This document shows positions 1-64,000 of a DNA stretch of 64,000 bases, piece by piece. The notes below the pieces were generated by a model, which saw only the letters and a program-made list of their open reading frames with translations, ran no database searches and had not been told where the DNA came from. Position 1 is the stretch's first letter; the number at the start of each line of letters is the position of its first letter. The stretch lies in assembly GCF_011758745.1 (NCBI RefSeq), contig NZ_JAANOV010000001.1, positions 1,302,001 to 1,366,000 of the forward strand, given 5' to 3'. Source of the DNA: Amycolatopsis granulosa. GTDB taxonomy: Bacteria > Actinomycetota > Actinomycetes > Mycobacteriales > Pseudonocardiaceae. A program made the position numbers and the translations under genes.

Positions 1-372
1 CGCCCGGTAGGTGCCGTCGGCCATACAGCCCGTGAGCGCGTACATGCCGAGGTCGCAAAGGTTGCCGCGGCCGGACGAGCAGGCCTCGCACCGCCCGCAG
101 GAGGGCACGAACTGCGCCACGACGTGGTCGCCGACGGCGAGGTCGCGCACCCCCGGGCCGACCTCCTCCACGACCCCCGCGCCCTCGTGCCCGCCGATGA
201 GCGGCAGGTGGGGCGTCGGCATGTCCCCGGTGCTCGCGTGGTCGTCGGAGTGGCACAACCCGGCCGCGGCGAACCGCACCCGGACCTCGTGCTCCTTCGG
301 CTCGTCCAGGTCGATGTCCACGATCTGCCACTTGCCCGGCTGTTCGAGCAGCGCCGCCGCACGGGTTCGCAT
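1..372 (-). CDS. NDMA-dependent (mycofactocin-type) alcohol dehydrogenase, N-terminal part
   Basis: This gene runs off the left edge, so only about 124 N-terminal residues are visible. They match the GroES-like domain of zinc alcohol dehydrogenases. The catalytic zinc region reads GLCHSDDH, followed by GGHEGAGVVEEVG, and the structural-zinc loop begins CGRCEACSSGRGNLC. The opening MRTRAA resembles the family that needs an artificial acceptor (NDMA) because its NAD is tightly bound; in actinobacteria these enzymes are linked to mycofactocin. Two ATG codons are adjacent (375 and 372); I chose 372 because AAGG lies at a normal distance and the family starts there. The substrate cannot be told. 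A promoter with an embedded palindrome lies just upstream, and an orphan MftD gene sits near the other end of the window. Confidence 0.85.
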   Translation of the reverse strand, partial: MRTRAAALLEQPGKWQIVDIDLDEPKEHEVRVRFAAAGLCHSDDHASTGDMPTPHLPLIGGHEGAGVVEEVGPGVRDLAVGDHVVAQFVPSCGRCEACSSGRGNLCDLGMYALTGCMADGTYRA

Positions 373-411
373 CATTGCCCACCTTCACCTCGACCAGACG
401 CCGACCTGGCG

Positions 412-440
412 AAGGTAGAACAGGTTCTACTTCGCGTCAA
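412..440 (-). promoter_or_regulatory. Promoter with embedded KstR-like operator for the alcohol dehydrogenase
   Basis: On the minus strand a -35 hexamer TTGACG (440-435) and a -10 hexamer TACCTT (417-412) are separated by 17 bases. The perfect inverted repeat GTAGAAC-AG-GTTCTAC (415-430) fills the spacer and overlaps the -10 box. Its core fits TNNAACNNGTTNNA, the consensus known for the TetR-family regulator KstR in steroid-degrading actinobacteria. The sequence shows the palindrome and promoter; the regulator's identity is inference, because other TetR repressors bind similar sites. Confidence 0.6.
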
Positions 441-537
441 GAAGCCCGGCGCACGGGGGCCGTTACCCCGCAGGTAATGGACGCTGGTCCGGCTGTCCCG
501 GAGGATCGGGTGAACACCGACGGAGAGGACGGACGAC

Positions 538-879
538 ATGACCGCCTACGCACTGGCCCACCTGATGCCCGCCGAGCCGCACCCGGACGTCTGCGAGTAC
601 CTGGAGCGCATCCAGGCCACGCTCGACCCGTTCGGCGGCCGGTTCGTCGTGCACGGCGCGGCCGTCGAGGTCCGCGAGGGAAGCTGGCCCGGCCACCTGG
701 TGATCATCGAGTTCCCCACCCTGGCGGACGCCCGCGCCTGGTACGACTCCCCCGCCTACCAGGCGATCCTGCCGCTGCGCGCCGATCACATCGACGGCGA
801 CCTGCTGATCGTCGACGGTGTCGAGCCCGGGCACGACTCGGCCGCGATGGGACGAGCCATGCGCGCCGCCCTGGCGTAG
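538..879 (+). CDS. DUF1330 domain protein (dimeric ferredoxin-like fold)
   Basis: This 113-residue soluble protein has the DUF1330 pattern: an alternating beta-alpha fold with a central GHLVIIEFPTLADARAWYDSPAYQ segment and a C-terminal strand before RADHIDGDLLIVDG. The family belongs to the dimeric alpha/beta barrel superfamily of small, usually cytoplasmic proteins; no general reaction is known. GGAGAGGACGGACGAC lies just before the ATG, so the start is well supported. It faces the alcohol dehydrogenase and is followed by a TIGR03086 protein. Confidence 0.8.
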   Translation: MTAYALAHLMPAEPHPDVCEYLERIQATLDPFGGRFVVHGAAVEVREGSWPGHLVIIEFPTLADARAWYDSPAYQAILPLRADHIDGDLLIVDGVEPGHDSAAMGRAMRAALA

Positions 880-981
880 TGCGTGACCGCCCGGCCACCG
901 GGCGCAGTCCGCGCGGCACGGGTGTCGAGTGCGGCGCCCGCCGTTCGTCCTCGGGAGGTCATCGCGGGGAAGGAGTTCACG

Positions 982-1560
982 GTGGAGCCGATGGATCTGA
1001 TGGAGCGGTACCGGCGCGCGCAGGACGGGCTGGACGGGGTGCTGGCGGCGGTGCCGGCCGGCCGGTGGGACGCGCCGTCGAGGTGTGCGGAGTGGTCGGT
1101 GCGCGACGTCGCCGGTCACCTGATCTGGGGCCAGTGGCAGATGCGGTCGTGGGCGACCGGCGAGGCCGGCCCGGACCGCGCGGGCGCGCCGGGTTCGCCG
1201 CACCCCGGCGCGCTGACCGGGGACGACCCGGTGTCGGCCTGGCGTGCCGCGCGGGCGGCGTCGATGCCCGAGCTGACCGGGAAAGCGCTTGCGCGGCCCA
1301 CGCGGATCACCGGGATCGGCGACGTACCGCTGGCCGCGGTGGTGCCGCTCATGATCACCGACACCATCACGCACACCTGGGACATCGGGCGCGCGCTGGG
1401 GATGGACGTCCGGCTGGACGCGGACCTGGTGGCCCTGGCCGGCGACTGGGCCCGCGCCCACGTGGTGCGACGGCCCGGCTACTTCGGACCGGAGGTGCCG
1501 CCCCCGGACGGGGCGGACGCCCAGACCCGGCTGCTGGCGTTCCTCGGCCGCGCCGCCTGA
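982..1560 (+). CDS. TIGR03086 / maleylpyruvate-isomerase-like metal-binding protein
   Basis: This 192-residue protein has the MDMPI/DinB-like four-helix fold: an N-terminal helix, the CAEWSVRDVAGHLIWG signature around residues 33-48, and a second metal-site helix TDTITHTWDIGRALG around 125-139. The three-histidine/acidic pattern fits a divalent metal site as in mycothiol-dependent maleylpyruvate isomerase and related thiol-transferases. The start is taken as GTG 982 because AAGGAG lies just upstream; an earlier GTG at 883 lacks a ribosome site. It converges with the lyase at 1589, leaving 28 bases between them. Substrate unknown. Confidence 0.75.
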   Translation: MEPMDLMERYRRAQDGLDGVLAAVPAGRWDAPSRCAEWSVRDVAGHLIWGQWQMRSWATGEAGPDRAGAPGSPHPGALTGDDPVSAWRAARAASMPELTGKALARPTRITGIGDVPLAAVVPLMITDTITHTWDIGRALGMDVRLDADLVALAGDWARAHVVRRPGYFGPEVPPPDGADAQTRLLAFLGRAA

Positions 1561-1588
1561 ACCACGCGCGTCCGCTGCCGGACGGGAA

Positions 1589-2410
1589 CTATTCCCCGGC
1601 GAGGGCGAGCACCGTGCGGGCCTGCTCCAGCATCGCGACGTCGAGGAAGGTGCCGTCGGCCAGGGCGATCGCGCCGACACCCGCCGCCGTGGCGTCGTCC
1701 AGCCGGGACAGCACCTCGCGAGCTCGCGAGACCTCCTGCTCGCTGGGCCGGAACGCGGCGCGGATCGTGTCCAGCTGGGACGGGTGGATCGCCGTGCGGC
1801 CGCGGAAGCCGAGTGCCCGCCCGGCCCGGCAGGACGCCGCGAGGCCGTCGAGGTCGCGCACGTTCGGGTAGACGGACATCACCGGCGGCACCAGGCGCGC
1901 GGCCCGGGCGGCGACGACGACGCGGCTGCGCGCCCAGGCCAGCCCGGCGTCGTCGGTGACCCCCAGGTCCGAGCGCAGGTCCGCCTCGCCCAGCCCGATC
2001 GAGGCGACCTGCGGCGAGGCCGTCGCGAGGTCCAGCGCCCGCTCGACCCCGAGCGCCGACTCGATCAGCAGGTGCAGCTCGCGGCCGGGCAGCGCGGCGG
2101 CCAGCGCGCGCACCTCCTCGGGCGACTCGACCTTCGGGATCCGCGCCCCCACCTCGGCCGGCAGGCTCCGCACCGCGTCGAGGTCCGCGGCGTGCCACGG
2201 CGTGCTGGCGTGGTTGATGCGGACCTGCACCGGCCGTCCGGCCGGCGCCAGCAACCGCACGGCGTGGTCGCGCGCCTCGTCCTTGCGGGCCGGTGCGACG
2301 GCGTCCTCCAGGTCGGCCAGCACCACGTCGGCCGGCGACGCCAGCGCCTTCTCCACGCGATCCGGCCGGTCGGCCGGCACGTACAACAAGGTCAGCGCCG
2401 GCGCGCTCAT
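1589..2410 (-). CDS. CitE/HpcH-HpaI family CoA-ester lyase
   Basis: This 273-residue protein is a CitE-like lyase of the HpcH/HpaI aldolase family, which cleaves or forms beta-hydroxyacyl-CoA thioesters such as citramalyl- or malyl-CoA. It opens with LYVPADRPDRVEKAL. It carries the metal-site stretches ADLEDAVAP (around residue 31), LLIESALG and GEADLRSDLG, and the C-terminal FRGRTAIHPSQ signature. It is the last gene of the leftward ARH operon and overlaps the preceding CoA-transferase gene by four bases. With that enzyme it suggests that the acid portion of the substrate is activated to a CoA thioester and split. The exact substrate cannot be read from sequence. Confidence 0.85.
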   Translation of the reverse strand: MSAPALTLLYVPADRPDRVEKALASPADVVLADLEDAVAPARKDEARDHAVRLLAPAGRPVQVRINHASTPWHAADLDAVRSLPAEVGARIPKVESPEEVRALAAALPGRELHLLIESALGVERALDLATASPQVASIGLGEADLRSDLGVTDDAGLAWARSRVVVAARAARLVPPVMSVYPNVRDLDGLAASCRAGRALGFRGRTAIHPSQLDTIRAAFRPSEQEVSRAREVLSRLDDATAAGVGAIALADGTFLDVAMLEQARTVLALAGE

Positions 2411-3615
2411 ACCGCCCCCTCCGCCCGCAGCCGCGCGATGTCCGCGGCCGAGAAGCCCAGCTCGCCCAGCACGTCCGCGGTGTCGGCGCCGTGCGGCCGC
2501 CCGGTGTGCGCGATGACGCCGTCGTGGTCGGACAACCGGAAGATCGGCCCCTGCACCAGCGTCGGCCCCAGCTCCGGGTCCTCGATCTCGTGGATCGTGC
2601 CCAGCGCCCGGAACTGCGGATCGGCCACGATGTCCGCGGCGTCGTAGATCGGCGCGACCGCGGCCTGCGCGGCCTCGAACTCGGCGATCACCTCGTCCCG
2701 GCTCCGCTGCCCGATCCACGCGCCCACCGCCTCGTCCAGCTCGTCGGCGTGCTTCGCGCGCTCGGCGCCGCTGGCGAACCACGGCTCGTCGATCAGGTCC
2801 GGACGTCCGACCAGCCGCATCACCCGCTCGGCGATCGACTGCGCCGACGTGGACACCGCGACCCACTGCCCGTCACCGGTGCGGTAGGTGTTGCGCGGCG
2901 CGTTGTTCACCGACCGGTTGCCGGTGCGTGGCTGCACCGAGCGCAGCTGGTCCCACCGGGTGATCTGCGGGCCGAGCATCGCCAGGATCGGCTCGACGAT
3001 CGCGGTGTCGACGACCTGCCCACGCCCGGTCCGGTCCCGCGCCGACAGGGCGACCATGATCGCGTAGGCGGTGGCGAGCGAGGCGATGCCGTCGGCGAGC
3101 CCGAACGGGGGCAGCGTCGGCGGGCCGTCCGGTTCGCCGGTCGCCGCGGCGAACCCGCTCATCGCCTCGGCGAGGGTGCCGAACCCGGGCCGTCTCCGGT
3201 ACGGGCCGAGCTGCCCGAAGCCGGTGACGCGCGCCAGGACGAGCCGCGGGTTGCGCGCGGACAGCTCGTCGTAGCCGAGGTCCCAGCGTTCCAGCGTGCC
3301 GGGCCGGAAGTTCTCGATGATCACATCCGACCGCTGCGCCAGCGCCAGGAAGACCTCGCGCCCGCCGGGGCTGCCCAGGTCGGCGGTGATCGTGCGCTTG
3401 TTGCGGCCGAGCGTCTTCCACCACAGGTTGACGCCGTCCTTGGCGGCGCCGTGGTGGCGCGCCGGGTCGGGCCGGTCCGGGTGTTCGACCTTGATCACCT
3501 CGGCACCCATGTCGCCGAGGTGCATCGCGGCCATCGGCCCGGCGAACAGCGTCGCCGCGTCGACCACGCGCAGCCCGGCGAGGGCACCCGCGGCGGGGTC
3601 ACGGGAAACGGTCAC
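2407..3615 (-). CDS. CaiB/BaiF family (class III) CoA transferase
   Basis: This 402-residue protein is a family III CoA transferase, which moves CoA between carboxylic acids. It starts GTG within a GTGA overlap with the upstream gene. Family hallmarks are LRVVDAATLFAGPMAA at the N-terminus, GAEVIKVEHP, and DVIIENFRPGTLERWDLGY. The conserved catalytic aspartate is probably the one in FGLADG near residue 190. The C-terminal part holds the swapped-dimer helices. In the operon it is translationally coupled to the CitE-like lyase, so the likely sequence is activation of a free acid and then C-C cleavage. Donor and acceptor are unknown. Confidence 0.87.
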   Translation of the reverse strand: MTVSRDPAAGALAGLRVVDAATLFAGPMAAMHLGDMGAEVIKVEHPDRPDPARHHGAAKDGVNLWWKTLGRNKRTITADLGSPGGREVFLALAQRSDVIIENFRPGTLERWDLGYDELSARNPRLVLARVTGFGQLGPYRRRPGFGTLAEAMSGFAAATGEPDGPPTLPPFGLADGIASLATAYAIMVALSARDRTGRGQVVDTAIVEPILAMLGPQITRWDQLRSVQPRTGNRSVNNAPRNTYRTGDGQWVAVSTSAQSIAERVMRLVGRPDLIDEPWFASGAERAKHADELDEAVGAWIGQRSRDEVIAEFEAAQAAVAPIYDAADIVADPQFRALGTIHEIEDPELGPTLVQGPIFRLSDHDGVIAHTGRPHGADTADVLGELGFSAADIARLRAEGAV

Positions 3616-5537
3616 GCGGTCACCTCCGGCAGGTCCCAGGCGCAGCGGAACCCGACGGTCGCGCTGCGCGCCAGCCCCAGCCCGGGCAGCAGCAGTTTGA
3701 CGCTGTAGTCCGGGTCGTGGCGGCCGCCTTCGAGGTACCAGTCCGAACCTTCCGCGCGGTAATCGCTGCCGCCCTTGAGGATCACGAACCGGGTGCGCCC
3801 GTCGGAGTGCTCGCTCTCGGTCCAGTTCCACACCGCCGGTTCGCCGCGGCGCAGCAGACCGGTCTCGCCGGCGAGCTGCCATTCGTCCTCGGTGGGCAGC
3901 CGCCCACCGCGCCACGCGCAGTACGCGCGGGCGTCGTCGAGGTCCACATAGGTCACGGGCGCGCCGGGATCGGTCCTCCCGGCGAGGAAGCGGTGCGGCT
4001 GCGCGGGACGGTAGCCGGTGGCCGCCACGAATTCGGCGAACTGCGCGCGGGTCACCTCGGTCGCGGCGACCGCGACCGGGTTGGCGAGCACACCGTCGCG
4101 TTGCAGGGTGCGCGCGTCGTGCAGGCGCGGCGGCAACGGCTTCCACTCGTCGACATACGGTGCGCCCTGGTACATCCCGGTTTCGCGGGCGCGGTGCCGC
4201 ACGGTCAGCACGTACGGCCCGGCGGGCACGACCACCGCGTCCGGCTCGGGTTCGCCGGTCGTGCGGACCGGTTCGCGGCGGATCGCGAGGCGGTGCGGGA
4301 ACCGGGCGTCCGGGTCGTGCGGCAGGTCCGGCAGGTCCGCGACCCACGCGGGTTCCTCCGCGGCCCGCAGGAATGCCGCGATCCCGCGGGCGGGCACCCC
4401 GGGCCCCAGCAGCGGCGCGGCACCGGGCACGACCGGACCGGTGTAGTCCTCGTCGCCACGGTTCACGACCGTCCACAGTGTCTGGTCACCGAGGTCCCAG
4501 CGCGAGCCGTACACCCCGGCCTCCTCGGCGCCGGGCGCGAGTTCGGCCAGCGGGGTCCATTCCCCGTGCAGCAGCAGGTCCCCGGCCGCGCGCTGGACGG
4601 TGACCATGCGCCGCACGGTCGCCGCGTCCCGGCGGGACCAGCCCACCCACACGCCGAACACGACCTCCCACACCATCACACCGGCGCCGTTGAGCCACGC
4701 CGACTGGAGCTCCTCGGTGTGGTCGCGGTGCCAGCGGCGGACGTGGTGCTGCATGTGCCGCCGCTCGTACCAGTGCGCGCGCAGCACACCGGGCACCGGC
4801 GAGTCGGCGAAGAACTGCGCCCACGACGAGGCGTGGTCCTCGATCCGCTCGACCGGCAGCTTCGACTCGCCCTCCAGCACGATGCCCGGCTTGGCGCGTT
4901 CCAGCGCCTCCACGAACTCCGGCTCGGCCTTCTTCAACGTGTCGAGGAAGACGCCGTCGGCGTCCAGGTCGGCCACCAGCGCGGCGAGTTCGGCGAGATC
5001 GTCGCCCGCGCGGCGGGTGCCCACGTCCCACGGGTTGTAGTCGACGAACACGTGCAGGCCCGCGTCGTGGAAGTGCCGCACGAGCTCGGTCAGGCCCGGC
5101 ACGTCACGGTAGAAGTCCCACTGGTTGCGGTCGTCCAGGCCGATCACCGGGTAGGCGTGCCACAGCACCACGGCATCCAGCCCGCCGAACCGGTCCCGGG
5201 CGTCGGCGAGGAACCGCTCGGGCGTGAACCGGCCGGTGCCGAAGTCGTAGAGCAGCTCGTCCCACAGCCACACCTGCGCGACGGTGCGGCAGCGCGCTGC
5301 CCAGGCCGCACCGGGCCGGGAGTACGCGGCGCCGGTGTAGCCGTGGCGGCGGCGCGCGTCCTCGCGCCACTCACGCAGGCGCTCGCGCCACGCCGGGCGG
5401 TCGGCGGGGTCGTGCGGCCCGGCGAAGATCTTCGCCTCGTCCAGCGCGGCGAGCTGCTCGCCGGTGACCGGGCCGAGCGGGACGCCGGTCGGCCGGTCGA
5501 TCGGGCGCGGCACGAGCGGGTCGAACGTGTAGGTCAT
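3612..5537 (-). CDS. Fusion of a glycosidase-like barrel and an FGE/sulfatase-modifying-factor fold
   Basis: This 641-residue protein has two parts. Residues 1 to about 440 look like a (beta/alpha)8 glycoside-hydrolase-type barrel: AVVLWHAYPVIG, LHVFVDYNPWDVGTRR, DLDADGVFLDT and KPGIVLEGES are strand-end acidic motifs. Residues about 440-641 are an FGE-sulfatase (SUMF1, C-type-lectin-like) domain: PVAVAATEVTRAQFAEFVAATGY, AYCAWRGGRLPTEDEWQLA and a final VGFRCAWD. In true formylglycine enzymes a cysteine pair follows the GGS stretch; here the same place reads GGSDYRAEGSDWYLEGG with no cysteine. The C-terminal domain is therefore probably a binding module, not an oxidase. It has no clear signal peptide. 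It overlaps both neighbours by four bases and may process an oligomeric or conjugated sugar. Confidence 0.7.
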   Translation of the reverse strand: MTYTFDPLVPRPIDRPTGVPLGPVTGEQLAALDEAKIFAGPHDPADRPAWRERLREWREDARRRHGYTGAAYSRPGAAWAARCRTVAQVWLWDELLYDFGTGRFTPERFLADARDRFGGLDAVVLWHAYPVIGLDDRNQWDFYRDVPGLTELVRHFHDAGLHVFVDYNPWDVGTRRAGDDLAELAALVADLDADGVFLDTLKKAEPEFVEALERAKPGIVLEGESKLPVERIEDHASSWAQFFADSPVPGVLRAHWYERRHMQHHVRRWHRDHTEELQSAWLNGAGVMVWEVVFGVWVGWSRRDAATVRRMVTVQRAAGDLLLHGEWTPLAELAPGAEEAGVYGSRWDLGDQTLWTVVNRGDEDYTGPVVPGAAPLLGPGVPARGIAAFLRAAEEPAWVADLPDLPHDPDARFPHRLAIRREPVRTTGEPEPDAVVVPAGPYVLTVRHRARETGMYQGAPYVDEWKPLPPRLHDARTLQRDGVLANPVAVAATEVTRAQFAEFVAATGYRPAQPHRFLAGRTDPGAPVTYVDLDDARAYCAWRGGRLPTEDEWQLAGETGLLRRGEPAVWNWTESEHSDGRTRFVILKGGSDYRAEGSDWYLEGGRHDPDYSVKLLLPGLGLARSATVGFRCAWDLPEVTA

Positions 5538-6430
5538 GTCGCGCTCCCCTCGGCGACCTCCGCCGCGGTGGGTACGGCGTCCTGCGCGCCGGGGCGGGTG
5601 ACTGCCAGCGCAGCGGCGACACCGGCGATCCAGGCCGCCTCGGGCAGGGCGAGCCCACGCGCCAACGCGGCGGCCAGCACCCCGCAGAACGTGTCACCGG
5701 CACCGGTCGTGTCGACCGCCGCCACCCGCTCGCCGGGGATGCGCACCGGTTCGGCATCGCGTTCGGCGACCAGCGAACCCTCGGCACCGAGGGTGATCAC
5801 GACCGCCGGCACGAGGTCGAGCAGCACCCTGGCGAGGTCCTCCGGCGAGCCGCCGGTGCGGGCGAGGTCGGCCGCTTCGTGTTCGTTGACGATGAGCAGG
5901 TCCACCACGTCCCACAGGTCGGCGGGCAGGTCGCGCGAGGGCGCGGCGTTGAGCGCCATGACCGCACCGGGCCGCCGGGCCGCGGCAGCCGCGCGCACCA
6001 CACCGAGCGGGATCTCCAGCTGCGCGAGCACGACGTCGGCGTGCGCGATCCGGTGCACCTGCGCGTCGGTGAGCGCCAGGCGGGCGTTGGCACCGGGCGC
6101 CACGACGATCGCGTTCTCCCCGTCCGGGGAAACGGTGATCAGCGCGGTCCCGGTGGGAGCGTCCACCCTGGACACCAGGTCGGTGCGTACCCCGGCCCGC
6201 TCCAGCGACGCCAGCAGCAGCTCCGCGGACTCGTCGGTACCGAGCGCACCGGCGAACGTGGTCTCCGCGCCCCCGGCCCGGGCGGCGGCGACGGCCTGGT
6301 TGGCCCCCTTGCCACCGGGGCTGCGGCGCAGATCGCCGCCGAGGATCGTCTCGCCACCACCCGGGTGGCGCGGCACCTCGACGACGAGGTCCACATTGGC
6401 CGAGCCGACGACCACGACCTGCCCGGTCAT
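5534..6430 (-). CDS. PfkB-family sugar kinase, ribokinase-like
   Basis: This 298-residue protein is a PfkB kinase and most resembles ribokinase. It starts VVVVGSANVDLVVEVPRHP, has the sugar-binding signature SPGGKGANQAVAAAR near residue 38 and the C-terminal DTTGAGDTFCGVLAAAL with the catalytic aspartate and anion hole. The length fits ribokinase. ATG 6430 overlaps the preceding ARH gene (ATGA) and its stop overlaps the next start, so translation is coupled. In this operon it would phosphorylate the pentose freed by the two ARH-type hydrolases. Ribose is the best guess, but deoxyribose or another pentose is possible. Confidence 0.85.
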   Translation of the reverse strand: MTGQVVVVGSANVDLVVEVPRHPGGGETILGGDLRRSPGGKGANQAVAAARAGGAETTFAGALGTDESAELLLASLERAGVRTDLVSRVDAPTGTALITVSPDGENAIVVAPGANARLALTDAQVHRIAHADVVLAQLEIPLGVVRAAAAARRPGAVMALNAAPSRDLPADLWDVVDLLIVNEHEAADLARTGGSPEDLARVLLDLVPAVVITLGAEGSLVAERDAEPVRIPGERVAAVDTTGAGDTFCGVLAAALARGLALPEAAWIAGVAAALAVTRPGAQDAVPTAAEVAEGSAT

Positions 6431-7755
6431 GCGGCACCTCGTTCCACGGTCAGGGCGGCCGTGCGGGCCGCGAGTGCGGTGATGCGCTGGTCCCCGCCGG
6501 GCAGGGACGTGGCGATGCGGTCGTCCAGCGGTTCCGCCCACTGCCCCGGCACGCCGTGCACGGCGCCGACCACCCCGCCGACGGTGGCCGCGGCGGAGTC
6601 GGTGTCCCAGCCGGCGGTGACGGCGATGGACACGCTGGGGCCGAACTCGCCGCCGCCGCGGGCGAGGGCGTAGGCGATGACGGCCGCGTTGTTCAGCACG
6701 TGCACCCAGTGCAGGTGACCGTAGGCGGCGTGCAGCCGGTCGAGCCCGTCCCGGGTCTCCAGATCCGCCAGCGACCGTCCGAACCGGACCGCCTCCGCCA
6801 GCCGGCTCTCCGGTGGCAGCACGGTTTCCGCCGCGTCGAGCACCTCGTCCACGGTGCCGCACACCATGGCCGCGGAGGCGAGCGCGGCGGCCCACATCGC
6901 GCCGTAGCGGCCGTTTCGGGTGTGGCTCAGCCGCGCGTCGGTCCACGCCATCCGCGCCGCGGCACGCACGTCGCCGGGCGAGACCCAGCCGAACACGTCG
7001 GTGCGGATGAGCGCGCCGATCCACTCGCGGAACGGGTTGTGGTGCGTGGCGGTCTCGGGCACCGGGCGGGCGTCGAGGATGTTGCGGTAGGCGGCGCGTT
7101 CCGCGGTGAACACCCGCCCGGCGGGCAGGTGGTCCAGCCACAGCTGGGCCACGTCGTCGGTGGTGAACCCGCGGCCGTGCCGCTCGAGCAGGGTGAGCGC
7201 GAGCATCGGGTAGTTGAGGTCGTCGTCCTCCGGCATCCCGTCGATGTTCTCCTCGAGCGAGGTCGCGGCGGAGCGCCGGTTCCACGGCCACCGCCGCGCC
7301 ACCTCCTCCGGCAGGCCGACCGCGGTGAACCAGCGGTCGAGCGGCCAGCGCCCGGTGGCGCGCAGGATCTCCTCGATGCCCTCGCGCGGGATCTTCTCCA
7401 CCGGCTTGCCGAGCAGGCAGCCCGCCGCGCGGCCGGTCCACGCGCCGAGCACCCGGTCCCGGCCCGCGGGCAGGTCCGGCGCGGGCGGGAGCAGCGCGAC
7501 GATCGCGTCCCAGTCGTCCGGCTCCGCCGCCGCGGGCGGGGCCGGCAGCGCGGCCAGCTCGTCGAGCAGGTCACGGGCCAGCGCGCGCAGCTCCGGGGTC
7601 GCCGGGTGCGGTCCGGCCCCGCTCACCGCGGGCACCGGGTCGCCGCCGGCCGCGACCCAGCGGTCCCGGATCGCGCCGACGTCCCGGCCCTCCGCGGCGG
7701 ACTGGACCAGCTCGTGCGCCAGCAGGTCCTCCGGCTGGGCCCAGGTCAGCCTCAC
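6427..7755 (-). CDS. ADP-ribosylglycohydrolase (ARH/DraG) family protein, long form
   Basis: This 442-residue protein belongs to the ARH fold, all-helical binuclear-magnesium hydrolases that cleave ribosyl bonds. About 100 unique N-terminal residues precede the catalytic domain, which begins VLGAWTGRAAGCLLGKPVEK. The first metal motif is altered to PEDDDLNYP instead of TDDT, while the second, GWDTDSAAATVGG, is intact. The start is GTG 7755, overlapping the stop of a 39-codon ORF. A second, shorter ARH paralogue lies upstream in the same operon. Cleavage of a small ribosylated molecule fits better than protein de-ADP-ribosylation, given the ABC importer and kinase beside it; this is inference. 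Confidence 0.82.
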   Translation of the reverse strand: MRLTWAQPEDLLAHELVQSAAEGRDVGAIRDRWVAAGGDPVPAVSGAGPHPATPELRALARDLLDELAALPAPPAAAEPDDWDAIVALLPPAPDLPAGRDRVLGAWTGRAAGCLLGKPVEKIPREGIEEILRATGRWPLDRWFTAVGLPEEVARRWPWNRRSAATSLEENIDGMPEDDDLNYPMLALTLLERHGRGFTTDDVAQLWLDHLPAGRVFTAERAAYRNILDARPVPETATHHNPFREWIGALIRTDVFGWVSPGDVRAAARMAWTDARLSHTRNGRYGAMWAAALASAAMVCGTVDEVLDAAETVLPPESRLAEAVRFGRSLADLETRDGLDRLHAAYGHLHWVHVLNNAAVIAYALARGGGEFGPSVSIAVTAGWDTDSAAATVGGVVGAVHGVPGQWAEPLDDRIATSLPGGDQRITALAARTAALTVERGAA

Positions 7756-7871
7756 GATCCCTCCCCCGTCCGCCGCGGCAGCGGCACCGAGCCGGCGGGC
7801 ACCGGCTCGGCCGCCGGGTCGGCCGCGCCGGTGACGATCACCGGGTTGTCCCAGTCGAGCCGCACGGTCAC
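7752..7871 (-). CDS. Small coupled ORF (39 residues) between the two ARH genes
   Basis: A GTG at 7871 is preceded by a near-perfect AGGAGG at a five-base gap. Its 39-codon frame (starting VTVRLDWDNPVIVTG) ends in a TGA that overlaps the GTG of the next ARH gene. Upstream, a 13-codon ORF (7909-7868) starts in the TGATG junction with the first ARH gene and stops over this GTG. The peptide has no cysteine, signal or membrane segment and I do not recognise it. It may be a real small protein, a coupling device for the downstream gene, or the end of a decayed gene. Confidence 0.45.
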   Translation of the reverse strand: MTVRLDWDNPVIVTGAADPAAEPVPAGSVPLPRRTGEGS

Positions 7872-7908
7872 GCCGCCCTCCTCACGCGCCCCCAGCTGAT
7901 GTCGTCCA

Positions 7909-9078
7909 TCACGCCTGCTCCAGCGCGTCGAGGGTGCGCAGCCGCGCCAGCGCGCGCTCCCGGTCGGCCTTGAGGATGTCCGCAGCCGCGGACGCCATCA
8001 GCCGCCCGGTCTCGCGGAGGTCCATCCGGCTCGCCTCACCGATCGCGTCGACCCACTCGGCCGGCACCACGGCGGTGCCGCCGAGACCGGCGCACAGCGC
8101 ACCGGCCATGACGGCGATCGAGTCGGCGTCCCGGCCGTAGTTCACCGCGCCGAGCACCGCACCCCGGTAGTCACCGCGGTGACCGAGGACGAACCCGAGC
8201 GCGGCCGGCAGCTCCTCGATGGACTTGGTCCGCGACGGGCGCCGCGCGTCCAGCGACATCTGCCGGTACTGCGGCCCCACCGAGTCGAACGGCGCGACCG
8301 TGTCCCGGATCAGCCGGGCCAGGGCACGTTCCTCGTCGTCGGTGCGGGGCGCCGTGGTCCAGCCGTCGAACGCGTCCACCACGGCGCGCAGCGCGGCCGC
8401 GGTGCCGTCGTGGGCGACGTCCAGCGCGGCGGCCACGACATCGGTGACCCCGGCACCGGGAGTGACCGACGCCGCGACCATCGCCGCGAACACACCGGCC
8501 GCCTCCCGGCCGTAGCTGGACTGGTGCGCACCGGTCAGGTCGATCGCCTCGGCGTAGGCACCGCGCGGGTCCCCGGCGTTGGCGAGCCCGACCGGCGCCA
8601 CGTACATCGCCGCGCCGCAGTTGACCACGTTGCCGACCCCGGCCTCCCGCGGGTCGACGTGCCCGTAGTGGAGCCGGGCGACGATCCACTTCTCCGCGAG
8701 GAAGACCCGCTGCAGCAGCAACGCGGTCGACTCCAGCTCGGGCACCCACCGGGGTTCGCCGATCATCAGCGGAACCAGGTCCTCGGCCATCGCGTACGCG
8801 TCGAGGTGCGCGCGGCGCTTCGCGTACACCTCGACGAGCGCACGGGTCATCAGGGTGTCGTCGGTGACGTGCCCGTCCCCCTTGTGGTACGGCGCGATCG
8901 GCCGCGCCTCCCGCCAGTTCGGGAACCACGGACCGACGATGCCGGTCACCCGGCCGCCGTGGCGTTCCTCGATCTGTTCCGGGGTCCACCCCTCGGTGGC
9001 GCCACCCAGCGCGTCCCCCACGGCCGCCCCGGTGATCACCGCCACCGCTCGGTCTTCCAGCCAGGTCACCGGCTTCAC
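7909..9078 (-). CDS. ADP-ribosylglycohydrolase (ARH/DraG) family protein, short form
   Basis: This 389-residue protein has the standard ARH architecture. The N-terminus reads ITGAAVGDALGGATEG, the first metal motif is HVTDDTLMTRAL near residue 70, and the second is GRDADSIAVMAGALCAGLGG near residue 320. All expected magnesium-binding aspartates are present, so it should be an active hydrolase. It follows the ABC binding-protein gene after a stem-loop and precedes the small coupled ORF. Family members cleave ADP-ribosyl-arginine, O-acyl-ADP-ribose or related ribosides; operon context suggests an imported riboside or ribosyl conjugate. The paralogue at 6427-7755 lacks the first TDDT motif, so the two may act on different bonds. 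Confidence 0.87.
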   Translation of the reverse strand: MKPVTWLEDRAVAVITGAAVGDALGGATEGWTPEQIEERHGGRVTGIVGPWFPNWREARPIAPYHKGDGHVTDDTLMTRALVEVYAKRRAHLDAYAMAEDLVPLMIGEPRWVPELESTALLLQRVFLAEKWIVARLHYGHVDPREAGVGNVVNCGAAMYVAPVGLANAGDPRGAYAEAIDLTGAHQSSYGREAAGVFAAMVAASVTPGAGVTDVVAAALDVAHDGTAAALRAVVDAFDGWTTAPRTDDEERALARLIRDTVAPFDSVGPQYRQMSLDARRPSRTKSIEELPAALGFVLGHRGDYRGAVLGAVNYGRDADSIAVMAGALCAGLGGTAVVPAEWVDAIGEASRMDLRETGRLMASAAADILKADRERALARLRTLDALEQA

Positions 9079-9126
9079 GATTCCCTTCTCAGATGGTCGA
9101 AATGTCCCGCGTACGCAAGCACCGCC

Positions 9127-9156
9127 CGAAGCGGCGGAGCCGTTCGCGCCGCTTCG
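9127..9156 (-). terminator. Stem-loop between binding-protein gene and ARH gene
   Basis: CGAAGCGGCG (9127-9136) and CGCCGCTTCG (9147-9156) form a perfect 10-bp stem with a 10-base loop and no T-run. It lies between the stop of the solute-binding-protein gene and the next gene of the operon. Such hairpins commonly protect the binding-protein message or partly terminate, giving more binding protein than enzymes; that role is inferred. Confidence 0.5.
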
Positions 9157-9192
9157 CGACCGGCGCCGCCACGCAGGTCATCAGGACGATGT

Positions 9193-10473
9193 TCACCGGT
9201 TGATGGAGTTCCAGCCGTCGGTGAGAGCCTTCGACAGACCGGCCGCGTCCAGCTGCTTCGCGAGGAACTTCTGGTAGGCCGGGGTCGCGACGGTGTCCTT
9301 CCACTGCGCGTACTTGTCGACGAACAGGTACGGCGCCGAGGTCAGGTACTGGCCCGAGGACAGGATCTGCTTCCAGCCGTTCTGCGCGCCGAGCTTGGTG
9401 GTGAGCGCCTGGCGGGCGGAGGTGGTCGCCGGGATCAGCGTGTCGGCCTGGTTGAGCGCGGCCAGGTTCTCGGTGCTGGTGAAGAAGTCGATGAACTGGG
9501 CGGCCTCCTTGACGTGCTTGGAGTCCTTGCTCACCGACAGCGTCTGCGGGTTGGCGGCCTGCGCGGGACCGGCCGGGCCGGCCAGTGTCGGCAGCACGAC
9601 CCAGTCGAAGCCCGCGGGCGCGTCCTTGGCGATGTTCGCGGCCTGGAAGGAGCCCTGGATGGTCATCGCGGTCTGACCGGCGTAGAACGGGGCCAGCGCC
9701 TTGGCGCCGGACTGGGTCAGCGTGACCGGCAGGATCGAGTTGTCCTGGTGCGCCATCGCGTCCACCAGCTGCGGCAGCGCCATCTCACCCTGGCCGATGC
9801 TGATCTTGGCGTCGGTGCCGGTGCCCTCGAAGTACTTGCCGCCGAAGCCCGGGGCGAGCGCGACCATCGCGGCCGTCGGGCTGGACAGGCCCCAGCCGAG
9901 GCCGTAGGCACCGTCGCGGGTGGTCGCCTTGGCGATGTCGCGCAGCTGGTCCCAGGTCATCGTGTCACCGCTCGGGACGGTGACACCGGCCTTGGCCAGC
10001 AGGGCCTTGTTCGCGAAGACCACATAGGACTGCAGCTCGGTCGGGTAGGCGATCACCTTGCCGTCCACGGTGACCGAGTCCAGCACACCCTTGGGGATGT
10101 CGGCCTTCTTCTGCTCCGACAGGTAGGGCGTCAGGTCGGCGAGGTAGCCGTCCTTGGCGAACGGGGCGACCCCGGCCGCCTCGTAGTGGATGATGTCCGG
10201 CGCGCTGCCCGCGTTGAACTGGGTGACCAGCTTGTCGTAGACGCCGTCCCAGCCGGCCGGCACGACCTCGACCTTGATGTCGGGGTGCGCCTTGTTCCAG
10301 TCGTCGACGATCTTGTTCGTCGCCGCGATCGCCGCGGGCTGGTCGGACAGGGACTGGAACTTCAGGGTCACCGGACCGCCGCCGCCACTGTCACCGCTGC
10401 CGCTGGAGCACGCGGTGAACAGCAGGCTCGCGGCCGCCGCGAGGGCGGCCACCACCACACGTCGAGACTTCAT
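9193..10473 (-). CDS. ABC sugar transporter, solute-binding lipoprotein (CUT1 type)
   Basis: This 426-residue protein is an extracellular family 1 solute-binding protein. The lipoprotein signal is MKSRRVVVAALAAAASLLFT followed by AC at the lipidation cysteine (residue 22). After a Gly/Ser linker come VTLKFQSLSD, the typical NAGSAPDIIHYEAAG segment and YAQWKDTVATPAYQKFLAKQ near the end. I chose ATG 10473 because AAAGG lies eight bases upstream; an ATG at 10503 overlaps the permease stop but has no spaced ribosome site. It captures the substrate outside the membrane for the two permeases encoded just upstream. No ATPase gene is present, so a shared MsiK-type ATPase is likely used. Confidence 0.92.
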   Translation of the reverse strand: MKSRRVVVAALAAAASLLFTACSSGSGDSGGGGPVTLKFQSLSDQPAAIAATNKIVDDWNKAHPDIKVEVVPAGWDGVYDKLVTQFNAGSAPDIIHYEAAGVAPFAKDGYLADLTPYLSEQKKADIPKGVLDSVTVDGKVIAYPTELQSYVVFANKALLAKAGVTVPSGDTMTWDQLRDIAKATTRDGAYGLGWGLSSPTAAMVALAPGFGGKYFEGTGTDAKISIGQGEMALPQLVDAMAHQDNSILPVTLTQSGAKALAPFYAGQTAMTIQGSFQAANIAKDAPAGFDWVVLPTLAGPAGPAQAANPQTLSVSKDSKHVKEAAQFIDFFTSTENLAALNQADTLIPATTSARQALTTKLGAQNGWKQILSSGQYLTSAPYLFVDKYAQWKDTVATPAYQKFLAKQLDAAGLSKALTDGWNSINR

Positions 10474-10499
10474 TGACCGACCTTTCGTTTTTCCGGGGT

Positions 10500-11336
10500 T
10501 CATCCCTTCACCGCCCCGGCCATCAGCCCACTGGTGAGCCGCCGGCGCAGGATGGTGAAGAAGACGATGCTGGGGATCGCGGCGAGCACGGCGCCCGCGG
10601 CGAGGGGTCCGAGAGCCACCTTGCCCTCGCCGCCGATGAACATGTTCAGCGTGATCGGCAGGGTGTAGTTCTCCGGCGACTGCAACAGCACCAGCGCGAA
10701 GAAGAACTCGTTCCACGAGGAGACGAAGCTGAACATCGCCGTGGCGACGATGCCGGGCGCCAGGAGCGGGAAGACGATGCGGCGCAGCACGGTCCAGCGC
10801 CCGGCGCCGTCCATCGCGCCCGCCTCCTCCAGGTCGACCGGGATCGCGGTGACGTACCCCTGCAGCATCCACAACGCGAACGGCAGCGTGTAGGTGGTGT
10901 GCACCAGCGTCAGCCCGGCGAGGCTGTCGGCCAGCCCGAGGGTGCGCAGGATCAGGAACAGCGGCAGGATCACCAGGACCACCGGGAACACCTGCGAGGT
11001 CAGGATCCAGCCGACACCGGCGGCGCGGATGCGGCCCTTGAGCCGGGCGAGCACGTAGGACGCCGGCAGCGCGATGAGGATCACCAGCGCGGTGGACACC
11101 AGCGCGACGACCAGGCTGTTGCCCGCGGAGTGGACGAGGCCCTGGCGGTCGAGGGCGTCGGCGTAGTTGTCCCAGTGCCACTGCCGCGGCAGCAGGTTGA
11201 CGCTGAGCGAGTTGAGCTCGCCGGAGGACTTCACCGACGCCGAGATCAGCCACAGCAACGGGAAGCCGAGGAACAGGATGTAGGCGGCCAGTGCCAGGTA
11301 CTGGGCGGGACGCAGCAGTGCACGCATCGTCGTCAC
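10500..11336 (-). CDS. ABC sugar transporter permease (MalG-like)
   Basis: This 278-residue inner-membrane protein has six predicted membrane helices, the first being YLALAAYILFLGFPLLWLI. The EAA loop that docks the ATPase is present as EEAGAMDGAGRWTVLRRIVFPLLAPG near residue 190. The C-terminus, RRRLTSGLMAGAVKG, is typical of MalG-type carbohydrate permeases. It starts at GTG 11336 in a GTGA overlap with the partner permease. It forms the translocation pore with the gene product at 11333-12289 and works with the lipoprotein encoded next. Confidence 0.92.
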   Translation of the reverse strand: MTTMRALLRPAQYLALAAYILFLGFPLLWLISASVKSSGELNSLSVNLLPRQWHWDNYADALDRQGLVHSAGNSLVVALVSTALVILIALPASYVLARLKGRIRAAGVGWILTSQVFPVVLVILPLFLILRTLGLADSLAGLTLVHTTYTLPFALWMLQGYVTAIPVDLEEAGAMDGAGRWTVLRRIVFPLLAPGIVATAMFSFVSSWNEFFFALVLLQSPENYTLPITLNMFIGGEGKVALGPLAAGAVLAAIPSIVFFTILRRRLTSGLMAGAVKG

Positions 11337-12289
11337 CGCCCCTGCCCGGCGCGGTCGTCGCGGAACTGCGACCGCAGGTAGACGGCCAGCAACGCGACGA
11401 CGATGATCACCAGCACCAGGCCCATCGCGGCCGCGTAGCCGATGTTGCGGTTCTTGAACGCTTCGAGGTAGATGAAGAGCACCGGCACCATGGTCTTTCC
11501 GCCCGGCCCGCCCGCGGTGAGGACGTAGACCAGCGAGAACGAGTTGAAGTTCCAGATGAAGTTCAGCGACGTGATCGAGGCGATGATCGGCCGCAGGCTG
11601 GGCCAGGTGACGGCGGTGAACCGCCGCCACGCCCCGGCGCCGTCCACGGACGCGGCCTCGTGCAGGTCCTGGGGGATCTGCTGCAACCCGGCCAGCAGGG
11701 TGACCGTGGTCTGCGGCATGCCGACCCACACGCCGACGACGATCACCGCGGGCAGCGCCGTGGAGAAGTCGCCGAGCCAGTTGATGTCGCCCGGCAGCCC
11801 GACGCTGCCCAGCACCGCGTTGAGCGGGCCGCCGTTGGCCGAGTAGATCATCTGCCACATGATGGCCACGACGACCGGCGGCATCGCCCACGGGATGAGC
11901 GCGAGCACGCGCGTCAGGCCCTGCAGGCGCAGGCCGGAGTTCAGCAGCAGCGCGAGACCCATCGACGCGGCGAGCTGCAGCACGGTGACGCCCACCGTCC
12001 AGATCAGACCGATCCGCAGCGAGTCCCAGAAGAACGTGTTGCCGAGCAGCTTGGTGAAGTTGTCCACGCCGGCGAAGCCGTAGTCGGGGTGGCGCACCAG
12101 GCGGGCGTCGGTGAAGGCCAGGGCCAGGCCCATCACCAGCGGAGCGACGCTGAGCACGAGGATCGGGATCAGCGACGGCATCACCAGTGCGATCGCCTCG
12201 CGGCGGCGGGAGCGCGCCAGGGTGCCCGTGCGGCGGTTGCGCGGCGCCGGGGCGGGCGCGGGGGCGCGGGTGTCCGCGGCGACGGTCAT
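11333..12289 (-). CDS. ABC sugar transporter permease (MalF/UgpA-like)
   Basis: This 318-residue membrane protein has a cytoplasmic Arg-rich N-terminus, then six predicted helices beginning IALVMPSLIPILVLSVAPLVMG. The ATPase-contact loop reads HEAASVDGAGAWRRFTAVTWPSL near residue 215. It is the first transporter gene of the operon; its ATG overlaps the stop of the LacI regulator by four bases, so regulator and transporter are translationally coupled. Its family imports mono- or oligosaccharides, polyols and glycosides, so the substrate here probably carries a sugar. Confidence 0.9.
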   Translation of the reverse strand: MTVAADTRAPAPAPAPRNRRTGTLARSRRREAIALVMPSLIPILVLSVAPLVMGLALAFTDARLVRHPDYGFAGVDNFTKLLGNTFFWDSLRIGLIWTVGVTVLQLAASMGLALLLNSGLRLQGLTRVLALIPWAMPPVVVAIMWQMIYSANGGPLNAVLGSVGLPGDINWLGDFSTALPAVIVVGVWVGMPQTTVTLLAGLQQIPQDLHEAASVDGAGAWRRFTAVTWPSLRPIIASITSLNFIWNFNSFSLVYVLTAGGPGGKTMVPVLFIYLEAFKNRNIGYAAAMGLVLVIIVVALLAVYLRSQFRDDRAGQGR

Positions 12290-13311
12290 CGCCGACCTCC
12301 CTCGGTCAGCCCGCCGGCGGCGGGAACGGTGGAACCCCGCACGATCAGCTCCGGGCCGACCGTGACCTGACGCGCGTCCTGGTCCGGGTCGTCGGCGAGG
12401 CTGAGCATGAGCCGCGCGGCGGCCCGCCCGCGCTCGGTCGAGCCGAGGGACACGCTGGTCAGGGTGGGGTGGAAGACGCGGCCGAGCTCAGTGTCATCCA
12501 TGCCGGTCACCGCGATGTCGCCGGGCACCGACAGGCCCAGTTCCCGGATGGCGTGGATGGCGCCGATGGCGAGCAGGTCGTTGGCGGCGACGACGGCGTC
12601 CAGGCGGTCCGGGGCGCTCGCGAGGAGCCGCCGGGCGGCCACCAGCCCGGCGGCCACGGTGAAGTCCTGCGCGATCTCGACGGTGTTGCCCGGGCCCGCG
12701 GCGGTGTCGAACCCGCGCTGGCGGGCCTCGCCGGGGGTGGTGTCGAGGGGACCGTTGAGGAAGCCGAGCTTGCGGCGGCCCAGTTGCCGCAGGTGCCGGA
12801 CCGCTTGACCGATGCCACCCGCGGAGTCGGTGGACACGGAGCTGATCCCGTGGGCGTCCAGGGCGCGGCCGATGACGACGACCGGGACGGCGGCGCGGGT
12901 GATCTCCTCGATGAGGCGGTCGTCGGTGCGCAGCGGGCTGATGATCATGCCGTCGACGAAACCGCTGTTGAGGCTGCGCACCAGTTCGGTCGTCGAGGTC
13001 GAGGTGTCGCCGGTGCTCATGACCACCACGCGGTACCCGTGCGGGGCAAGCACCTCGTGGATGGCGCGCATGGTCTCGACGTAGACCGGGTTGCCGATGT
13101 CGGCGACCGCGAAGGCGATCTGGAAGGTCTTCTTCATCCGCAGGGAGCGGCCGATGGCGTCCGGGCTGTAGCCCAGCTCCTCCGCGGCCGCCCGGACCCG
13201 CTCGACCATCGCCGGGCTCGCCCCGGTGCCGTGCAGGGCGCGCGAGGTCGAGGCCAGGGACACCCCGGCTCGTTCGGCCACCTGGAGCAGCGTGGCCCGT
13301 GTTGACGTCAT
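12286..13311 (-). CDS. LacI-family regulator, first gene of the ARH operon
   Basis: This 341-residue protein has an N-terminal LacI helix-turn-helix (TLLQVAERAGVSLASTSRALHG), the hinge region LGYSPDAIGRSLR, and a periplasmic-binding-protein-like sensor domain with VVAANDLLAIGAIHAIRELG and GMDDTELGRVFHPTLTSV. ATG 13311 is preceded by GGAGTGCCA. As first gene of the operon it probably represses its own transcription through two GGAAAC-type palindromes 28-75 bases upstream, and is released by the imported sugar or its phosphate. The ligand is unknown. Confidence 0.9.
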   Translation of the reverse strand: MTSTRATLLQVAERAGVSLASTSRALHGTGASPAMVERVRAAAEELGYSPDAIGRSLRMKKTFQIAFAVADIGNPVYVETMRAIHEVLAPHGYRVVVMSTGDTSTSTTELVRSLNSGFVDGMIISPLRTDDRLIEEITRAAVPVVVIGRALDAHGISSVSTDSAGGIGQAVRHLRQLGRRKLGFLNGPLDTTPGEARQRGFDTAAGPGNTVEIAQDFTVAAGLVAARRLLASAPDRLDAVVAANDLLAIGAIHAIRELGLSVPGDIAVTGMDDTELGRVFHPTLTSVSLGSTERGRAAARLMLSLADDPDQDARQVTVGPELIVRGSTVPAAGGLTEGGRR

Positions 13312-13339
13312 TGGCACTCCGTCGTCGTCCGTCGCCGCT

Positions 13340-13385
13340 GGAAACGTTTCCGCCTCATGCGGCGGTATGACTGGAAACGATTCCA
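13340..13385 (-). promoter_or_regulatory. Two LacI-type operators of the ARH operon
   Basis: GGAAACGTTTCC (13340-13351) is a perfect palindrome with the central CG typical of LacI-family sites. TGGAAACGATTCCA (13372-13385) is a near copy with one central mismatch. Their centres are 33 bases apart, about three helical turns. Both lie between the predicted start point and the lacI-type ATG, as expected for autorepression. Confidence 0.8.
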
Positions 13386-13398
13386 AGCGGTGCCCGGA

Positions 13399-13427
13399 AT
13401 AGTGACACCCGCCGGGCGAGGTGTCAA
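13399..13427 (-). promoter_or_regulatory. Promoter of the ARH operon
   Basis: On the minus strand TTGACA (13427-13422) and CACTAT (13404-13399) are separated by 17 bases. The -35 is a perfect consensus. The spacer contains an inverted repeat, TGACACC with GGTGTCA, which could bind another regulator. The transcript start would fall near 13391, just before the first LacI-type operator. Confidence 0.6.
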
Positions 13428-13521
13428 TACCGCGGGTATCGGAAGACGTTGGCCGCGGCATCGCCGCAGGTCACGGCACGTTCCGCGCGGCGGCCGCTCG
13501 CCCCGGGCACCGGCCCCCGCG

Positions 13522-13680
13522 TTACCGGAAGGCGTCTGCGTGGCCCGGTGGCCCACTGCTCGGACGTGCGGGGCGGCCGGCCGGTCACCTCGGCCACGTC
13601 GGGGTGCACAAGCGAGTTCCTGCTTGAGCACCCCGGGGACCACGAGGCTGAGCGGCTACTGCTACGCCGTCGGCGGTCGG
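13522..13680 (-). pseudogene. Decayed C-terminus of an NmrA-like NAD(P)-binding protein
   Basis: Reading the minus strand, DVAEVTGRPPRTSEQWATG is the conserved tail of NmrA-type NAD(P)H-binding proteins. The expected ending GHADAFR and a TAA stop (13524-13522) occur one frame away, and the preceding VLKQELACA lies in another frame. At least two frameshifts are needed to join them. No matching N-terminal half is visible. The rest of the 13428-13824 interval has no convincing gene; a possible further relic (around 13690-13790, minus, VLVIGQRGAPADPVG) was not identified. Confidence 0.55.
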
Positions 13681-13824
13681 TGCGGCCTGGATCCGGGCGA
13701 TGACCTGGGAGCCCACGGGGTCGGCTGGGGCGCCGCGCTGGCCGATCACCAAGACGGGTGCGAGGTGGTGCGGCTCTCCCTCGCCGCCCCCCGGATTCCG
13801 GTGCGGCCTTGGACAATACAGCTT

Positions 13825-14832
13825 GTGAAGAAGATCGGTTTCCTCTCGTTCGGCCACCACCAGCCCGGCACCCCGACGCCCACGGCCGCCGACGCCCTGC
13901 GGCAGATGGTCGAGCTCGCCGTGGCCGCGGAGGCACTCGGCGTCGACGGCGCGTTCCTGCGCGTGCACCACTTCGCGCCGCAGTTCTCCACGCCGTTCCC
14001 GTTGCTCGCCGCGATGGCCGCCCGCACCGACCGGATCGAGCTGGGTACCGCGGTGATCGACATGCGCTACGAGAACCCGCTCTACCTGGCCGAGCAGGCC
14101 GCCGCCACTGATCTGCTGAGCGGCGAGCGCCTGCAGCTGGGCATCAGCCGCGGCTCTCCGGAACCGGCGTTGCACGGCGCGTCCGCCTTCGGCTACGTCC
14201 CGGCGGACGGTGAGACCGATGCGGACATGGCGCGCCGGCACACCACGATGTTCCGCCGCGCGCTCTCCGGTGCAGCCGTCGTGCGCGCCGATCCGCAGAT
14301 GACCGGCCGTCCCGGGATGCTCGCCGTCCAACCCACGTCGCCCACGCTGGCGGAGCGGATCTGGTGGGGCAGCGGCACCCGCGCCACCGCGAAGTGGACC
14401 GCCGAAGTGGGCCTGAACCTGATGAGCTCCACACTGCTCACCGAGGACACCGGGGTGCCGTTCGACGAACTGCAGGCCGAGCAGATCCGGATCTTCCGCG
14501 AGGAATGGGCGCGGCAGGGCCACCTCCGCGAGCCGCGGGTCTCGGTCAGCCGCAGCGTCATCCCGATCACCACCGACACCGACCGGCGCTTCTTCGGGCG
14601 GGAACGGGACAGCCGGGACGAGGTCGGGTACCTCGACGGCGGGACCGCCCGGTTCGGCCGCACCTACGCGGGCGAGCCGGACGTCATCGCGGAGCAGCTC
14701 GCGGCGGACGCGGCCGTGCAGGCCGCGGACACGGTGCTGGTCACGGTGCCGAACCAGCTCGGCGTCGGGTACAACGCCCATCTGCTGGAGTCGATCGTCC
14801 GCGACGTGGCACCCGCCGCCGGCTGGCGCTGA
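13825..14832 (+). CDS. LLM class (luciferase-like) flavin-dependent oxidoreductase
   Basis: This 335-residue protein has the bacterial-luciferase-like barrel: KIGFLSFGHHQPG at the N-terminus, GVDGAFLRVHHFAPQFSTPF, then RTDRIELGTAVIDMRYENPLYLAEQAAATDLL split across the typical flavin-contact region. Members use FMN or F420 to oxidise or reduce small organic molecules in the cytoplasm; the reaction here is unknown. GTG 13825 is the earliest start consistent with homology. No good Shine-Dalgarno is seen, so the message may be nearly leaderless. It stands alone. Confidence 0.8.
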   Translation: MKKIGFLSFGHHQPGTPTPTAADALRQMVELAVAAEALGVDGAFLRVHHFAPQFSTPFPLLAAMAARTDRIELGTAVIDMRYENPLYLAEQAAATDLLSGERLQLGISRGSPEPALHGASAFGYVPADGETDADMARRHTTMFRRALSGAAVVRADPQMTGRPGMLAVQPTSPTLAERIWWGSGTRATAKWTAEVGLNLMSSTLLTEDTGVPFDELQAEQIRIFREEWARQGHLREPRVSVSRSVIPITTDTDRRFFGRERDSRDEVGYLDGGTARFGRTYAGEPDVIAEQLAADAAVQAADTVLVTVPNQLGVGYNAHLLESIVRDVAPAAGWR

Positions 14833-14872
14833 AACGCACGCCATCGCGCCCGGGACGCCGGAGCGGACCGGG

Positions 14873-15607
14873 TCAGAACTCGCGCAGCGTCTGCGCCAGC
14901 CGTCCCGCGTGGTGGGCCGCCACGAGCGTGGCCGCGACGTCGCGCAGCTTGATGTTGGCCTGCTGGGACATCCGCTTCAACGCGGCGAGCGCCTCGTCCG
15001 CGGTCTGGTTGCGGTGGCGCATCAGCAGGCCCTGTGCCTGGGCGATCACGGTCCGCGTGCGCAGGGCAGTCTGCACGTGCCCGAGCAGCCGCAGGTTGTC
15101 CTGGTAGAGCGTGTGGTTGTCGAACGCCACGCCCGCGTGCAGCGTGAACAGCAGCGCCAGGTCGTGCGAGTCCTGGCCGAAGCGGCCCGGCTCGGCGGAC
15201 AGCACGCTGAACGCCGCCGCCGAGTCCGTGCCGGGCAACGGCAGCGTCAGGCAGCTGCCGAAGCCGTGCCGGCGCAGGTGGTCGGCGTAGGCGGGCCACC
15301 GGTCGTCCGCGGCGGTGTCGTCCAGCCGCCGGGGCTCGCGGTAGGTCAGCGCCTCACCGACCGGATCGGGGACGGGTACCGGCAGGTCCGGCAGCGCCCT
15401 GCCCGCGGTGGCCACGACCTCCGCCGTCCCGTCCGCGGTGGTCACCGTGATCGCGGCGCGGTCGCATCCCGGCAGCAGCGTGACGGCCCGTGCCACGTAC
15501 CGGGCCAGGGTCGTGGCGACGTCGTCGTCGTCCACCAGCCTGCCGATTTCGGCGAGCTCCTCGGCGATCGTGATGACCTCCGGAGCGGTGAGGACCGTTT
15601 CGCTCAT
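14873..15607 (-). CDS. GAF-ANTAR domain protein (RNA-binding antiterminator type)
   Basis: This 244-residue protein has a GAF sensor domain (about residues 25-165) and a C-terminal ANTAR domain (about 175-235): ALRTRTVIAQAQGLLMRHRNQTADEALAALKRMSQ, broken here across its helices. ANTAR domains bind paired RNA hairpins and prevent transcription termination. ATG 15607 follows GAGG. It lies near a second GAF-ANTAR gene and a STAS gene, an arrangement usual in actinobacterial stress and light signalling. Ligand and RNA targets are unknown. Confidence 0.85.
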   Translation of the reverse strand: MSETVLTAPEVITIAEELAEIGRLVDDDDVATTLARYVARAVTLLPGCDRAAITVTTADGTAEVVATAGRALPDLPVPVPDPVGEALTYREPRRLDDTAADDRWPAYADHLRRHGFGSCLTLPLPGTDSAAAFSVLSAEPGRFGQDSHDLALLFTLHAGVAFDNHTLYQDNLRLLGHVQTALRTRTVIAQAQGLLMRHRNQTADEALAALKRMSQQANIKLRDVAATLVAAHHAGRLAQTLREF

Positions 15608-15872
15608 GACACCTCGTCTCGTCGGCGAGGCACCGGGGGACGCGACCCGGCCCGGTCCTCGTTCCGCCAGCCTAACCGCGCCATGAGGTAGGCTCGGACG
15701 CGTCACGGTTATACAAGCAGCTGTGGCTCGCCCTTCTGTCGACGCGAGGCGGCGCGCGGTGCCGCGCTCCGTCCCCCGAGCGAGCCCGAGGTCGCTGTTG
15801 TCCCAGACCGTTTCCTCCCCCATGGCCGGCCGAGCCGGCGCCGTCGTGTCCTTCCGGCGACCAGGAGATCGC

Positions 15873-16217
15873 GTGACCAGCCTGAAAGTGGAGTGGACCT
15901 ACCGGCCCGGCGCGCTCGTCGTGACGGTGACGGGTGAAGTGGACGCCGGCACGATCGGCCGGCTGCGTGACGGCCTCGAGGCGGCGCGGACGGGCGCGCC
16001 GGTGCCGCCGCCACCCGCGGTGGTGCTCGACCTGACCGGGGTCGGGTTCATCGGTTCCAGCGGGCTCGCGCTGCTGGTCGAGGTGTCCGAGGAGTGCGCG
16101 GCGGCCGGGCAGGAGCTCACCCTGGTGTGCGCGAGCCGGCCGGTGCTGCGCCCGCTCCAGCTGACCGGTCTCGACGAGGTGTTCACGATCACCGGGACCC
16201 TGCCGCCCGCGCCCTGA
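15873..16217 (+). CDS. STAS domain protein (anti-sigma factor antagonist)
   Basis: This 114-residue protein is a STAS domain. LDLTGVGFIGSSGLALLVEV around residues 49-68 holds the conserved serine normally phosphorylated by an anti-sigma kinase. It probably binds an anti-sigma factor and so frees an alternative sigma factor. GTG 15873 is chosen because AGGAG lies five bases before it. It is four bases from the convergent stop of the second GAF-ANTAR gene. The partner kinase is not in the window. Confidence 0.85.
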   Translation: MTSLKVEWTYRPGALVVTVTGEVDAGTIGRLRDGLEAARTGAPVPPPPAVVLDLTGVGFIGSSGLALLVEVSEECAAAGQELTLVCASRPVLRPLQLTGLDEVFTITGTLPPAP

Positions 16218-16221
16218 CCGA

Positions 16222-16977
16222 TCACTCCGCGGTGAAGTCGTCCGGCTCGACGGCGTGCCCGGTGTGCTCGGAGACGAACCGGGCGGAGATGGTGTGCAGC
16301 TTGACGTTCTCCCGCTGGGACTGCCCGACCAAGAGCTGGAACGCCTCGTCGGCGGTGATCCGCCGGGCGGCCATCAGGATGCCCTTGGCCTGCTCGATGA
16401 CACCGCGGGTGCGCAGGGCCGTGCGCAGGTGCCGCACCTGTTCCTGGGTGCGCAGCGCGCGGCGGGACAGGTGCAGCACGGCATCGACCACCGTCGCGTA
16501 CAGCTCCAGGTACTTCTGGTCGACGTCGCGGAACCCGTGTTCACCGAAGCCGAACAGGTTGATCGCGCCCATCGCCTCGTCCCGCACCTGCAGCGGCGAG
16601 GCGAGGTAGCTCGCCACGCCGTGCCCGGCCGCGACCTCCACGAAGCCCGGCCACAGCTGCCGCGCGGTGCTCACTGCGACCCGGACCACCTGGCCCGTGC
16701 GCGCCGCGCGCAGGCAGGGCCCGTCGTCGTCGGCGTACTGGGCCTGGTCGATCAGGGCCGCGCGCTCGTCGGTCGCGGCGACGGACCGGGCACCGGTGCC
16801 GTCCAGCACGGTGATGGACGCCATGTCCGCCCCGGGCACCACCCGGACCACCTGCTCGCAGACCACGCGGAGCAGGACGCCGAAGTCGTCGGTGTTCCCG
16901 ACCGTGCCGGCCAGTTCCTCGAGGGCACTGGTCACCTCGTCCAGGTGCTCCAGCTGGCCCGCCACACCGTCGCTCAT
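16222..16977 (-). CDS. GAF-ANTAR domain protein (RNA-binding antiterminator type), second copy
   Basis: This 251-residue protein has a GAF domain (about residues 25-170, with ADMASITVLDG and ADDDGPCLRAARTGQVV) followed by an ANTAR domain (about 180-240, RTRGVIEQAKGILMAARRITADEAF). It is the classic two-domain form. The ATG is preceded by GGGAAGGA. Its paralogue at 14873-15607 is on the same strand with a STAS gene between them. It is probably a sensor-antiterminator; inputs are unknown. Confidence 0.87.
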   Translation of the reverse strand: MSDGVAGQLEHLDEVTSALEELAGTVGNTDDFGVLLRVVCEQVVRVVPGADMASITVLDGTGARSVAATDERAALIDQAQYADDDGPCLRAARTGQVVRVAVSTARQLWPGFVEVAAGHGVASYLASPLQVRDEAMGAINLFGFGEHGFRDVDQKYLELYATVVDAVLHLSRRALRTQEQVRHLRTALRTRGVIEQAKGILMAARRITADEAFQLLVGQSQRENVKLHTISARFVSEHTGHAVEPDDFTAE

Positions 16978-17098
16978 CGTGGTCCTTCCCTACCGCAGCC
17001 GACCGGGAACGAGCGGCGATGACAGCACCGGGCCCGCACCCGGTCGCTGTGTGCTCAACAACCCGGCCGATATTACCCGGCGCCGGCCGGTGCCCTGG

Positions 17099-18091
17099 TC
17101 AGATGGCCGCCGCCATCGCGTTCGCGGTCAGTTCCACCGAGCGCACCCGGTCGGCGACGTGCTGGGCGTGGTGGGCGAGGATCAGTTCGTCGGCCTGGGC
17201 TTCCGCGGCGAAATCCGCCAGGTAGGCGCGCACCTCGTCCGGGGTGCCGACCGCGGTGTAGCGGGTCATCGCCGCGAGGCCCCGGCCGCCGGGCGAGGCC
17301 AGGAACGCGTCGATCTCCGCGTCGGTGAAGTTGGCGCCCGCGCGGCCCTGCGACAGCATCGCCCGGGCGCGGGCGCGGTAGGCCACGGTCCGCTGGGCCT
17401 CGGCCTCGTCGTGGTCCTCGGCCGCGAACGCGTTCGCCCCGGCGATCACGTACGGCTCGGCCAGCTGCGCCGAGGGCTGGAACCGATCCCGGTACAGCGC
17501 GACGGCCTGGTGCAGGGCGTCCGGGGCGAAGTGCGACGCGAACGCGTACGGCAGCCCGAGCTGTGCGGCCAGCTGCGCCCCGAACAGCGACGACCCGAGG
17601 ATGTAGAGCGGCACCACGCCCTCGGCCCGCGGCACCGAGCGCACGCCGTGCACGGCCTTGCCGCTCAGGTACGCCTGTAGTTCCAGCACGTCCTGCGGGA
17701 AGGAGTCGGCGGAGGACGGGTCGCGCCGCAGCGCCACGGTGGTCTGCTGGTCGCTGCCCGGCGCGCGCCCGAGCCCGAGGTCGATCCGCCCGGGGAACAG
17801 CGTCTCCAGGGTGCCGAACTGCTCGGCGATCACCAGCGGCGAGTGGTTGGGCAGCATGATCCCGCCCGCGCCGAGGCGGATCGACGAGGTGTGCTCGGCG
17901 ACGTGCCCGATCAGCACGCTGGTCGCGCTGGAGGCGATGGAGGCCATGTTGTGGTGCTCGGCGTACCAGACCCGCCGGTAGCCGCTGCGCTCGGCGGCCT
18001 GCGCGAGCGCGACGCTGGCCGCGAAGCTCTCCCGCGCGGTCTGGCCGGGCGCGATCGGCGCGAGGTCCAGGACGGACAGGACTGGGGACAT
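17099..18091 (-). CDS. LLM class flavin-dependent oxidoreductase (MsnO8-like)
   Basis: This 330-residue protein is a luciferase-like monooxygenase of the MsnO8 type. It starts [20 protein letters not shown], has [37 protein letters not shown] and [16 protein letters not shown]. These are the flavin and substrate contacts of the fold. It is widespread in actinobacteria with no fixed substrate. AAAGGTGAG lies just before ATG 18091. It is separated from the upstream fgd gene by a strong hairpin, so it probably has its own promoter. Confidence 0.85.
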
Positions 18092-18194
18092 GACGGCTCA
18101 CCTTTTCTGCGTCACGGGTCGCGCGGCGCCGGAATCCTTCGATATATCGCTATTTCCCGAAATTACCCTCGCCGCCGCAGCGGCCGCACCATGA

Positions 18195-18225
18195 CACCGC
18201 TCACGGGCGCGGCCCGTGAGCGGTG
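18195..18225 (-). terminator. Terminator hairpin after fgd
   Basis: CACCGCTCACGGGC (18195-18208) pairs perfectly with GCCCGTGAGCGGTG (18212-18225) around a three-base loop. It lies seven bases after the fgd stop. No T-run follows, as is common in high-GC actinobacteria. Confidence 0.75.
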
Positions 18226-18231
18226 GGCACC

Positions 18232-19236
18232 TCAGGCCAGCGCGCGCAGGCGGGGCAGCACGTCCTCGGTGAACTGGGTGAGGAAACGCTCCTGATCGTG
18301 GCCGGGACCGTGGAAGACGAGGTGGTTCAGGCCGGCGTCCAGGTACGGCTTGATCTGCGCGACCGCCTCGTCCGGGTCGGACGCCACGATCCAGCGCTTG
18401 GCGACCTGCTCGATCGGCAGCTCGTCGGCCAGCCGTTCCATCTCCTCGGCCGAGGAAACCGAGTGCTTCTGCTCCGGCGTCAGCGACAACGGCGCCCAGA
18501 ACCGGGTGTTCTCCAGCGCGGTGGCGTGGTCGCGGTCGTAGGACATCTTGATCTCGATCATCTTGTCGATGCCCGCCACGTCCCGCTCCGCCGCGGCCGC
18601 CCCTTCGGCCACCGCCGGCATCAGCTTGTCGGTGTAGAGCTCCATGCCCTTGCCGGAGGTGCAGATGAACCCGTCACCCGCGCGGCCGGCGTACTTCGCG
18701 ACGACCGGGCCGCCCGCGGCCACGTACACCGGGACCGGCTGCTCGGGCCGGTCGTAGATCTTGGCGTTGACCAGCTGGTAGTACTCGCCGTCGAAGGAGA
18801 CGTCGTCGCTGGTCCACAGCTCGCGCATGAGCGAGATGGCCTCCCGCAGCCGGGCGAACCGCTCCTTGAACTCCGGCCACTCCCGCCCGGACACCGCGAT
18901 CTCGTTGAGCGCCTCACCGGTGCCCACCCCGAGGATGACCCGGCCGCCGGACAGCAACGACATCGTCGCGAACGCCTGCGCGATCACCGCCGGGTTGTAC
19001 CGGAACGTCGGAGTCAGCACGCTCGTGCCGATCTGCACCCGGCTGGTCCGCTCCCCGACCGCCGACATCCACGACAGGGCGAACGGCGCGTGCCCGCCCT
19101 CGTGCCGCCACGGCAGGAAGTGGTCCGACACCATCACCGAGTCCAGGCCCAGCTCCTCGGCCCGCACGGCGTACTCGACCAGATCGCGCGGACCGAACTG
19201 CTCCGCCGACGCCTTGTAGCCGACCTTCAGACCCAC
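18232..19236 (-). CDS. fgd: F420-dependent glucose-6-phosphate dehydrogenase
   Basis: This 334-residue protein matches mycobacterial Fgd closely along its whole length: [115 protein letters not shown] and [17 protein letters not shown]. It oxidises glucose-6-phosphate to phosphogluconolactone and reduces coenzyme F420 in the cytoplasm, feeding other F420-dependent enzymes. GTG 19236 follows GGAGG. It is a single-gene unit closed by a strong hairpin. It shows that the host makes F420. Confidence 0.95.
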
Positions 19237-19398
19237 GTCTTGTCCTCCCTCACTGGTTGCTCCCCACCCAACCTACTGCGCCCGGGAGGAATTCCTCAGC
19301 CGCGCGGGTCCGGGAACTGGTCGTCGCGCCACTCCCCGGATGTGATCTTGGGCGCTCGGAGAACTCGCGGTGGACCGCGACGGCCTAGCGCGGCTCGC

Positions 19399-20208
19399 TC
19401 ACGGCAGGACCATCAGGCGGCGCGCCTGGACCACGGCCTCGTGGCGGGTGTGGGCGTCCAGTTTGCGCATGGCGGAGCCGAGATACGCCTTCACCGTCTC
19501 CCTGGACAGCGACAGGCGCTCCGCGACCTCGGCGTTCGTGCGGCCGAGGGCCACCTGGGCGAGCACGTCCATTTCCCGTGTGGACAGTCGCACGCGCGGC
19601 TCCGGCACCGGCCTGCCCTCGCCGAGTTCGACGAGTCGTTGCGCGGCGGCGTAGAGACGGCAGCGCGCCTCCGGGTCCGGCAGGCCACCGGCGATGGCCC
19701 GCAGCTCGGAGTGCACCGCCCGCAGCTCCTCGCGGGTGGCGCCCGGGGACAGCGAAGCCGCCCGGTCGGTCAGCTCGTCGCGGGCGGCCAGCTCGCGGGC
19801 CAGCCGCCTGCCGGACTCCATCAGCGCGTCCCGGACCCGGTCCCCGAAGGTCACCGGCCGCCGGACGGCCCCGTAGAGCACGCCGCGGCACCGGCCCGCC
19901 GTCTGCACCGGCACGGCGATGACCGACGCCAGCCCTTCGGCCAGCACCGGGCGGTCGTAGTCGTGGGTGATCGTGCGCGCGGAGCCGTAGTCGTTGACCG
20001 TGATCGGCCTGTTCTGCATCAGCACCCGGCCGCCCATACCGACGCCGGGCAGGACGTCCAGGTTGTGCAGTGCGGTGGTGCGGGTACCGACGAACCCGGA
20101 CAACCGCAGGCGGCCACCGGACACCTCACCGCCGAACACGACCGGCAGGCCCGCGGCGCGGGCGGCCCCGGCCAGCTCGACCTGCAGGACCGAGCGGGCG
20201 TCAGACAT
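19399..20208 (-). CDS. GAF domain LuxR-type transcription regulator
   Basis: This 269-residue protein has an N-terminal GAF-like sensor (about residues 10-150, with GVGMGGRVLMQNRPITVNDYG and ASVIAVPVQT) and a C-terminal LuxR helix-turn-helix: VRLSTREMDVLAQVALGRTN then NAEVAERLSLSRETVKAYLG. Regulators of this build often control catabolic genes for acyl or aromatic compounds. ATG 20208 has AGGAGG upstream. It is monocistronic, between fgd and an MFS gene. Its target is unknown. Confidence 0.85.
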   Translation of the reverse strand: MSDARSVLQVELAGAARAAGLPVVFGGEVSGGRLRLSGFVGTRTTALHNLDVLPGVGMGGRVLMQNRPITVNDYGSARTITHDYDRPVLAEGLASVIAVPVQTAGRCRGVLYGAVRRPVTFGDRVRDALMESGRRLARELAARDELTDRAASLSPGATREELRAVHSELRAIAGGLPDPEARCRLYAAAQRLVELGEGRPVPEPRVRLSTREMDVLAQVALGRTNAEVAERLSLSRETVKAYLGSAMRKLDAHTRHEAVVQARRLMVLP

Positions 20209-20294
20209 CGGCGTCCGTCCTCCTCGAACCACACCATCGTCGGTCGCCCCACGGTACCGGCGTACCCGGGGCACGTCGATACCGGCGGGGCACA

Positions 20295-20316
20295 GCTACC
20301 CCCGGACGGGGGTAGC
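20295..20316 (-). terminator. Terminator hairpin after the MFS gene
   Basis: GCTACCCCC (20295-20303) and GGGGGTAGC (20308-20316) form a 9-bp stem with a 4-base loop. It lies 16 bases past the stop of the MFS gene at 20332 and before the start region of the next gene on the same strand. Confidence 0.6.
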
Positions 20317-20331
20317 CGCCCGGCCCGGCCG

Positions 20332-21636
20332 TCACCCTCCCGCCGGGGCGGTGACCCGCTCGGCGCGCCCGCGCAGGTGCTCGGGTTCGGCGATGAACCG
20401 GGCGCCCACCACCGACAGCAGGCACAGCACCCCGCAGACCACGGCGATCGGCCAGGTCTGCCCGCCCGAGGCGGTGGTCAGCGCGGCCGCGACGAACGGG
20501 ATGCAGCCGCCGACGACCGCGCCCGCGATCTCCCGGGTGAACGTGACACCGGTGTAGCGGTAGCCGACGGGGAACAGCTCGGACATCATCGTCGCCTGCG
20601 ACGCCAGCGTCAGGTCGTTGCAGAGCGTGTAGAGCAGCACCAGTGCCGCCCAGATCACCACCGGTGTGCCGGTGTCGAGCAGGAAGAAGAACGGGTAGAA
20701 CAGCAGCGCCGCCGCGGTCGCGCCGGTGATCATCACCGGGCGGCGGCCGAACCGGTCGCACAGCCAGCCCGCGGTCGGCACGGTGACCACCTTGAGGGCG
20801 TTGGCGATGACGATGCCGAGCAGGCCGACCCAGGCCGCCGTGCCCACCCGCTTGGACAGGTAGCTCAGCGCGTAGACCGAGGGCAGGTAGCTGATCACGT
20901 TGGGCGCGACGGAGATCAGCATGCCGGGCAGGATCTTGCGCCCGGAGGTGGCGAACAACGCCCGCAGCGGCGCCCGGGTGCCGTGCCCGGCCGCCTTCGC
21001 GCGGGTGAATTCGGGGCTGTCGGGCACCCGCAGCCGCACGATGATCCCGGCGACGCCGACCAGGCAGCTGAGCAGGAACGGGATCCGCCAGCCGTAGCGG
21101 GCGAAGTCGGCATCCGACATCAGCGCCGAGGTCAGGAAGAACACCCCGGTCGCCACCAGCGAACCGACCGCGTTGCCCAGGGTCGGCGCGGCGGCGTTGA
21201 TGCCGCGCGCCCGGGTCGAGGCGTGCTCGGCGGACAGCAGCATCGCGCCCGCGTACTCGCCGCCCGCGCCCAGCCCCTGCACGACCCGCAGCAGCACCAG
21301 TGCCACCGGTGCGAACACCCCGGCGGTGGCGTAGCTGGGCAGCACCCCGATCAGCGTCGAGGCCACGGCCATCACCATCAGCGTCACGAACAGCATCGTC
21401 CGGCGCCCGACCCGGTCACCGAGGATGCCGATGATCACGCCGCCGACCGGCCGCGCGAAGAACCCGACGGCGAACGTGGCCAGCGACGACAGGGTCGCGA
21501 CGGCCGGATCGCCGGAGGGGAAGAACACCTGCGGCAGCACGAGGGCTGCGGCCGTGCCGTAGAGGGAGAAGTCGTACCACTCCAGCGCCGTGCCCACGGT
21601 CGAGCCGACCGTGGCCCGGCTGATTCCCAGTCTCAT
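20332..21636 (-). CDS. MFS transporter, metabolite:H+ symporter type
   Basis: This 434-residue membrane protein has twelve predicted helices and MHS-family signatures: GTALEWYDFSLYG at the N-terminus, GFFARPVGGVIIGILGDRVGRR between helices 2 and 3, and RVVQGLGAGGEYAGA. The family imports organic acids, betaines or aromatic acids with protons. It faces the two unrecognised proteins and shares with them a pair of inverted operator copies, so all are probably controlled by the LacI regulator at 23001. Confidence 0.9.
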   Translation of the reverse strand: MRLGISRATVGSTVGTALEWYDFSLYGTAAALVLPQVFFPSGDPAVATLSSLATFAVGFFARPVGGVIIGILGDRVGRRTMLFVTLMVMAVASTLIGVLPSYATAGVFAPVALVLLRVVQGLGAGGEYAGAMLLSAEHASTRARGINAAAPTLGNAVGSLVATGVFFLTSALMSDADFARYGWRIPFLLSCLVGVAGIIVRLRVPDSPEFTRAKAAGHGTRAPLRALFATSGRKILPGMLISVAPNVISYLPSVYALSYLSKRVGTAAWVGLLGIVIANALKVVTVPTAGWLCDRFGRRPVMITGATAAALLFYPFFFLLDTGTPVVIWAALVLLYTLCNDLTLASQATMMSELFPVGYRYTGVTFTREIAGAVVGGCIPFVAAALTTASGGQTWPIAVVCGVLCLLSVVGARFIAEPEHLRGRAERVTAPAGG

Positions 21637-21669
21637 CGCAGACCCTTCGTTGCGTCTGGGGAACGTCTA

Positions 21670-21760
21670 CATTAACGTTCATGTTGGCGACAGGCTACGA
21701 GTTCACTTTCGCCTAGGTCAAGGGATGGAGACCCAGTTTTGACTCCCATGAACGTTAATG
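21670..21760. promoter_or_regulatory. Pair of inverted LacI-type operators between MFS and gene 21739
   Basis: CATTAACGTTCATG (21670-21683) and CATGAACGTTAATG (21747-21760) are exact reverse complements, each with the CG-centred core TTAACGTTCA or TGAACGTTAA. Their centres are 77 bases apart. One is upstream of the MFS gene and the other overlaps the start region of the rightward gene. The LacI protein at 23001 is the obvious binder; DNA looping is possible. Confidence 0.8.
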
Positions 21761-22653
21761 GCACGGCGTTGTCGAAGTACAACCCGCTGGCGCGGGTGCT
21801 GTGCTTCGACACCTTCGACACCACCACCCACGGCTGGACCGAGCTGCTCGGCAACTACGACGGCCGCGGCGACCTGGACACGGTCGACGACCACATGCGC
21901 GACTTCCGCCCGCCGCAGCTGTCCTCGTGCTCGTTCTTCGACGTCGGCACACACGGGACGCTGAGCGGAAACTACGCCCTCAAGCTCGCGACCCGCCCCT
22001 ACCCCGGTCACACCGCCACCGGCATCCGGCGGCTGACCATGGCCGGCCGCGGCCGGGTCCGGATCGAGACGCACTTCGCGTTCAAGGCCGAGGCGACGGT
22101 GGGGCACGAGGCGCCGGCGTCGGTGGCCTGGGACGGCAACCGGCACCCGTCGGAGTCGCAGTTCGGCGCGTTCACGGTGGCTACCGACATCTGCTCGGAC
22201 GGCGGCGTGCGCTACCACAACGTCATCCGCTACCAGAACACCAACCTCGACGGCGAGATGACGAACCGCTGGATGTACCCGGTGGTGCCCGAGCCCACGC
22301 CCCGCGACCACCAGGAGGGCAAGTTCGCGCTGCCCTACGCCGCCGACTTCACCGCGCCCGACCCCGCCGACTGGCGGACCTTCGGCGAGCCGCTCGAGAT
22401 GTGCGTCAACGAGGTGCCCACCAAGATCAACTGGCACTACCTGCGGTGGGACATCGACACCAGCACGAGGTCCAATGTGGAGCTGCAGCTCAACGACCGG
22501 GTGATGGACATGCGCGATGTGCCGGTTCCGCTCTACCCCGACCGCTACGGCACGCTGGACAACCTGCTCAACTTCTACTTCTCCGTCCGCACGCACTGCG
22601 GTATCCGCAATTTCCTGTTCCTGGACTCGATCCTGATCTCGGTGGACTGGTGA
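21739..22653 (+). CDS. Unrecognised protein, possible beta-sandwich carbohydrate-related
   Basis: This 304-residue soluble protein has no motif I can assign firmly. It is rich in aromatic and beta-strand patterns (LCFDTFDTTTHGWTELLGNY, SGNYALKLATRPYPGHTATG, RVRIETHFAFKAEA, VELQLNDRVMDMRD), which suggests a concanavalin-like jelly roll with a final FLFLDSILISVDW strand. TTG 21739 has GGAG eight bases upstream; ATG 21748 is an alternative. An operator covers the first codons. It is coupled to a 107-residue protein and a LacI regulator and faces an MFS importer, so a role in handling a sugar or organic substrate is likely but unproven. Confidence 0.6.
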   Translation: MTPMNVNGTALSKYNPLARVLCFDTFDTTTHGWTELLGNYDGRGDLDTVDDHMRDFRPPQLSSCSFFDVGTHGTLSGNYALKLATRPYPGHTATGIRRLTMAGRGRVRIETHFAFKAEATVGHEAPASVAWDGNRHPSESQFGAFTVATDICSDGGVRYHNVIRYQNTNLDGEMTNRWMYPVVPEPTPRDHQEGKFALPYAADFTAPDPADWRTFGEPLEMCVNEVPTKINWHYLRWDIDTSTRSNVELQLNDRVMDMRDVPVPLYPDRYGTLDNLLNFYFSVRTHCGIRNFLFLDSILISVDW

Positions 22654-22661
22654 GGCACGAC

Positions 22662-22985
22662 ATGCGCTCGACGATGACGGCGGTCCTGGAACGCAACACG
22701 GTGGTCCGCGAGGACTTCGCGACCGAACCCTACGAGCTGCCCTGGGCGCAGGAGGCCCGGTTCTTCGTGCAGGCGCTCGAGGCGGACGGTCCGCTGACCT
22801 TCCGCACCGAGATCTCCCCCGACGGGCTGCACTGGTGCCCGCTGGACGACGCCGAGCACCGCATCGACTCCCCCGGCCTGATCAGCTGGCCGGTCCACGC
22901 GTTCGGGCAGTGGCTGCGGGTGCGCTGCACCGTGGGTCCCGGCGCGGCCGGCAAGCTGCGCATCTATCTTGTTGGCAAGGGTTGA
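22662..22985 (+). CDS. Unrecognised 107-residue protein coupled to gene 21739
   Basis: This small soluble protein has a beta-rich pattern: ARFFVQALEADGPLTFRTEI, SPDGLHWCPLDD, FGQWLRVRCTVGPGAAGKLR and a final IYLVGKG. It looks like a small beta-sandwich. ATG 22662 is preceded by GAGG; a GTG at 22650 in a GTGA overlap with the previous stop is the alternative. It is followed after 15 bases by the LacI gene. It may be a partner or second subunit of the preceding protein. No function is claimed. Confidence 0.6.
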   Translation: MRSTMTAVLERNTVVREDFATEPYELPWAQEARFFVQALEADGPLTFRTEISPDGLHWCPLDDAEHRIDSPGLISWPVHAFGQWLRVRCTVGPGAAGKLRIYLVGKG

Positions 22986-23000
22986 TCCGGAGGTCGGCTG

Positions 23001-24029
23001 GTGGTGCGCGCTCGGCGGGTCACGTTGCGTGACGTCGCGGACAGGCTCGGCCTGTCCGCGAACACGGTGTCCCGCGCGTTGTCGGGTAAGGACCAGGTCA
23101 GCGATGCCACCCGGGAGATGATCGTGGCCGAGGCGCGGCGGTTGGGCTACGTGCCCAACAGCCACGCCCGGTCGCTGGTCTCCGGGACCACGATGGTGCT
23201 CGCGCTGGTCATCACCAACCCGTCCAACCCGTTCTACGCCGCGCTGATCTCGGCGGTGGAACGGCAGTGCCGGCTCGCCGGGTACTCGGTGCTGCTGCTG
23301 GTCACCGAGGAGAACGAGGACAACGAGGAACGCGCGGTGCAGCAGCTGCTGCGCTTCGGCGTGGACGGCGTGCTGGCCGTGCCGATCCAGCAGCGGCCGG
23401 GCGCGTGGGCGGAGCTGACCGCCGCCGGGCTGCCGGTCGTACTGCTCAGCCGGGACATCCCCGAGCTGGGGTTCGACTTCGTCGGCACGGACGTCGAACA
23501 GGCGGTGGCCGACGCGGTGACGCGGGTGGCCGGGCCGGACCCGGGTCCGGCGTGGCTGTTCGAGGAGGACCTGGAGATCAGCACGGTCGCCGCGCGGATC
23601 GCCGGGTTCCGGCGCGCCCTCGGCGGCGATTCGCTGGTGCTGAAGGTGCCGGGCCACCGCACCCGGGACGCGGCGCTGCCGTGGCGCCCGGACGACGCCT
23701 ACCGGCTGGCGGCCGGGCTGATCACCCGGGAGCACCACCCGGAACTGGTGGTGACCGGCAACGACTACTTCGCGCTCGGCGTGTACAAGGCGATCCGGGA
23801 GTGCGGCCTGACGGTGGGCGGGGACGTGCGGGTGGTGGGCTACGGCGACCACCCGTTCGCCGCCTACCTGGAGCCGGGTCTGACCACGATCCGCCTGCCC
23901 GCGGACGACGTCGGCACCGCCGGTGTGGACCTGCTGCTGCGGCGCATCGCCGAACCGGACCGCCCCCGCGAGACGGTGCTGCTGAGCGCGACGCTGGTGG
24001 CACGCGATTCGGCGCCGGTGCCGGCCTGA
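23001..24029 (+). CDS. LacI-family transcription regulator
   Basis: This 342-residue regulator has VTLRDVADRLGLSANTVSRA as helix-turn-helix, the hinge LGYVPNSHARSLVSG, and a ligand domain with NPSNPFYAALISAVERQC and VTGNDYFALGVYKAIRECG. GTG 23001 is preceded by GGAGG at seven bases. It is the third gene of the rightward unit and most likely binds the inverted TTAACGTTCA operators at 21670-21760, controlling both itself and the MFS gene. The inducer is unknown. Confidence 0.9.
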   Translation: MVRARRVTLRDVADRLGLSANTVSRALSGKDQVSDATREMIVAEARRLGYVPNSHARSLVSGTTMVLALVITNPSNPFYAALISAVERQCRLAGYSVLLLVTEENEDNEERAVQQLLRFGVDGVLAVPIQQRPGAWAELTAAGLPVVLLSRDIPELGFDFVGTDVEQAVADAVTRVAGPDPGPAWLFEEDLEISTVAARIAGFRRALGGDSLVLKVPGHRTRDAALPWRPDDAYRLAAGLITREHHPELVVTGNDYFALGVYKAIRECGLTVGGDVRVVGYGDHPFAAYLEPGLTTIRLPADDVGTAGVDLLLRRIAEPDRPRETVLLSATLVARDSAPVPA

Positions 24030-24227
24030 TCTCGTCCCCGCCGTGGTCCCGCGCGTGCGACTGCCGTGGGCCGCGTCAGCGTCGCGATCTCCGGGGGCGT
24101 CGCCCGAGCGGATCGTCTGCTGATCCTTGCCCGGGCGCATGCCGCGCCGGGTGGTCACCCCGGGGCGTGTCCGGTTTCGGTGCGGTGCCGGGCGCGACGG
24201 GATGTCCCGGTGCTCGTGGACGCCGCC

Positions 24228-24233
24228 TAGGCT
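24228..24233 (+). promoter_or_regulatory. -10 box of a leaderless gene
   Basis: TAGGCT lies so that transcription should begin at the A of ATG 24240. No ribosome-binding sequence is present. This is the classic layout of leaderless actinobacterial messages. Confidence 0.6.
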
Positions 24234-24239
24234 GTGACC

Positions 24240-24650
24240 ATGGATCCACAGTCCGCCGGGTTGACCGCACTGAGCCGGGGGCTCGCCGGGTATCTCCGGG
24301 CCGTCGCCGCGGCCGTGGGTGTTCCGGCGGAGGCCACCTCGTTCGAGGTCAGCGACACCGTCACCGCCTACCTGGGGCTCAGCCGGCGGTGGCCGTCCCG
24401 GCCCGGCGAGGATCTCATGCTCGTGTGGAGCGAACGCAGCGGCTGGGCGGTCGCCGTGGAGACGGCGCCGGAGGAGGCGCCGCTGGTGCTCGCCTGGTTC
24501 GCGGGCGCCGAGGTGGTACCGGAGCCCGCCGCCGTCGCCAAGTTCGTCACCGGCGTGCTCGAGGCCGAGCGCTCCACCGCGGCGCAACCGGTGTTCGCCG
24601 TGGACGTGGGGCGCACGGAGCTCGCCGCGCGGCTGGCGCGCTACGCCTGA
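24240..24650 (+). CDS. DUF6292 family protein
   Basis: This 136-residue protein resembles the Pseudonocardiaceae family DUF6292: GLAGYLRAVAAAVGVPAEAT, then DTVTAYLGLSRRWPSRPGEDLML, WSERSGWAVAVETAPEEAPL and VLAWFAGAEVVPEPAAVAKFV. The family has no known function; members are often encoded near regulators. There is no Shine-Dalgarno and a TAGGCT box sits seven bases upstream, so it is probably leaderless; a GTG six bases earlier is possible. It converges with the DUF5994 gene, overlapping it by ten bases. Confidence 0.75.
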   Translation: MDPQSAGLTALSRGLAGYLRAVAAAVGVPAEATSFEVSDTVTAYLGLSRRWPSRPGEDLMLVWSERSGWAVAVETAPEEAPLVLAWFAGAEVVPEPAAVAKFVTGVLEAERSTAAQPVFAVDVGRTELAARLARYA

Positions 24651-25018
24651 GCGGGCGGCACCACGACCAGGGTGAAGCTGTCCCCCGCCGAGGTCGTCAC
24701 GTCCACGGTGTCCTGATCCGGCAGGAGATAACCGGCCAGCGGCGCGAGCGAACCGTGTCCGCCGAGGCGGCGAGCGGAGGGATCCCACGTCGTTCTCCGG
24801 TAGGCGATCCGGTCGATCGGCCCGAGACGGGCTGCCAGCACCGCGCGCAGTGCCGGCAGCTCCGTGGACAGGTCATGCGACCGGGGCCACCAAGCCCCGT
24901 CGACGTACCCCGGGGTGGGCGCCGTCGGGTTCTGGCTCGCTCGGAGCTTCAGCCGCGGCGGCCCGGCGGCCGTGACGGCCTTCGGGGTGGTGGTGCGAAC
25001 GTGCGGGCCCGACGACAT
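24641..25018 (-). CDS. DUF5994 family protein
   Basis: This 125-residue protein matches the actinobacterial DUF5994 pattern: PRLKLRASQN, then YVDGAWWPRSHDLSTELPAL, GPIDRIAYRRTTWDPSARRL and a C-terminal DTVDVTTSAGDSFTLVVVPP. Function is unknown. ATG 25018 has AGGAG at eight bases; a longer reading to 25156 has no such signal. Its end overlaps the convergent DUF6292 gene. Confidence 0.75.
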   Translation of the reverse strand: MSSGPHVRTTTPKAVTAAGPPRLKLRASQNPTAPTPGYVDGAWWPRSHDLSTELPALRAVLAARLGPIDRIAYRRTTWDPSARRLGGHGSLAPLAGYLLPDQDTVDVTTSAGDSFTLVVVPPAQA

Positions 25019-25185
25019 GCCGGTACTCCTGCCCCCGGCCCGGAACGGGCCGGCGTCGATGCCGAGAACGACCCCGGCTGACCCCCGGGTCCGATTCCTC
25101 TCGACACTGGGAACGCTACACCCTCCCGGGCCGGTCAGCGCCGTCCTGACCAGCATTTTTTCCGCAGGAGGCGGTGGGGTGCCGG

Positions 25186-26091
<906 letters not shown>

Positions 26092-26152
26092 GCCCCGAGT
26101 CTCGACCGCGCCACCGGCGCCCGCAAACGGCAACTCCCCGTTCGGCTGAAGA

Positions 26153-26257
26153 TCAGCGGCGGCCGAGCACCTGCCAGACCCCGCGACGGGCCAGCGCACG
26201 GTAGCCGTCCGGCACCTCGTCCCCTCCGGCCACCATCGCCGCGCGGACGGATGACAC
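26153..26257 (-). CDS. Possible 34-residue peptide upstream of the DivIVA-like gene
   Basis: GTG 26257 is preceded by GGAG at seven bases. The frame encodes VSSVRAAMVAGGDEVPDGYR and then a basic tail ending GVWQVLGRR before TGA at 26153. It lies 61 bases upstream of the DivIVA-like gene on the same strand. The codon use looks coding but the length is too short to judge. The rest of 26258-26587 shows no gene and probably holds the promoter of the next operon. Confidence 0.3.
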   Translation of the reverse strand: MSSVRAAMVAGGDEVPDGYRALARRGVWQVLGRR

Positions 26258-26587
26258 GGAGGGGCTCCGTCAGGTGACCGCGGGCGCGCGGGGCGTCACC
26301 AGGACGGGTGATATAGCGGAGGACGGCCGATCGCCCGATCGAGCCGGGACCCCCGAGGTCGTCCGCCCCTGTCGCGCGGGGGCGGATCGGAGGACAGTGG
26401 ACACCAGGTCTCGTCATTGCCCGGGCAGCGACGCCGGCCAGGCCCCCGGTGGTTCAATCCGTGTGCCCCGGGGGCCGCCCCGCCCCGGGCGTGACGGGCA
26501 GGCGGACGCATAGCTTTCACACAGGTTGTTCCGGGGCCGGTCTCAGCCTCCGCGGTCACCATCGTGGTGCCCGGACAGGAGGCTCCC

Positions 26588-26941
26588 GTGCCAGACAACG
26601 AAGATCGACACAGCGGCTCACGGTGGGAACCGGCCACCCCGCCGCCGCCTGCCGAGCCGGCGAGCAGCGCAGCCCCACCCCCGCCCGGCGCACCCCGGCG
26701 GACCATCGGGCTCGGTGTCGCGCCCGCCGTCGCCGTGGCCGTGCTCGCCGTCGGCGGCGCGGGCGGCTTCGCCGTCGGCCGCGCCACCGCCGGCCCCGGC
26801 GGCACCACGAACCCCGGCTCCGGTCACTTCGGCCGGGCCCCGCGAGGCTACGGCCAGCCGCCGCCGGGCTTCGGCGACCGCGGCCGGAACGGCCAGGGCA
26901 GCCAGAACGCACCGGGCGGGGCAAACGGGACGAACACGTGA
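26588..26941 (+). CDS. Small single-pass membrane protein of the flavin electron-transfer module
   Basis: This 117-residue protein has a proline-rich cytoplasmic N-terminus, one membrane helix (about residues 40-63, GLGVAPAVAVAVLAVGGAGG), and a Gly/Pro/Asn-rich outer tail. GTG 26588 is set by AGGAGG five bases upstream. Its stop overlaps the next GTG (GTGA), so it is coupled to the ferric-reductase-like gene. I do not recognise a family; it may anchor or space the extracytoplasmic FMN protein. Confidence 0.6.
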   Translation: MPDNEDRHSGSRWEPATPPPPAEPASSAAPPPPGAPRRTIGLGVAPAVAVAVLAVGGAGGFAVGRATAGPGGTTNPGSGHFGRAPRGYGQPPPGFGDRGRNGQGSQNAPGGANGTNT

Positions 26942-28311
26942 CCACCCTCGCCGCACTCCCCCGCGGGCGCGCCCGGTTCGACAGCGGGGTGCGGCTGGCC
27001 GCCGGCTCGGCGCTGTGGCTGGCCCTGCTGCTGGTCGCCTACTGGTGGGCGGCCGGCGGCGGAATCCGCGATCTCCCCGGCTGGGTGAGCGGCCTGAACT
27101 CCGCCGGCCGGCTCACCGGGCTGCTGTCGGCGGTCCTGCTGCTGGCCCAGGTGCTGCTGATGGCACGCGTCCCGCTGCTGGAACGCGCCTTCGGGCAGGA
27201 CCGGCTGGCCCGGACGCACCGGCTCACCGGGTTCACCTCGTTCGACCTGATGCTCGCCCACCTCGTGCTGATCACCTGGGGGTATGCGGCCGGCGCCGTC
27301 ACCGCGGTGCCCGCCACGTTCTGGGACCTCGTCACGCGGTACCCGGGAATGCTGCTGGCGCTGGCCGGGACCGTCGCACTGGTGATGGTCGTGGTGACGA
27401 GCATCCGGGCCGCTCGCCGCCGCCTCCGCTACGAGTCCTGGCACCTGCTGCACCTCTACGCCTACCTCGGCGTCGGGCTCGCGTTGCCGCACCAGCTGTG
27501 GACCGGGCAGGAGTTCACCGCCTCGACGGCCCGGACCGTCTTCTGGTGGACGACGTGGGCGGCCGCCGCCGCGGCGGTGCTGGTGTGGCGGGTCGGCGTG
27601 CCGGTGACGCGGAACCTGCGGCACCGGCTGCGGGTCACGTCCGTGGTCGGCGAGGGCGACGGCGTGTACTCGGTGTACCTGACCGGCCGGCACCTCGACC
27701 GGCTCCCGGCGGAGGCCGGGCAGTTCTTCGGCTGGCGGTTCCTGCGGCGGGACGGGTGGACGCGCGGCAACCCGTACTCGCTGTCCGCGGCGCCGGACCG
27801 GCACAGCCTGCGCATCACGGTCCGGGCCACCGGCGACAACAGCGCGCAGATCGCCGCGCTGCGTCCCGGGACGCCGGCCCTGTTCGAGGGCCCATTCGGC
27901 AGGCTGACCGGACGGGCGCGGCAGAGCCGCAAGGTCGCGCTCATCGGCGCCGGGGTCGGCATCACGCCGCTGCGCGCCCTCGCCGAGGGACTGGACTACG
28001 CACCGGGGGAAGCCGTGGTGCTGCACCGGTTCCGCGAGCGGCCGCTGTTCGACCGGGAGTTCCGGGTCCTCGCCGCGGAACGCGGGCTGCGGCTGGTGTG
28101 GCTGCCCGGTCACCGCCGTGCACCCGGGTCGTGGCTCGGCGACGGGATCCCGGCCGACGACGTCACGGGGCTGCGGCACTGGGTGCCCGACATCGCCGAA
28201 CGCGACGTGTACGTGTGCGGCCCCGGCCCGTGGGCCGCCGCGGTGCGCCGCGCCGCCCTGGCCGCCGGCGTGCCCGCCGAGCGGCTGCACACCGAGAACT
28301 TCGCGTGGTGA
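26938..28311 (+). CDS. Ferric-reductase-like membrane flavocytochrome
   Basis: This 457-residue protein combines a six-helix ferric-reductase-type membrane domain (about residues 15-225) with a cytoplasmic FAD/NAD(P) domain (230-457). Candidate haem ligands are histidines in RTHRLTGFTSFDLMLAHLV and ESWHLLHLYAYLGVG plus ALPHQL. The flavin motif is RGNPYSLSAAP, the nucleotide motif IGAGVGITPLRALAEG, and the C-terminal VYVCGPGPW. It should pass electrons from NAD(P)H through FAD and haem across the membrane. The next two genes encode an exported FMN-binding protein and its flavin-attaching enzyme, so the likely acceptor is that protein. Confidence 0.87.
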   Translation: MTTLAALPRGRARFDSGVRLAAGSALWLALLLVAYWWAAGGGIRDLPGWVSGLNSAGRLTGLLSAVLLLAQVLLMARVPLLERAFGQDRLARTHRLTGFTSFDLMLAHLVLITWGYAAGAVTAVPATFWDLVTRYPGMLLALAGTVALVMVVVTSIRAARRRLRYESWHLLHLYAYLGVGLALPHQLWTGQEFTASTARTVFWWTTWAAAAAAVLVWRVGVPVTRNLRHRLRVTSVVGEGDGVYSVYLTGRHLDRLPAEAGQFFGWRFLRRDGWTRGNPYSLSAAPDRHSLRITVRATGDNSAQIAALRPGTPALFEGPFGRLTGRARQSRKVALIGAGVGITPLRALAEGLDYAPGEAVVLHRFRERPLFDREFRVLAAERGLRLVWLPGHRRAPGSWLGDGIPADDVTGLRHWVPDIAERDVYVCGPGPWAAAVRRAALAAGVPAERLHTENFAW

Positions 28312-28315
28312 CCGC

Positions 28316-28750
28316 ATGAAAGGCATCAGCCTGTGGGTCCTCAGCACGATCACCGTCCTGGTCCTGTTGTTCGGCTACCACACCTCCACGTCGAGTTCGA
28401 TGGCGAGTGGTCCCGGCGTCGTGGCGACGCCGGTGCCGACGCCCGCGCCGGGCACCGGCACCCCGGCGGCCGGCGGCTCGACGGTGACCGGCCCGGTCGC
28501 GCCGACGCGGTGGGGCCCGGTGCAGGTCCAGCTGACCGTCCAGAACGGAAAGATCAGCAACGTCCAGGTGGTGCAGTACCCGAACGGCAACTCGCGCGAC
28601 CGCGAGATCAACGACTACGCGCTGCCCGTCCTGGTGCAGGACACGCTCAACGCGCAGAGCGCCGACATCGACATGGTCAGCGGAGCCACCGTCACCAGCG
28701 AGGGCTACCTCCAGTCGCTGCAGGGCGCGCTCGACAAGGCGGGCCGGTGA
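28316..28750 (+). CDS. Extracytoplasmic FMN-binding protein with flavinylation site
   Basis: This 144-residue protein has one N-terminal membrane segment (ISLWVLSTITVLVLLFGYH), a Pro/Thr/Gly linker (about 30-60), and an FMN-binding domain. The sequence DMVSGATVTSEGY near residue 122 matches the motif in which ApbE attaches FMN to threonine through a phosphoester. The protein should face outside the membrane. ATG 28316 lies five bases after the reductase stop, and its own stop overlaps the GTG of the ApbE gene. Its partner substrate is not shown by sequence. Confidence 0.88.
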   Translation: MKGISLWVLSTITVLVLLFGYHTSTSSSMASGPGVVATPVPTPAPGTGTPAAGGSTVTGPVAPTRWGPVQVQLTVQNGKISNVQVVQYPNGNSRDREINDYALPVLVQDTLNAQSADIDMVSGATVTSEGYLQSLQGALDKAGR

Positions 28751-29505
28751 TCCCCGCCCGGTACGTCGAGCACGTGATGGGCATGCCGATCAGCCTCGCG
28801 CTGCGCGGCCGGCACACGCGGGACGCCGCGGCGCGGGACGCGTGGGCGGCGGTGATCGCGGAGCTGCGCGCCGTCGACGCGGTGTTCAGCACCTACCGGC
28901 CGGAATCGGTCATCTCCCGGCTGGGCCGCGGCGAGATCGGCGTGGCGGACTGCCCGCCGGAGGTGGCGGAGGTGCTGGCGCTGGGCGAACGGGCGGAGCG
29001 CGAGTCGGGCGGGGCCTTCGCGATCCGGCGTCCGGGGCTGGACCCGAGCGGCGTGGTGAAGGGCTGGGCGGCCGAGCGCGCCGCGGAGCACCTGCGTGCG
29101 CTGCCGGCGACCGACTTCTGCCTGTCCGCCGGGGGTGACATCGTGTGCCGCACCCTCGACCCGGGCGGCCCGCCGTGGCGGATCGGCATCGAGAACCCGG
29201 CCGATCCGAGCCGCGTGCTCGCGGTGGTGCCGGTGTGCACCGGCGGGGTCGCCACCTCCGGCACCGTCCACCGCGGCGCGCACCTGGTGGACGGCCGCAC
29301 CGGGCGGCCGCCGGTGGACGTGGCCTCGGTGACCGTGGTGGCCGAATCGCTGACCTGGGCCGACATCGACGCCACCGCGGCGTTCGCGCTCGGCCCCGCG
29401 GCGGCCGGCTGGCTCGCCACCCGCCCCGGGCGGCGGGGCCTGGTGGTGTGGGCGACGGGGGCGACCACGGTCATCGGCGGACGGCCCACCGCGCTGCCCC
29501 GCTGA
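28747..29505 (+). CDS. apbE: FAD:protein FMN transferase
   Basis: This 252-residue protein is an ApbE-family flavin transferase. It has HVMGMPISLALRGR at the N-terminus, DAVFSTYRPESVISRLGRGE, the conserved LDPSGVVKGWAAERAAEHL, SAGGDIVC and TSGTVHRGAHLVDGRTGRPP. It uses FAD and magnesium to attach FMN to a threonine of a target protein; the target is almost surely the FMN-binding protein encoded immediately before, with which it overlaps by four bases. No signal peptide is evident, so it may act in the cytoplasm before export or be held by the complex. Confidence 0.92.
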   Translation: MIPARYVEHVMGMPISLALRGRHTRDAAARDAWAAVIAELRAVDAVFSTYRPESVISRLGRGEIGVADCPPEVAEVLALGERAERESGGAFAIRRPGLDPSGVVKGWAAERAAEHLRALPATDFCLSAGGDIVCRTLDPGGPPWRIGIENPADPSRVLAVVPVCTGGVATSGTVHRGAHLVDGRTGRPPVDVASVTVVAESLTWADIDATAAFALGPAAAGWLATRPGRRGLVVWATGATTVIGGRPTALPR

Positions 29506-29639
29506 CCGACGGGGGCACCACAGCTGGTTCCCGGGCTGCCCCGCCTGCCGCACGCCTCGTCCCTGGATCGGGTGAATCGGTGCCGAAACAGCTCCCCGGC
29601 GGTTGAACCCTGTTCAGACTATCGCGGGAGGTGGGCCGC

Positions 29640-29942
29640 ATGACGGAGCGGGCGGAGGTCGACATCCGGACGGCGGTACTCGACGACGAGGTGGTGCAGC
29701 TGCAGGTGGCCGGCGACGTGGATCTGCTCACCGTGCCGTGCCTGGCGCGGGCGCTGGCGGCGGCCGCGCGGCTGTCTCCGCGCCGGGTGGAGGTGGACCT
29801 GTCCGCAGTGGACTTCCTGTCCGTGTCCGGCGCGGCCGAGCTGGCCCTGGCGGCCGTGCGGATGCCGGTGCAGGTGCGGCCGGCGAGCCGCGCCTCCCGC
29901 GCCACCCTCACCGCGACGGGACTGGACCACCTGCTCGGCTGA
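29640..29942 (+). CDS. STAS domain protein
   Basis: This 100-residue protein has the STAS beta-alpha order: VVQLQVAGDVDLLTVPCLAR, RRVEVDLSAVDFLSVSGAAE, with the serine at about residue 63 in the usual phosphorylation loop. ATG 29640 follows GGGAGG at eight bases. It is probably an anti-sigma factor antagonist. It follows the ApbE gene by 134 bases and is closed by a strong bidirectional hairpin. Confidence 0.8.
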   Translation: MTERAEVDIRTAVLDDEVVQLQVAGDVDLLTVPCLARALAAAARLSPRRVEVDLSAVDFLSVSGAAELALAAVRMPVQVRPASRASRATLTATGLDHLLG

Positions 29943-29960
29943 ACCGGTGCGCACACGGAA

Positions 29961-29989
29961 GTGCCGGCCCCCGCGCGGGGAGCCGGCAC
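29961..29989. terminator. Bidirectional terminator hairpin
   Basis: GTGCCGGC (29961-29968) pairs with GCCGGCAC (29982-29989), with an inner CCCC/GGGG extension of the stem. It lies between the convergent STAS gene and DUF6131 gene and can serve both. Confidence 0.75.
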
Positions 29990-30004
29990 TCGTGTCGCGC
30001 CGGA

Positions 30005-30160
30005 TCAGTACCAGTGCGCCCTGCCGCCGACCTTGCGGCCGGTGGAGCCGAGAATCGCCAGTACCGCACCCACGACCAGAAGCACGATTCCGATCGTCCA
30101 GATGATGTTGATACTGGTCAGCAGACCGACGATGAGCAAGATGACGCCGAGAACGATCAT
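30005..30160 (-). CDS. DUF6131 family small membrane protein
   Basis: This 51-residue protein is two hydrophobic segments (IVLGVILLIVGLLTSINIIW and TIGIVLLVVGAVLAILGSTG) with a short basic tail ending GGRAHWY, the pattern of DUF6131. GAAAGAG precedes the ATG. Such small membrane proteins are abundant in actinobacteria and of unknown role. About 175 bases upstream hold no other gene. Confidence 0.8.
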   Translation of the reverse strand: MIVLGVILLIVGLLTSINIIWTIGIVLLVVGAVLAILGSTGRKVGGRAHWY

Positions 30161-30335
30161 GGCAACTCTTTCTGTCGGCAGGACGGGCCGCGCCGCCGGT
30201 CCTGTTCCGATGGGGACTGCGCAGCGATACCCGGATGGGTGATCTCGCAAACCCCGGACTCCGTCGAACCGGGCAGAAGTTGCTTCGTCGCGACCATCAC
30301 GTTGCGCCACGTAGACCATCGGGGGTCTGAACCGG

Positions 30336-31931
30336 TCAGTAACCCTCCGCGGCCCCGTTGCGGCGCGGATCCGCACAGGACCGCAGCACGTCACCGGTCA
30401 GCGTGATGCCCTCGAAGTTGCCGGTCAGCGAGTGCCACGGGCCGAGATCACGCAGCCACAGCCCGCGCTCGGCGCAGCGGCGGCGGAACTCCCGGTCGAC
30501 CTCCGGCGCGAACCCGTGTTCGAGCGTCACTCCCGGCAACCACCCGGACGCCGGTTCGTGCGGCCGCACCCCGAAGCGCGGCGCGACCACCGACTCCTCG
30601 ATGGACAGACCGAAATCGACCAGGTTCACCAGGTTCTGCAGCACGCAGGCGACCAGCGACACCGACGGCGACCCGGACGCGATCACCGGCACCCCGTCGC
30701 GCAGCACCAGGTTGGGTGCCAGGTAGACGGTGGCCCGCTCCCCCGGCCACGGCATCCCGCGCTGGAAGAACGACCCGCCGCCGGACAGCTGGAAGCCCTC
30801 GGCGAACAGGCCGTTCATCCAGGGCGAGGCCATGTGCGAGTGGGTGACCGAGGCGATGTTGCGGTGCTCGTCCACGACGGTGACGTGGATCGTGCCGGGG
30901 ACCGGCACCGCGGCTGCCGCCGGGCGCGCACCGTGCCGTTCCAGGCGCGCCAGCCGCCGGGCCGCGTAGTCCTTCGACAGCAGGGTTTCCACGTCCGTGG
31001 CGGCCGTGCGCGGCGGGGCGTGGTAGACCTCCTGGTGCACGGCGGTCAGCGCCTCCAGCGTCGACACCGAGGACCACGCCGGGCCCCAGGACGGCAGATC
31101 GGTCAGCTCCAGCACGTTCAGCGCCTCGATGAGCTGGCACCCGCCGTCGTCCGGCGGTGCCGACGTGACGATCTCCACATCCCGGTAGGTGCCACGCAGC
31201 GGCGCGTGCCAGCGGGCGGTGTAGGCGGCGAAGTCGCCGGGCGTGATGACCCCGCCCCCGCGCCGGCACTCCGCGCTGAACGCGCGCGCGAAGTCGCCGA
31301 GGTAGTAGTCCAGATCCTCGTCCCGCAACCGCTCCAGCGTGCGCGCCACCCGCTCCTGCCGCAGCGTCTGCCCGGGCGCGACGAGGCTGCCGCCGGGCAG
31401 GAACGCCTCGCGGGCCTGCTCGTGGCACCCGAGTTCGGCCCGGTGCGCGTACATCTCGCCGAACAGGTACGGGTTCACCGCGAACCCGTCGCGCGCCAGG
31501 GCGATCCCGTCCCGCAGCAGCCGGGACCGGGACAGCCTTCCGAACCGCTCGTGCGCGGCCCGGAAGGCCGGCCACCACCCGGGGACCGGCACGCCCCGCC
31601 CGGTGGTCAGGTCGGCGCCGGTGAACCCGGGCAGCGGCGCGAGCGGCGCGGCGACGTTGCCGTTGAGGTAACTCGCCGCGCCGGTCCCGGCGTCCCAGTA
31701 CAGCATCTCCAGCCCGCCGGTCAGCGCCGTCATGTGCGGCTCGACCACCAGCTGGGTCGCGGCCGCCGCGAGCGCGGCGTCCGCGGCGGTGCCGCCGTCG
31801 CGGAGCACGTCGAGCCCGGCCCGCACCGCCAGCGGGTGCGAGGTCACCACCATCCCGTGGCGGGACGACACCGGCTCCTTGCGGCCGTAGGCGGCGCTGC
31901 GGGCGAGCTCACCGGCCACCGCGGCGTCCAT
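30336..31931 (-). CDS. Gamma-glutamyltranspeptidase family Ntn-hydrolase
   Basis: This 531-residue protein is of the gamma-glutamyltransferase family, which self-cleaves at a threonine. The N-terminal part has HGMVVTSHPLAVRAGLDVLR and GGTAADAALAAAATQLVVEP. The predicted nucleophile is the Thr in VPGTIHVTVVDEHRNIASVT near residue 345; the second residue is Ile where most have Thr. Later motifs are GGGSFFQRGM and VIASGSPSVSLVACVLQNL. No signal peptide is seen, so it may act inside the cell after uptake. Its ATG overlaps the MFS stop (TGATG). It is the last gene of the hydantoinase-type operon and may split a gamma-glutamyl or similar amide. Confidence 0.85.
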   Translation of the reverse strand: MDAAVAGELARSAAYGRKEPVSSRHGMVVTSHPLAVRAGLDVLRDGGTAADAALAAAATQLVVEPHMTALTGGLEMLYWDAGTGAASYLNGNVAAPLAPLPGFTGADLTTGRGVPVPGWWPAFRAAHERFGRLSRSRLLRDGIALARDGFAVNPYLFGEMYAHRAELGCHEQAREAFLPGGSLVAPGQTLRQERVARTLERLRDEDLDYYLGDFARAFSAECRRGGGVITPGDFAAYTARWHAPLRGTYRDVEIVTSAPPDDGGCQLIEALNVLELTDLPSWGPAWSSVSTLEALTAVHQEVYHAPPRTAATDVETLLSKDYAARRLARLERHGARPAAAAVPVPGTIHVTVVDEHRNIASVTHSHMASPWMNGLFAEGFQLSGGGSFFQRGMPWPGERATVYLAPNLVLRDGVPVIASGSPSVSLVACVLQNLVNLVDFGLSIEESVVAPRFGVRPHEPASGWLPGVTLEHGFAPEVDREFRRRCAERGLWLRDLGPWHSLTGNFEGITLTGDVLRSCADPRRNGAAEGY

Positions 31932-33265
31932 CAGGACTCCGCCAGCGACCGGTGGCGCTGCTCGTCGACCGCGCCCGGCATCGCGAACAGGGCCACCAGG
32001 ATCGACACGGCGCAGATCGCGGACATGTACCAGCCGAACGCGGCGTTGGTGCCGGTGAGGTCGAACAGCCACACCGCGATCAGGCCGGCGGTGGAGCCCA
32101 GCGCCGTGGTGCCGATGTTGTAGTTCAGTGCGGACGCGCTCGCCCGCACCTCGGCCGGGAAGCTCATCACGTAGGCGGTGGTGAGCGGCGCGCCGACGAA
32201 GTTGTTGATGAAGGTGAACGCGACCACCGCGACCACCGCCAGCCACAGCGACCCGGACCCGATCGCCAGGAACGTCGGCACCGTCAGCAGGACGAACAGG
32301 CCGTAGCCGACGACGAGCGGGATGCGGGCGCCGTACCGGTCGGCGAGCCTGCCGCCCCAGATCGCGGGCACCGGGCCGATCGCGTAGGTCAGCAGCGACG
32401 CCAGCAGCGCGTTGTTCTCGGCGAACCCGGCCTTGACCATCGCGGTCACGAAGTACGCCTGGATCACGAACGACCCCACCCGCTGGCCGGCGCCGAGACC
32501 GATCGCGCGCAGCATCGCGCCCCAGTGCTCGCGCACCGCGGTGCGGAACGGCTTCTGCTTGACCTTGCTCGCCTCGGCCAGCTCGGCCATCTCCTTGAAC
32601 TGCGGGGTCTCCTCGACGTGCCGGCGGATGTAGATGCCGATCAGCGCCATCGGGATCGCCAGCAGGAACGGGATCCGCCAGCCCCAGTTGTTGAACGCGG
32701 CCGCCGGCATCGCCGAGATCACCAGGTAGGCCACCAGGGTCGCGAGCAGCGGACCGACCGAAGTGGACGCCACGGACAGCCCGGCCAGGTAGTTGCGCCG
32801 GTTGCCGCGCTCGTGCTCGAAGATGAAGTTCGCCGCCGTGGTGTACTCCACGCTCGCCCCGATGCCCTGCAGGACCCGGCAGAACAGCAGGATCACCGGC
32901 GCCGCGATGCCCACGGCCGCGTAGGTCGGCAGCACGCCGATGCCCGCGGTGCCGACGTTCATCACCGCGATCGTCAGCAGCAGCACGAACCGGCGGCCCT
33001 TCAGGTCGGCCAGCGGCCCGAGGAAGATCGCGGCCAGCGGCCGCAGCGCGTAGGACAGCACCACCCCGGCGTAGGTGGACAGCAGCGCTGCCGTCGCGTC
33101 TCCGGCCGGGAAGAACTGACGGGAGATGATCACGGCCAGCGTGCCGTACAGGCCGAAGTCGTAGTACTCGACGACGTTGCCGAGCATCGCGGACAGGATC
33201 ACCTTGCGCCGTGAGCGCAGGTCCGCACCGGTCGCCACGCTGCGCCGGATGTCTTGGTCGGTCAC
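31931..33265 (-). CDS. MFS transporter, metabolite:H+ symporter type
   Basis: This 444-residue protein has twelve predicted helices and MHS motifs: AMLGNVVEYYDFGLYGTLAV, ALRPLAAIFLGPLADLKGRR and RVLQGIGASVEYTTAANFIF, the last with GASVEYT in place of the usual GGE. GTG 33265 is preceded by GAGGAG. It is translationally coupled to the transpeptidase gene and lies 36 bases after the FAD oxidase gene. It should import the operon's substrate with protons. The nature of that substrate, probably an amide or amino-acid-like acid, is inferred from the enzymes. Confidence 0.9.
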   Translation of the reverse strand: MTDQDIRRSVATGADLRSRRKVILSAMLGNVVEYYDFGLYGTLAVIISRQFFPAGDATAALLSTYAGVVLSYALRPLAAIFLGPLADLKGRRFVLLLTIAVMNVGTAGIGVLPTYAAVGIAAPVILLFCRVLQGIGASVEYTTAANFIFEHERGNRRNYLAGLSVASTSVGPLLATLVAYLVISAMPAAAFNNWGWRIPFLLAIPMALIGIYIRRHVEETPQFKEMAELAEASKVKQKPFRTAVREHWGAMLRAIGLGAGQRVGSFVIQAYFVTAMVKAGFAENNALLASLLTYAIGPVPAIWGGRLADRYGARIPLVVGYGLFVLLTVPTFLAIGSGSLWLAVVAVVAFTFINNFVGAPLTTAYVMSFPAEVRASASALNYNIGTTALGSTAGLIAVWLFDLTGTNAAFGWYMSAICAVSILVALFAMPGAVDEQRHRSLAES

Positions 33266-33301
33266 GGTTCTCCTCGGTGGGTCACGGTTCTCTCGGGGGG
33301 T

Positions 33302-34411
33302 TCAGGGCCGGAAGCGGTCCGGCCGGAAGGGCGCGAGCATCGGGTGCGGTTCGCCGGTGCGGATCTCACCGGCCAGGAGCTCCCCGGCGATCAGGCCGAG
33401 TGTGGCGCCGGAGTGGGTGAAGGCGACGAAACAGCCCGGCACGGTGGGCAGCTCACCGAACACCGGCTCGCCGTCGCCGGGTACCGGCTTGCGTCCGAGC
33501 TTCCAGGACGCCGCGGTCAGCGTGACCTCACCGTCGAGCAGGGCGGACGCCTCGGCGACGAGCTCCTTGACCACCGTCTCGTCGATCGTGCACGTCCCGT
33601 CGGCGGCCTCGGTGATGCGGTCCTCGTACCAGTGGTGGTCCAGCGCGAACGTGCCGCCGGGATTCGGCCGCACCGCCACCCGCGGGGTGTTCAGCACCGC
33701 GCTCATCGCGGTCTCCGCCGGTTCGGTGAGCACGAGCATCGACAGCGGCGAGGCGTCCGGAATGGACACTCCCAGCTCCGCGACCACCGCGGGGGTGGCC
33801 GCGCCGCAGGCGACCACCACCGCCTCGGCGTCGAACCGCCGGCCGCCGGTGGTGGTCACGCCGGTGACCGCGCCCGCGGCGGTGGTGACGCTCGCGCGCC
33901 CCGCACCGGTGACGATCCGCCCGCCCAGCGCGGTGAACTCGGCCGCCAGGTGGTCGATCAGGTGCGGCAGCGAAACCCAGCCCTCGCCCGGGTTGCGCAC
34001 CGCCACCTCCGGCACGGCGGCCGGGTGCAGCCCCGGGACGGCCGCGGCGGCCTCGGCGGGAGCGAGCAGCCGGGAGTGGTAGGCGTGCGCGACCTCGCCT
34101 CGGTGCCGCTCCTCGGTCACCGCGCGGTCGGGGTGCCAGTAGAGGGCGCCGTCGAAGCGGAGCCACTCCCGCGCGGGATCGGCGGCGAACAGCGTGCGGT
34201 AGCGGTCGATCCCGGCCACCCGCAGCGCGTGGTAGGCCGCGGACCGGCGGCCGGCGGAGTTGAGCCACGACAGCGACCGGCCGGACGCGCCGTCGGCCAG
34301 TTCACCGGCGGTCACCAGGACCACCGTCGCGCCGTCGCGCTGCAGGTGCGTGGCCGTGGAGACGCCGAGAACGCCCCCGCCCACCACCACGACGTGCTTG
34401 GCTGCGGTCAT
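33302..34411 (-). CDS. DadA/glycine-oxidase-like FAD-dependent oxidoreductase
   Basis: This 369-residue flavoenzyme starts with the FAD Rossmann motif HVVVVGGGVLGVSTATHLQR, continues GASGRSLSWLNSAGRR, and ends with the typical VPGCFVAFTHSGATLGLIAG plus LLAGEIRTGEPHPMLAPF. It belongs to the D-amino-acid/glycine/sarcosine oxidase group, which oxidises amines or amino acids to imines and releases ammonia. ATG 34411 overlaps the Gfo/Idh stop (ATGA). In the operon it probably acts after ring opening or amide cleavage. Confidence 0.85.
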   Translation of the reverse strand: MTAAKHVVVVGGGVLGVSTATHLQRDGATVVLVTAGELADGASGRSLSWLNSAGRRSAAYHALRVAGIDRYRTLFAADPAREWLRFDGALYWHPDRAVTEERHRGEVAHAYHSRLLAPAEAAAAVPGLHPAAVPEVAVRNPGEGWVSLPHLIDHLAAEFTALGGRIVTGAGRASVTTAAGAVTGVTTTGGRRFDAEAVVVACGAATPAVVAELGVSIPDASPLSMLVLTEPAETAMSAVLNTPRVAVRPNPGGTFALDHHWYEDRITEAADGTCTIDETVVKELVAEASALLDGEVTLTAASWKLGRKPVPGDGEPVFGELPTVPGCFVAFTHSGATLGLIAGELLAGEIRTGEPHPMLAPFRPDRFRP

Positions 34412-35439
34412 CGGGAAAGATCCCCCTTCCGGGCGTGTGCCCGCTCGATGATGCGCAGGACGTCCACCGCGTCCCGCGGGTCGACCGGGAGCTCGCCGCC
34501 GCCGTCGAGCGCGCCGGCGAGCAGCCGGTAGAACTGGCCGTAGTCCCCCGGGTCCGGCTCGACGCGCCGCGTGTGGCCGCGCACGCCGAGCGTGCCCCAG
34601 TTCTCGCGCGGCTCCCGGCCGAAGCCGTCGTCGCCGGGCCGGGCGCCGCCCTGGAGCGCGTCCTCCTGCGGGTCCAGGCCCCACTTCGTGTACCCAGCCG
34701 TGCTGCCGAGCACGTGGAACCGGGGCCCGGGCAGCGCGGCGACCCCGGACATGAACAGCCGGGAACGCGTGCCGCCGGTGTGGGTCAGCAGCACGAACGA
34801 GTCGTCGTCGCCGGCGCCCGCACCGCGGCGGGCGAGGTCGGCGTGCACCGACTCGACCGGGCCGAACAGCAGGCGGGCCTGGTCGATCAGGTGGGTGCCC
34901 AGGTCGAACAGGATCCCGCCGCCGTCGGCGATCCCCGCCCGCGCCTTCCAGTCCCGCGGCCCCTGAGGTTTCCACCACTCGAACCGGGACTCGAAGGTGT
35001 GCACCGAACCGAGCTCGCCGTGCTCGACCAGCCGCCGCAGCGTCCGGAAGTCGCCGTCCCAGCGCCGGTTCTGGAACACGGTCAGCACCCGCCCCACCCG
35101 GCTGGCGTGTTCGATCAGGGCCTCGCCCTGTGCGCTGGTGGTGGTGAACGGCTTGTCCACCACCACGTGCAGGCCGTGGTCCAGCGCGGTGGCCGCGAGA
35201 CCGGCGTGTGTCGCCGGCGGGGTGCCGATCACCACCAGGTCGATCTCGCCCGCCCTGGCGAACACCTCATCCGGTCCGGACAGGACAGTCGCGTGTGGAT
35301 AGCGTGCCGTGGCCTGTGCCGCCCGGTCCGGGTTGCCCGTCACGACGAAATCGAGCGAGTAGGCGTCGTCGGCGGCGAGGAAGGGCGCGTGGAAGATCCG
35401 CCCGGAGACGCCGAACCCGATGACCGCGGTGCGGATCAC
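34408..35439 (-). CDS. Gfo/Idh/MocA family NAD(P)-dependent oxidoreductase
   Basis: This 343-residue enzyme has the N-terminal nucleotide-binding fold (TAVIGFGVSGRIFHAPFLAA), the family signature HGLHVVVDKPFTTTSAQGEA with its catalytic lysine, and VFQNRRWDGDFRTLRRLVEH at the domain junction. It starts at GTG 35439, coupled to the HyuB gene (GTGA). Family members oxidise or reduce sugars, inositols or imines. Beside an amine oxidase it might reduce the resulting keto compound or imine. Substrate unknown. Confidence 0.87.
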   Translation of the reverse strand: MIRTAVIGFGVSGRIFHAPFLAADDAYSLDFVVTGNPDRAAQATARYPHATVLSGPDEVFARAGEIDLVVIGTPPATHAGLAATALDHGLHVVVDKPFTTTSAQGEALIEHASRVGRVLTVFQNRRWDGDFRTLRRLVEHGELGSVHTFESRFEWWKPQGPRDWKARAGIADGGGILFDLGTHLIDQARLLFGPVESVHADLARRGAGAGDDDSFVLLTHTGGTRSRLFMSGVAALPGPRFHVLGSTAGYTKWGLDPQEDALQGGARPGDDGFGREPRENWGTLGVRGHTRRVEPDPGDYGQFYRLLAGALDGGGELPVDPRDAVDVLRIIERAHARKGDLSR

Positions 35440-37064
35440 GGCTCCACCCCGTACACCGCGCGCGCCCGGTCGGCGGAGATCCGGCCCTCGGCCACGTCCC
35501 GGCGCACCCGCCCGGGATCGCGTTCGGACGGCGGACCGTAGCCGCCGGCACCGGCGGTGTGGATGGACACCCGGTCCCCGGGCTGCAGCCGGGTGTAGCC
35601 GTGCTCGACCGGTTGCGCACCTTCGGACAGCTCGACCCCGGCACTCGCGCCCGGCCCGCCGCCGAAGAGCCCCCACGGCCGCGACTTCTGCCGCGAGGTG
35701 TCCAGCCAGAAGTGCACGTCGTGCTCCTCGACCCGGACCGTGCGCCGGATGCCCATGCCGCCGCGGGTGCGGCCGTCCCCGCCGGAGCCGTCGATGAGCG
35801 CGTACTCCTCGACCACCAGCGGGTACTCGGTCTCCAGCGCCTCGACCGGCAGGTTGCTGGTGTTGGTCATGTGCACCTGCACGCCGTCCATCCCGTCCTG
35901 GCCCAGCCGGGCGCCGCAGCCGCCGCCGATGGTCTCCAGGTAGACGAAGTAGCGGCCGGTGCGGCTGTCTACACCGGAGAAGTGCACCCCGGTGTTGGCG
36001 CCGTTGCTCGCCGCGGTCACCGTCTCCGGCACGGCCGCGGCGAGCGCGCCGTGGATCAGGTCGACCACCCGCTGGCAGGTCTCGCTGCGGCCGTTGACCG
36101 CGGCGGGCTCGACGCAGTTGAGCACCGACCCGCGCGGCGCGGTGATGGTGACCGGCCGGTGCAGCCCGGCGTTGGCCACGATGCCGGGATCCACCAGCGT
36201 CTTGAGCGAGTAGTAGACCGCCGCGTACAGCGCGGTCCACACGACGTTGACGCTGGCGCGGACCTGCTCGGGCGCGGTGAAGTCGAAGGCGACCTCGTCG
36301 CCGCGCACGGTCACGGTGACGCCGAGGTCGAGCTCCTCGTCCAGCTCCGGGCAGTCGAACCGGTCGGTGAAGGTGTAGGTGCCGTCCGGCACCTTCGCGA
36401 TCGCCGCCCGGGTGCGCCGCTCGGTGTAGTCCAGCAGCGCCCCGGCCGCCGCGACGAGCGTGTCCCGGCCGTACCGCTCGGCGAGCTCGGTGTACCGGGC
36501 GACCGCCAGCCGGTTCGCCGCGATCTGCGCCCGCAGGTCGGCGCGGCGCTCGTGCGGCACCTGGCAGTTGAGCAGGATGAGCTCGAACAGGTCGGTCTGC
36601 AGCTCACCACGGCGCATCAGCCGCACCGGCGGGATGCGCAGCCCCTCCTGGAAGATGTGCGCGTGGCCGCGGTCGCCGAAGTCGGCGTGGTGGGCCAGGT
36701 TCGCCACCCACGCGGTGATCTCGCCGCCGGTGAACACCGGGGAGACCAGCACGATGTCCGGCAGGTGCGAGCCGCCACCGGTGAACGGGTCGTTGCCGAT
36801 GAACGCGTCGCCCTCGTCGATCGCGCCGGCCGGGTAGCGGCGGGTGATCTCGTCGACGATGCCCATCAGCGAGCCCAGGTGCAGCGGCGAGCCGCCCTCG
36901 TCCTGGGCGAGCATCCGGCCACTCGCGTCGAACAGCGACGCGGTGCAGTCGCGCCGTTCCTTGATGTTGGTCGAGTAGGCGGCGCGCACCAGCGTCTCGC
37001 CCATCTCCTCCACGATGGACGACAGCGCGGAGCCGATCACCTCGACCAGCACGGGATCCTGCAT
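35436..37064 (-). CDS. hyuB: Hydantoinase/oxoprolinase subunit B
   Basis: This 542-residue protein is the HyuB-type subunit of ATP-dependent hydantoinase/5-oxoprolinase-like enzymes. Signatures include YSTNIKERRDCTASLFDASG, ILLNCQVPHERRADLRAQIA, TRGGMGIRRTVRVEEHDVHF and the glycine-rich GAGGYGPPSERDPGRVRRDV at the end. ATG 37064 is chosen because AAAGGAAGAG lies before it; ATG 37103 overlaps the HyuA stop but has no ribosome site. With HyuA it would open a cyclic amide (hydantoin, oxoproline or N-methylhydantoin type) or carboxylate a ketone; acetone-carboxylase-like roles exist in the family. Confidence 0.85.
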   Translation of the reverse strand: MQDPVLVEVIGSALSSIVEEMGETLVRAAYSTNIKERRDCTASLFDASGRMLAQDEGGSPLHLGSLMGIVDEITRRYPAGAIDEGDAFIGNDPFTGGGSHLPDIVLVSPVFTGGEITAWVANLAHHADFGDRGHAHIFQEGLRIPPVRLMRRGELQTDLFELILLNCQVPHERRADLRAQIAANRLAVARYTELAERYGRDTLVAAAGALLDYTERRTRAAIAKVPDGTYTFTDRFDCPELDEELDLGVTVTVRGDEVAFDFTAPEQVRASVNVVWTALYAAVYYSLKTLVDPGIVANAGLHRPVTITAPRGSVLNCVEPAAVNGRSETCQRVVDLIHGALAAAVPETVTAASNGANTGVHFSGVDSRTGRYFVYLETIGGGCGARLGQDGMDGVQVHMTNTSNLPVEALETEYPLVVEEYALIDGSGGDGRTRGGMGIRRTVRVEEHDVHFWLDTSRQKSRPWGLFGGGPGASAGVELSEGAQPVEHGYTRLQPGDRVSIHTAGAGGYGPPSERDPGRVRRDVAEGRISADRARAVYGVEP

Positions 37065-37099
37065 GCTCTTCCTTTCCGGGGTCTTCCTCTCCGGGCGGG

Positions 37100-39163
37100 T
37101 CATCGGCCGACCGTCACGACGAGGTTGCGCAGCTCGTCGACGACGGCGACGTCGCCGGGGAGCAGCAGCGTGGTGGTGTCCATCTGCTCGACGACCGCCG
37201 GGCCGGCGATCCGGTGGCCCGGTTCCAGCAGCCTGCGGTCGTACACCGGGCAGTCGGTGAACCCACCGCTTTCGGGCAGGTAGACCTCCCGGCGGGCACG
37301 CACGGCGGCGCTCGCGTCCGGGTCGCCCGGCACGGTCCGGTGCAGCTCCGCGCGGGCGACCTCGCCTACGGCCCGCAGCCGGAACGTGACGACCTGCACC
37401 TCCTCCTCGGCCGAGGAATACCCGTACATCCGCTCGTGCTCGGCGGCGAACCGCTTGATCAGCTGGCCGATGGTGTCCGCGGTGATCCCGCCCTCGGGCA
37501 CCGGCACCGGCAGCTCGTGGTTCTGACCGGCGTAGCGCATCTCCGCGAACCGCTCGGTGCGGCGGCGCTCGGCGGGGATGTTCTCCTCGGCCAGCCAGGC
37601 GCCGGCCGCCGCCGCCAGTTCGCCGAACACCCCGGCCACCGCGTCCACGGTATCCACTGTGTCCGGATCAAGACGGCAGATGCGGGTGCGCAGGAAGTCG
37701 GCCCGGATGTCGGTCATCAGCAGGCCGGCGGCGCACTGCGCACCCGGGGTCTCGGGTACCAGGACGGTGCGCATGCCGAGTTCGCGGGCCAGCCGCACCG
37801 CGTGCAGCGGACCGGCGCCGCCGAAGGGCACCAGCACGTAGTCGCGCGGGTCGTAGCCGCGTTGCACCGAGATCACCCGGATCGCCCTGGCCATGTTCGC
37901 GGTGACGACCCGGATGATCCCCTGCGCCGCGTCCAGCACGTCCATACCCAGCGGACCGGCCACAGTGGACACCGCGGCGCGGGCCGCACCGGCGTCGATC
38001 CTCATCTGCCCGTCCAGCAGGTACTCCGGGTTGAGGATGCGCAGCACGACGTTGGCGTCGGTGACGGTCGGCTCGGTGCCGCGGCCGTAACACGCCGGAC
38101 CGGGGTCGGCGCCGGCACTTCCCGGACCGACCTTGAGCGCACCACCCGCGTCGATCCACGCGATCGAGCCGCCGCCGGCGCCGACGGTGTGGATGTCGAG
38201 CATCGGCGCACGCACCGGCCTGCCGTCGATCTCCGTTCCGCTGGCCGCCTTCGGCACGCCGTCGCGCACCAGCGACACGTCCGAGGACGTCCCGCCCACG
38301 TCGAAGGTGATGATGTCCGGATATCCGGCGGCGCGGGCGATCCCGGCCGCGCCGACCACCCCGGTGCTGGGCCCGGAGAGCACCATCCGGGAGGGCATCC
38401 GCTCGGCGGTCTCGAACGGGATGATGCCGCCGTTGGACTGGGTGACGTGCGGGGTCGCACGCAGCCCGAGCTCGCTCAGCCGGGTGCGCAGCCGGGCCAG
38501 GTAGCGGGCCACCACCGGGCCGAGGTAGGCGTTTACAACCACTGTGGACAGCCGCTCGTACTCGCGGAACTCGGGCAGCACGGCGGAGGACACCGACACG
38601 TGCACGCCCGGCAGCTCCTCGGCGAGGATCCGCTCGGCCACCCGCTCGTGCCCGGGCTCGGCGAAGCTGTAGAGGAAACAGACCGCGACCGCTTCCACCC
38701 GCTGCTCGCGCAGCCGCCGGGCGAGCGCGCGCACCTGGTCCTCGTCGAGCGCCCGCTCGATCCGGCCGTCGTGCCGGACCCGCTCGTCCACCTCCAACCG
38801 CAGGTCGCGCGGCACCAGCGGAGCCGGCTTGGCGGCCTGCAGGTCGTACAGCGACGGCCGCCGGCCGCGGCCGAGTTCCAGCAGATCGCGGAACCCGGCG
38901 GTGGTCAGCAGGCCGGTGCGCGCGCCGCGCCCGGTGAGCAGCGCGTTCGTGCCGACCGTGGTGCCGTGGGCGAAGTAGCCGACCTCGCCGAGGTCGCGCC
39001 CGCCGATCTCGTCGAGCAGCTGCGACACCCCCGTCACGATCGCCCGGCCCGGGTCGTCCGGTGTGCTGGGCACCTTGCGCACGTACAGGCGCCCGGTCTG
39101 CTCGTCGAGGGCGCAGACGTCGGTGAACGTGCCACCGGTGTCGACGCCGATCCGAAGTGTCAT
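37100..39163 (-). CDS. hyuA: Hydantoinase/oxoprolinase subunit A
   Basis: This 687-residue protein is the ATP-binding HyuA-type subunit. It begins RIGVDTGGTFTDVCALDE, has FAHGTTVGTNALLTGRGAR, the central SGPSTGVVGAAGIARAAG and FDVGGTSSDVSLV, and GPLHAVRLARELGM later. These are the actin-like ATPase and nucleotide motifs of the family. It is the first gene of a six-gene leftward operon controlled by the LacI regulator across the divergent region, through two copies of a 20-bp repeat. Substrate is likely a cyclic amide or related compound. Confidence 0.87.
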   Translation of the reverse strand: MTLRIGVDTGGTFTDVCALDEQTGRLYVRKVPSTPDDPGRAIVTGVSQLLDEIGGRDLGEVGYFAHGTTVGTNALLTGRGARTGLLTTAGFRDLLELGRGRRPSLYDLQAAKPAPLVPRDLRLEVDERVRHDGRIERALDEDQVRALARRLREQRVEAVAVCFLYSFAEPGHERVAERILAEELPGVHVSVSSAVLPEFREYERLSTVVVNAYLGPVVARYLARLRTRLSELGLRATPHVTQSNGGIIPFETAERMPSRMVLSGPSTGVVGAAGIARAAGYPDIITFDVGGTSSDVSLVRDGVPKAASGTEIDGRPVRAPMLDIHTVGAGGGSIAWIDAGGALKVGPGSAGADPGPACYGRGTEPTVTDANVVLRILNPEYLLDGQMRIDAGAARAAVSTVAGPLGMDVLDAAQGIIRVVTANMARAIRVISVQRGYDPRDYVLVPFGGAGPLHAVRLARELGMRTVLVPETPGAQCAAGLLMTDIRADFLRTRICRLDPDTVDTVDAVAGVFGELAAAAGAWLAEENIPAERRRTERFAEMRYAGQNHELPVPVPEGGITADTIGQLIKRFAAEHERMYGYSSAEEEVQVVTFRLRAVGEVARAELHRTVPGDPDASAAVRARREVYLPESGGFTDCPVYDRRLLEPGHRIAGPAVVEQMDTTTLLLPGDVAVVDELRNLVVTVGR

Positions 39164-39178
39164 GTGCGTGGGCCTCGC

Positions 39179-39224
39179 TTGGGTGAGAACCTTCTCAGTA
39201 CCTGTTGGGTGAGAACCTTCTCAG
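39179..39224. promoter_or_regulatory. Two direct-repeat LacI-type operators between hyuA and its regulator
   Basis: The 20-bp sequence TTGGGTGAGAACCTTCTCAG occurs exactly twice, at 39179-39198 and 39205-39224, 26 bases apart. Each contains the inverted repeat TGAGAA-CC-TTCTCA. They lie between the divergent hyuA and LacI genes. On the plus strand a possible -10 (TAGTAG 39229-39234) places the second copy in the promoter spacer, suggesting autoregulation. Confidence 0.85.
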
Positions 39225-39280
39225 GCGGTAGTAGCATCAGTCAAGACGTTCCGCGCAAGCAATGCTGGGGAGGCGCGCAG

Positions 39281-40342
39281 GTGACCACGCATGGAGCCTC
39301 GCTGATCGACGTGGCGCGGGTGGCCGGGGTGTCGACGGCGACGGCCGGCCGCGCGCTCGGCGGGTACGGCCAGGTCAGCGAGCGGACCCGGGAACGCGTG
39401 CTGGCCGCGGCCGCCGAGCTGGGCTACCGCCCCAACGGGCTGGCACGCAGCATGGTGACCGGCAGTACGCACACCATCGGCGTGGTGGTGACCGACGTGG
39501 CGAACCCGTTCTTCGCCACCGCGCTGCGCGGGATCACCGACGTGACCTCCCCGGCCGGGTTCGAGGTGCTGCTGGCCAACACCGGCGGCGTGCTGGCGGC
39601 CGAGCAGCGGGCGGTCGCGGTGATGTCGGAGAAACGGGTGGACGGCGTGATCGTCGCGGCCGCCCAGCCCGGCGAGGGCACGCACCTCAAGCACGCGATG
39701 GACGCCGGGGTGCCGGTGGTGCTCATCGACCGGCAGGTCAGTGGCGTGCCCGGGGCGGACAGCATCACCGTGGACAACGACCACGCGGCCGCGGAGGCCG
39801 TGGCCCACCTGCTCGAACTGGGGCACCGGCGGATCGGCGTGATCACCGAGGCCGGTGACCAGCTGTCCCGCGTGGCCACCGGCAACCGCCGGCGCGGCCT
39901 GTTCCCGAGCGCGGTGCGGCTGCGCGGCTACGTGGGCGCGCTGACCTCGGCGGGCCTGCCGGTGGAGGAGTCCCTGGTCGCGTCGGCCCGCTACGACCGC
40001 GAATCCGCCTACGACGCGATGGTCCGCCTGCTGGGCCTGGCGGACCCGCCGACGGCCGTGCTGTGCACCGACAACGTGCTCGCGTCGGGCGCCTACCGCG
40101 CGGCGCAGGACCGCGGCCTGCGGATGCCGGAGGAGCTGTCGCTGATCGGGTTCGACGACGAGCCGTGGACCACGCTGGTACGGCCCGAGCTGACGATCGT
40201 CGAGCAGCCCACCTACGACCTGGGCGCCCGGGCCGGGCGGCAGCTGCTGGACCGCATCACCGCCGGGGACGTGCCCCGGCGGCCGCAGCACGTCCAGCTC
40301 CGGGCCAAACTGGTCGCCCGGGGCTCCACCGTGCCCAGGTAG
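39281..40342 (+). CDS. LacI-family regulator of the hydantoinase-type operon
   Basis: This 353-residue regulator has SLIDVARVAGVSTATAGRAL as helix-turn-helix, LGYRPNGLARSMVTG as hinge, and a sensor domain with NPFFATALRGITDVT, VLCTDNVLASGAYRAAQDRG and GFDDEPWTTLVRPELTIVEQ. GTG 39281 follows GGGGAGG. It is divergent from the six-gene operon and probably represses it by binding the two TGAGAA-CC-TTCTCA sites. The ligand is unknown and need not be a sugar. Confidence 0.9.
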   Translation: MTTHGASLIDVARVAGVSTATAGRALGGYGQVSERTRERVLAAAAELGYRPNGLARSMVTGSTHTIGVVVTDVANPFFATALRGITDVTSPAGFEVLLANTGGVLAAEQRAVAVMSEKRVDGVIVAAAQPGEGTHLKHAMDAGVPVVLIDRQVSGVPGADSITVDNDHAAAEAVAHLLELGHRRIGVITEAGDQLSRVATGNRRRGLFPSAVRLRGYVGALTSAGLPVEESLVASARYDRESAYDAMVRLLGLADPPTAVLCTDNVLASGAYRAAQDRGLRMPEELSLIGFDDEPWTTLVRPELTIVEQPTYDLGARAGRQLLDRITAGDVPRRPQHVQLRAKLVARGSTVPR

Positions 40343-40346
40343 GCGC

Positions 40347-40478
40347 TCAGGCCTCCTCGCCCGGCCCGCTCGGCGTGCGGTCCTCCGGCAGGGAGCTGTC
40401 CTCCTCACCGAGACCCTCGTCCTGCTCGGTGGCGGGGCGGGCCTCCTCGTCGAGTTCCTGCCGTTGCGGATCGGTCAT
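40347..40478 (-). CDS. Small acidic protein (43 residues)
   Basis: The peptide begins MTDPQRQELDEEARPATEQD and remains strongly acidic and disordered-looking to the end. ATG 40478 is preceded by GGAGG at nine bases. No family is recognised. Similar short acidic proteins are common in Pseudonocardiaceae and often of unknown role. It converges with the LacI gene, four bases apart. Confidence 0.5.
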   Translation of the reverse strand: MTDPQRQELDEEARPATEQDEGLGEEDSSLPEDRTPSGPGEEA

Positions 40479-40621
40479 CGGCACACACCTCCATCCCTCC
40501 CGCGGCATACCCAATCCGGCTCGGCGCACGCCCGCGGGCCCCTCAGGAAAACTGGGTGACGGGAGCACGCCGCGCCGCTAGGGTTCCGGGGACCGTGACC
40601 CGATGCCAGGAGGTGAGACCC

Positions 40622-40675
40622 GTGAACGCTGTTTCGATGTGGGTGCTCCCCTCGTCGTCACGGTCGGGCGACTGA
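40622..40675 (+). CDS. 17-codon leader peptide upstream of the GNAT/IF-1 genes
   Basis: A perfect AGGAGG (40608-40613) sits eight bases before GTG 40622. The frame encodes VNAVSMWVLPSSSRSGD and stops at TGA 40675. A -10-like TAGGGT (40579-40584) lies upstream with the expected start point near 40591. Between its stop and the acetyltransferase start an imperfect hairpin (CGGGAG 40688-40693 with CTCCCG 40709-40714) reaches the ribosome-binding site of the next gene. This layout is typical of translational or transcriptional attenuation. The sensed signal is unknown. Confidence 0.5.
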   Translation: MNAVSMWVLPSSSRSGD

Positions 40676-40727
40676 CGTAGGGGTTGCCGGGAGCGCCGCG
40701 ATCAGGCACTCCCGAAAGGTGACCACT

Positions 40728-41528
40728 ATGGACACTTCGCGTTTCACCCCGGGCGATCCGGCGGTGGAGATCACCCGCATCGGGCCGGGGGCGTGGCACG
40801 CGCTGGACGACGGCCGGATCGCCGGCCGCGGCGAGGCCACCACACGGCCCGACGGCCGGGTCTTCCTCAGCGTCGACGCCTGGCACCGGCCCGTCTTCGA
40901 CCGGCTCGCCCGGGCGATGCTGGCGGCACTGCCGGAACCGCTCCACACCGTGGTCGACGAAACCGACCACGAACTGCTGACCGCCTGGCGGCAGGCCGGT
41001 CTGCGGATCCGCCGGCGCGAGTGGCACTACCTCGTGCCCACCGATCCCGGCATCACCGGGCCGGCCGCGCCACCCCCGGGCGTCACGATCGTGCCGGCCG
41101 GGTCCGCGGAGGACGACCCGTTGCGGGAGCTGGACCGCGTCGTCCGCGGCGAGGTCGAGGCCACCGTGGGCTGGCCGGCGATGCCGGCCGAGGTGGTGCC
41201 GCGGCCGGGCGGCGACACCGTCGGGGACCCGGCGAAGTACGCGGTGGCGGCCGAGGACGGCGAGTACGGCGAGTACGTCGGCCTGGTCCGGGTGGTCCGG
41301 GTGACGCGCCTGCCGCGGATCGGGTTGATCGCCGTGCGCACCGCCCGGCAACGCCGGGGCATCGGCCGTGCGCTGCTGACCCACGCGCTGGGCGTCCTGC
41401 ACCACGCGGGCATCGAAACGGCGTCGGCCGAGGTGAACGAGGCGAACGCGGCGGCGACGGCGCTGTTCGAGAGCATCGGCGCCCGGCGGGCGGACAGCAC
41501 CGTGGAGCTGGTGCGCCATGGCCGGTAA
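40728..41528 (+). CDS. GNAT family N-acetyltransferase
   Basis: This 266-residue protein has a divergent N-terminal half and a GNAT domain with the acetyl-CoA loop [20 protein letters not shown] (around residues 200-220) and [19 protein letters not shown]. It transfers an acetyl group to an unknown amine. ATG 40728 is preceded by GAAAGG. It follows a leader ORF and overlaps the start of an IF-1 paralogue by eleven bases. That linkage suggests a connection to translation, for example modification of a ribosome-directed drug or of a ribosomal component; this is inference. Confidence 0.8.
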
Positions 41529-41739
41529 GGGCGGTATCGAGGTGGAGGGAACCGTGGTCGAGTGCCTGCGCGACGCCCGGTTCACGGTCGAGCTGGCCAA
41601 CGGGCACCAGGTGCTCGCCCACGTCAGCGGCAAGATCAGGAGGAACTTCATCAAGATCCTGCCGTACGACCGGGTCCTGGTGGAGCTGAGCCCGTACGAC
41701 CTTGGCCGGGGCCGGATCCTGTTCCGGTACCGGAGCTAG
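41518..41739 (+). CDS. infA: Translation initiation factor IF-1 paralogue
   Basis: This 73-residue protein is a complete IF-1: [60 protein letters not shown] and LFRYRS. Compared with the usual actinobacterial IF-1 it has CLRDARFT in place of PLPNAMFR and a changed N-terminus. It is not next to rpmJ or ribosomal genes, so it is probably a second copy. Its ATG lies inside the end of the acetyltransferase gene, with GGAG upstream. IF-1 binds the 30S A-site and aids start-site selection. Confidence 0.92.
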
Positions 41740-41783
41740 GACCGCGGGCCAGGAGGCCGGGCGACCCCTGGCAGGGCGTGGCC

Positions 41784-41816
41784 GCGGCCGGCCGTTTCCG
41801 GGAGAACGGCGGCCGC
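41784..41816. terminator. Hairpin between infA and the kinase gene
   Basis: GCGGCCGGCCGTT (41784-41796) pairs with AACGGCGGCCGC (41805-41816) with one bulged base. It lies between convergent genes and can end both transcripts. Confidence 0.6.
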
Positions 41817-41829
41817 GTGCCCGGTCGGC

Positions 41830-43434
41830 TCAGCCCCGGTCGCCGTGCCCGTGGCCGTGACCGTGGCCCCGGCCGGAGCGGCCGTCCTTGGTGTCCTTGC
41901 CGTCCCCGTTGCCGTCCCCGCCGGTGCCGCCGTTGTGGTCACCGCCCGGCTTGGTGTTCGCGACCGTCGGCGTCGGCGACGGTGGCGTGCTCGTCGTGCT
42001 GGACAGCGCGGTGTCGCTGTCGATGAGCGGCGCCGGCGACGCGGGGACGAGACCCAGCCGGTGCGGCTCGGTCACCACCCGGCCGTCGGCGAGGGTGCGG
42101 GCGATGGTGACCGTGACGGTGTCGGCCGCGACGACCGCGGGCGCCGTGGTGACCGTCACGCCGGTGACCCCCGCCCAGTACGCGCGGTAGGAGTCCAGCC
42201 CCTGCGCCTGCAGGTGCGGGCCGAGGTGCGTCCAGGCGGCCTCCGGCCGGTCCGGCAGCAGGGCGTAGTACTCGCTGACCACCCCGGTCAGCGACGCCGC
42301 GTCCAGCGCCGGGGCGGGTGCGGGCGGCCGGGCCGGTGCCGGTTTCCCGGGGGTGAGCTGCGTGACCAGCACCACCACCGCCGCCAGCGCGACCACGACG
42401 GCCGCCAGCGGCAGCAGGAACCGGCGCGTCCGCCGAGGCGTCCCCGCCACCGGCGCCGTGTCCAGCCGGGTCCCCGCCGGTGCCGTGTTCCCGGCCGGCA
42501 CGGACGGCTCGACCGGCTGGACCGGCACCGTGGGCGCGGACGGCGTGACGACCGGTTGCGTGCGCGCGCGGGCCGGGTTGAGCGCGCGGGGCGGCACCGG
42601 CTGCCCCTCGGCGACCGCCTGGAGCGCGGTCCCCACCTGGACCGTGCCCGGCCGCCGGGCGGGATCGGGCCGCAGCATGGCCACCAGCACCGGGGCCAGC
42701 GGGCCGGCCAGTTCCGGCGGCGCCACCTCGCCCGCCGCCACCCGGTGCAACAACGCGATGGAGTTCTCGTCCTCGCCGAACGGGGGCACGCCCTCAACCG
42801 CCGCGTACAGGGTCGCGCCGAGGGAGAACACGTCGGAGTCCGGTGTCGGCTCCGCTCCCCTGGCGATCTCCGGCGCGAGGTAGGCGGGAGTTCCGGCGAC
42901 CACACCGGCCTGGGTGAGCGCGACGTCGCCGGTCGCGCGGGAGATGCCGAAGTCGGCGATCTTGGTGGTGCCGTCCGCACCGACGAGCAGGTTGCCGGGC
43001 TTGACGTCGCGGTGGACGATGCCCGCGGCGTGCGCGGCCGCCAGTGCCGACGCGGCCTGCATCCCGATCCGCGCGACCGCCTCGGGGGCGAGCGGCCCCT
43101 GCTCGGCGACGACGGCCGCGAGGCTGCGGGAGGGCAGGTACTCCATCACCAGCACCGGCAGGCCGTCGTGCTCGGCGACGTCGTGCACGGTCACCGCGTG
43201 CGGGTGCCGCAGGCGCGCGGCGATCCGCCCCTCGCGCAGAATGCGGGCGCGGGCCTCGGCGCCCTGCGCCGGCCCGGGCCACAGCTGCTTGACCGCGACC
43301 GGCCGTTCCAGCCGTTCGTCGAGCGCGAGCCAGACCACGCCCATCGCGCCCGCCCCCAGGCGGCTGCGCAGCCGGTACCTCCCGGCGAGCAGCCGGCCGG
43401 CGCCGTCCACGGCCAGCCCATCCGTAGTCGTCAC
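41830..43434 (-). CDS. PknB-type membrane Ser/Thr protein kinase
   Basis: This 534-residue protein has a full kinase domain (about residues 18-270): LGAGAMGVVW, AVKQLW, IVHRDVKPGNLL, ADFGIS and GTPAYLAPE. A Pro/Thr-rich linker leads to one membrane helix (about 340-360, FLLPLAAVVVALAAVVVLVT) and an outer domain that resembles small NTF2-like folds (ALDAASLTGVVSEYYALLPD, HLQAQGLDSYRAYWAGVTGV). The extreme C-terminus is a Gly/Asp/His-rich tail with four Gly-His pairs, possibly metal-binding. No PASTA repeats are seen. Substrates are unknown. Confidence 0.88.
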   Translation of the reverse strand: MTTTDGLAVDGAGRLLAGRYRLRSRLGAGAMGVVWLALDERLERPVAVKQLWPGPAQGAEARARILREGRIAARLRHPHAVTVHDVAEHDGLPVLVMEYLPSRSLAAVVAEQGPLAPEAVARIGMQAASALAAAHAAGIVHRDVKPGNLLVGADGTTKIADFGISRATGDVALTQAGVVAGTPAYLAPEIARGAEPTPDSDVFSLGATLYAAVEGVPPFGEDENSIALLHRVAAGEVAPPELAGPLAPVLVAMLRPDPARRPGTVQVGTALQAVAEGQPVPPRALNPARARTQPVVTPSAPTVPVQPVEPSVPAGNTAPAGTRLDTAPVAGTPRRTRRFLLPLAAVVVALAAVVVLVTQLTPGKPAPARPPAPAPALDAASLTGVVSEYYALLPDRPEAAWTHLGPHLQAQGLDSYRAYWAGVTGVTVTTAPAVVAADTVTVTIARTLADGRVVTEPHRLGLVPASPAPLIDSDTALSSTTSTPPSPTPTVANTKPGGDHNGGTGGDGNGDGKDTKDGRSGRGHGHGHGHGDRG

Positions 43435-43443
43435 CGGAACAGG

Positions 43444-44040
43444 TTACGGATCCGGCTCCCGCGGAACGAGGGTGGGCAGGCGCCACACCATCAGCGCCGA
43501 CCACACCAGGTGCGTCAGCAGCGGTGCCCGGACGCCGCCGCTCGCGTGCCGCTGCCAGGCGAACAACGCGCCCATCACGGCCGACGCCGCCACCAGCGCG
43601 GGGTTGCGGGTGGCGGCGGTGACCAGGACGTAGAGGGCGGTCGATCCGGCGGGCCCGACGGTCTGCTGGACGGCGCCGCGGAAGAAGACCTCCTCGCCCA
43701 CGCCGTTGGCGAGCGTGGTCAGCAGGACCGCGCCCCGGTGTCCCGCCGTGGCGTAGCCGAGGACGCCCCGCAGGGCGCGGCGCAGGGCGCGGCGCAGCGG
43801 CGGGACGCGGTGGGCGAGTGCCACGCCCGCGCGGAACACCGCGAACGCCCCGAGGCCCGTCGCGACCGGAGCCAGCACCGGGCCTCCCGGGTCCGGGGGC
43901 CGGGTCAGCCCGCCGGCGATCCAGATGGCCGCGGTGGCACCGGTCGCGGCGAAGAACTGCGGCGACCCCGGCTCGCGCGAAAGCGACCAGCCCAGCATCC
44001 CGGCGCCGGACGCGGCCGTCAGCCCCAGCGCCGGCTTCAC
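43444..44040 (-). CDS. CPBP family intramembrane protease-like protein
   Basis: This 198-residue membrane protein has about six hydrophobic segments and the CPBP/Abi signature GVGEEVFFRGAVQQ, followed by ALFAWQRH and LLTHLVWSALMVW, supplying the glutamates, arginine and histidines of the active site. GTG 44040 overlaps the stop of the upstream NAD(P)-binding gene (GTGA). Family members are prenyl-protease-like or bacteriocin-immunity proteins. The role here is unknown. Confidence 0.8.
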   Translation of the reverse strand: MKPALGLTAASGAGMLGWSLSREPGSPQFFAATGATAAIWIAGGLTRPPDPGGPVLAPVATGLGAFAVFRAGVALAHRVPPLRRALRRALRGVLGYATAGHRGAVLLTTLANGVGEEVFFRGAVQQTVGPAGSTALYVLVTAATRNPALVAASAVMGALFAWQRHASGGVRAPLLTHLVWSALMVWRLPTLVPREPDP

Positions 44041-44927
44041 CTCGAGACCCGTTCGGCCGCCCGCTCGCGCAACGCGGCGGTCACCGCGGCGTCGAACCCC
44101 ATCGGTTCGAACGGCACGACCTTCCGCAGGCTGTGGTCGCGGACCACCACCTCGTTGATCATGGAGTCGACGAGCGACCGCCCGGTGGCGGCGTCGACGT
44201 CGGTCACCAGCGACAGCCACCACGACGACAACCGCGGTGACAGCAGCGGCACCGGCACGATCAGCCGGTGCCTGCTCTCGATGCGGGCGACGCGGCGCAG
44301 CATGTCGCCGTAGGCGAGGACGTCCGCGCCGCCCGCCTCGAACACCCGCCCCGGCGGCACGTCCAGCAGCGCGACCAGGTAACGGACCAGGTCGGGCAGC
44401 GCGATCGGCTGTGTGCGCGTGTGCACCCACCGCGGCGCGACCATCGCGGGCAGGTGCTCCACCAGCTGCCGCGTGATCTCCCAGGAGATCCCGCCGTGCC
44501 CGATGACGATCCCGGCGCGCAGCACGGTGACCGGCACCCCGGCCTCGCCCAGCAGGCCCTCGACCTGACGGCGGCTGCGCAGGTGCGGCGAGAGGTCGTC
44601 GGCGTCGTCACCCAGTCCGCCGAGGTAGACGACCCGGGTCAGGCCGGCGCGGGCCGCGGCGGCGCCGAACGCCCGCGCCGCCTCGGCGTCCCGGCGCTCG
44701 AAGTCCGGCTCGCCCAGGGAGTGCACCAGGTAGTAGGCCGCGCCGGCACCATCGAGGGCCCGGTCGAGGGACCCGGCGTCGTGCACGTCGCCGTACACCG
44801 GCTCGCCCGCCCCGGCGTAGTCGTCCGGGTGGCGGGTCATCGCGGCCACCTCGTGCCCGGCGCCGGTGAGCGCGGGACACAGCCGCCGCCCGACGAACCC
44901 GGACGATCCCGCGACCAGAACCCGCAT
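44037..44927 (-). CDS. NAD(P)H-binding protein of the atypical SDR type
   Basis: This 296-residue protein has an N-terminal Rossmann motif, RVLVAGSSGFVGRRLCPALT, then AYYLVHSLGEPDFERRDAEA, VVYLGGLGDDADDLSPHLRS and VLRAGIVIGHGGISWEITRQ. It resembles the YesF/NmrA-like group in which the DUF2867-type C-terminal region is shortened. It is coupled to the CPBP gene. Members may be quinone or sugar-nucleotide oxidoreductases or redox sensors; no substrate is assigned. Confidence 0.8.
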   Translation of the reverse strand: MRVLVAGSSGFVGRRLCPALTGAGHEVAAMTRHPDDYAGAGEPVYGDVHDAGSLDRALDGAGAAYYLVHSLGEPDFERRDAEAARAFGAAAARAGLTRVVYLGGLGDDADDLSPHLRSRRQVEGLLGEAGVPVTVLRAGIVIGHGGISWEITRQLVEHLPAMVAPRWVHTRTQPIALPDLVRYLVALLDVPPGRVFEAGGADVLAYGDMLRRVARIESRHRLIVPVPLLSPRLSSWWLSLVTDVDAATGRSLVDSMINEVVVRDHSLRKVVPFEPMGFDAAVTAALRERAAERVSR

Positions 44928-44972
44928 CGGGAAAACGGTAGCCGATGCGCAGGTGTGCCGCAGACCTGCCGC

Positions 44973-46433
44973 TCACCCCGCCCAGGGCAGCGGCGTGTCG
45001 TCCAGCCCCCAGTACACGCTCTTCTGCCGCAGGTACCCGAGGATCCCGTCCCGGCCCTTGTCCACCCCCAGCCCGCTCTCCTTCATCCCGGAGAACGGGG
45101 TCGAGATGCTGAACTGCTTGTAGGTGTTGATCCACACCGTGCCGGCCTGCACGCGCCGCGCCAGGCGCCAGGCCCGCCGGTAGTCCGCGGTCCAGATCCC
45201 GCAGGCCAGTCCGTACACGGTGTCGTTCGCTTGCCGGACCAGATCCTCCTCGTCCTCGTAGGGCAGCAGCACGCCCACCGGACCGAAGATCTCCTCCTGG
45301 CACGTCTTCGCCGAGTTCGGCAGGCCCTCCAGCAGCGTCGGCGGGTAGTAGGCACCGGCCGACGAGGGCACCACTCCCCCGCACAGCACCCGCGCCCCCT
45401 CTGCGCGCGCCCGGTCCACCAGGGACGCCACCCGGTCGCGATGGGCGACGGTCGCCAACGGGGCCACCTGGGTCTCCTCCGACGTGCCGGGGCCGACCCG
45501 CAACCGGGACGCGCCCGCCACGAGCAGGTCGCGGAACTCGGTGTAGCGGGATGCCGGCAGGAAGATGCGCGAGCCCGCGATGCAGCTCTGCCCGCTCGAG
45601 GAGAAGATGCCGAACAGGATTCCCGCCACGGCCTGGTCCACGGCGGCGTCCGGGCACACGATCGTCGGCGACTTGCCACCCAGCTCCATCGTCACCGGCA
45701 TGATCTTCTCCGCCGCGATGCGCCCGATCGCCCGCCCGGTGGACGTGCCGCCGGTGAACGCGACCTTCCCGACCGCCGGGTGCCGCACGATGGCATCGCC
45801 GACCACCGGGCCGGGACCGGGCAGCACGGACAGCAGCTCGGCCGGCACGCCCGCCTCCAGCACCAGCCGGGCCAGCGCCAGGGACACCAGCGGCGTCGGC
45901 TCGGCCGGTTTGAGCAGCACGCCGTTCCCGGCGGCCAGCGCGGGCGCGATCTTCTGCGCATCGCTGGCGACCGGGGAGTTCCACGGCGTGATCGCGCCGA
46001 CCACCCCGATCGGCTCGTACACCGACATGGTCAGCCACGGCCCGCGCTGCGGGGTCAGCGCGGTCTCCATCGTCTCCAGCGCCGCCGCGTAGAACCGGAA
46101 CGTCCCGGCCGCGCTCGCCACCAGGGCCCTGGTCTCCCGCAGTGCTTTGCCGGTGTTGCGGGTCTGCAGCGCGGCGAGCGCCCCGGCGTCCCGCTCGATC
46201 AGCTCAGCCACCCGCACCAGCACCCGGGCACGTTCGTGCGGCAGCAATGCCCGCCACGCGGCCGCGGACGGGGATTGGGCCGCAGTGCGGGCCGCCTCGT
46301 CCACGTCGGCGGCGGAGGCGGCGTGCACCACCGCGAACCGCTCGCCGGTTGCCGGGTCCACGCACGCCAGGGGCGCACCACCGCCACGCCGCCACCGTCC
46401 GGCCACCAGGATCTCGTCCGCCGGCACTGTCAT
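44973..46433 (-). CDS. Aldehyde dehydrogenase, NAD(P)-dependent
   Basis: This 486-residue protein is a classical aldehyde dehydrogenase. Key parts are EPIGVVGAITPWNSPV, LKPAEPTPLVSLALARLVLE, FTGGTSTGRAIG, the general base in MELGGKSPTIV and the catalytic cysteine in SSSGQSCIAGSRIF. ATG 46433 follows GGAGG at seven bases. It diverges from the aromatic operon and shares its three palindromes. It could oxidise an aldehyde released by extradiol cleavage or by the TPP-dependent enzyme of that operon. Exact substrate unknown. Confidence 0.9.
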   Translation of the reverse strand: MTVPADEILVAGRWRRGGGAPLACVDPATGERFAVVHAASAADVDEAARTAAQSPSAAAWRALLPHERARVLVRVAELIERDAGALAALQTRNTGKALRETRALVASAAGTFRFYAAALETMETALTPQRGPWLTMSVYEPIGVVGAITPWNSPVASDAQKIAPALAAGNGVLLKPAEPTPLVSLALARLVLEAGVPAELLSVLPGPGPVVGDAIVRHPAVGKVAFTGGTSTGRAIGRIAAEKIMPVTMELGGKSPTIVCPDAAVDQAVAGILFGIFSSSGQSCIAGSRIFLPASRYTEFRDLLVAGASRLRVGPGTSEETQVAPLATVAHRDRVASLVDRARAEGARVLCGGVVPSSAGAYYPPTLLEGLPNSAKTCQEEIFGPVGVLLPYEDEEDLVRQANDTVYGLACGIWTADYRRAWRLARRVQAGTVWINTYKQFSISTPFSGMKESGLGVDKGRDGILGYLRQKSVYWGLDDTPLPWAG

Positions 46434-46471
46434 CGGGCCACCTCCACACTGTCCAGCCATCGGCAGAATAG

Positions 46472-46572
46472 CTTAGACCTAAGACGATCGCATTAATAAA
46501 ACTTAGCTCTAAGGGTTGTCACCGTCCGGGAGGCGGTGCTACAAACAGATCCCAAGTTCCCTTAGAGCTAAG
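46472..46572. promoter_or_regulatory. Three CTTAG-N2-CTAAG operators and divergent promoters
   Basis: Palindromes lie at 46472-46483 (centre AC), 46502-46513 (CT) and 46561-46572 (AG). On the plus strand TTGTCA (46516-46521) and TACAAA (46540-46545) with an 18-base spacer suit the cupin operon. On the minus strand GTGACA (46522-46517) and TATTAA (46498-46493) with an 18-base spacer suit the aldehyde dehydrogenase. The two -35 boxes share almost the same bases. The middle palindrome sits in the minus-strand spacer and the outer two near the start points, so one repressor could control both directions. No candidate repressor gene is adjacent. Confidence 0.75.
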
Positions 46573-46588
46573 ACATTGAGGAGATCCC

Positions 46589-47098
46589 GTGACGACCACG
46601 CAAGCCGGACTCGAGGACCTGATCGACTCCTGCATCGCGACCCGTGAGTCGCGGTTCGAGGACTGGGAGACGCTGGGTTTCCAGGCCAAGGCGGGGGAGG
46701 AGTTCCGCCGGGCGCAGGTGCGCTACATCGGGTCGGGTGCCACCGGTAACCACGAGACGGACAACCGGATCCTGCCTTCGGAGCACTTCACGTTTTCCAA
46801 CATGCGGTTGCCGGTGGGGGCGGTGGGGCCGGAGCACACGCACCACGACGTGGAGGAGGTGTTCTTCGTCCTGGAGGGTGAGCTGGAGGTGACGGTGCAC
46901 GACGTGGAGGACGGCACCAGGACCGCCAGCCGGGTGCTGGGCTACCGGGATCTGATCCGGGTGCCCGCCGGGGTGCCGCGCAGCCTGCGCAACATCGGTG
47001 CGACCGACGCGTTGTTCGCGGTGATCATCGGCGCGCAGAAGCCGCAGCTGCCCACCTACCCGCCGACCTCGCCGATGCACGGCCTCACCCGCGACTGA
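46589..47098 (+). CDS. Cupin domain protein
   Basis: This 169-residue protein has a single cupin barrel: VGAVGPEHTHHDVEEVFFVL, EGELEVTVHD and YRDLIRVPAGVPRSLRNIGA provide the two conserved motifs with the metal-binding histidines and glutamate. About 70 residues precede the barrel. GTG 46589 is placed by GAGGAG. It is the first gene of the aromatic operon. Cupins in such settings can be small dioxygenases or sensors. Reaction unknown. Confidence 0.82.
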   Translation: MTTTQAGLEDLIDSCIATRESRFEDWETLGFQAKAGEEFRRAQVRYIGSGATGNHETDNRILPSEHFTFSNMRLPVGAVGPEHTHHDVEEVFFVLEGELEVTVHDVEDGTRTASRVLGYRDLIRVPAGVPRSLRNIGATDALFAVIIGAQKPQLPTYPPTSPMHGLTRD

Positions 47099-47101
47099 GC
47101 C

Positions 47102-48037
47102 ATGTCCCGGACGGTACGGATTTCCCAGAGCACCTGGCTGGCCGACGGGGTGGTGCGCCTCGAGCTGCGCGACCCGGCCGGGGCGGCCCTGCCGGCGTGG
47201 GAGCCGGGCGCACACCTGTCGCTGCACCTGCCCAACGGCCTGACCAGGGAGTACTCCCTGTGCGGCGACCCGGCGGACGAGCACACCTGGACCCTGGCCG
47301 TCCTGCGCGAGCCGTCGTCACGCGGCGGCAGTGCATGGGTGCACGAGCGGCTCACGCCCGGCACCCTGATCGAAGCCGACGGGCCGCGCAACGACTTCGC
47401 GCTCGAGGACGCCCCGCGGCACCTGCTGATCGCCGGCGGCATCGGCATCACTCCCCTGCTGGCCATGGCGAAGTCCCTGCACCACCGGGACGCGGACTGG
47501 TCGATGCTCTACTGTGGACGGTCCCGGTCGAGCATGGCCTTCCTCGGCGACCTGCCGGCGGACCGGGTACGCGTGCACGCCGACGACGAGCAGGGCGGCC
47601 CGCCGGACCTGGCCGCGGAGCTGGCGCACCTGGAGCCGGGCACGCTCGTCTACTGCTGCGGACCGGAACCCCTCATCGCCGCGGTCGAGGCCACACTGCC
47701 GGACACCGGGATGCTGCGGGTGGAGCGCTTCCGCGCCCCGGCCGTCGCTCCCGCCACGGCCGACGCGGGGTTCGACGTGGTGTGTGGCGGCTCCGGGCGG
47801 CGGGTGCCCGTCCCGGCCGGCGTGTCCATCCTGGACGCCCTCGCCGGCGCCGGGGTGGCCGTGCCCAGCTCGTGCCGCGAAGGAGTGTGCGGCACCTGCG
47901 AAACCAAGGTGCTCGCCGGCGAACCCGAGCACCGCGACTTCCTGCTGAGCGACGACGAGAAAGCAGCCGGGGGCACGATGCTGATCTGCGTGTCACGCAG
48001 CCGGTCGGCCGAGCTCGTCCTGGACGTGGAGGACTGA
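47102..48037 (+). CDS. Phthalate-dioxygenase-reductase-type FMN/2Fe-2S reductase
   Basis: This 311-residue protein is a class IA oxygenase reductase: a flavin domain with LTREYSLCGDP, a nucleotide domain with IAGGIGITPLLAMAK and VYCCGPEPLIAA, and a C-terminal plant-type ferredoxin domain with SSCREGVCGTCETKVLAG and a fourth cysteine in LICVSRS. It passes electrons from NAD(P)H to the Rieske oxygenase encoded two genes later. It lies three bases after the cupin stop. Confidence 0.92.
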   Translation: MSRTVRISQSTWLADGVVRLELRDPAGAALPAWEPGAHLSLHLPNGLTREYSLCGDPADEHTWTLAVLREPSSRGGSAWVHERLTPGTLIEADGPRNDFALEDAPRHLLIAGGIGITPLLAMAKSLHHRDADWSMLYCGRSRSSMAFLGDLPADRVRVHADDEQGGPPDLAAELAHLEPGTLVYCCGPEPLIAAVEATLPDTGMLRVERFRAPAVAPATADAGFDVVCGGSGRRVPVPAGVSILDALAGAGVAVPSSCREGVCGTCETKVLAGEPEHRDFLLSDDEKAAGGTMLICVSRSRSAELVLDVED

Positions 48038-48040
48038 CCG

Positions 48041-48226
48041 ATGCCTGCCAGCTACGAGAACGCCTTCGGCGACGAACTCGAGGCCGTCTACGGCCGCGGC
48101 GTACACGACCTGCCCGGAATCGTGGCCGCCCTCAACGCCTCCGGCGTCCGCCCCGCGAACGGCGCGGACTGGACCGAGTCGTCGTTCACCGCGGAACTGG
48201 CCCGCCTGAGCGGAACGGAGAACTGA
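48041..48226 (+). CDS. Small recombinase-like helix-turn-helix protein (61 residues)
   Basis: The protein reads GRGVHDLPGIVAALNASGVR and then ADWTESSFTAELARL, like the C-terminal helix-turn-helix of large serine recombinases but without any catalytic domain. Such small proteins occur in gene clusters for Rieske oxygenases. It sits three bases after the reductase gene and four before the oxygenase gene, so it is part of the operon. It may help assemble or regulate the oxygenase; I cannot say. Confidence 0.6.
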   Translation: MPASYENAFGDELEAVYGRGVHDLPGIVAALNASGVRPANGADWTESSFTAELARLSGTEN

Positions 48227-48230
48227 AGCC

Positions 48231-49274
48231 GTGAACCCCCTGCACACCACCGAGGGCCTGATGCAGTTCGGGCTGCGGGACCGCTGGTACCCGCTGTGCC
48301 CGTCGGAGCACGTCCGCCCCGGCCAGCTGGCGCGCCTGGATCGCGCGGGCGAGGAACTGCTGCTGTGGCGCGACGCCGCCGGCGTCGTGCACGTTCAGGA
48401 GGACCGCTGCCCGCACCGCGCGGCCCGGCTGTCACACGGCGTGCACATGGGCGACCGCGTCGCCTGCAACTACCACGGCGTGCAGGTCGACGCCGAGGGC
48501 ACCGTGGTGTCGGTGCCGGGCAGCCCGGGTTGCGCGCTGGAAGGCCGCCGCGTGCTGCGGACCTTCCCGGCGCGGGAACACGGCGGCGCCGTGTTCGCCT
48601 GGTTCGGCCTCGACGAGTCCGCCCCGCCGGCCCCGCTGGAGGTGCCCGGGCCGATCGCCGGGGAGGAGTGGGCGCACTTCCTGTGCTACGTCGAGTGGGA
48701 CGCGCCCTACCGCTACTCGCTGGACAACCTGCTCGACCCGATGCACGGCGCGTTCCTGCACCGCAACAGCCACACCATGTTCGCCGGGAAGCGGGAGGCG
48801 GTGTTCCAGATCCGCGCCACCGACAAGGGTTTCGTGTTCGAGAAGACCGACCAGCGCGGCGTCAACTTCGACTGGGTCGAGCTGACCGAGGGCGGCGCCC
48901 AGTGGGTCACACTGGACATCCCGTACCCGGACACCGCCGGGCCGGGCGGCCCGTTCACGATCGTCGCGGCGCTGTCGGCCATTTCGGAGCACCGGCACGC
49001 CGGGTTCTTCTGGCGGTGCCGCAAGGTCTCCGGCTGGCAGCGCGACAGCTGGCGCTTCCTCTACCGCAACCGGCTGGAGGCCCGGCACTTCGCCGTGCTG
49101 GAACAGGACCGGGAAATGGCCGAGGCGATGCCCGCCGACGCGTGGGACCGGGAGAACCTCTACCAGCACGACATCGCCCTGGTCCGGATGCGCCGCCTGC
49201 TGCGCGCCGAAGCCGCGAAACAGGCCGCCCGCCTGACCGAACCCGCCGCACCCGCACCGGTCCCGGTCGCCTGA
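48231..49274 (+). CDS. Rieske non-haem iron oxygenase, large subunit
   Basis: This 347-residue protein has a Rieske cluster site (RCPHRAARLSHG, then VACNYHG) in residues about 60-90 and a catalytic domain with the iron ligands in SLDNLLDPMHGAFLHRNSHT. The length matches phthalate/vanillate demethylase-like (class IA) monooxygenases or dioxygenases that need only a reductase, which is encoded two genes upstream. The start is GTG 48231; an internal ATG at 48261 is possible. It should begin the pathway by hydroxylating or demethylating an aromatic ring. Confidence 0.9.
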   Translation: MNPLHTTEGLMQFGLRDRWYPLCPSEHVRPGQLARLDRAGEELLLWRDAAGVVHVQEDRCPHRAARLSHGVHMGDRVACNYHGVQVDAEGTVVSVPGSPGCALEGRRVLRTFPAREHGGAVFAWFGLDESAPPAPLEVPGPIAGEEWAHFLCYVEWDAPYRYSLDNLLDPMHGAFLHRNSHTMFAGKREAVFQIRATDKGFVFEKTDQRGVNFDWVELTEGGAQWVTLDIPYPDTAGPGGPFTIVAALSAISEHRHAGFFWRCRKVSGWQRDSWRFLYRNRLEARHFAVLEQDREMAEAMPADAWDRENLYQHDIALVRMRRLLRAEAAKQAARLTEPAAPAPVPVA

Positions 49275-49291
49275 CACCCTTGGAGGACACC

Positions 49292-50215
49292 ATGTCCGAA
49301 CCCGTCGTCCGGCTGCGTGCGCTGCGGTCGGTCACCCTGCGCTCCACCCGCTGCGCCGATGCGGGCGAGTTCTACCGCGAAGTGTGGGGGCTGCGCCAGG
49401 TCGAGCAGGACACCGGGGCGGTGTGGCTGCGCGGCACCAGCAGCGAGCACCACGTGCTGCAGCTGCAGCAGGCCGAGCAGAACGCGCTCGGCAAGGTCGC
49501 CTTCGCCGTCGCGACGCCGCGGGAGATCGACGAGGCCGCCACCCGCCTGGCGGCCCAGGGCATCCCGCTGGTCACCGAACCGGGCAAGCTCGACCAGGTC
49601 GGTGGCGGCTACGGGCTGCGGTTCGCCGACCCGGAAGGACGGCTGATCGAGCTGTCCGCGGACGTGTTCGCGGTGACCCCTGACGATCCGGACGGGCTGC
49701 CCGCGGTGCCGCGGAAGCTGGCGCACGTCGTGCTCAACACCGCCGACATCGACACGGCCTGCGAGTTCTACACCCGGGTGCTGGGCATGCGGATCTCCGA
49801 CTGGTCCGAGCACCAGATGGCGTTCCTGCGCTGCAACACCGACCACCACGTGATCGCGTTCAACCAGGCGCCGTTCGCGTCGGTCAACCACGTCGCCTAC
49901 GAGATGACCTCGATCGACCACTTCATGCGCGGGATCGGCCGGCTCCGGCACAACGGGATCACCCCGCTGTGGGGCCCGGGCCGGCACGGGCCGGGCAGCA
50001 ACACCTTCGGCTACTTCGCCGACCCGGCCGGGCTGGTGTGCGAATACACCTCCGAGGTGGAGCAGGTCGTCGAGGACGCCTGGCTGTGCCGGGTGTGGCG
50101 GCGCACGCCGGAGCTGTCCGACCTGTGGGGCACCGCCGGGCCGCCGTCGAAGGACGTGCGCACGCACATGGCCGGCGTGCCCGACCCCGGCTACAGCGCG
50201 TGGTGGCAGGGATGA
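49292..50215 (+). CDS. Extradiol ring-cleavage dioxygenase, two-domain VOC (BphC) type
   Basis: This 307-residue protein has two vicinal-oxygen-chelate domains. The catalytic second domain supplies the iron ligands: His in KLAHVVLNTAD, His in VNHVAYEMTS and Glu in VCEYTSEVE. This is the BphC-type extradiol family that opens catechols between a hydroxylated and a neighbouring carbon. TGGAGG precedes ATG 49292. Its stop overlaps the next ATG. It would act on the dihydroxylated product of the Rieske enzyme, perhaps after dehydrogenation. Confidence 0.9.
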   Translation: MSEPVVRLRALRSVTLRSTRCADAGEFYREVWGLRQVEQDTGAVWLRGTSSEHHVLQLQQAEQNALGKVAFAVATPREIDEAATRLAAQGIPLVTEPGKLDQVGGGYGLRFADPEGRLIELSADVFAVTPDDPDGLPAVPRKLAHVVLNTADIDTACEFYTRVLGMRISDWSEHQMAFLRCNTDHHVIAFNQAPFASVNHVAYEMTSIDHFMRGIGRLRHNGITPLWGPGRHGPGSNTFGYFADPAGLVCEYTSEVEQVVEDAWLCRVWRRTPELSDLWGTAGPPSKDVRTHMAGVPDPGYSAWWQG

Positions 50216-50988
50216 GGGCGGGCGTGATCGGTGCCGGCTCGATCGGTGGCGTGGTCGCCCGGGCGCTGCGTGACGGATCGGTCCCGGACGCGGTGCTGTC
50301 CGGCGTCCTGGACCCGGCCGGCCCGCCGGACCTGCCGGTGCTGACGCTGGACGAGCTGCTGTCCACCTCGGACCTCGTCGTCGAGGCGGCCGGGCAGCGG
50401 GCGCTGGCCGAACTGGGGCCGCGGGTGCTGGCCGCGGGGCGCGACCTCCTCGTGGTGTCGGTCGGCGCGCTGGCCGACGACGCCCTGCTGGAGGAGTTGC
50501 TGGCCGCCGGGCCTGGCGAGCTGCACCTGTCCACCGGGGCGATCGGCGGGCTCGACCTGTTGCGCGCCGCGGCCCGGATGGCGCCGCTGTCGCGGGTGAC
50601 GATCGAGACCACCAAGCTCGCGGCCAACCTCGTGCAGCCGTGGATGTCCGCGGCGGAGGCCGAGCGGCTGCGGACGGCGAGCGCGCCGGTCGAGCTGATG
50701 CGTGGCCCGGCCCGGAAGGTGACGGCGGCGTTCCCGAAGTCGGCGAACGTCGCGGCCTCGGTGGCGCTGGCGGTGGGCGACTGGGACGCCGTGGAGGCGG
50801 TGGTCGTGGCCGATCCCGGCGCCGAGCTGACCTCGCACGTCATCACCGCCCAAGGCACCGCCGGGTCGTACCGGTTCGAGATCCGCAACCAGCCCTCGCC
50901 CGTCACGCCGACCAGCAGCGCGGTCGTGCCGCACGCGGTGCTCGGCGCGATCGCGGCGCTGGCGCGGCCACGGGTGGTGTTCCGGTGA
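50212..50988 (+). CDS. Aspartate-dehydrogenase-like (NadX family) oxidoreductase
   Basis: This 258-residue protein has AGVIGAGSIGGVVARALRDG as nucleotide motif, STGAIGGLDLLRAAARMAPL and a C-terminal VVPHAVLGAIAAL with the likely catalytic histidine. It matches the NadX L-aspartate dehydrogenase family. Here it lies inside an aromatic-degradation operon, coupled on both sides, not with nad genes. It may act on a semialdehyde or amino-acid-like intermediate of the pathway, for example one with a nitrogen atom. That is inference. Confidence 0.82.
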   Translation: MRAGVIGAGSIGGVVARALRDGSVPDAVLSGVLDPAGPPDLPVLTLDELLSTSDLVVEAAGQRALAELGPRVLAAGRDLLVVSVGALADDALLEELLAAGPGELHLSTGAIGGLDLLRAAARMAPLSRVTIETTKLAANLVQPWMSAAEAERLRTASAPVELMRGPARKVTAAFPKSANVAASVALAVGDWDAVEAVVVADPGAELTSHVITAQGTAGSYRFEIRNQPSPVTPTSSAVVPHAVLGAIAALARPRVVFR

Positions 50989-51725
50989 ACGGCGTGCGGG
51001 CCGGTGCGAGCGGCAGCCCGGTGCTGTTGTTGCACGGAATCGGCGGATCGAGCGCCTCCTTCGAGTCGCAGGTGGACGTGCTGGCCCGGCGGCACCGGGT
51101 GTTCGCCTGGGACGCGCCCGGTTACGGCGGCTCGGCCGACCCCGCGCGGGCCGATCTCGGCTGGTTCGCCCAGGTCGCGGCACGAGTCTTCGACGAACCC
51201 GCGCACGTCGTGGGCGTGTCGTGGGGCGGGGTCATCGCGACCCGGCTCGCGCTGGAGCACCCGGTGCTGTCGCTGACGCTCGCCGACTCCACCCGCGGAT
51301 CGGGCACGTCGGCGGACTCGGCGCGGCGGATGCGGGCGCGGGTGGACGAGCTGGCCCGGGTGGGCGCCCAGGAATTCGCCCGGCGCCGTGCACCCCGGCT
51401 CACCACCGACCCGGCGACGCTGGTGAAGGTCGAAGCGACCATGGCCCGGGTCCGGCTGCCCGGCTACCGCGCGGCCGCGGAGTCGATGGCCGCCACCGAC
51501 CACGGCCCGGTGCTCGGCCGGATCGCGGTACCGACCCTGGTGGTCGTGGGCGCCGACGACCGCGTGACCGGCGTCGAGGAGAGCCGCCTGCTGGCGCGCG
51601 AGATCCCCGGCGCACGGCTGCGGGTGATCGGCGGCGGGCATGCGGCCAACCAGGAACGGCCGGAGGAGTTCAACGACGTCCTGCTCGGCTTCCTGTCCGA
51701 AGTGGAGGCCGCGCGATGCGCCTGA
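50985..51725 (+). CDS. Alpha/beta hydrolase, meta-cleavage-product hydrolase-like
   Basis: This 246-residue protein has LLLHGIGGSSASFESQVDVL with the oxyanion hole, the nucleophile Ser in VGVSWGGVIATRLALEHP, the acid in VVGADDRVTG and the His in GGGHAANQERPEEF. It fits BphD/MhpC-type C-C hydrolases that split the ring-opened product of an extradiol dioxygenase. It starts at GTG 50985 in a GTGA overlap. A plain esterase role cannot be excluded. Confidence 0.85.
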   Translation: MNGVRAGASGSPVLLLHGIGGSSASFESQVDVLARRHRVFAWDAPGYGGSADPARADLGWFAQVAARVFDEPAHVVGVSWGGVIATRLALEHPVLSLTLADSTRGSGTSADSARRMRARVDELARVGAQEFARRRAPRLTTDPATLVKVEATMARVRLPGYRAAAESMAATDHGPVLGRIAVPTLVVVGADDRVTGVEESRLLAREIPGARLRVIGGGHAANQERPEEFNDVLLGFLSEVEAARCA

Positions 51726-52450
51726 TCGTGGTGACCGGGGCCGGGCGCGGGCTCGGCTGGGCGATCGCCGACGCCCTGGGCGCATCCGGCGCGCAGGTGG
51801 TGGTCGCCGAGCGCGATCCGGAGCGGGCCGCCCGCGGTGTCGAGCTGCTGGAAGAACGTGGCCGGACCGTGCACCGCATCGACACCGACGTGGCCGATCC
51901 CGAGTCGGTGGCGCACCTCGCGAAGCGGGTCGCCGAGATCGGGCCGCTGCACGGGCTGGTCAACAACGCGGCGATGGCCGACGGGGTGGGCGGCAAGCAC
52001 TTCGCCGACCTGGAGGTCGAGGCGTGGGACCGGCTGATGGCGGTCAACGCCCGCGGCCCGTGGCTTCTCGCGCGCGCCCTGTACCCGCAGCTCGCGGCGA
52101 CCGGCGGGCGGATCGTGAACATCGCCTCCGACGTCGCGTTGTTCGGGCCGCCCCGGCTGGTGCACTACGTGTCGTCGAAGGGCGCGGTGATCGCGATGAC
52201 CCGCGCGATGGCGCGCGACGCCGGGCCGGACGGGGTGACGGTGAACGCGGTCGCACCCGGCCTGACCGAGGTCGAGGCCACCGAAGGGGTCCCCCGCGAA
52301 CGGCACCGCCTCTACGCGGACAACCGGGCGCTGACCCGGCCGCAGCAACCCGCGGACGTGACCGGCGCGGTGGAGTTCCTGCTCTCCGACGCGGCCGCCT
52401 ACATCACCGGGCAAACACTGGTCGTCGACGGCGGATTCGTCTGCCACTAG
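51716..52450 (+). CDS. Short-chain dehydrogenase/reductase
   Basis: This 244-residue SDR has the cofactor motif VVTGAGRGLGWAIADAL, LVNNAAM, a catalytic Ser in NIASDVALFG, and the Tyr/Lys pair in HYVSSKGAV. It ends with TGQTLVVDGGFVCH as usual. All catalytic residues are intact. It overlaps the hydrolase gene by ten bases. A role as cis-dihydrodiol dehydrogenase, making a catechol for the extradiol enzyme, is plausible. Confidence 0.88.
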   Translation: MRLIVVTGAGRGLGWAIADALGASGAQVVVAERDPERAARGVELLEERGRTVHRIDTDVADPESVAHLAKRVAEIGPLHGLVNNAAMADGVGGKHFADLEVEAWDRLMAVNARGPWLLARALYPQLAATGGRIVNIASDVALFGPPRLVHYVSSKGAVIAMTRAMARDAGPDGVTVNAVAPGLTEVEATEGVPRERHRLYADNRALTRPQQPADVTGAVEFLLSDAAAYITGQTLVVDGGFVCH

Positions 52451-52458
52451 GAGTTGTC

Positions 52459-53238
52459 ATGGACCTCGGACTCACCGGGCGGGCCGTCGTCGTCACGGGC
52501 GCCAGTTCCGGCGTCGGCCTGGCGACCGCCGCGCTGCTCCTCGCGGAGGGCGCGCACGTCGCCGCCTGCGCCCGCGACGGCGTGCGGCTGGAGAAGGCGC
52601 TGGCCGACCTGCCCCGCGCGCACGGTGCCCGGCTCCGCACCGCGGCCTGCGACGTCCTGGACGCCGACGACGTGCGCCGGTTCGTCACCGGCGCCGGCGA
52701 GGAGTTCGGCGGGCTGGACGGCGTGGTCAACAACGCCGGTCGCTCGCTGATGGCGCGGCTCGCCGACACCGGCGACGACCAATGGCGCGACGAGCTGCAC
52801 CTGAAGATCTTCTCGGTGCTGCACGTCGTCCGCGCCGCGCAGCCCTGGTTGCGGCCGGGCGCGGCCGTGGTCAACGTCAACGCGATCCTGTCCCGCCAGC
52901 CCGAGCCGCGGCTCGCCGCGACCTCCGCGGCGCGCGCGGCCCTGCTCAACCTGTCCAAGACACTGGCCACCGAGCTGGCACCGGACGTGCGGGTCAACTC
53001 CGTCTGCCTCGGCCTGGTCGACACCGGCCAGTGGCGGCGCCGGTACGAGCAGTCCGGCACCACCCGGTCCTGGGACGAGTGGACCGCCGCGCTCGCCGGC
53101 GACCGCGGCATCCCGCTCGGCCGCCTCGGCACCGCCGAGGAGGTCGCGTTCCCGATCGTGGCGCTGCTGTCCCCCCGCGCCTCCTACATCACCGGCTCCG
53201 CCCTCGACGTCGGCGGCGGCGTCGCCCGCTACGTCTAG
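52459..53238 (+). CDS. Non-canonical short-chain dehydrogenase lacking the YxxxK pair
   Basis: This 259-residue protein has a good SDR cofactor site (VVTGASSGVGLATAALLLAE, VVNNAGRS) and the typical end SYITGSALDVGGGVARYV. Where other SDRs have Tyr-x-x-x-Lys it reads RLAATSAARAALLNLSK, with Thr and Arg in those positions. Either chemistry differs or it is a regulatory or binding paralogue. It starts eight bases after the first SDR and belongs to the operon. Confidence 0.82.
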   Translation: MDLGLTGRAVVVTGASSGVGLATAALLLAEGAHVAACARDGVRLEKALADLPRAHGARLRTAACDVLDADDVRRFVTGAGEEFGGLDGVVNNAGRSLMARLADTGDDQWRDELHLKIFSVLHVVRAAQPWLRPGAAVVNVNAILSRQPEPRLAATSAARAALLNLSKTLATELAPDVRVNSVCLGLVDTGQWRRRYEQSGTTRSWDEWTAALAGDRGIPLGRLGTAEEVAFPIVALLSPRASYITGSALDVGGGVARYV

Positions 53239-53316
53239 CGACGTTCACCCAGCGGTGCGGTAGCGGAACATCAGACCCCGCGGTGGCGCGAGCCGCCCCG
53301 GCGCAAGGAGAAAACT

Positions 53317-54948
53317 GTGGCACACGGCAACGGCGGCGACCTGCTCGCCCAGGTCCTGATCGACAACGGCGTGGACACCGCCTTCGGCATCGTCAGCGTC
53401 CACAACCTGCCGCTGGTGGAGGCGGTCGCGGCGCGGCTGCGGTTCGTCCCGGTGCGGCACGAGGCCGCCGCGGTCAACGCGGCCGACGGGTACGCCCGCG
53501 CGCGCGGTGGCCTGGGCGTGGCGATCACCAGCACCGGCACCGGCGCGGGCAACGCCGCGGGCTCGCTGGTGGAGGCGCTCACCGCGGGCAGCCGCGTGCT
53601 GCACGTGACCGGGCAGATCGACTCGCCCTACCTCGGGCAGGGGCGGGGCGTCATCCACGAGACCCGCGACCAGCTGGGCATGCTCACCGCGGTGTCCAAG
53701 CACGCGGCGTCCATCTCCTCGGTGGCGGACGCCGGGCCGGTGCTGCGGCGCGCGGTCCGGCACGCCCTCTCGCTCCCGTGTGGACCGTCGAGTGTGGAGT
53801 GGCCGATCGACCTGCAGTACGCGCGGCACCAGGTCACCCCCCGCGGGCCCGAGGCGCCGGAACCGGTCCCGGAGCCGGACCCGGGCGCGCTGGCGCGGGC
53901 GGCGGAGCTGATCGCGGCCGCGCGGCGCCCGGTGATCTGGGCCGGCGGTGGTGCGGTGGGCGCCCGCGCCGAGGTGCGGGCACTGGCCGAGCGGCTGCAC
54001 GCACCGGTGTTCACCAGCAACTCCGGGCGGGGCACGCTGCCCGAGGACCACGAGCTGGTGGTGGGCAACTTCGCCACCCACCCGGCCGCCGCGGACCTGC
54101 TCGCCGAGGCGGATCTGCTCATCTCGATCGGCACCCACTTCCGGTCCAACGAGACCAGGCACTACCACTTGGCGCTGCCCGCGGCGCACGTGCAGATCGA
54201 CGTCGATCCCGCCGCGCTGGGCCGCGTCCACCCGGCGACGGCCGGCATCGCCGGGGAGGCGGCCACCGTGCTGCGGCAGCTGCCCGTGCCGGCGGGCGAT
54301 CCGGCGTGGCGGGCGCGGGCCGTCGCGACCCGGGCGGCCGTACGTGCGCAGCTGCGCGAGGCGATCGGGCCGTACCGGGAAATCTGCGATGCGATGCGCG
54401 CGGGCCTGCCACCGGACTCGGTGATCGCGCGGGACGTCACCATCCCGTCCAGCCAGTGGGGCAACCGGCTGCTGGACATCCACCACCCGCGCACCAACCT
54501 GTTCCCGGTCGGCGGCGGCATCGGGCAGGGCCTGGCGACCGGCATCGGCGCGGCGATCGCGAAGCCGGACGCGCCGACGCTGGTCATGGCGGGCGACGGC
54601 GGGCTCGCGGTGCACCTGGGCGAGCTGGGCACGCTCGCCCAGGAGAAGCCCTGGCTGGTGCTGGTCGTGTTCAACGACGGCGGCTACGGCGTGCTCCGCA
54701 ACATGCAGGACCACCACGGCGGCTCCCGCGCCGGGGTCGACCTCTACACCCCGGACTTCTCCCGGCTCGCCCAGGCCCTCGACCTGCCCTACCAGCTCGT
54801 CGGCAGGCCGGAGGCGTTCGCCGAGGCCCTGGGCAAGGCCGTCGCGCAGCACGGGCCCGCGGTGATCGAGGTGGACGTGACCGCGCTGGATCCCGCGCCG
54901 CGCCCGTTCGTGCCTCCGGTCCCGGTCCCGGCCGGGCAGGACCGCTGA
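53317..54948 (+). CDS. Thiamine-diphosphate-dependent enzyme (benzoylformate-decarboxylase/acetolactate-synthase family)
   Basis: This 543-residue protein has the three ThDP-enzyme domains. The catalytic glutamate is in VPVRHEAAAVNAADGYARAR, the central domain starts near VIWAGGGAVGARAEV, and the ThDP-magnesium motif is AGDGGLAVHLGELGTLAQEK then VFNDGGYG. Family members decarboxylate 2-keto acids or form C-C bonds. GTG 53317 follows AAGGAG. After ring cleavage, a 2-keto acid could be decarboxylated to an aldehyde for the aldehyde dehydrogenase at 44973. Substrate unknown. Confidence 0.87.
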   Translation: MAHGNGGDLLAQVLIDNGVDTAFGIVSVHNLPLVEAVAARLRFVPVRHEAAAVNAADGYARARGGLGVAITSTGTGAGNAAGSLVEALTAGSRVLHVTGQIDSPYLGQGRGVIHETRDQLGMLTAVSKHAASISSVADAGPVLRRAVRHALSLPCGPSSVEWPIDLQYARHQVTPRGPEAPEPVPEPDPGALARAAELIAAARRPVIWAGGGAVGARAEVRALAERLHAPVFTSNSGRGTLPEDHELVVGNFATHPAAADLLAEADLLISIGTHFRSNETRHYHLALPAAHVQIDVDPAALGRVHPATAGIAGEAATVLRQLPVPAGDPAWRARAVATRAAVRAQLREAIGPYREICDAMRAGLPPDSVIARDVTIPSSQWGNRLLDIHHPRTNLFPVGGGIGQGLATGIGAAIAKPDAPTLVMAGDGGLAVHLGELGTLAQEKPWLVLVVFNDGGYGVLRNMQDHHGGSRAGVDLYTPDFSRLAQALDLPYQLVGRPEAFAEALGKAVAQHGPAVIEVDVTALDPAPRPFVPPVPVPAGQDR

Positions 54949-55520
54949 TGACCACGCCCACGACCAGCCACCACCACGGGCACGCCCCGGCGAACCGGCG
55001 GCGCCGCGTGCTCGAGACCGCCGCGCCACTGCTGGTGCGGTTCCCGGACGGCCCCGTCCGCTCGGCGGTGATCGTCCTGCACGACGAGCACGGGCTCACC
55101 GACGCCGCGGAAGCCGGCTGCCGGGCGCTGGCCCGGTGCGGCTACCTCGCCGTCGCGCCGTTGCTCTACTACGACACCGGCGGGCGGGTCTTCCCCGACG
55201 GGCGCTTCGAAGCGCTGCGCACCGCGGACCTGGCCGCCGACATCGCCGGGGCGCTCGACCACCTGCGCCGCCGCGTGGGTGTGCCGGCCGGTGCCACCGC
55301 CGTCGCCGGGCTCGGCCAGGGCGCGCACCTCGCCGCGTGGGCCGCGGCCGGACACGCACTGCCCGTCGCGGCCGGGATCGCACCGCGGCCCGGTCCGTGG
55401 CCCGATCTGCCCGCTCTGCCGGTGCTCACCGCGGGCCTGCACGAGTCGTGGCTGCCGCTGCCCGGCGGCGCCGGCAGCTGGGACGAGGTGGTGCGTTTCC
55501 TCGATTCCGCCGCGCTGTGA
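54948..55520 (+). CDS. Dienelactone-hydrolase-like protein without the catalytic cysteine
   Basis: This 190-residue protein has the DLH fold: RSAVIVLHDEHGLTDAAEAG, ALARCGYLAVAPLLYYDTGG and AGALDHLRRRVGVPAGATAV. The nucleophile elbow reads AGLGQGAHLAAW, with Gly where DLH has Cys and other hydrolases Ser. The N-terminus is His-rich. It overlaps the ThDP gene (TGATG) and ends the operon. It is probably inactive as a hydrolase or uses another mechanism. Confidence 0.7.
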   Translation: MTTPTTSHHHGHAPANRRRRVLETAAPLLVRFPDGPVRSAVIVLHDEHGLTDAAEAGCRALARCGYLAVAPLLYYDTGGRVFPDGRFEALRTADLAADIAGALDHLRRRVGVPAGATAVAGLGQGAHLAAWAAAGHALPVAAGIAPRPGPWPDLPALPVLTAGLHESWLPLPGGAGSWDEVVRFLDSAAL

Positions 55521-55534
55521 CCGCGCGCAGCGGC

Positions 55535-55540
55535 TAGGTT
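55535..55540 (+). promoter_or_regulatory. -10 box of the leaderless ligD-type polymerase gene
   Basis: TAGGTT lies seven bases before ATG 55548 and no ribosome-binding site is present, so the transcript probably starts at or beside the ATG. Confidence 0.55.
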
Positions 55541-55547
55541 CGAGGCC

Positions 55548-56477
55548 ATGGCCAAGGACTCGGCGGTGGAGCTGGCGGTCGGGGAGCACACGGTGCGGAT
55601 CTCGCATCCGGACCGGGTCTACTTCCCGGCCCGCGGCGAGACGAAGCTCGACCTCGCGCGGTACTACCTGTCCGTGGGCGACGGGATCGTGCGCGCCCTG
55701 CGGGAACGGCCGTGCATGCTGCACCGGTTCCCGTCCGGGGTGAGCGGCGACAAGGTGCACCAGAAACGCGTGCCGGCCGGGGCGCCGCGGTGGCTGGAGA
55801 CCGTGCGGGTGCACTTCCCGCGGTACGACCGGCACGCCGACGAGTTGTGCGTGACCGAGCTGGCGCACGTCATCTGGGCGGTGCAGATGTCCACTGTGGA
55901 GTTTCACCCGTGGAACTCGCGGCGGGCCGACACCGAGAAACCCGACGAGTGGCGCATCGACCTCGACCCCGGTCCGGCGGCGCCGTTCTCCCGGGTGCGG
56001 CGGGTGGCGCACGTCGCACACGAGGTCCTGGACGAGCTGGGCGCGACCGGGTGGCCGAAGACGTCCGGCGGCAGCGGGCTGCACATCTACGTGCGGATCG
56101 AGCCGCGGTGGGGGTTCGCCGAGGTGCGCCGGGCGGCGCTGGCGTTCGCCCGCGAGGTGGAACGCCGCGCGCCGGAGGACGCCACGACGACGTGGTGGCG
56201 CAAGGACCGCGACCCGGCGCTGGTGTTCGTCGACTACAACCAGAACGCCCGCGACCACACGATCGCCAGCGCCTACTCGGTGCGCGGTGTCCCCGACGCG
56301 ACGGTGTCGGCACCCATCAGGTGGGACGAGGTGGACGAGGTCGAACCGGGCGACTGCACGATCGCGACGGTGCCCGCCCGGTTCGCCCGGCTCGGTGACC
56401 TGCACGCCGGCATCGATGACACCGCCTACTCGCTGGAGACGCTGCTGGCCTGGGCCGACCGCGACGGCCTGGAATGA
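55548..56477 (+). CDS. Stand-alone LigD-type DNA polymerase/primase domain protein
   Basis: This 309-residue protein is a LigD polymerase domain (archaeo-eukaryotic primase fold). It begins VRISHPDRVYFPARGETKLD, has RPCMLHRFPSGVSGDKVHQK, WNSRRADTEKPDEWRIDLDP with the metal-binding Asp-x-Asp, TSGGSGLHIYVRI and RDHTIASAYSVRG. No ligase or nuclease domain is fused. Such enzymes fill gaps and add nucleotides in Ku-dependent end joining or base-excision repair. No ku gene is adjacent. Probably leaderless. Confidence 0.9.
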   Translation: MAKDSAVELAVGEHTVRISHPDRVYFPARGETKLDLARYYLSVGDGIVRALRERPCMLHRFPSGVSGDKVHQKRVPAGAPRWLETVRVHFPRYDRHADELCVTELAHVIWAVQMSTVEFHPWNSRRADTEKPDEWRIDLDPGPAAPFSRVRRVAHVAHEVLDELGATGWPKTSGGSGLHIYVRIEPRWGFAEVRRAALAFAREVERRAPEDATTTWWRKDRDPALVFVDYNQNARDHTIASAYSVRGVPDATVSAPIRWDEVDEVEPGDCTIATVPARFARLGDLHAGIDDTAYSLETLLAWADRDGLE

Positions 56478-56544
56478 ACATGTCGAGGGAATAACGATCG
56501 CCTCACCGGGTACCCCGGGCGCTCACCGACCGGAAGGACCGATG

Positions 56545-56730
56545 ATGAGCGACGACGACAAGGCCCAGAACAAGGCGGAAGAGCTCAAGGGCAAGGCCAA
56601 GGAAGGGCTCGGCAAGGCCACCGGCAACGAGCAGTGGGAAGCCGAAGGCAAGGGCGACCAGGGCAAGGCCAACGTCAAGCAGGCCGGCGAGAAGATCAAG
56701 GACGCGGCGAAGGACGTGTTCGACCGCTGA
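56545..56730 (+). CDS. CsbD-like stress protein
   Basis: This 61-residue, highly charged protein (AEELKGKAKEGLGKATGNEQ, DQGKANVKQAGEKIKDAAKD) is a CsbD family member, a general-stress protein of unknown mechanism often under an alternative sigma factor. GGAAGGA precedes; ATG 56542 is equally possible. The last 15 coding bases are duplicated just after the stop (56716-56730 and 56733-56747), a recent 17-bp tandem duplication. Confidence 0.88.
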   Translation: MSDDDKAQNKAEELKGKAKEGLGKATGNEQWEAEGKGDQGKANVKQAGEKIKDAAKDVFDR

Positions 56731-56814
56731 CGGTGTTCGACCGCTGACCGTGCGCATACCCTGATCCGGCATGGGCACCGGGCTCGCGGCGGATCGAGAT
56801 GATCCACACCGGCG

Positions 56815-56847
56815 GTTCGTGCGGGGCGGACTCCGCCCCGCACGAAC
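56815..56847 (+). terminator. Very strong hairpin after csbD
   Basis: A 16-bp perfect inverted repeat (56815-56830 with 56832-56847; core GTGCGGGGCGGA / TCCGCCCCGCAC) has almost no loop. It follows the csbD gene by 85 bases and is probably its terminator or a transcript end-protector. The remaining bases from 56848 to 57105 show no gene. Confidence 0.65.
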
Positions 56848-57105
56848 GCCGGGCATCGTGCTGCGCGGCTACCGCCCCTGCTTGGCACCCGCCACGCTTC
56901 CGGAATCCGCGCCGGCGTGCCCGGCGTCATCGAGGTCCGGATCGACGCGGCACAGAGGTGATCACCGCTTCGATCCGCTGGAAGCGTTGTTGCAGTTCGA
57001 CCGGCCGATGGAAAGCACACCGGCTGCGCACCGATCGGCGGTTCGGGAAGAACGCCGGCACAGCGGCCAGGCGACCTCGACGGCGTAGCTGAAGGTCTCT
57101 TCTCG

Positions 57106-57618
57106 TCACGGCGGGGTGGGCAGTAGCGGTTCGAGGCGGCGGGCCACGCCCTGGGCGTTCTGACAGGCCTGGTCCTGGCCCGATTTGATCGCCGAGGCGA
57201 GGACCAGTACCCGGGATTGTTCGGTGACTTCGAGGGCGAGGGCGCAGAACTGGAAGCGGGGGTCGTAGAAGTAGAGACCGCGGCGATCGTTGATGCTGAT
57301 CTCGCTGGTGCCGGGGTACCTGGTGCGGAAGACCTCGAGACCTTGCACCGGGTCGAGGACGAGTGCGTAGCTGCCGAATCCGTATTTGCTGGCGGTGCAT
57401 CCGTTGGTGGAGCGTTCCTTCTCGCCGGGGCTGAACCCTTGTCCGGCGAGGAGCTGGTCGAGCACACGGCAGGCGTCCATCCCGACGAAGACGTCAGTAC
57501 CGGGGCGCAGGCCCGAGGCGGGCCGGGCCGCGCCGGTGACGGTGGTCGCGCATGCTGTGGCGGTGACCGCGGCGCAGACAGCGGCGGCGATCAGGGTCGC
57601 TGCGCGGCGAAGGTTCAA
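57106..57618 (-). CDS. DUF3558 family lipoprotein
   Basis: This 170-residue protein has a lipoprotein signal with ATLIAAAVCAAVTATAC, the cysteine being the lipidation site, and the DUF3558 core: DVFVGMDACRVLDQLLAGQG, STNGCTASKYGFGSYALVLD, FRTRYPGTSEISINDRRGLY and QDQACQNAQGVARRLEPLLP. Paired cysteines are typical. It is anchored outside the membrane. TTG 57618 is the start, since GGAGG is exactly five bases before it. Function unknown. Confidence 0.78.
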   Translation of the reverse strand: MNLRRAATLIAAAVCAAVTATACATTVTGAARPASGLRPGTDVFVGMDACRVLDQLLAGQGFSPGEKERSTNGCTASKYGFGSYALVLDPVQGLEVFRTRYPGTSEISINDRRGLYFYDPRFQFCALALEVTEQSRVLVLASAIKSGQDQACQNAQGVARRLEPLLPTPP

Positions 57619-57652
57619 CGGATCCTCCCGACGGGATGGGCGAGTGCGGCGA

Positions 57653-57684
57653 GTTGATCTCACATGAAATCCTGTGGGATCAAC
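57653..57684 (-). terminator. Stem-loop between two lipoprotein genes
   Basis: GTTGATCTCACA (57653-57664) and TGTGGGATCAAC (57673-57684) form a 12-bp stem with one mismatch and an 8-base loop. It lies after the upstream lipoprotein gene and before the DUF3558 start and may end the first transcript. Confidence 0.55.
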
Positions 57685-57757
57685 TCGATCAACGGAAGCA
57701 GCCGAACTGCTGGATATCGTCCGCTTCGTTCTTGACGAAGAGACCGGCCATTCGCGC

Positions 57758-58267
57758 TCAGCTGTCGCTGGATGCCTTGCCGAGGCACGGGGTGCTCATA
57801 TCGATCGAGACGTTCGGGGCGGCGATCTGTACGCGCAGGGTGACCGTGATGCCCAGTCTTTTCCTGGTCATGAGATCCTCGATCGCCACGTCCTCGAGGC
57901 CCTGTTTGATGCGGGTTTGGAAATCGACGTCTTCGCGAAAGGTATAACCGATGTCACGGAACCTCCCATTCCAAACGAGGGTCGCGACGTAAACAGTCTC
58001 AGGGGTGATGGTTCTGGTGTCGTTCCAGGTGGCTCGGAAGACACGCTTGAACGTTTCGGGCTCCGCATCATCCGAACACGGGATGTCGGTGTCGCCCTTC
58101 AGCTCGATTTGCAGGTCGGGGGTTTCTTCTTCCACTATCACCGCGTGAGCGTCGGTGACCAGCTCCCAACCGACTTCCTCGATGCTGTGTTTGACGCTCC
58201 CGGGCCCGCTGCAGGCTGTAGCCAGCACTGCGACCGCCAACATCGATCCGGGCCAAACCTTGTTCAC
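57758..58267 (-). CDS. Unrecognised lipoprotein
   Basis: This 169-residue protein has a lipoprotein signal ending LAVAVLATAC near residue 18. The mature part has alternating strands and no family motif I know: HSIEEVGWELVTDAHAVIVE, PDLQIELKGDTDIPCSDDAE and GRFRDIGYTFREDVDFQTRI. GTG 58267 is preceded by GGAAGG. It lies between the DUF3558 lipoprotein and a membrane protein, all on one strand. This AT-richer segment may have been acquired separately. Confidence 0.65.
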   Translation of the reverse strand: MNKVWPGSMLAVAVLATACSGPGSVKHSIEEVGWELVTDAHAVIVEEETPDLQIELKGDTDIPCSDDAEPETFKRVFRATWNDTRTITPETVYVATLVWNGRFRDIGYTFREDVDFQTRIKQGLEDVAIEDLMTRKRLGITVTLRVQIAAPNVSIDMSTPCLGKASSDS

Positions 58268-58396
58268 ATTCCCTACCTTCCGAGGCGTATCAGTGACGTG
58301 CCCGTGAGTCGGCCGTGTTCGTGGTGGGCAGGGCGACCTTGCTCCGACCCCGGTGGCGACAGGCTCCGTGATGGCCATGTGCGGGAGAGATCAGTT

Positions 58397-59272
58397 TTAC
58401 CGGCAGGGTTCGTAGTTGGTGACCATCCAGCCGTTGTCGTACTGCTGCTCGAACCCGAACACCCCGAGCTGCGGGCCGTCATTGTCGTACCGGTCGGTGC
58501 CCGGGCTGGAGAACTCCAGATGGCAGGCGTCAAGCCGCGCACGACCGAGGCGGTAGTCGGTCTGATCGTCCGGGATCTCCACGTGCTTAATGGACCCGTC
58601 AAAGTTGGTGATCTGGGGCTGCAGGTTCGCCAGCGCGCCCTCGCAGTCGGCCGCGCCGTGCGCTCGCGCGAACTGCTGCTCGGTGGCCGGGCTGAACATG
58701 AAGCAGACCAGGTAGCGTTTCGCCGGAGTCACCATGCCCTCGATCAGCTGCCACACGGCCCTGTGTGGGTACCTCGGGTACAGCAGGGACAGTCGGTAGA
58801 GCCGATACTCGGCCGCGTCGGCCGCCTTCCGGTCGGACTCGTTGTGCCACCAGACCAGTCCGCCGGCGATCAGGACACCCCCGACCGCCAGGGCCGTGAT
58901 CGGCACCCACGCGCCCGAGCCGGACCGAGGCCGGCGGAAGGACACAACGCCGGTCGCGGCGATCGCCAGCCCCCAGGCCAGCTGGATCAGGGCGCCGGGC
59001 ACCTCGGGCATGAGCACCAGCGCGGCCAGCAGGAACCCGGCGACCAGGCCCCACGTCTTGTCCACCCGGCGCCGGATGCCCGGCAGGATCACCACCACGA
59101 CCAGCGGTGCCAGGAACCACCAGGTGGCCGGCCACCAGTGCCAGTCCGACCACCACAACGACAGCCACGCCAGCACGAACGCGCCCACCAGGGCCCGCCA
59201 CCGCACCTTCCGCCCAGCTGGGCCCGGACTCAGTACGTCCTGGACCTGCTGGCTCCACGGACGATCCCCCAT
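58397..59272 (-). CDS. Unrecognised membrane protein
   Basis: This 291-residue protein has four or five membrane segments in its first half (VGAFVLAWLSLWWSDW, WWFLAPLVVVVILPGI, WGLVAGFLLAALVLMP, GLAIAATGVV, ITALAVGGVLIAGGLVWW) and a soluble outer half of about 140 residues with paired cysteines (CFMF, CEGA, CHLEF, EPCR). ATG 59272 is chosen because GGAGG is seven bases away; ATG 59278 is only one base from it. It is probably a secretion or envelope protein; no family is claimed. Confidence 0.65.
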   Translation of the reverse strand: MGDRPWSQQVQDVLSPGPAGRKVRWRALVGAFVLAWLSLWWSDWHWWPATWWFLAPLVVVVILPGIRRRVDKTWGLVAGFLLAALVLMPEVPGALIQLAWGLAIAATGVVSFRRPRSGSGAWVPITALAVGGVLIAGGLVWWHNESDRKAADAAEYRLYRLSLLYPRYPHRAVWQLIEGMVTPAKRYLVCFMFSPATEQQFARAHGAADCEGALANLQPQITNFDGSIKHVEIPDDQTDYRLGRARLDACHLEFSSPGTDRYDNDGPQLGVFGFEQQYDNGWMVTNYEPCR

Positions 59273-59382
59273 GACCATGCCTCCATACTGCCCGATAAGA
59301 CGATCATGGCAGAGGGCTCCTCTCCCGGAGCCAGTGCCTGAAACTGCTCACCTCGCCAGAGCTCCTGACCAGTGCAAACGGG

Positions 59383-59811
59383 TCAGACGACGGGAAAGCG
59401 CACGCCGTGGCCGGTGATGATCCGGGCCGCCAGCGGCCTGGTCCTTGTCGCGGTCCCCGGCGTCGCGGCGGCCCAGCAGCGGCTCGGCGCGCCGGATCGT
59501 CGATGAGGGGTGGTGTCCTGTTCCTCGGCGGCCGGGTCCGGGCCGAGCAGCAGGTCCGCGCCCCGGCCAGCTGCTCCTCCCCGGACAGGCCGCGCAGCTC
59601 GTCCACGCTCGGCCGCCCCCCCGCCATCGGAGAGCCGGGCCAGCCGGTGGTTGGCGGCGCTGCGGTAGAGGTCCTCGCACGCCGACATCAGCCAGCACGT
59701 CCTGCACCCACTGACGGAGCGCGAACACGTCGCTGGCCTGCTCGTCCAGCTCGGGACCCGGGTCGCCGCACGCTCGATCGCCGCACGCACCCGGTCCCGG
59801 GCGCCCTCCAG
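59383..59811 (-). pseudogene. Frameshifted remnant downstream of the M14 peptidase gene
   Basis: Three reading frames in turn carry protein-like sequence: LEGARDRVRAAIERA, then ELDEQASDVFALRQWVQDVL, then CEDLYRSAANHRLARLSDGG, then GRPSVDELRGLSGEEQLAGA, then DLLLGPDPAAEEQD, and finally IITGHGVRFPVV. Joining them needs at least four single-base shifts, mostly at G or C runs. It starts right after the M14 stop on the same strand. The intact family is not recognised. Decay is likely; sequencing error is possible. Confidence 0.55.
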
Positions 59812-61179
59812 TCAGCGCACCGCCAGGTGCTCGGCAGCCGCGAGCACCGCCCCGTACTGGGTCGCCACCAGGTCCCGGATCGGGACCGGACGGTGGTCTC
59901 CGATCCCCGCGTCGGCCGCGAGCCACTCGGCGTGCCGGGCCGCGACCCGCGCCCGGGCGGCCCGCACGGACGGCCGGGTGTTGCCCACCGCCAGTTCCCC
60001 GTCCAGCGCCCGCAGCAGAATTCCGCCGTACCGCAGGCGAAAACACTGGGTCGCCTCGGTCAGGGACGCCACCTCGGCGACCGTCGCCACCCGCTCGGCC
60101 TCCGGCGCGGTGCTGCGGGAGCGGGCGCTGCGCGCACCCGCCGCCATCATCACCGCGAACGACCGGCTCGCCCGCCAGAACGGCGAGTCCGGCACCATCA
60201 GATCGCCGGCGACCGCGGCGAGGGTGTCCGCCAGCACCGTGGACAGGTCCGTCAGCGCCCGGGCGTGCGCGGCGAGCGCCGGCCCGTAGCCGGTCCCGGA
60301 CGGGCTCCGGTCGTCGGCTGCCGGGGAGGTCCAGTACGGCAGCTCGGTGACCAGCGTCAGCGCGCCGTACCGGCCGGCGTAGGAGCTGGTGCTGTCCCCG
60401 CCGGCGTTCGTCCACGGCTCACCACGACCGGTGAGGTAGTCGTAGGCCCGGCAGGTCGACGGGCCGTCGAAGATCGCGTCGTCGACCCGCACGAGGTAGG
60501 GCACCTCCGGCTCGCCGCGGTCCAGCGGCAGGCCGACATGGCCGGGCAGCGCCTGCAGGGTCGCGTGCAGCGCGGGCTCGGCACGGCTGAGGTAGTAGTA
60601 GACGCCCCCGAACTCGCTGTTGTGCAGGGAGCACACGAGGTCCGGACGGTCGGCGTCGATCAGCCGCATCAGCGCCTGCGTCTCCGGCAGGACCGCGTCG
60701 AAGTAGGCGTCCTTGTAGTCGAGCGGAAAGGTCCACTCCACCTGGTCCGGACCAGCGGGGCGGTAGAAGTGGCGTGCGTAGTGCTCGTGGGTGATCGGCC
60801 CGGCGAGCCAGCCCTCGTTGAGCCGCAACCCGTCCGGGTCGATGCAGGCGATGATCCGCCACCGGTGCCGCAAGCGGGCGCGCAACCCCGCGTCGGCGCA
60901 CAGCCGGGCCGCCAGGTGCAGGGCGGTCAGCCCGCCGATCGGTTCGTTCGGGTGTGGCAGCCCGAAGACCAGCGCGGCCGGGTCGTCCGGTGCGCCGTCG
61001 ATCGTGAGGCACAGCAGCGGCTCGCCGTGCCGGGACGTGCCGACGCGGGTCAGCGCGGTGATCTCCGGATACCGGTCGGCGAGCGCACGCAGGCCGCGGT
61101 GCAGTTCATCCACACCCGCGAACGCGGCGCGGTCCCCCACCTCGTCGACTTCCTCGAGCAGCCAGTCGGGCAGCGGCAC
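59812..61179 (-). CDS. M14 family zinc carboxypeptidase-like protein
   Basis: This 455-residue protein is an M14 peptidase: zinc ligands are in FGLPHPNEPIGG (HxxE) near residue 85 and LVCSLHNSEFGGVYYYLS (second His). LNEGWLAGPITHEHYARHFY and TLVTELPYW are also typical, the latter holding a possible catalytic Glu. No signal peptide is seen, so it may be cytoplasmic. GTG 61179 is preceded by GGAGGAGG; a longer frame to 61320 is unlikely. It is followed by the pseudogene. Confidence 0.8.
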   Translation of the reverse strand: MPLPDWLLEEVDEVGDRAAFAGVDELHRGLRALADRYPEITALTRVGTSRHGEPLLCLTIDGAPDDPAALVFGLPHPNEPIGGLTALHLAARLCADAGLRARLRHRWRIIACIDPDGLRLNEGWLAGPITHEHYARHFYRPAGPDQVEWTFPLDYKDAYFDAVLPETQALMRLIDADRPDLVCSLHNSEFGGVYYYLSRAEPALHATLQALPGHVGLPLDRGEPEVPYLVRVDDAIFDGPSTCRAYDYLTGRGEPWTNAGGDSTSSYAGRYGALTLVTELPYWTSPAADDRSPSGTGYGPALAAHARALTDLSTVLADTLAAVAGDLMVPDSPFWRASRSFAVMMAAGARSARSRSTAPEAERVATVAEVASLTEATQCFRLRYGGILLRALDGELAVGNTRPSVRAARARVAARHAEWLAADAGIGDHRPVPIRDLVATQYGAVLAAAEHLAVR

Positions 61180-61381
61180 GGGCCCCCTCCTCCACGTCTT
61201 TCCCTCCTCGGTCCAGTTCACCCGAATGTGTCGCGCACGGCGAGGGCCGAGCAGGCTAATCCGCTCCCGCGCCGCACCCGCCTCGAGGAGCAAACACGCC
61301 CCACCCCGCGTGTTCACCACCCCGGGCAGCGTGTTGGCCGGTCAGGGCGGGGTGCACGGGGCGGGCTGGCCGAGCGGGAGG

Positions 61382-61741
61382 TCAGTCCGCGGCCAGTGCC
61401 TCCTCGCGGGTGGTGCACAGGCGGACGATCTCCCCGGCCCCGGTGAGTTCCAGCGGACGCCGGGTGAAACCGGAGCCGACCACCACGCGCACCCGCCCGG
61501 GCGCCGCGGCTCCCGCCGCCAGCACGACCGCGATCCCGGCCGACGCCAGGAAACTCACGGCGCTGAGGTCGATCACCAGCCGGCCGGCGCACCGGCGCGC
61601 GGCGGGCAGGGCGACGGCCTCGAACTTCGGCGCGGTCAGATGGTCCAGCTCGCCGGCGACACGCACCACCGTCGCCGCCGGGAGGTGCTCCACCGCCACG
61701 TCCACCTGGGCGACCGGCTCGTTCGGCTCGAAGGACGGCAC
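61382..61741 (-). CDS. STAS domain protein
   Basis: This 119-residue protein is a STAS domain: ATVVRVAGELDHLTAPKFEA, RLVIDLSAVSFLASAGIAVV and ELTGAGEIVRLCTTREEALA. The serine in FLASAG is the likely phosphorylation site. It is probably an anti-sigma antagonist, the third STAS protein in the window. The 202 bases between it and the peptidase gene hold no gene. Confidence 0.8.
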   Translation of the reverse strand: MPSFEPNEPVAQVDVAVEHLPAATVVRVAGELDHLTAPKFEAVALPAARRCAGRLVIDLSAVSFLASAGIAVVLAAGAAAPGRVRVVVGSGFTRRPLELTGAGEIVRLCTTREEALAAD

Positions 61742-61799
61742 GACCAGATCTAACCGTGGCCGGGCTACGGCGGAAAGCCCACCGGCCGGGGATCCGCTC

Positions 61800-61844
61800 T
61801 TGCGCCCCGCGACACACTGTGGCCTAATATGGCATCAAGTGCCA
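61800..61844 (+). promoter_or_regulatory. Promoter and palindrome of the mftD gene
   Basis: A perfect-looking -10 TAATAT (61825-61830) has TTGCGC (61800-61805) as a possible -35 with a 19-base spacer. Immediately downstream the inverted repeat TGGCA-TCAAG-TGCCA (61830-61844) overlaps the start point. This is the layout of a repressor-controlled gene. The repressor is not identified. Confidence 0.6.
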
Positions 61845-61892
61845 AAATGGCGTGCCTCGCCGGCGAGGCGGCGCGACCCAGGAGAGACGACG

Positions 61893-63074
61893 ATGTCCAA
61901 CGGTTGGTTCGAGACGGTGGCCGAGGCGCAGCGGCGGGCCAGGAAGCGCCTGCCGAAGTCGGTGTACGGCGCACTGGTCGCGGGATCCGAGCGGGGGGTC
62001 ACGCTCGACGACAACGTCGCGGCCTTCGCCGAGCTCGGCTTCGCCCCGCACGTCGCGGGCCTGTCCGACAAGCGCGAGCTGAGCACCACCGTGCTGGGCC
62101 AGCCGATCTCGCTGCCGGTGATCATCTCCCCCACCGGGGTCCAGGCCGTGCACCCCGAGGGCGAGGTGGCGGTGGCCAGGGCGGCCGCCGCACGCGGCAC
62201 CGCGATGAGCCTGAGCTCGTTCGCCAGCAAGCCGATCGAGGAGGTCGCCGCGGCCAACCCGCAGACCTTCTTCCAGATGTACTGGGTGGGCAGCCGCGAC
62301 GTGCTGGTGCAGCGCATGGAGCGCGCTCGCGCCGCCGGGGCGGTCGGGCTGATCATGACGCTGGACTGGTCGTTCTCCCACGGACGTGACTGGGGCAGCC
62401 CGGTCATCCCGGAGAAACTGGACCTCAAGGCGATGGTGCGGTTCGCCCCGGAGGGCATCACCCGGCCGAAGTGGTTGTGGGAGTTCGCCAGGACGCGCCG
62501 GCTGCCCGACCTGACCACCCCGAACCTCACGCCGCCCGGCGGCACCGCGCCCACGTTCTTCGGCGCCTACGGCGAGTGGATGCAGACGGCCCTGCCCACC
62601 TGGGAGGACGTCGCGTGGCTGCGCGAGCAGTGGGACGGACCGTTCCTGCTCAAGGGCGTCATGCGGGTGGACGACGCCAAGCGCGCCGCCGACGCCGGCG
62701 TCACCGCGATCTCGGTGTCCAACCACGGCGGCAACAACCTCGACGGCACGCCGGCCCCGATCCGCGCGCTGCCGGCGATCGCCGAGGCGGTCGGCGGCGA
62801 CATCGAGGTGCTGCTCGACGGTGGGATCCGCCGCGGCAGTGACGTCGTGAAGGCGCTCGCCCTGGGCGCGAAGGCCGTGCTGATCGGGCGCGCGTACCTG
62901 TGGGGCCTGGCCGCGAACGGTCAGGCCGGGGTGGAGAACGTGCTGGACATCCTGCGCGGCGGCATCGACTCGGCCCTGCTGGGGCTGGGCAAGGCGTCGA
63001 TCCACGACCTCACCCGCGACGACGTCGTGATCCCCCCGGGCTTCGAACGCGCCCTCGGCGTGCCGGGGAGCTGA
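61893..63074 (+). CDS. mftD: Pre-mycofactocin synthase MftD (FMN-dependent alpha-hydroxyacid-oxidase family)
   Basis: This 393-residue protein matches actinobacterial MftD along its length: NGWFETVAEAQRRARKRLPK, ELGFAPHVAGLSDKRELSTT, PVIISPTGVQAVHPEGEVAV, LSSFASKPIEEVAAANPQTF, DWSFSHGRDWGSPVIPEKLD, VSNHGGNNLDGTPAPIRALP and LLDGGIRRGSDVVKALALGA. MftD oxidatively deaminates the peptide-derived AHDP to the quinone-like pre-mycofactocin. ATG 61893 follows AGGAGAG. Its usual partners mftA, mftB, mftC, mftE and mftF are not next to it in this window, so it is an orphan copy or its cluster is elsewhere. Confidence 0.85.
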   Translation: MSNGWFETVAEAQRRARKRLPKSVYGALVAGSERGVTLDDNVAAFAELGFAPHVAGLSDKRELSTTVLGQPISLPVIISPTGVQAVHPEGEVAVARAAAARGTAMSLSSFASKPIEEVAAANPQTFFQMYWVGSRDVLVQRMERARAAGAVGLIMTLDWSFSHGRDWGSPVIPEKLDLKAMVRFAPEGITRPKWLWEFARTRRLPDLTTPNLTPPGGTAPTFFGAYGEWMQTALPTWEDVAWLREQWDGPFLLKGVMRVDDAKRAADAGVTAISVSNHGGNNLDGTPAPIRALPAIAEAVGGDIEVLLDGGIRRGSDVVKALALGAKAVLIGRAYLWGLAANGQAGVENVLDILRGGIDSALLGLGKASIHDLTRDDVVIPPGFERALGVPGS

Positions 63075-63080
63075 GCCACT

Positions 63081-63118
63081 CCGGCGGCGGGCCGCGCAGG
63101 GGCCGTGCCCGCCGCCGG
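63081..63118. terminator. Bidirectional terminator hairpin after mftD
   Basis: CCGGCGGCGGGC (63081-63092) pairs perfectly with GCCCGCCGCCGG (63107-63118). It lies between the convergent mftD and MFS genes and can end both. Confidence 0.75.
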
Positions 63119-63164
63119 GGTTTCCAGCACGGGGCTGGTCCCGGTCACCGAGGCGACTTCGGGC

Positions 63165-64000
63165 TCACGACCTGACCGGGAACCCGTGCCGCCGCGCGCC
63201 GGCCACGATGACCAGCACCGGCACGAGGAGCACCAGGACGCTCCACGGGAACACGCCCGGCCCGAACGCGTCGAGCAGGACACCGCCCACCACACCACCA
63301 CCGGCCATCGCGGCGTTCCACAGCGTCACCAGCGCGGCCTGGGCGGTGTCGGCCGCCTCGCCGCCCGCGTTGCCGGCGGCGGTCTGCAGCAGCGTCGGCA
63401 CTCCGCCCCAGCCCAGGCCCCACAACGCCACCGCGACGTAGACCAGCAGCGCGTTGCCGGCCTGCACGGCCAGGATCGCCGCGGCCACGCCGACCAGCAC
63501 CGTCGCGCCGAGGGTCAGCGCCCGCAGCTCGCGGTCGATCCGGGCGCCGATGAACACGATGCTCAGCACGGACGCGATCCCGAACACGAGCAGCACCGCG
63601 TCGACCCGGGCACCCAGACCGACGCGCTGCAGGAAGGTGGCCAGGTAGGTGTAGAGGATGTTGTGGGCCAGCACGAACAGCAGCGTGACGGCCAGGACCG
63701 CGGCGACACCGGGAACGGTCACCGCGCGGCGCACCGGGATCCGGCCGCCGTCACGCTGCCCCGGGTGGTCGGGCACGGTCGCGACGATCCAGGCGATGAG
63801 CACGACGGCGATCGCGGACATCACGCCGAAGGTCACCCGCCATCCGGCCAGTTCGCCGAGGAAGGTGCCCGCCGGCACGCCCAGCGACAGCGCGAGCGGG
63901 ATGCCGGCCATGACGACCGCGATCGCCTTGCCCTGCAGCGTCTCGGGCGCCATCCGGCGCGCGTATCCGGCCAGCAGCGCCCACACGACGCCCGCGGCCA
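63165..64000 (-). CDS. MFS transporter (DHA1-type), C-terminal part
   Basis: The gene runs off the right edge; about 278 C-terminal residues are visible, with eight or nine membrane helices. PLALSLGVPAGTFLGELAGWRVTF is the helix-5 region of DHA1-type exporters (AraJ/arabinose-efflux or drug-efflux group). Later helices include LAVTLLFVLAHNILYTYLAT and VLLVFGIASVLSIVFIGARI. It likely exports sugars or drugs with protons. Its N-terminus and start lie outside the window. Confidence 0.85.
   Translation of the reverse strand, partial: AAGVVWALLAGYARRMAPETLQGKAIAVVMAGIPLALSLGVPAGTFLGELAGWRVTFGVMSAIAVVLIAWIVATVPDHPGQRDGGRIPVRRAVTVPGVAAVLAVTLLFVLAHNILYTYLATFLQRVGLGARVDAVLLVFGIASVLSIVFIGARIDRELRALTLGATVLVGVAAAILAVQAGNALLVYVAVALWGLGWGGVPTLLQTAAGNAGGEAADTAQAALVTLWNAAMAGGGVVGGVLLDAFGPGVFPWSVLVLLVPVLVIVAGARRHGFPVRS

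Follow-up and report, generated by a model that had tools for sequence, protein, structure and literature searches.

Among the described systems closest to the locus analysed here is the yegTUV operon of E. coli, which encodes a transporter, the ARH-like protein YegU and the PfkB-like kinase YegV, is controlled by a single-target regulator, and has a function that its source calls unclear while proposing a link to ADP-glucose/glycogen (PMC10819704). Both loci encode a transporter together with an ARH-family protein and a protein resembling sugar kinases, but yegTUV, in the passages of that paper that concern it, comprises three genes only, with an MFS nucleoside-type transporter and a single ARH, and, unlike our operon, has no CoA-transferase, lyase or glycosidase (PMC10819704). 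Another example is Streptomyces coelicolor, for which four uncharacterised DraG/ARH homologues, SCO2028-SCO2031, have been listed (PMC9411070), SCO2028-SCO2030 being given elsewhere (PMC5087735); when one ADP-ribosyl substrate, U-alpha-ADPr, was offered to SCO2028 and SCO2030, no activity could be detected (PMC13036486). In the relevant sections of these papers the four proteins are treated as ADP-ribosylation hydrolases and a catabolic role is not named. Their genes are consecutive, as are the ARH-family genes of the Streptomyces-like loci described below.

Itaconate/citramalate degradation (Rip, Ccl) and the malyl-CoA pathways employ a CoA-transferase and a CitE-family C-C lyase on a hydroxy dicarboxylate. 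The same pair of enzymes occurs in our operon, where, in contrast to those pathways, it is combined with ARH enzymes, a kinase and sugar import, and where the RipC and citE equivalog cut-offs are not reached. Actinobacterial CUT1 sugar operons typically contain LacI, MalF, MalG, a binding protein and a cytosolic glycosidase-like enzyme but no ATPase gene; our operon shares the regulator, the importer, the glycosidase-like enzyme and the absence of the ATPase, and adds ARH enzymes and a CoA-dependent acid-cleavage module. DraG, ARH3 and MJ1187 (PF03747) have the fold, the position of the catalytic Glu and the metal-ligand motifs in common with the operon ARHs, at about 15-22% identity in the Foldseek comparisons, yet the partners of the operon ARHs are sugar and acid catabolism genes, with no transferase partner.

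The operon lies in Amycolatopsis granulosa, a soil actinobacterium, within a window of 64,000 nucleotides (the whole stretch analysed), where it forms a real block of ten co-directional minus-strand genes from 1589 to 13311. The sequence-only reading had counted eleven tightly coupled genes between 1589 and 13427, mostly joined by 4-base overlaps; ten are clear, and the eleventh may be a doubtful 39-codon ORF (7752..7871, minus strand), found in close relatives only, which overlaps the ARH2 gene by 4 bases. Seven of the nine junctions are indeed 4-base overlaps, provided that the binding-protein gene begins at ATG 10503, the others being gaps of 153 bases between ARH2 and ARH1 and of 114 bases between ARH1 and the binding protein. 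All the gene families named in that reading were recovered from 1589 up to lacI, and its lower boundary held, whereas 13427 lies past lacI and takes in two operators.

The LacI-family regulator (12286..13311, minus strand; PF00356 and PF13377 above cut-off) has a start inferred at ATG 13311 or GTG 13317. It is preceded by two tandem LacI-type operators found by pattern search and given no strand, TGGAAACGATTCCA (13372..13385) and, 33 bases from it, TGGAAACGTTTCCG (13339..13352). The window holds four matches to the pattern (each of the two sites on both strands), where shuffling predicts 0.09. With at most one mismatch, the whole genome contains this pair and otherwise just two single 1-mismatch sites (control pattern, 1), which rules out a genome-wide element. 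A looser pattern occurs in 64 of 69 upstream stretches (68 named loci plus the window; shuffled mean 0.005), 45 of which contain two or more copies. In Microbacterium mitrae, an exact operator lies 33-46 bases ahead of the probable start of a PF00756 esterase gene that is not linked to the operon and whose product has an export-like N-terminus. It is plausible that LacI represses the operon through these sites.

Uptake would depend on a CUT1 ABC importer, recognised from an SBP_bac_1 protein together with two BPD_transp_1 permeases, all on the minus strand: a MalF-type permease (11333..12289; PF00528), a MalG-type permease (10500..11336; PF00528) and the solute-binding protein (9193..10503; PF01547; start at ATG 10503 or 10473), whose N-terminus looks lipoprotein-like by eye and whose sequence is nearest to YesO among proteins of solved structure. 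None of the ten genes encodes an ATPase for this importer, which therefore probably uses a shared one.

The two ARH-family enzymes, ARH1 (7909..9078, minus strand) and ARH2 (6427..7755, minus strand), match PF03747 at 156.5 and 157.8 bits, respectively, both above the curated cut-off of 26.2 bits. The predicted model of ARH1 (pLDDT 85.1) has a DraG-type fold and matches MJ1187 in Foldseek (TM 0.60/0.75, E 4e-8). In 35-row alignments, E29, TDDT and the GRDxDS region of ARH1, and E120, EDDD and GWDTDS of ARH2, are invariant, and these motifs align to those of DraG, MJ1187 and others; we take E29 and E120 to be the catalytic Glu and the remaining motifs to be metal ligands. Known members of the fold grip the cis-diol of ribofuranose. 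In 50 of 73 named loci, a direct 4-base overlap joins the ARH1 and ARH2 genes; short ORFs resembling the 39-codon ORF are found in L037, L039 and L067, and in altered form in L066. Three other ARH stretches of the same genome (L162-L164) were considered as parallel cases and rejected, as blastp and tblastn with the cassette proteins detected no RbsK or CaiB relative in them; a CitE-family protein, 34% identical over 142 residues and cut by the stretch end, is encoded some 7 kb away from the L162 ARH gene.

Downstream of the ARH genes, likewise on the minus strand, lies a PfkB kinase gene (5534..6430; PF00294). Its product, RbsK, scores 269.6 bits against the ribokinase model TIGR02152, below the equivalog cut-off of 299.65, and is accordingly called ribokinase-like only; nevertheless, this model fits it better than any other sugar kinase model, the next-best protein of the genome reaches just 123 bits, and ribokinases are its nearest relatives of solved structure (207 bits for the best of them). 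The next gene (3612..5537) encodes GHFGE, in which a TIM barrel of GH13/GH29-like type is joined to an FGE-fold domain, with no signal peptide seen by eye. Its predicted model (pLDDT 85.5) matches GH13/GH29 and FGE/EgtB structures in Foldseek: the C-terminal part also matches the FGE-sulfatase domain PF03781 (64 bits; cut-off 23.3), whereas the N-terminal part, at TMt 0.35-0.48 to GH13/GH29, has no match among Pfam GH profiles, and its invariant D199 and E224 are candidate catalytic residues only. A paralogue of GHFGE, whose N-terminus looks export-like, is grouped with CUT2-type importer genes and a LacI gene, in line with glycosidase action. Searches with the GH domain matched the own genome alone among 396 genomes of the phylum but gave 28 strong matches besides it among 298 genomes of the order, a conflict indicating that sampling or the initial filter matters. 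The family III CoA-transferase of the CaiB type (2407..3615; PF02515, 394 bits) reaches no NCBIfam equivalog cut-off; it matches succinate-hydroxymethylglutarate CoA-transferase at 169 bits (best solved relative, 181). Likewise, the CitE/HpcH-type CoA-ester lyase (1589..2410) is assigned to PF03328 only, since it reaches the cut-off of neither its nearest NCBIfam model, RipC (155.8 of 375 bits), nor the citrate lyase beta equivalog (137.3 of 443.4 bits).

Conserved synteny, which had been proposed as a check, was found: in the various families of actinobacteria, the ARH genes remain linked to those for the kinase and the CoA-transferase/lyase pair. Among the 69 named actinobacterial loci whose flanks are complete, 59 have all ten genes in the same order, with identity to the window proteins falling to about 40-65% in the more distant loci, and this conservation of order rules out chance clustering of the ten genes. 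RbsK is missing from ten and CaiB-CitE from two (L090 and L130) of these 69 loci, and CaiB-CitE also from the Nonomuraea locus L188; in the low-GC loci L100, L111, L187, L242 and L243, genes were read by tblastn or from ORF lists. A class-level sample of 20 loci, fetched from 62 genomes with an ARH1 match, retains CaiB-CitE within the ARH1 cluster in 18 (all but L239 and L253) and RbsK in 15, five lacking it. GHFGE, listed among the operon genes in the sequence-only reading, is present here but optional, and its occurrence in 6/20 class loci and 0/8 alphaproteobacterial loci rules it out as the defining core. Relatives carry up to four ARH genes and sometimes an esterase, features that, like the operators, had escaped the sequence-only reading. 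Streptomyces-like genomes have an importer-less version with the ARH order ARHa-ARHb-ARH1-ARH2, no importer genes lying within the fetched stretch of six such loci; SCO2028-SCO2031 probably correspond to these four genes, judging from their numbering and neighbouring genes. Two actinobacteria with small genomes (1.3 and 1.8 Mb) keep a nine-gene version, so any role of the proposed compound may extend beyond soil.

Outside the actinobacteria, the comparison covered eight alphaproteobacterial plasmid loci. Importer, ARH and CaiB-CitE genes occur together in three of them (Rhizobiales), CaiB-CitE being missing from the other five, and a full-length ribokinase-like gene is present in two, one of them divergent. 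The rhizobial alpha-ARH1 scores 255 bits with ARH1 against 45 with the next ARH type, and alpha-ARH2 scores 92 bits with ARH2 against 43 with the next. A single ancestral ARH-CaiB-CitE operon, with the same genes kept in both phyla, is rejected by AU tests of one actinobacterial plus rhizobial cassette clade, both for CaiB (p-AU 9e-83; L197, in the wrong reading frame, and L204, on a long branch, left out) and for CitE (p-AU 1.7e-9; L149 absent and five rows only outside the cassettes). The non-cassette rows of both trees all come from plasmids, and the tests were set after the first tree was seen, with groups defined by operon membership. Because the trees reject one origin, CaiB-CitE probably joined ARH operons twice, although an older pair could instead have been replaced. 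Elsewhere, related CaiB-CitE pairs adjoin tripartite tricarboxylate transporters, which points to hydroxy polycarboxylates.

With middling confidence, we interpret the locus as a catabolic operon induced by its substrate, which would be a hydroxy di- or tricarboxylic acid conjugated to a furanosyl, most likely ribosyl, group. Where present, the PF00756 esterase, secreted or cytosolic, would take off an ester; the importer, freed from LacI repression, would take up the conjugate; and the metal-dependent ARH1 and ARH2 would hydrolyse furanosyl bonds, with a further glycosidic bond possibly cut by the GH13/GH29-like enzyme or by the extra ARHs of relatives. The released pentose could then be phosphorylated by the ribokinase-like kinase and enter the pentose phosphate pathway, while CaiB would transfer CoA to the acid and CitE would cleave the hydroxyacyl-CoA, e.g., to acetyl-CoA and an oxo acid. 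Every reaction, the repression and the identities of sugar and acid are inferred. The import, hydrolysis, phosphorylation and activate-and-split logic of the sequence-only reading gains support from the linkage of ARH, kinase and CaiB-CitE genes in actinobacteria and their recurrence in Rhizobiales; for a ribosyl group, the sole pointers are the ARH fold and the kinase, the latter below the ribokinase cut-off. Bacillithiol, methanopterin, apiose, HMG esters and alpha-ribazole were considered as candidate substrates. We know of no natural ribosyl hydroxy-acid that fits the gene set, and no description of such a pathway was found in open-access full-text searches.

Oligosaccharides are the usual cargo of CUT1 importers, and this, along with the YesO-like binding protein, the esterase partners and the biomass-degrading habit of several host genera, would suit the breakdown of an oligosaccharide of plant or microbial origin with another cis-diol furanose (e.g., apiose), or of a mixed glycan. 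The ARHs would then be general furanosidases, the kinase would have drifted from ribose, as its sub-threshold score allows, and the acid would come from ester substituents, e.g., malate, citramalate or 3-hydroxy-3-methylglutarate, the last in keeping with the CaiB match to succinate-hydroxymethylglutarate CoA-transferase. We consider this possible though unlikely, given that no other sugar kinase model fits the kinase as well as the ribokinase model does and that ribokinase-like genes also occur in two rhizobial ARH loci. Improbable, in our view, is a role in ADP-ribosylation reversal or ADP-ribose/NAD scavenging, with ARH1 and ARH2 releasing ADP-ribose and the kinase handling ribose: the fold and the metal-site motifs agree with those of DraG/ARH3, and SCO2028-2031 are listed among DraG/ARH homologues (PMC9411070), but the ten genes include no ADP-ribosyltransferase, Nudix or nucleobase gene, the sugar importer, CaiB and CitE are left unexplained, and SCO2028 and SCO2030 had no detectable activity on the substrate mentioned above (PMC13036486). 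It is more doubtful still, to the point of being very improbable, that one transcript serves two independent jobs, sugar uptake with glycoside hydrolysis and degradation of an unrelated hydroxy acid. CaiB-CitE pairs do occur in other contexts and some ARH operons lack them; however, pairs of separate ancestry are found in ARH operons of two phyla, and the pair is kept in most class loci despite their different layouts.

Returning to the furanosyl-conjugate pathway, the definition of a gene set, a regulator and an operator gives what had been a loose idea a form open to testing, and one that predicts a sugar-acid compound consumed by bacteria of at least two phyla. More tentatively, and with some doubt on our part, ARH-fold proteins may include a class of catabolic metal-dependent furanosidases, and the operon family, with up to four ARHs, a ribokinase-like kinase, a CoA-transferase/lyase pair and an esterase, and with SCO2028-SCO2031 among its members, may represent an undescribed pathway for a widespread ribose-hydroxyacid conjugate. 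If the proposed pathway is right, some ARH-family proteins now annotated as erasers of ADP-ribosylation would be nutrient hydrolases, and counts of ADP-ribosylation genes in Streptomyces and other actinobacteria would have to be read differently.

The single-contig, 5.62-Mb actinobacterial genome carries in the window (73% GC) a block of ten minus-strand genes, delimited by codon-position GC and ORF analysis and assigned to families with Pfam and NCBIfam: lacI (12286-13311), malF-like (11333-12289) and malG-like (10500-11336) permease genes, a binding protein gene (9193-10503), the ADP-ribosylglycohydrolase-family genes ARH1 (7909-9078) and ARH2 (6427-7755), the ribokinase-like RbsK (5534-6430), GHFGE, a predicted TIM barrel fused to an FGE-fold domain (3612-5537), the family III CoA-transferase CaiB (2407-3615) and the lyase CitE (1589-2410). 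Four-base overlaps occur at seven of the nine junctions. The families named in the sequence-only reading were thereby confirmed, as was the tight coupling; its count of eleven genes becomes ten genes plus a 39-codon ORF between ARH1 and ARH2 (7752-7871), which may be the eleventh. Similar short ORFs occur in three homologous loci (L037, L039 and L067) and, in altered form, in L066, and in L067 an ORF resembling the start of ARH2 stands twice in tandem at this place, like a duplicated leader. Elsewhere in the window, a plus-strand luciferase-like monooxygenase gene (PF00296; 13825-14832) diverges from the operon and has relatives beside the cassette in the closest genomes only, and gamma-glutamyltranspeptidase and hydantoinase/oxoprolinase genes form one co-directional minus-strand stretch (30336-39163), possibly for the breakdown of gamma-glutamyl compounds or 5-oxoproline. 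Further along the same genome (L163; 3,280,000-3,298,000), two adjacent long proteins score above and below the ARH profile cut-off, respectively, and no cassette relatives were found around them.

The conserved synteny looked for in other actinobacteria is present. Among the matches listed, taking the best 80 named loci by GHFGE alignment, the closest cassettes come from Amycolatopsis, all ten genes occur, always in the window order, in 59 of 69 well-flanked loci (RbsK is missing in 10, CaiB and CitE in 2, lacI and ARH1 in 1), and ARH1 and ARH2 overlap directly in 50 of 73. In a broader draw, ARH1 was found at E <= 1e-30 in 62 of 394 class genomes; in the 20 of these loci fetched, its cluster includes ARH2 (19), CaiB-CitE (18), RbsK (15), importer and LacI (14) and GHFGE (6). 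Two further ARH genes, ARHa and ARHb, first met in Nonomuraea, accompany it in 17 of the 20, and three loci hold the complete twelve-gene set. The GxDxD[ST] motif is kept in all called ARH1 (18/18), ARH2 (19/19) and ARHa (17/17) proteins and is absent from ARHb (16/16), suggesting that ARHb may be inactive. Two small genomes, one of 1.3 Mb (99% complete; 45% GC in the fetched stretch) and one of 1.8 Mb (98% complete; 47% GC), have nine-gene versions; the cassette is optional in their family, since only 8 of 151 genomes there have ARH1. In Nonomuraea gerenzanensis (L188:9961-14543), four consecutive ARH-family genes follow the binding protein gene and precede RbsK, and the 25 kb fetched contain nothing that matches CaiB, CitE or GHFGE. 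Five Kribbella loci (L112, L119, L122, L128 and L137) carry an opposite-strand insert of ~2.5-3.2 kb between ARH1 and ARH2; in L112 its genes specify a PhoD-like phosphatase and a protein with an F5/8-type C domain, possibly a sign that the substrate in Kribbella carries phosphate.

Six loci of one genus have the order ARHa-ARHb-ARH1-ARH2-RbsK-CaiB-CitE, with no importer genes found in the fetched stretch. We take these to be Streptomyces-like, partly from the neighbours of one of them, L244 (glutamate synthase, Lgt and both tryptophan synthase subunits, or look-alikes). Another, L247, matches ARH1 over 34% and ARH2 over 16%, its partial genes (L247:9157-11400) appearing as if an intervening stretch had been deleted. 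From numbering and order, we infer that S. coelicolor SCO2028-SCO2031 represent this cassette in Streptomyces. SCO2028-SCO2031 (PMC9411070) or SCO2028-SCO2030 (PMC5087735) are named as uncharacterised DraG/ARH homologues, and no activity on U-alpha-ADPr could be detected for SCO2028 or SCO2030 (PMC13036486).

An ARH1 search of plasmids returned 22 records: one from Nonomuraea, 20 from alphaproteobacteria and one from a haloarchaeon (22% identity). All eight alphaproteobacterial loci examined have LacI, two permeases and ARH1, seven have ARH2 (with some 390-400 extra residues after the ARH domain in L146 and L147), three have CaiB-CitE and none has GHFGE; a full-length ribokinase-like gene is present in two (in line in L147, divergent in L189), and L150 has a partial match. 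Alphaproteobacterial ARH1 and ARH2 each pair with their actinobacterial namesake. The rhizobial cassette CaiB and CitE fall in trees among other alphaproteobacterial pairs, and a single clade with the actinobacterial cassette proteins was rejected by tree tests, which argues that this acid module probably joined ARH operons twice, or was replaced once. Such a history would be difficult to account for if the ARH reaction did not produce an acid that requires CoA activation, or go along with one. Thirteen non-cassette CaiB regions were fetched and nine annotated: CitE adjoins CaiB in four (two with tripartite tricarboxylate transporters) and lies ~4 kb away in one, an HMG-CoA-lyase-type gene with LeuCD takes its place in two, and neither lyase type was found nearby in two.

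Upstream of lacI, TGGAAACGNTTCC(A/G) occurs twice, 33 bases apart. The pattern gives four matches in the window (two sites, both strands) versus 0.09 expected; genome-wide, with up to one mismatch, only this pair and two single one-mismatch sites were found, and a control pattern gave one match. Across 69 upstream stretches of 200 bases (the window and 68 named loci among the matches listed, leaving out five too short), the strict form is present in 43, 35 of them with at least two copies, and a looser form in 64, of which 45 have it two or more times (shuffled mean 0.005). The exact palindrome occurs in 13 of 16 genomes searched, with 16 of its 17 sites at the cassette. The remaining site, in Microbacterium mitrae, lies 33-46 bases upstream of the likely start of an unlinked PF00756 esterase gene, whose product combines a beta-propeller repeat with an N-terminus of export-like character. 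Called genes of this type lie in the fetched stretch of at least 19 of the 80 named loci (among the matches listed) and in at least 4 of 28 cassette loci from order genomes, lower bounds that share some genomes. In one Cryobacterium locus the esterase directly follows GHFGE, and RbsK, CaiB and CitE were not found in the 3.5 kb that remain before the contig ends. Because an esterase shares the operator in M. mitrae and is found at cassette loci, the substrate probably includes an ester.

ARH1 is predicted to adopt a DraG-type fold (pLDDT 85.1; best match MJ1187), and GHFGE, which has no GH profile match in Pfam, a GH13/GH29-like TIM barrel with an FGE/EgtB-type domain (pLDDT 85.5). A distant GHFGE paralogue with, by eye, a twin-arginine-like N-terminus (L065:8218-10455) adjoins genes for a Peripla_BP_4 binding protein, a BPD_transp_2 permease, an ABC ATPase and LacI, which is the make-up of a CUT2 importer; its sequence and setting would fit a glycosidase freeing a monosaccharide outside the cell.

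In the pathway proposed, the importer would bring a furanosyl conjugate into the cell, the glycosidic bonds of the conjugate would be cut by ARH1 and ARH2 together with GHFGE or the extra ARHs, RbsK would trap the freed pentose, and a hydroxy acid, which we infer to be a di- or tricarboxylate, would be activated by CaiB and split by CitE. Ribose is the favoured sugar, given that RbsK is closest to ribokinases and is the best match in the genome to the ribokinase model (269 bits versus 123 for the next), at a score below the model's cut-off. No description of a pathway with this gene set was found in searches of open-access full texts, in agreement with the sequence-only reading, which knew of none; the nearest described arrangement is E. 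coli yegTUV, whose function is described as unclear (PMC10819704). The import, hydrolysis, kinase and CoA chemistry first proposed is plausible and better supported than the sequence-only reading knew. The cassette represents a real, conserved family of catabolic operons, undescribed as far as the open-access literature searched reaches.
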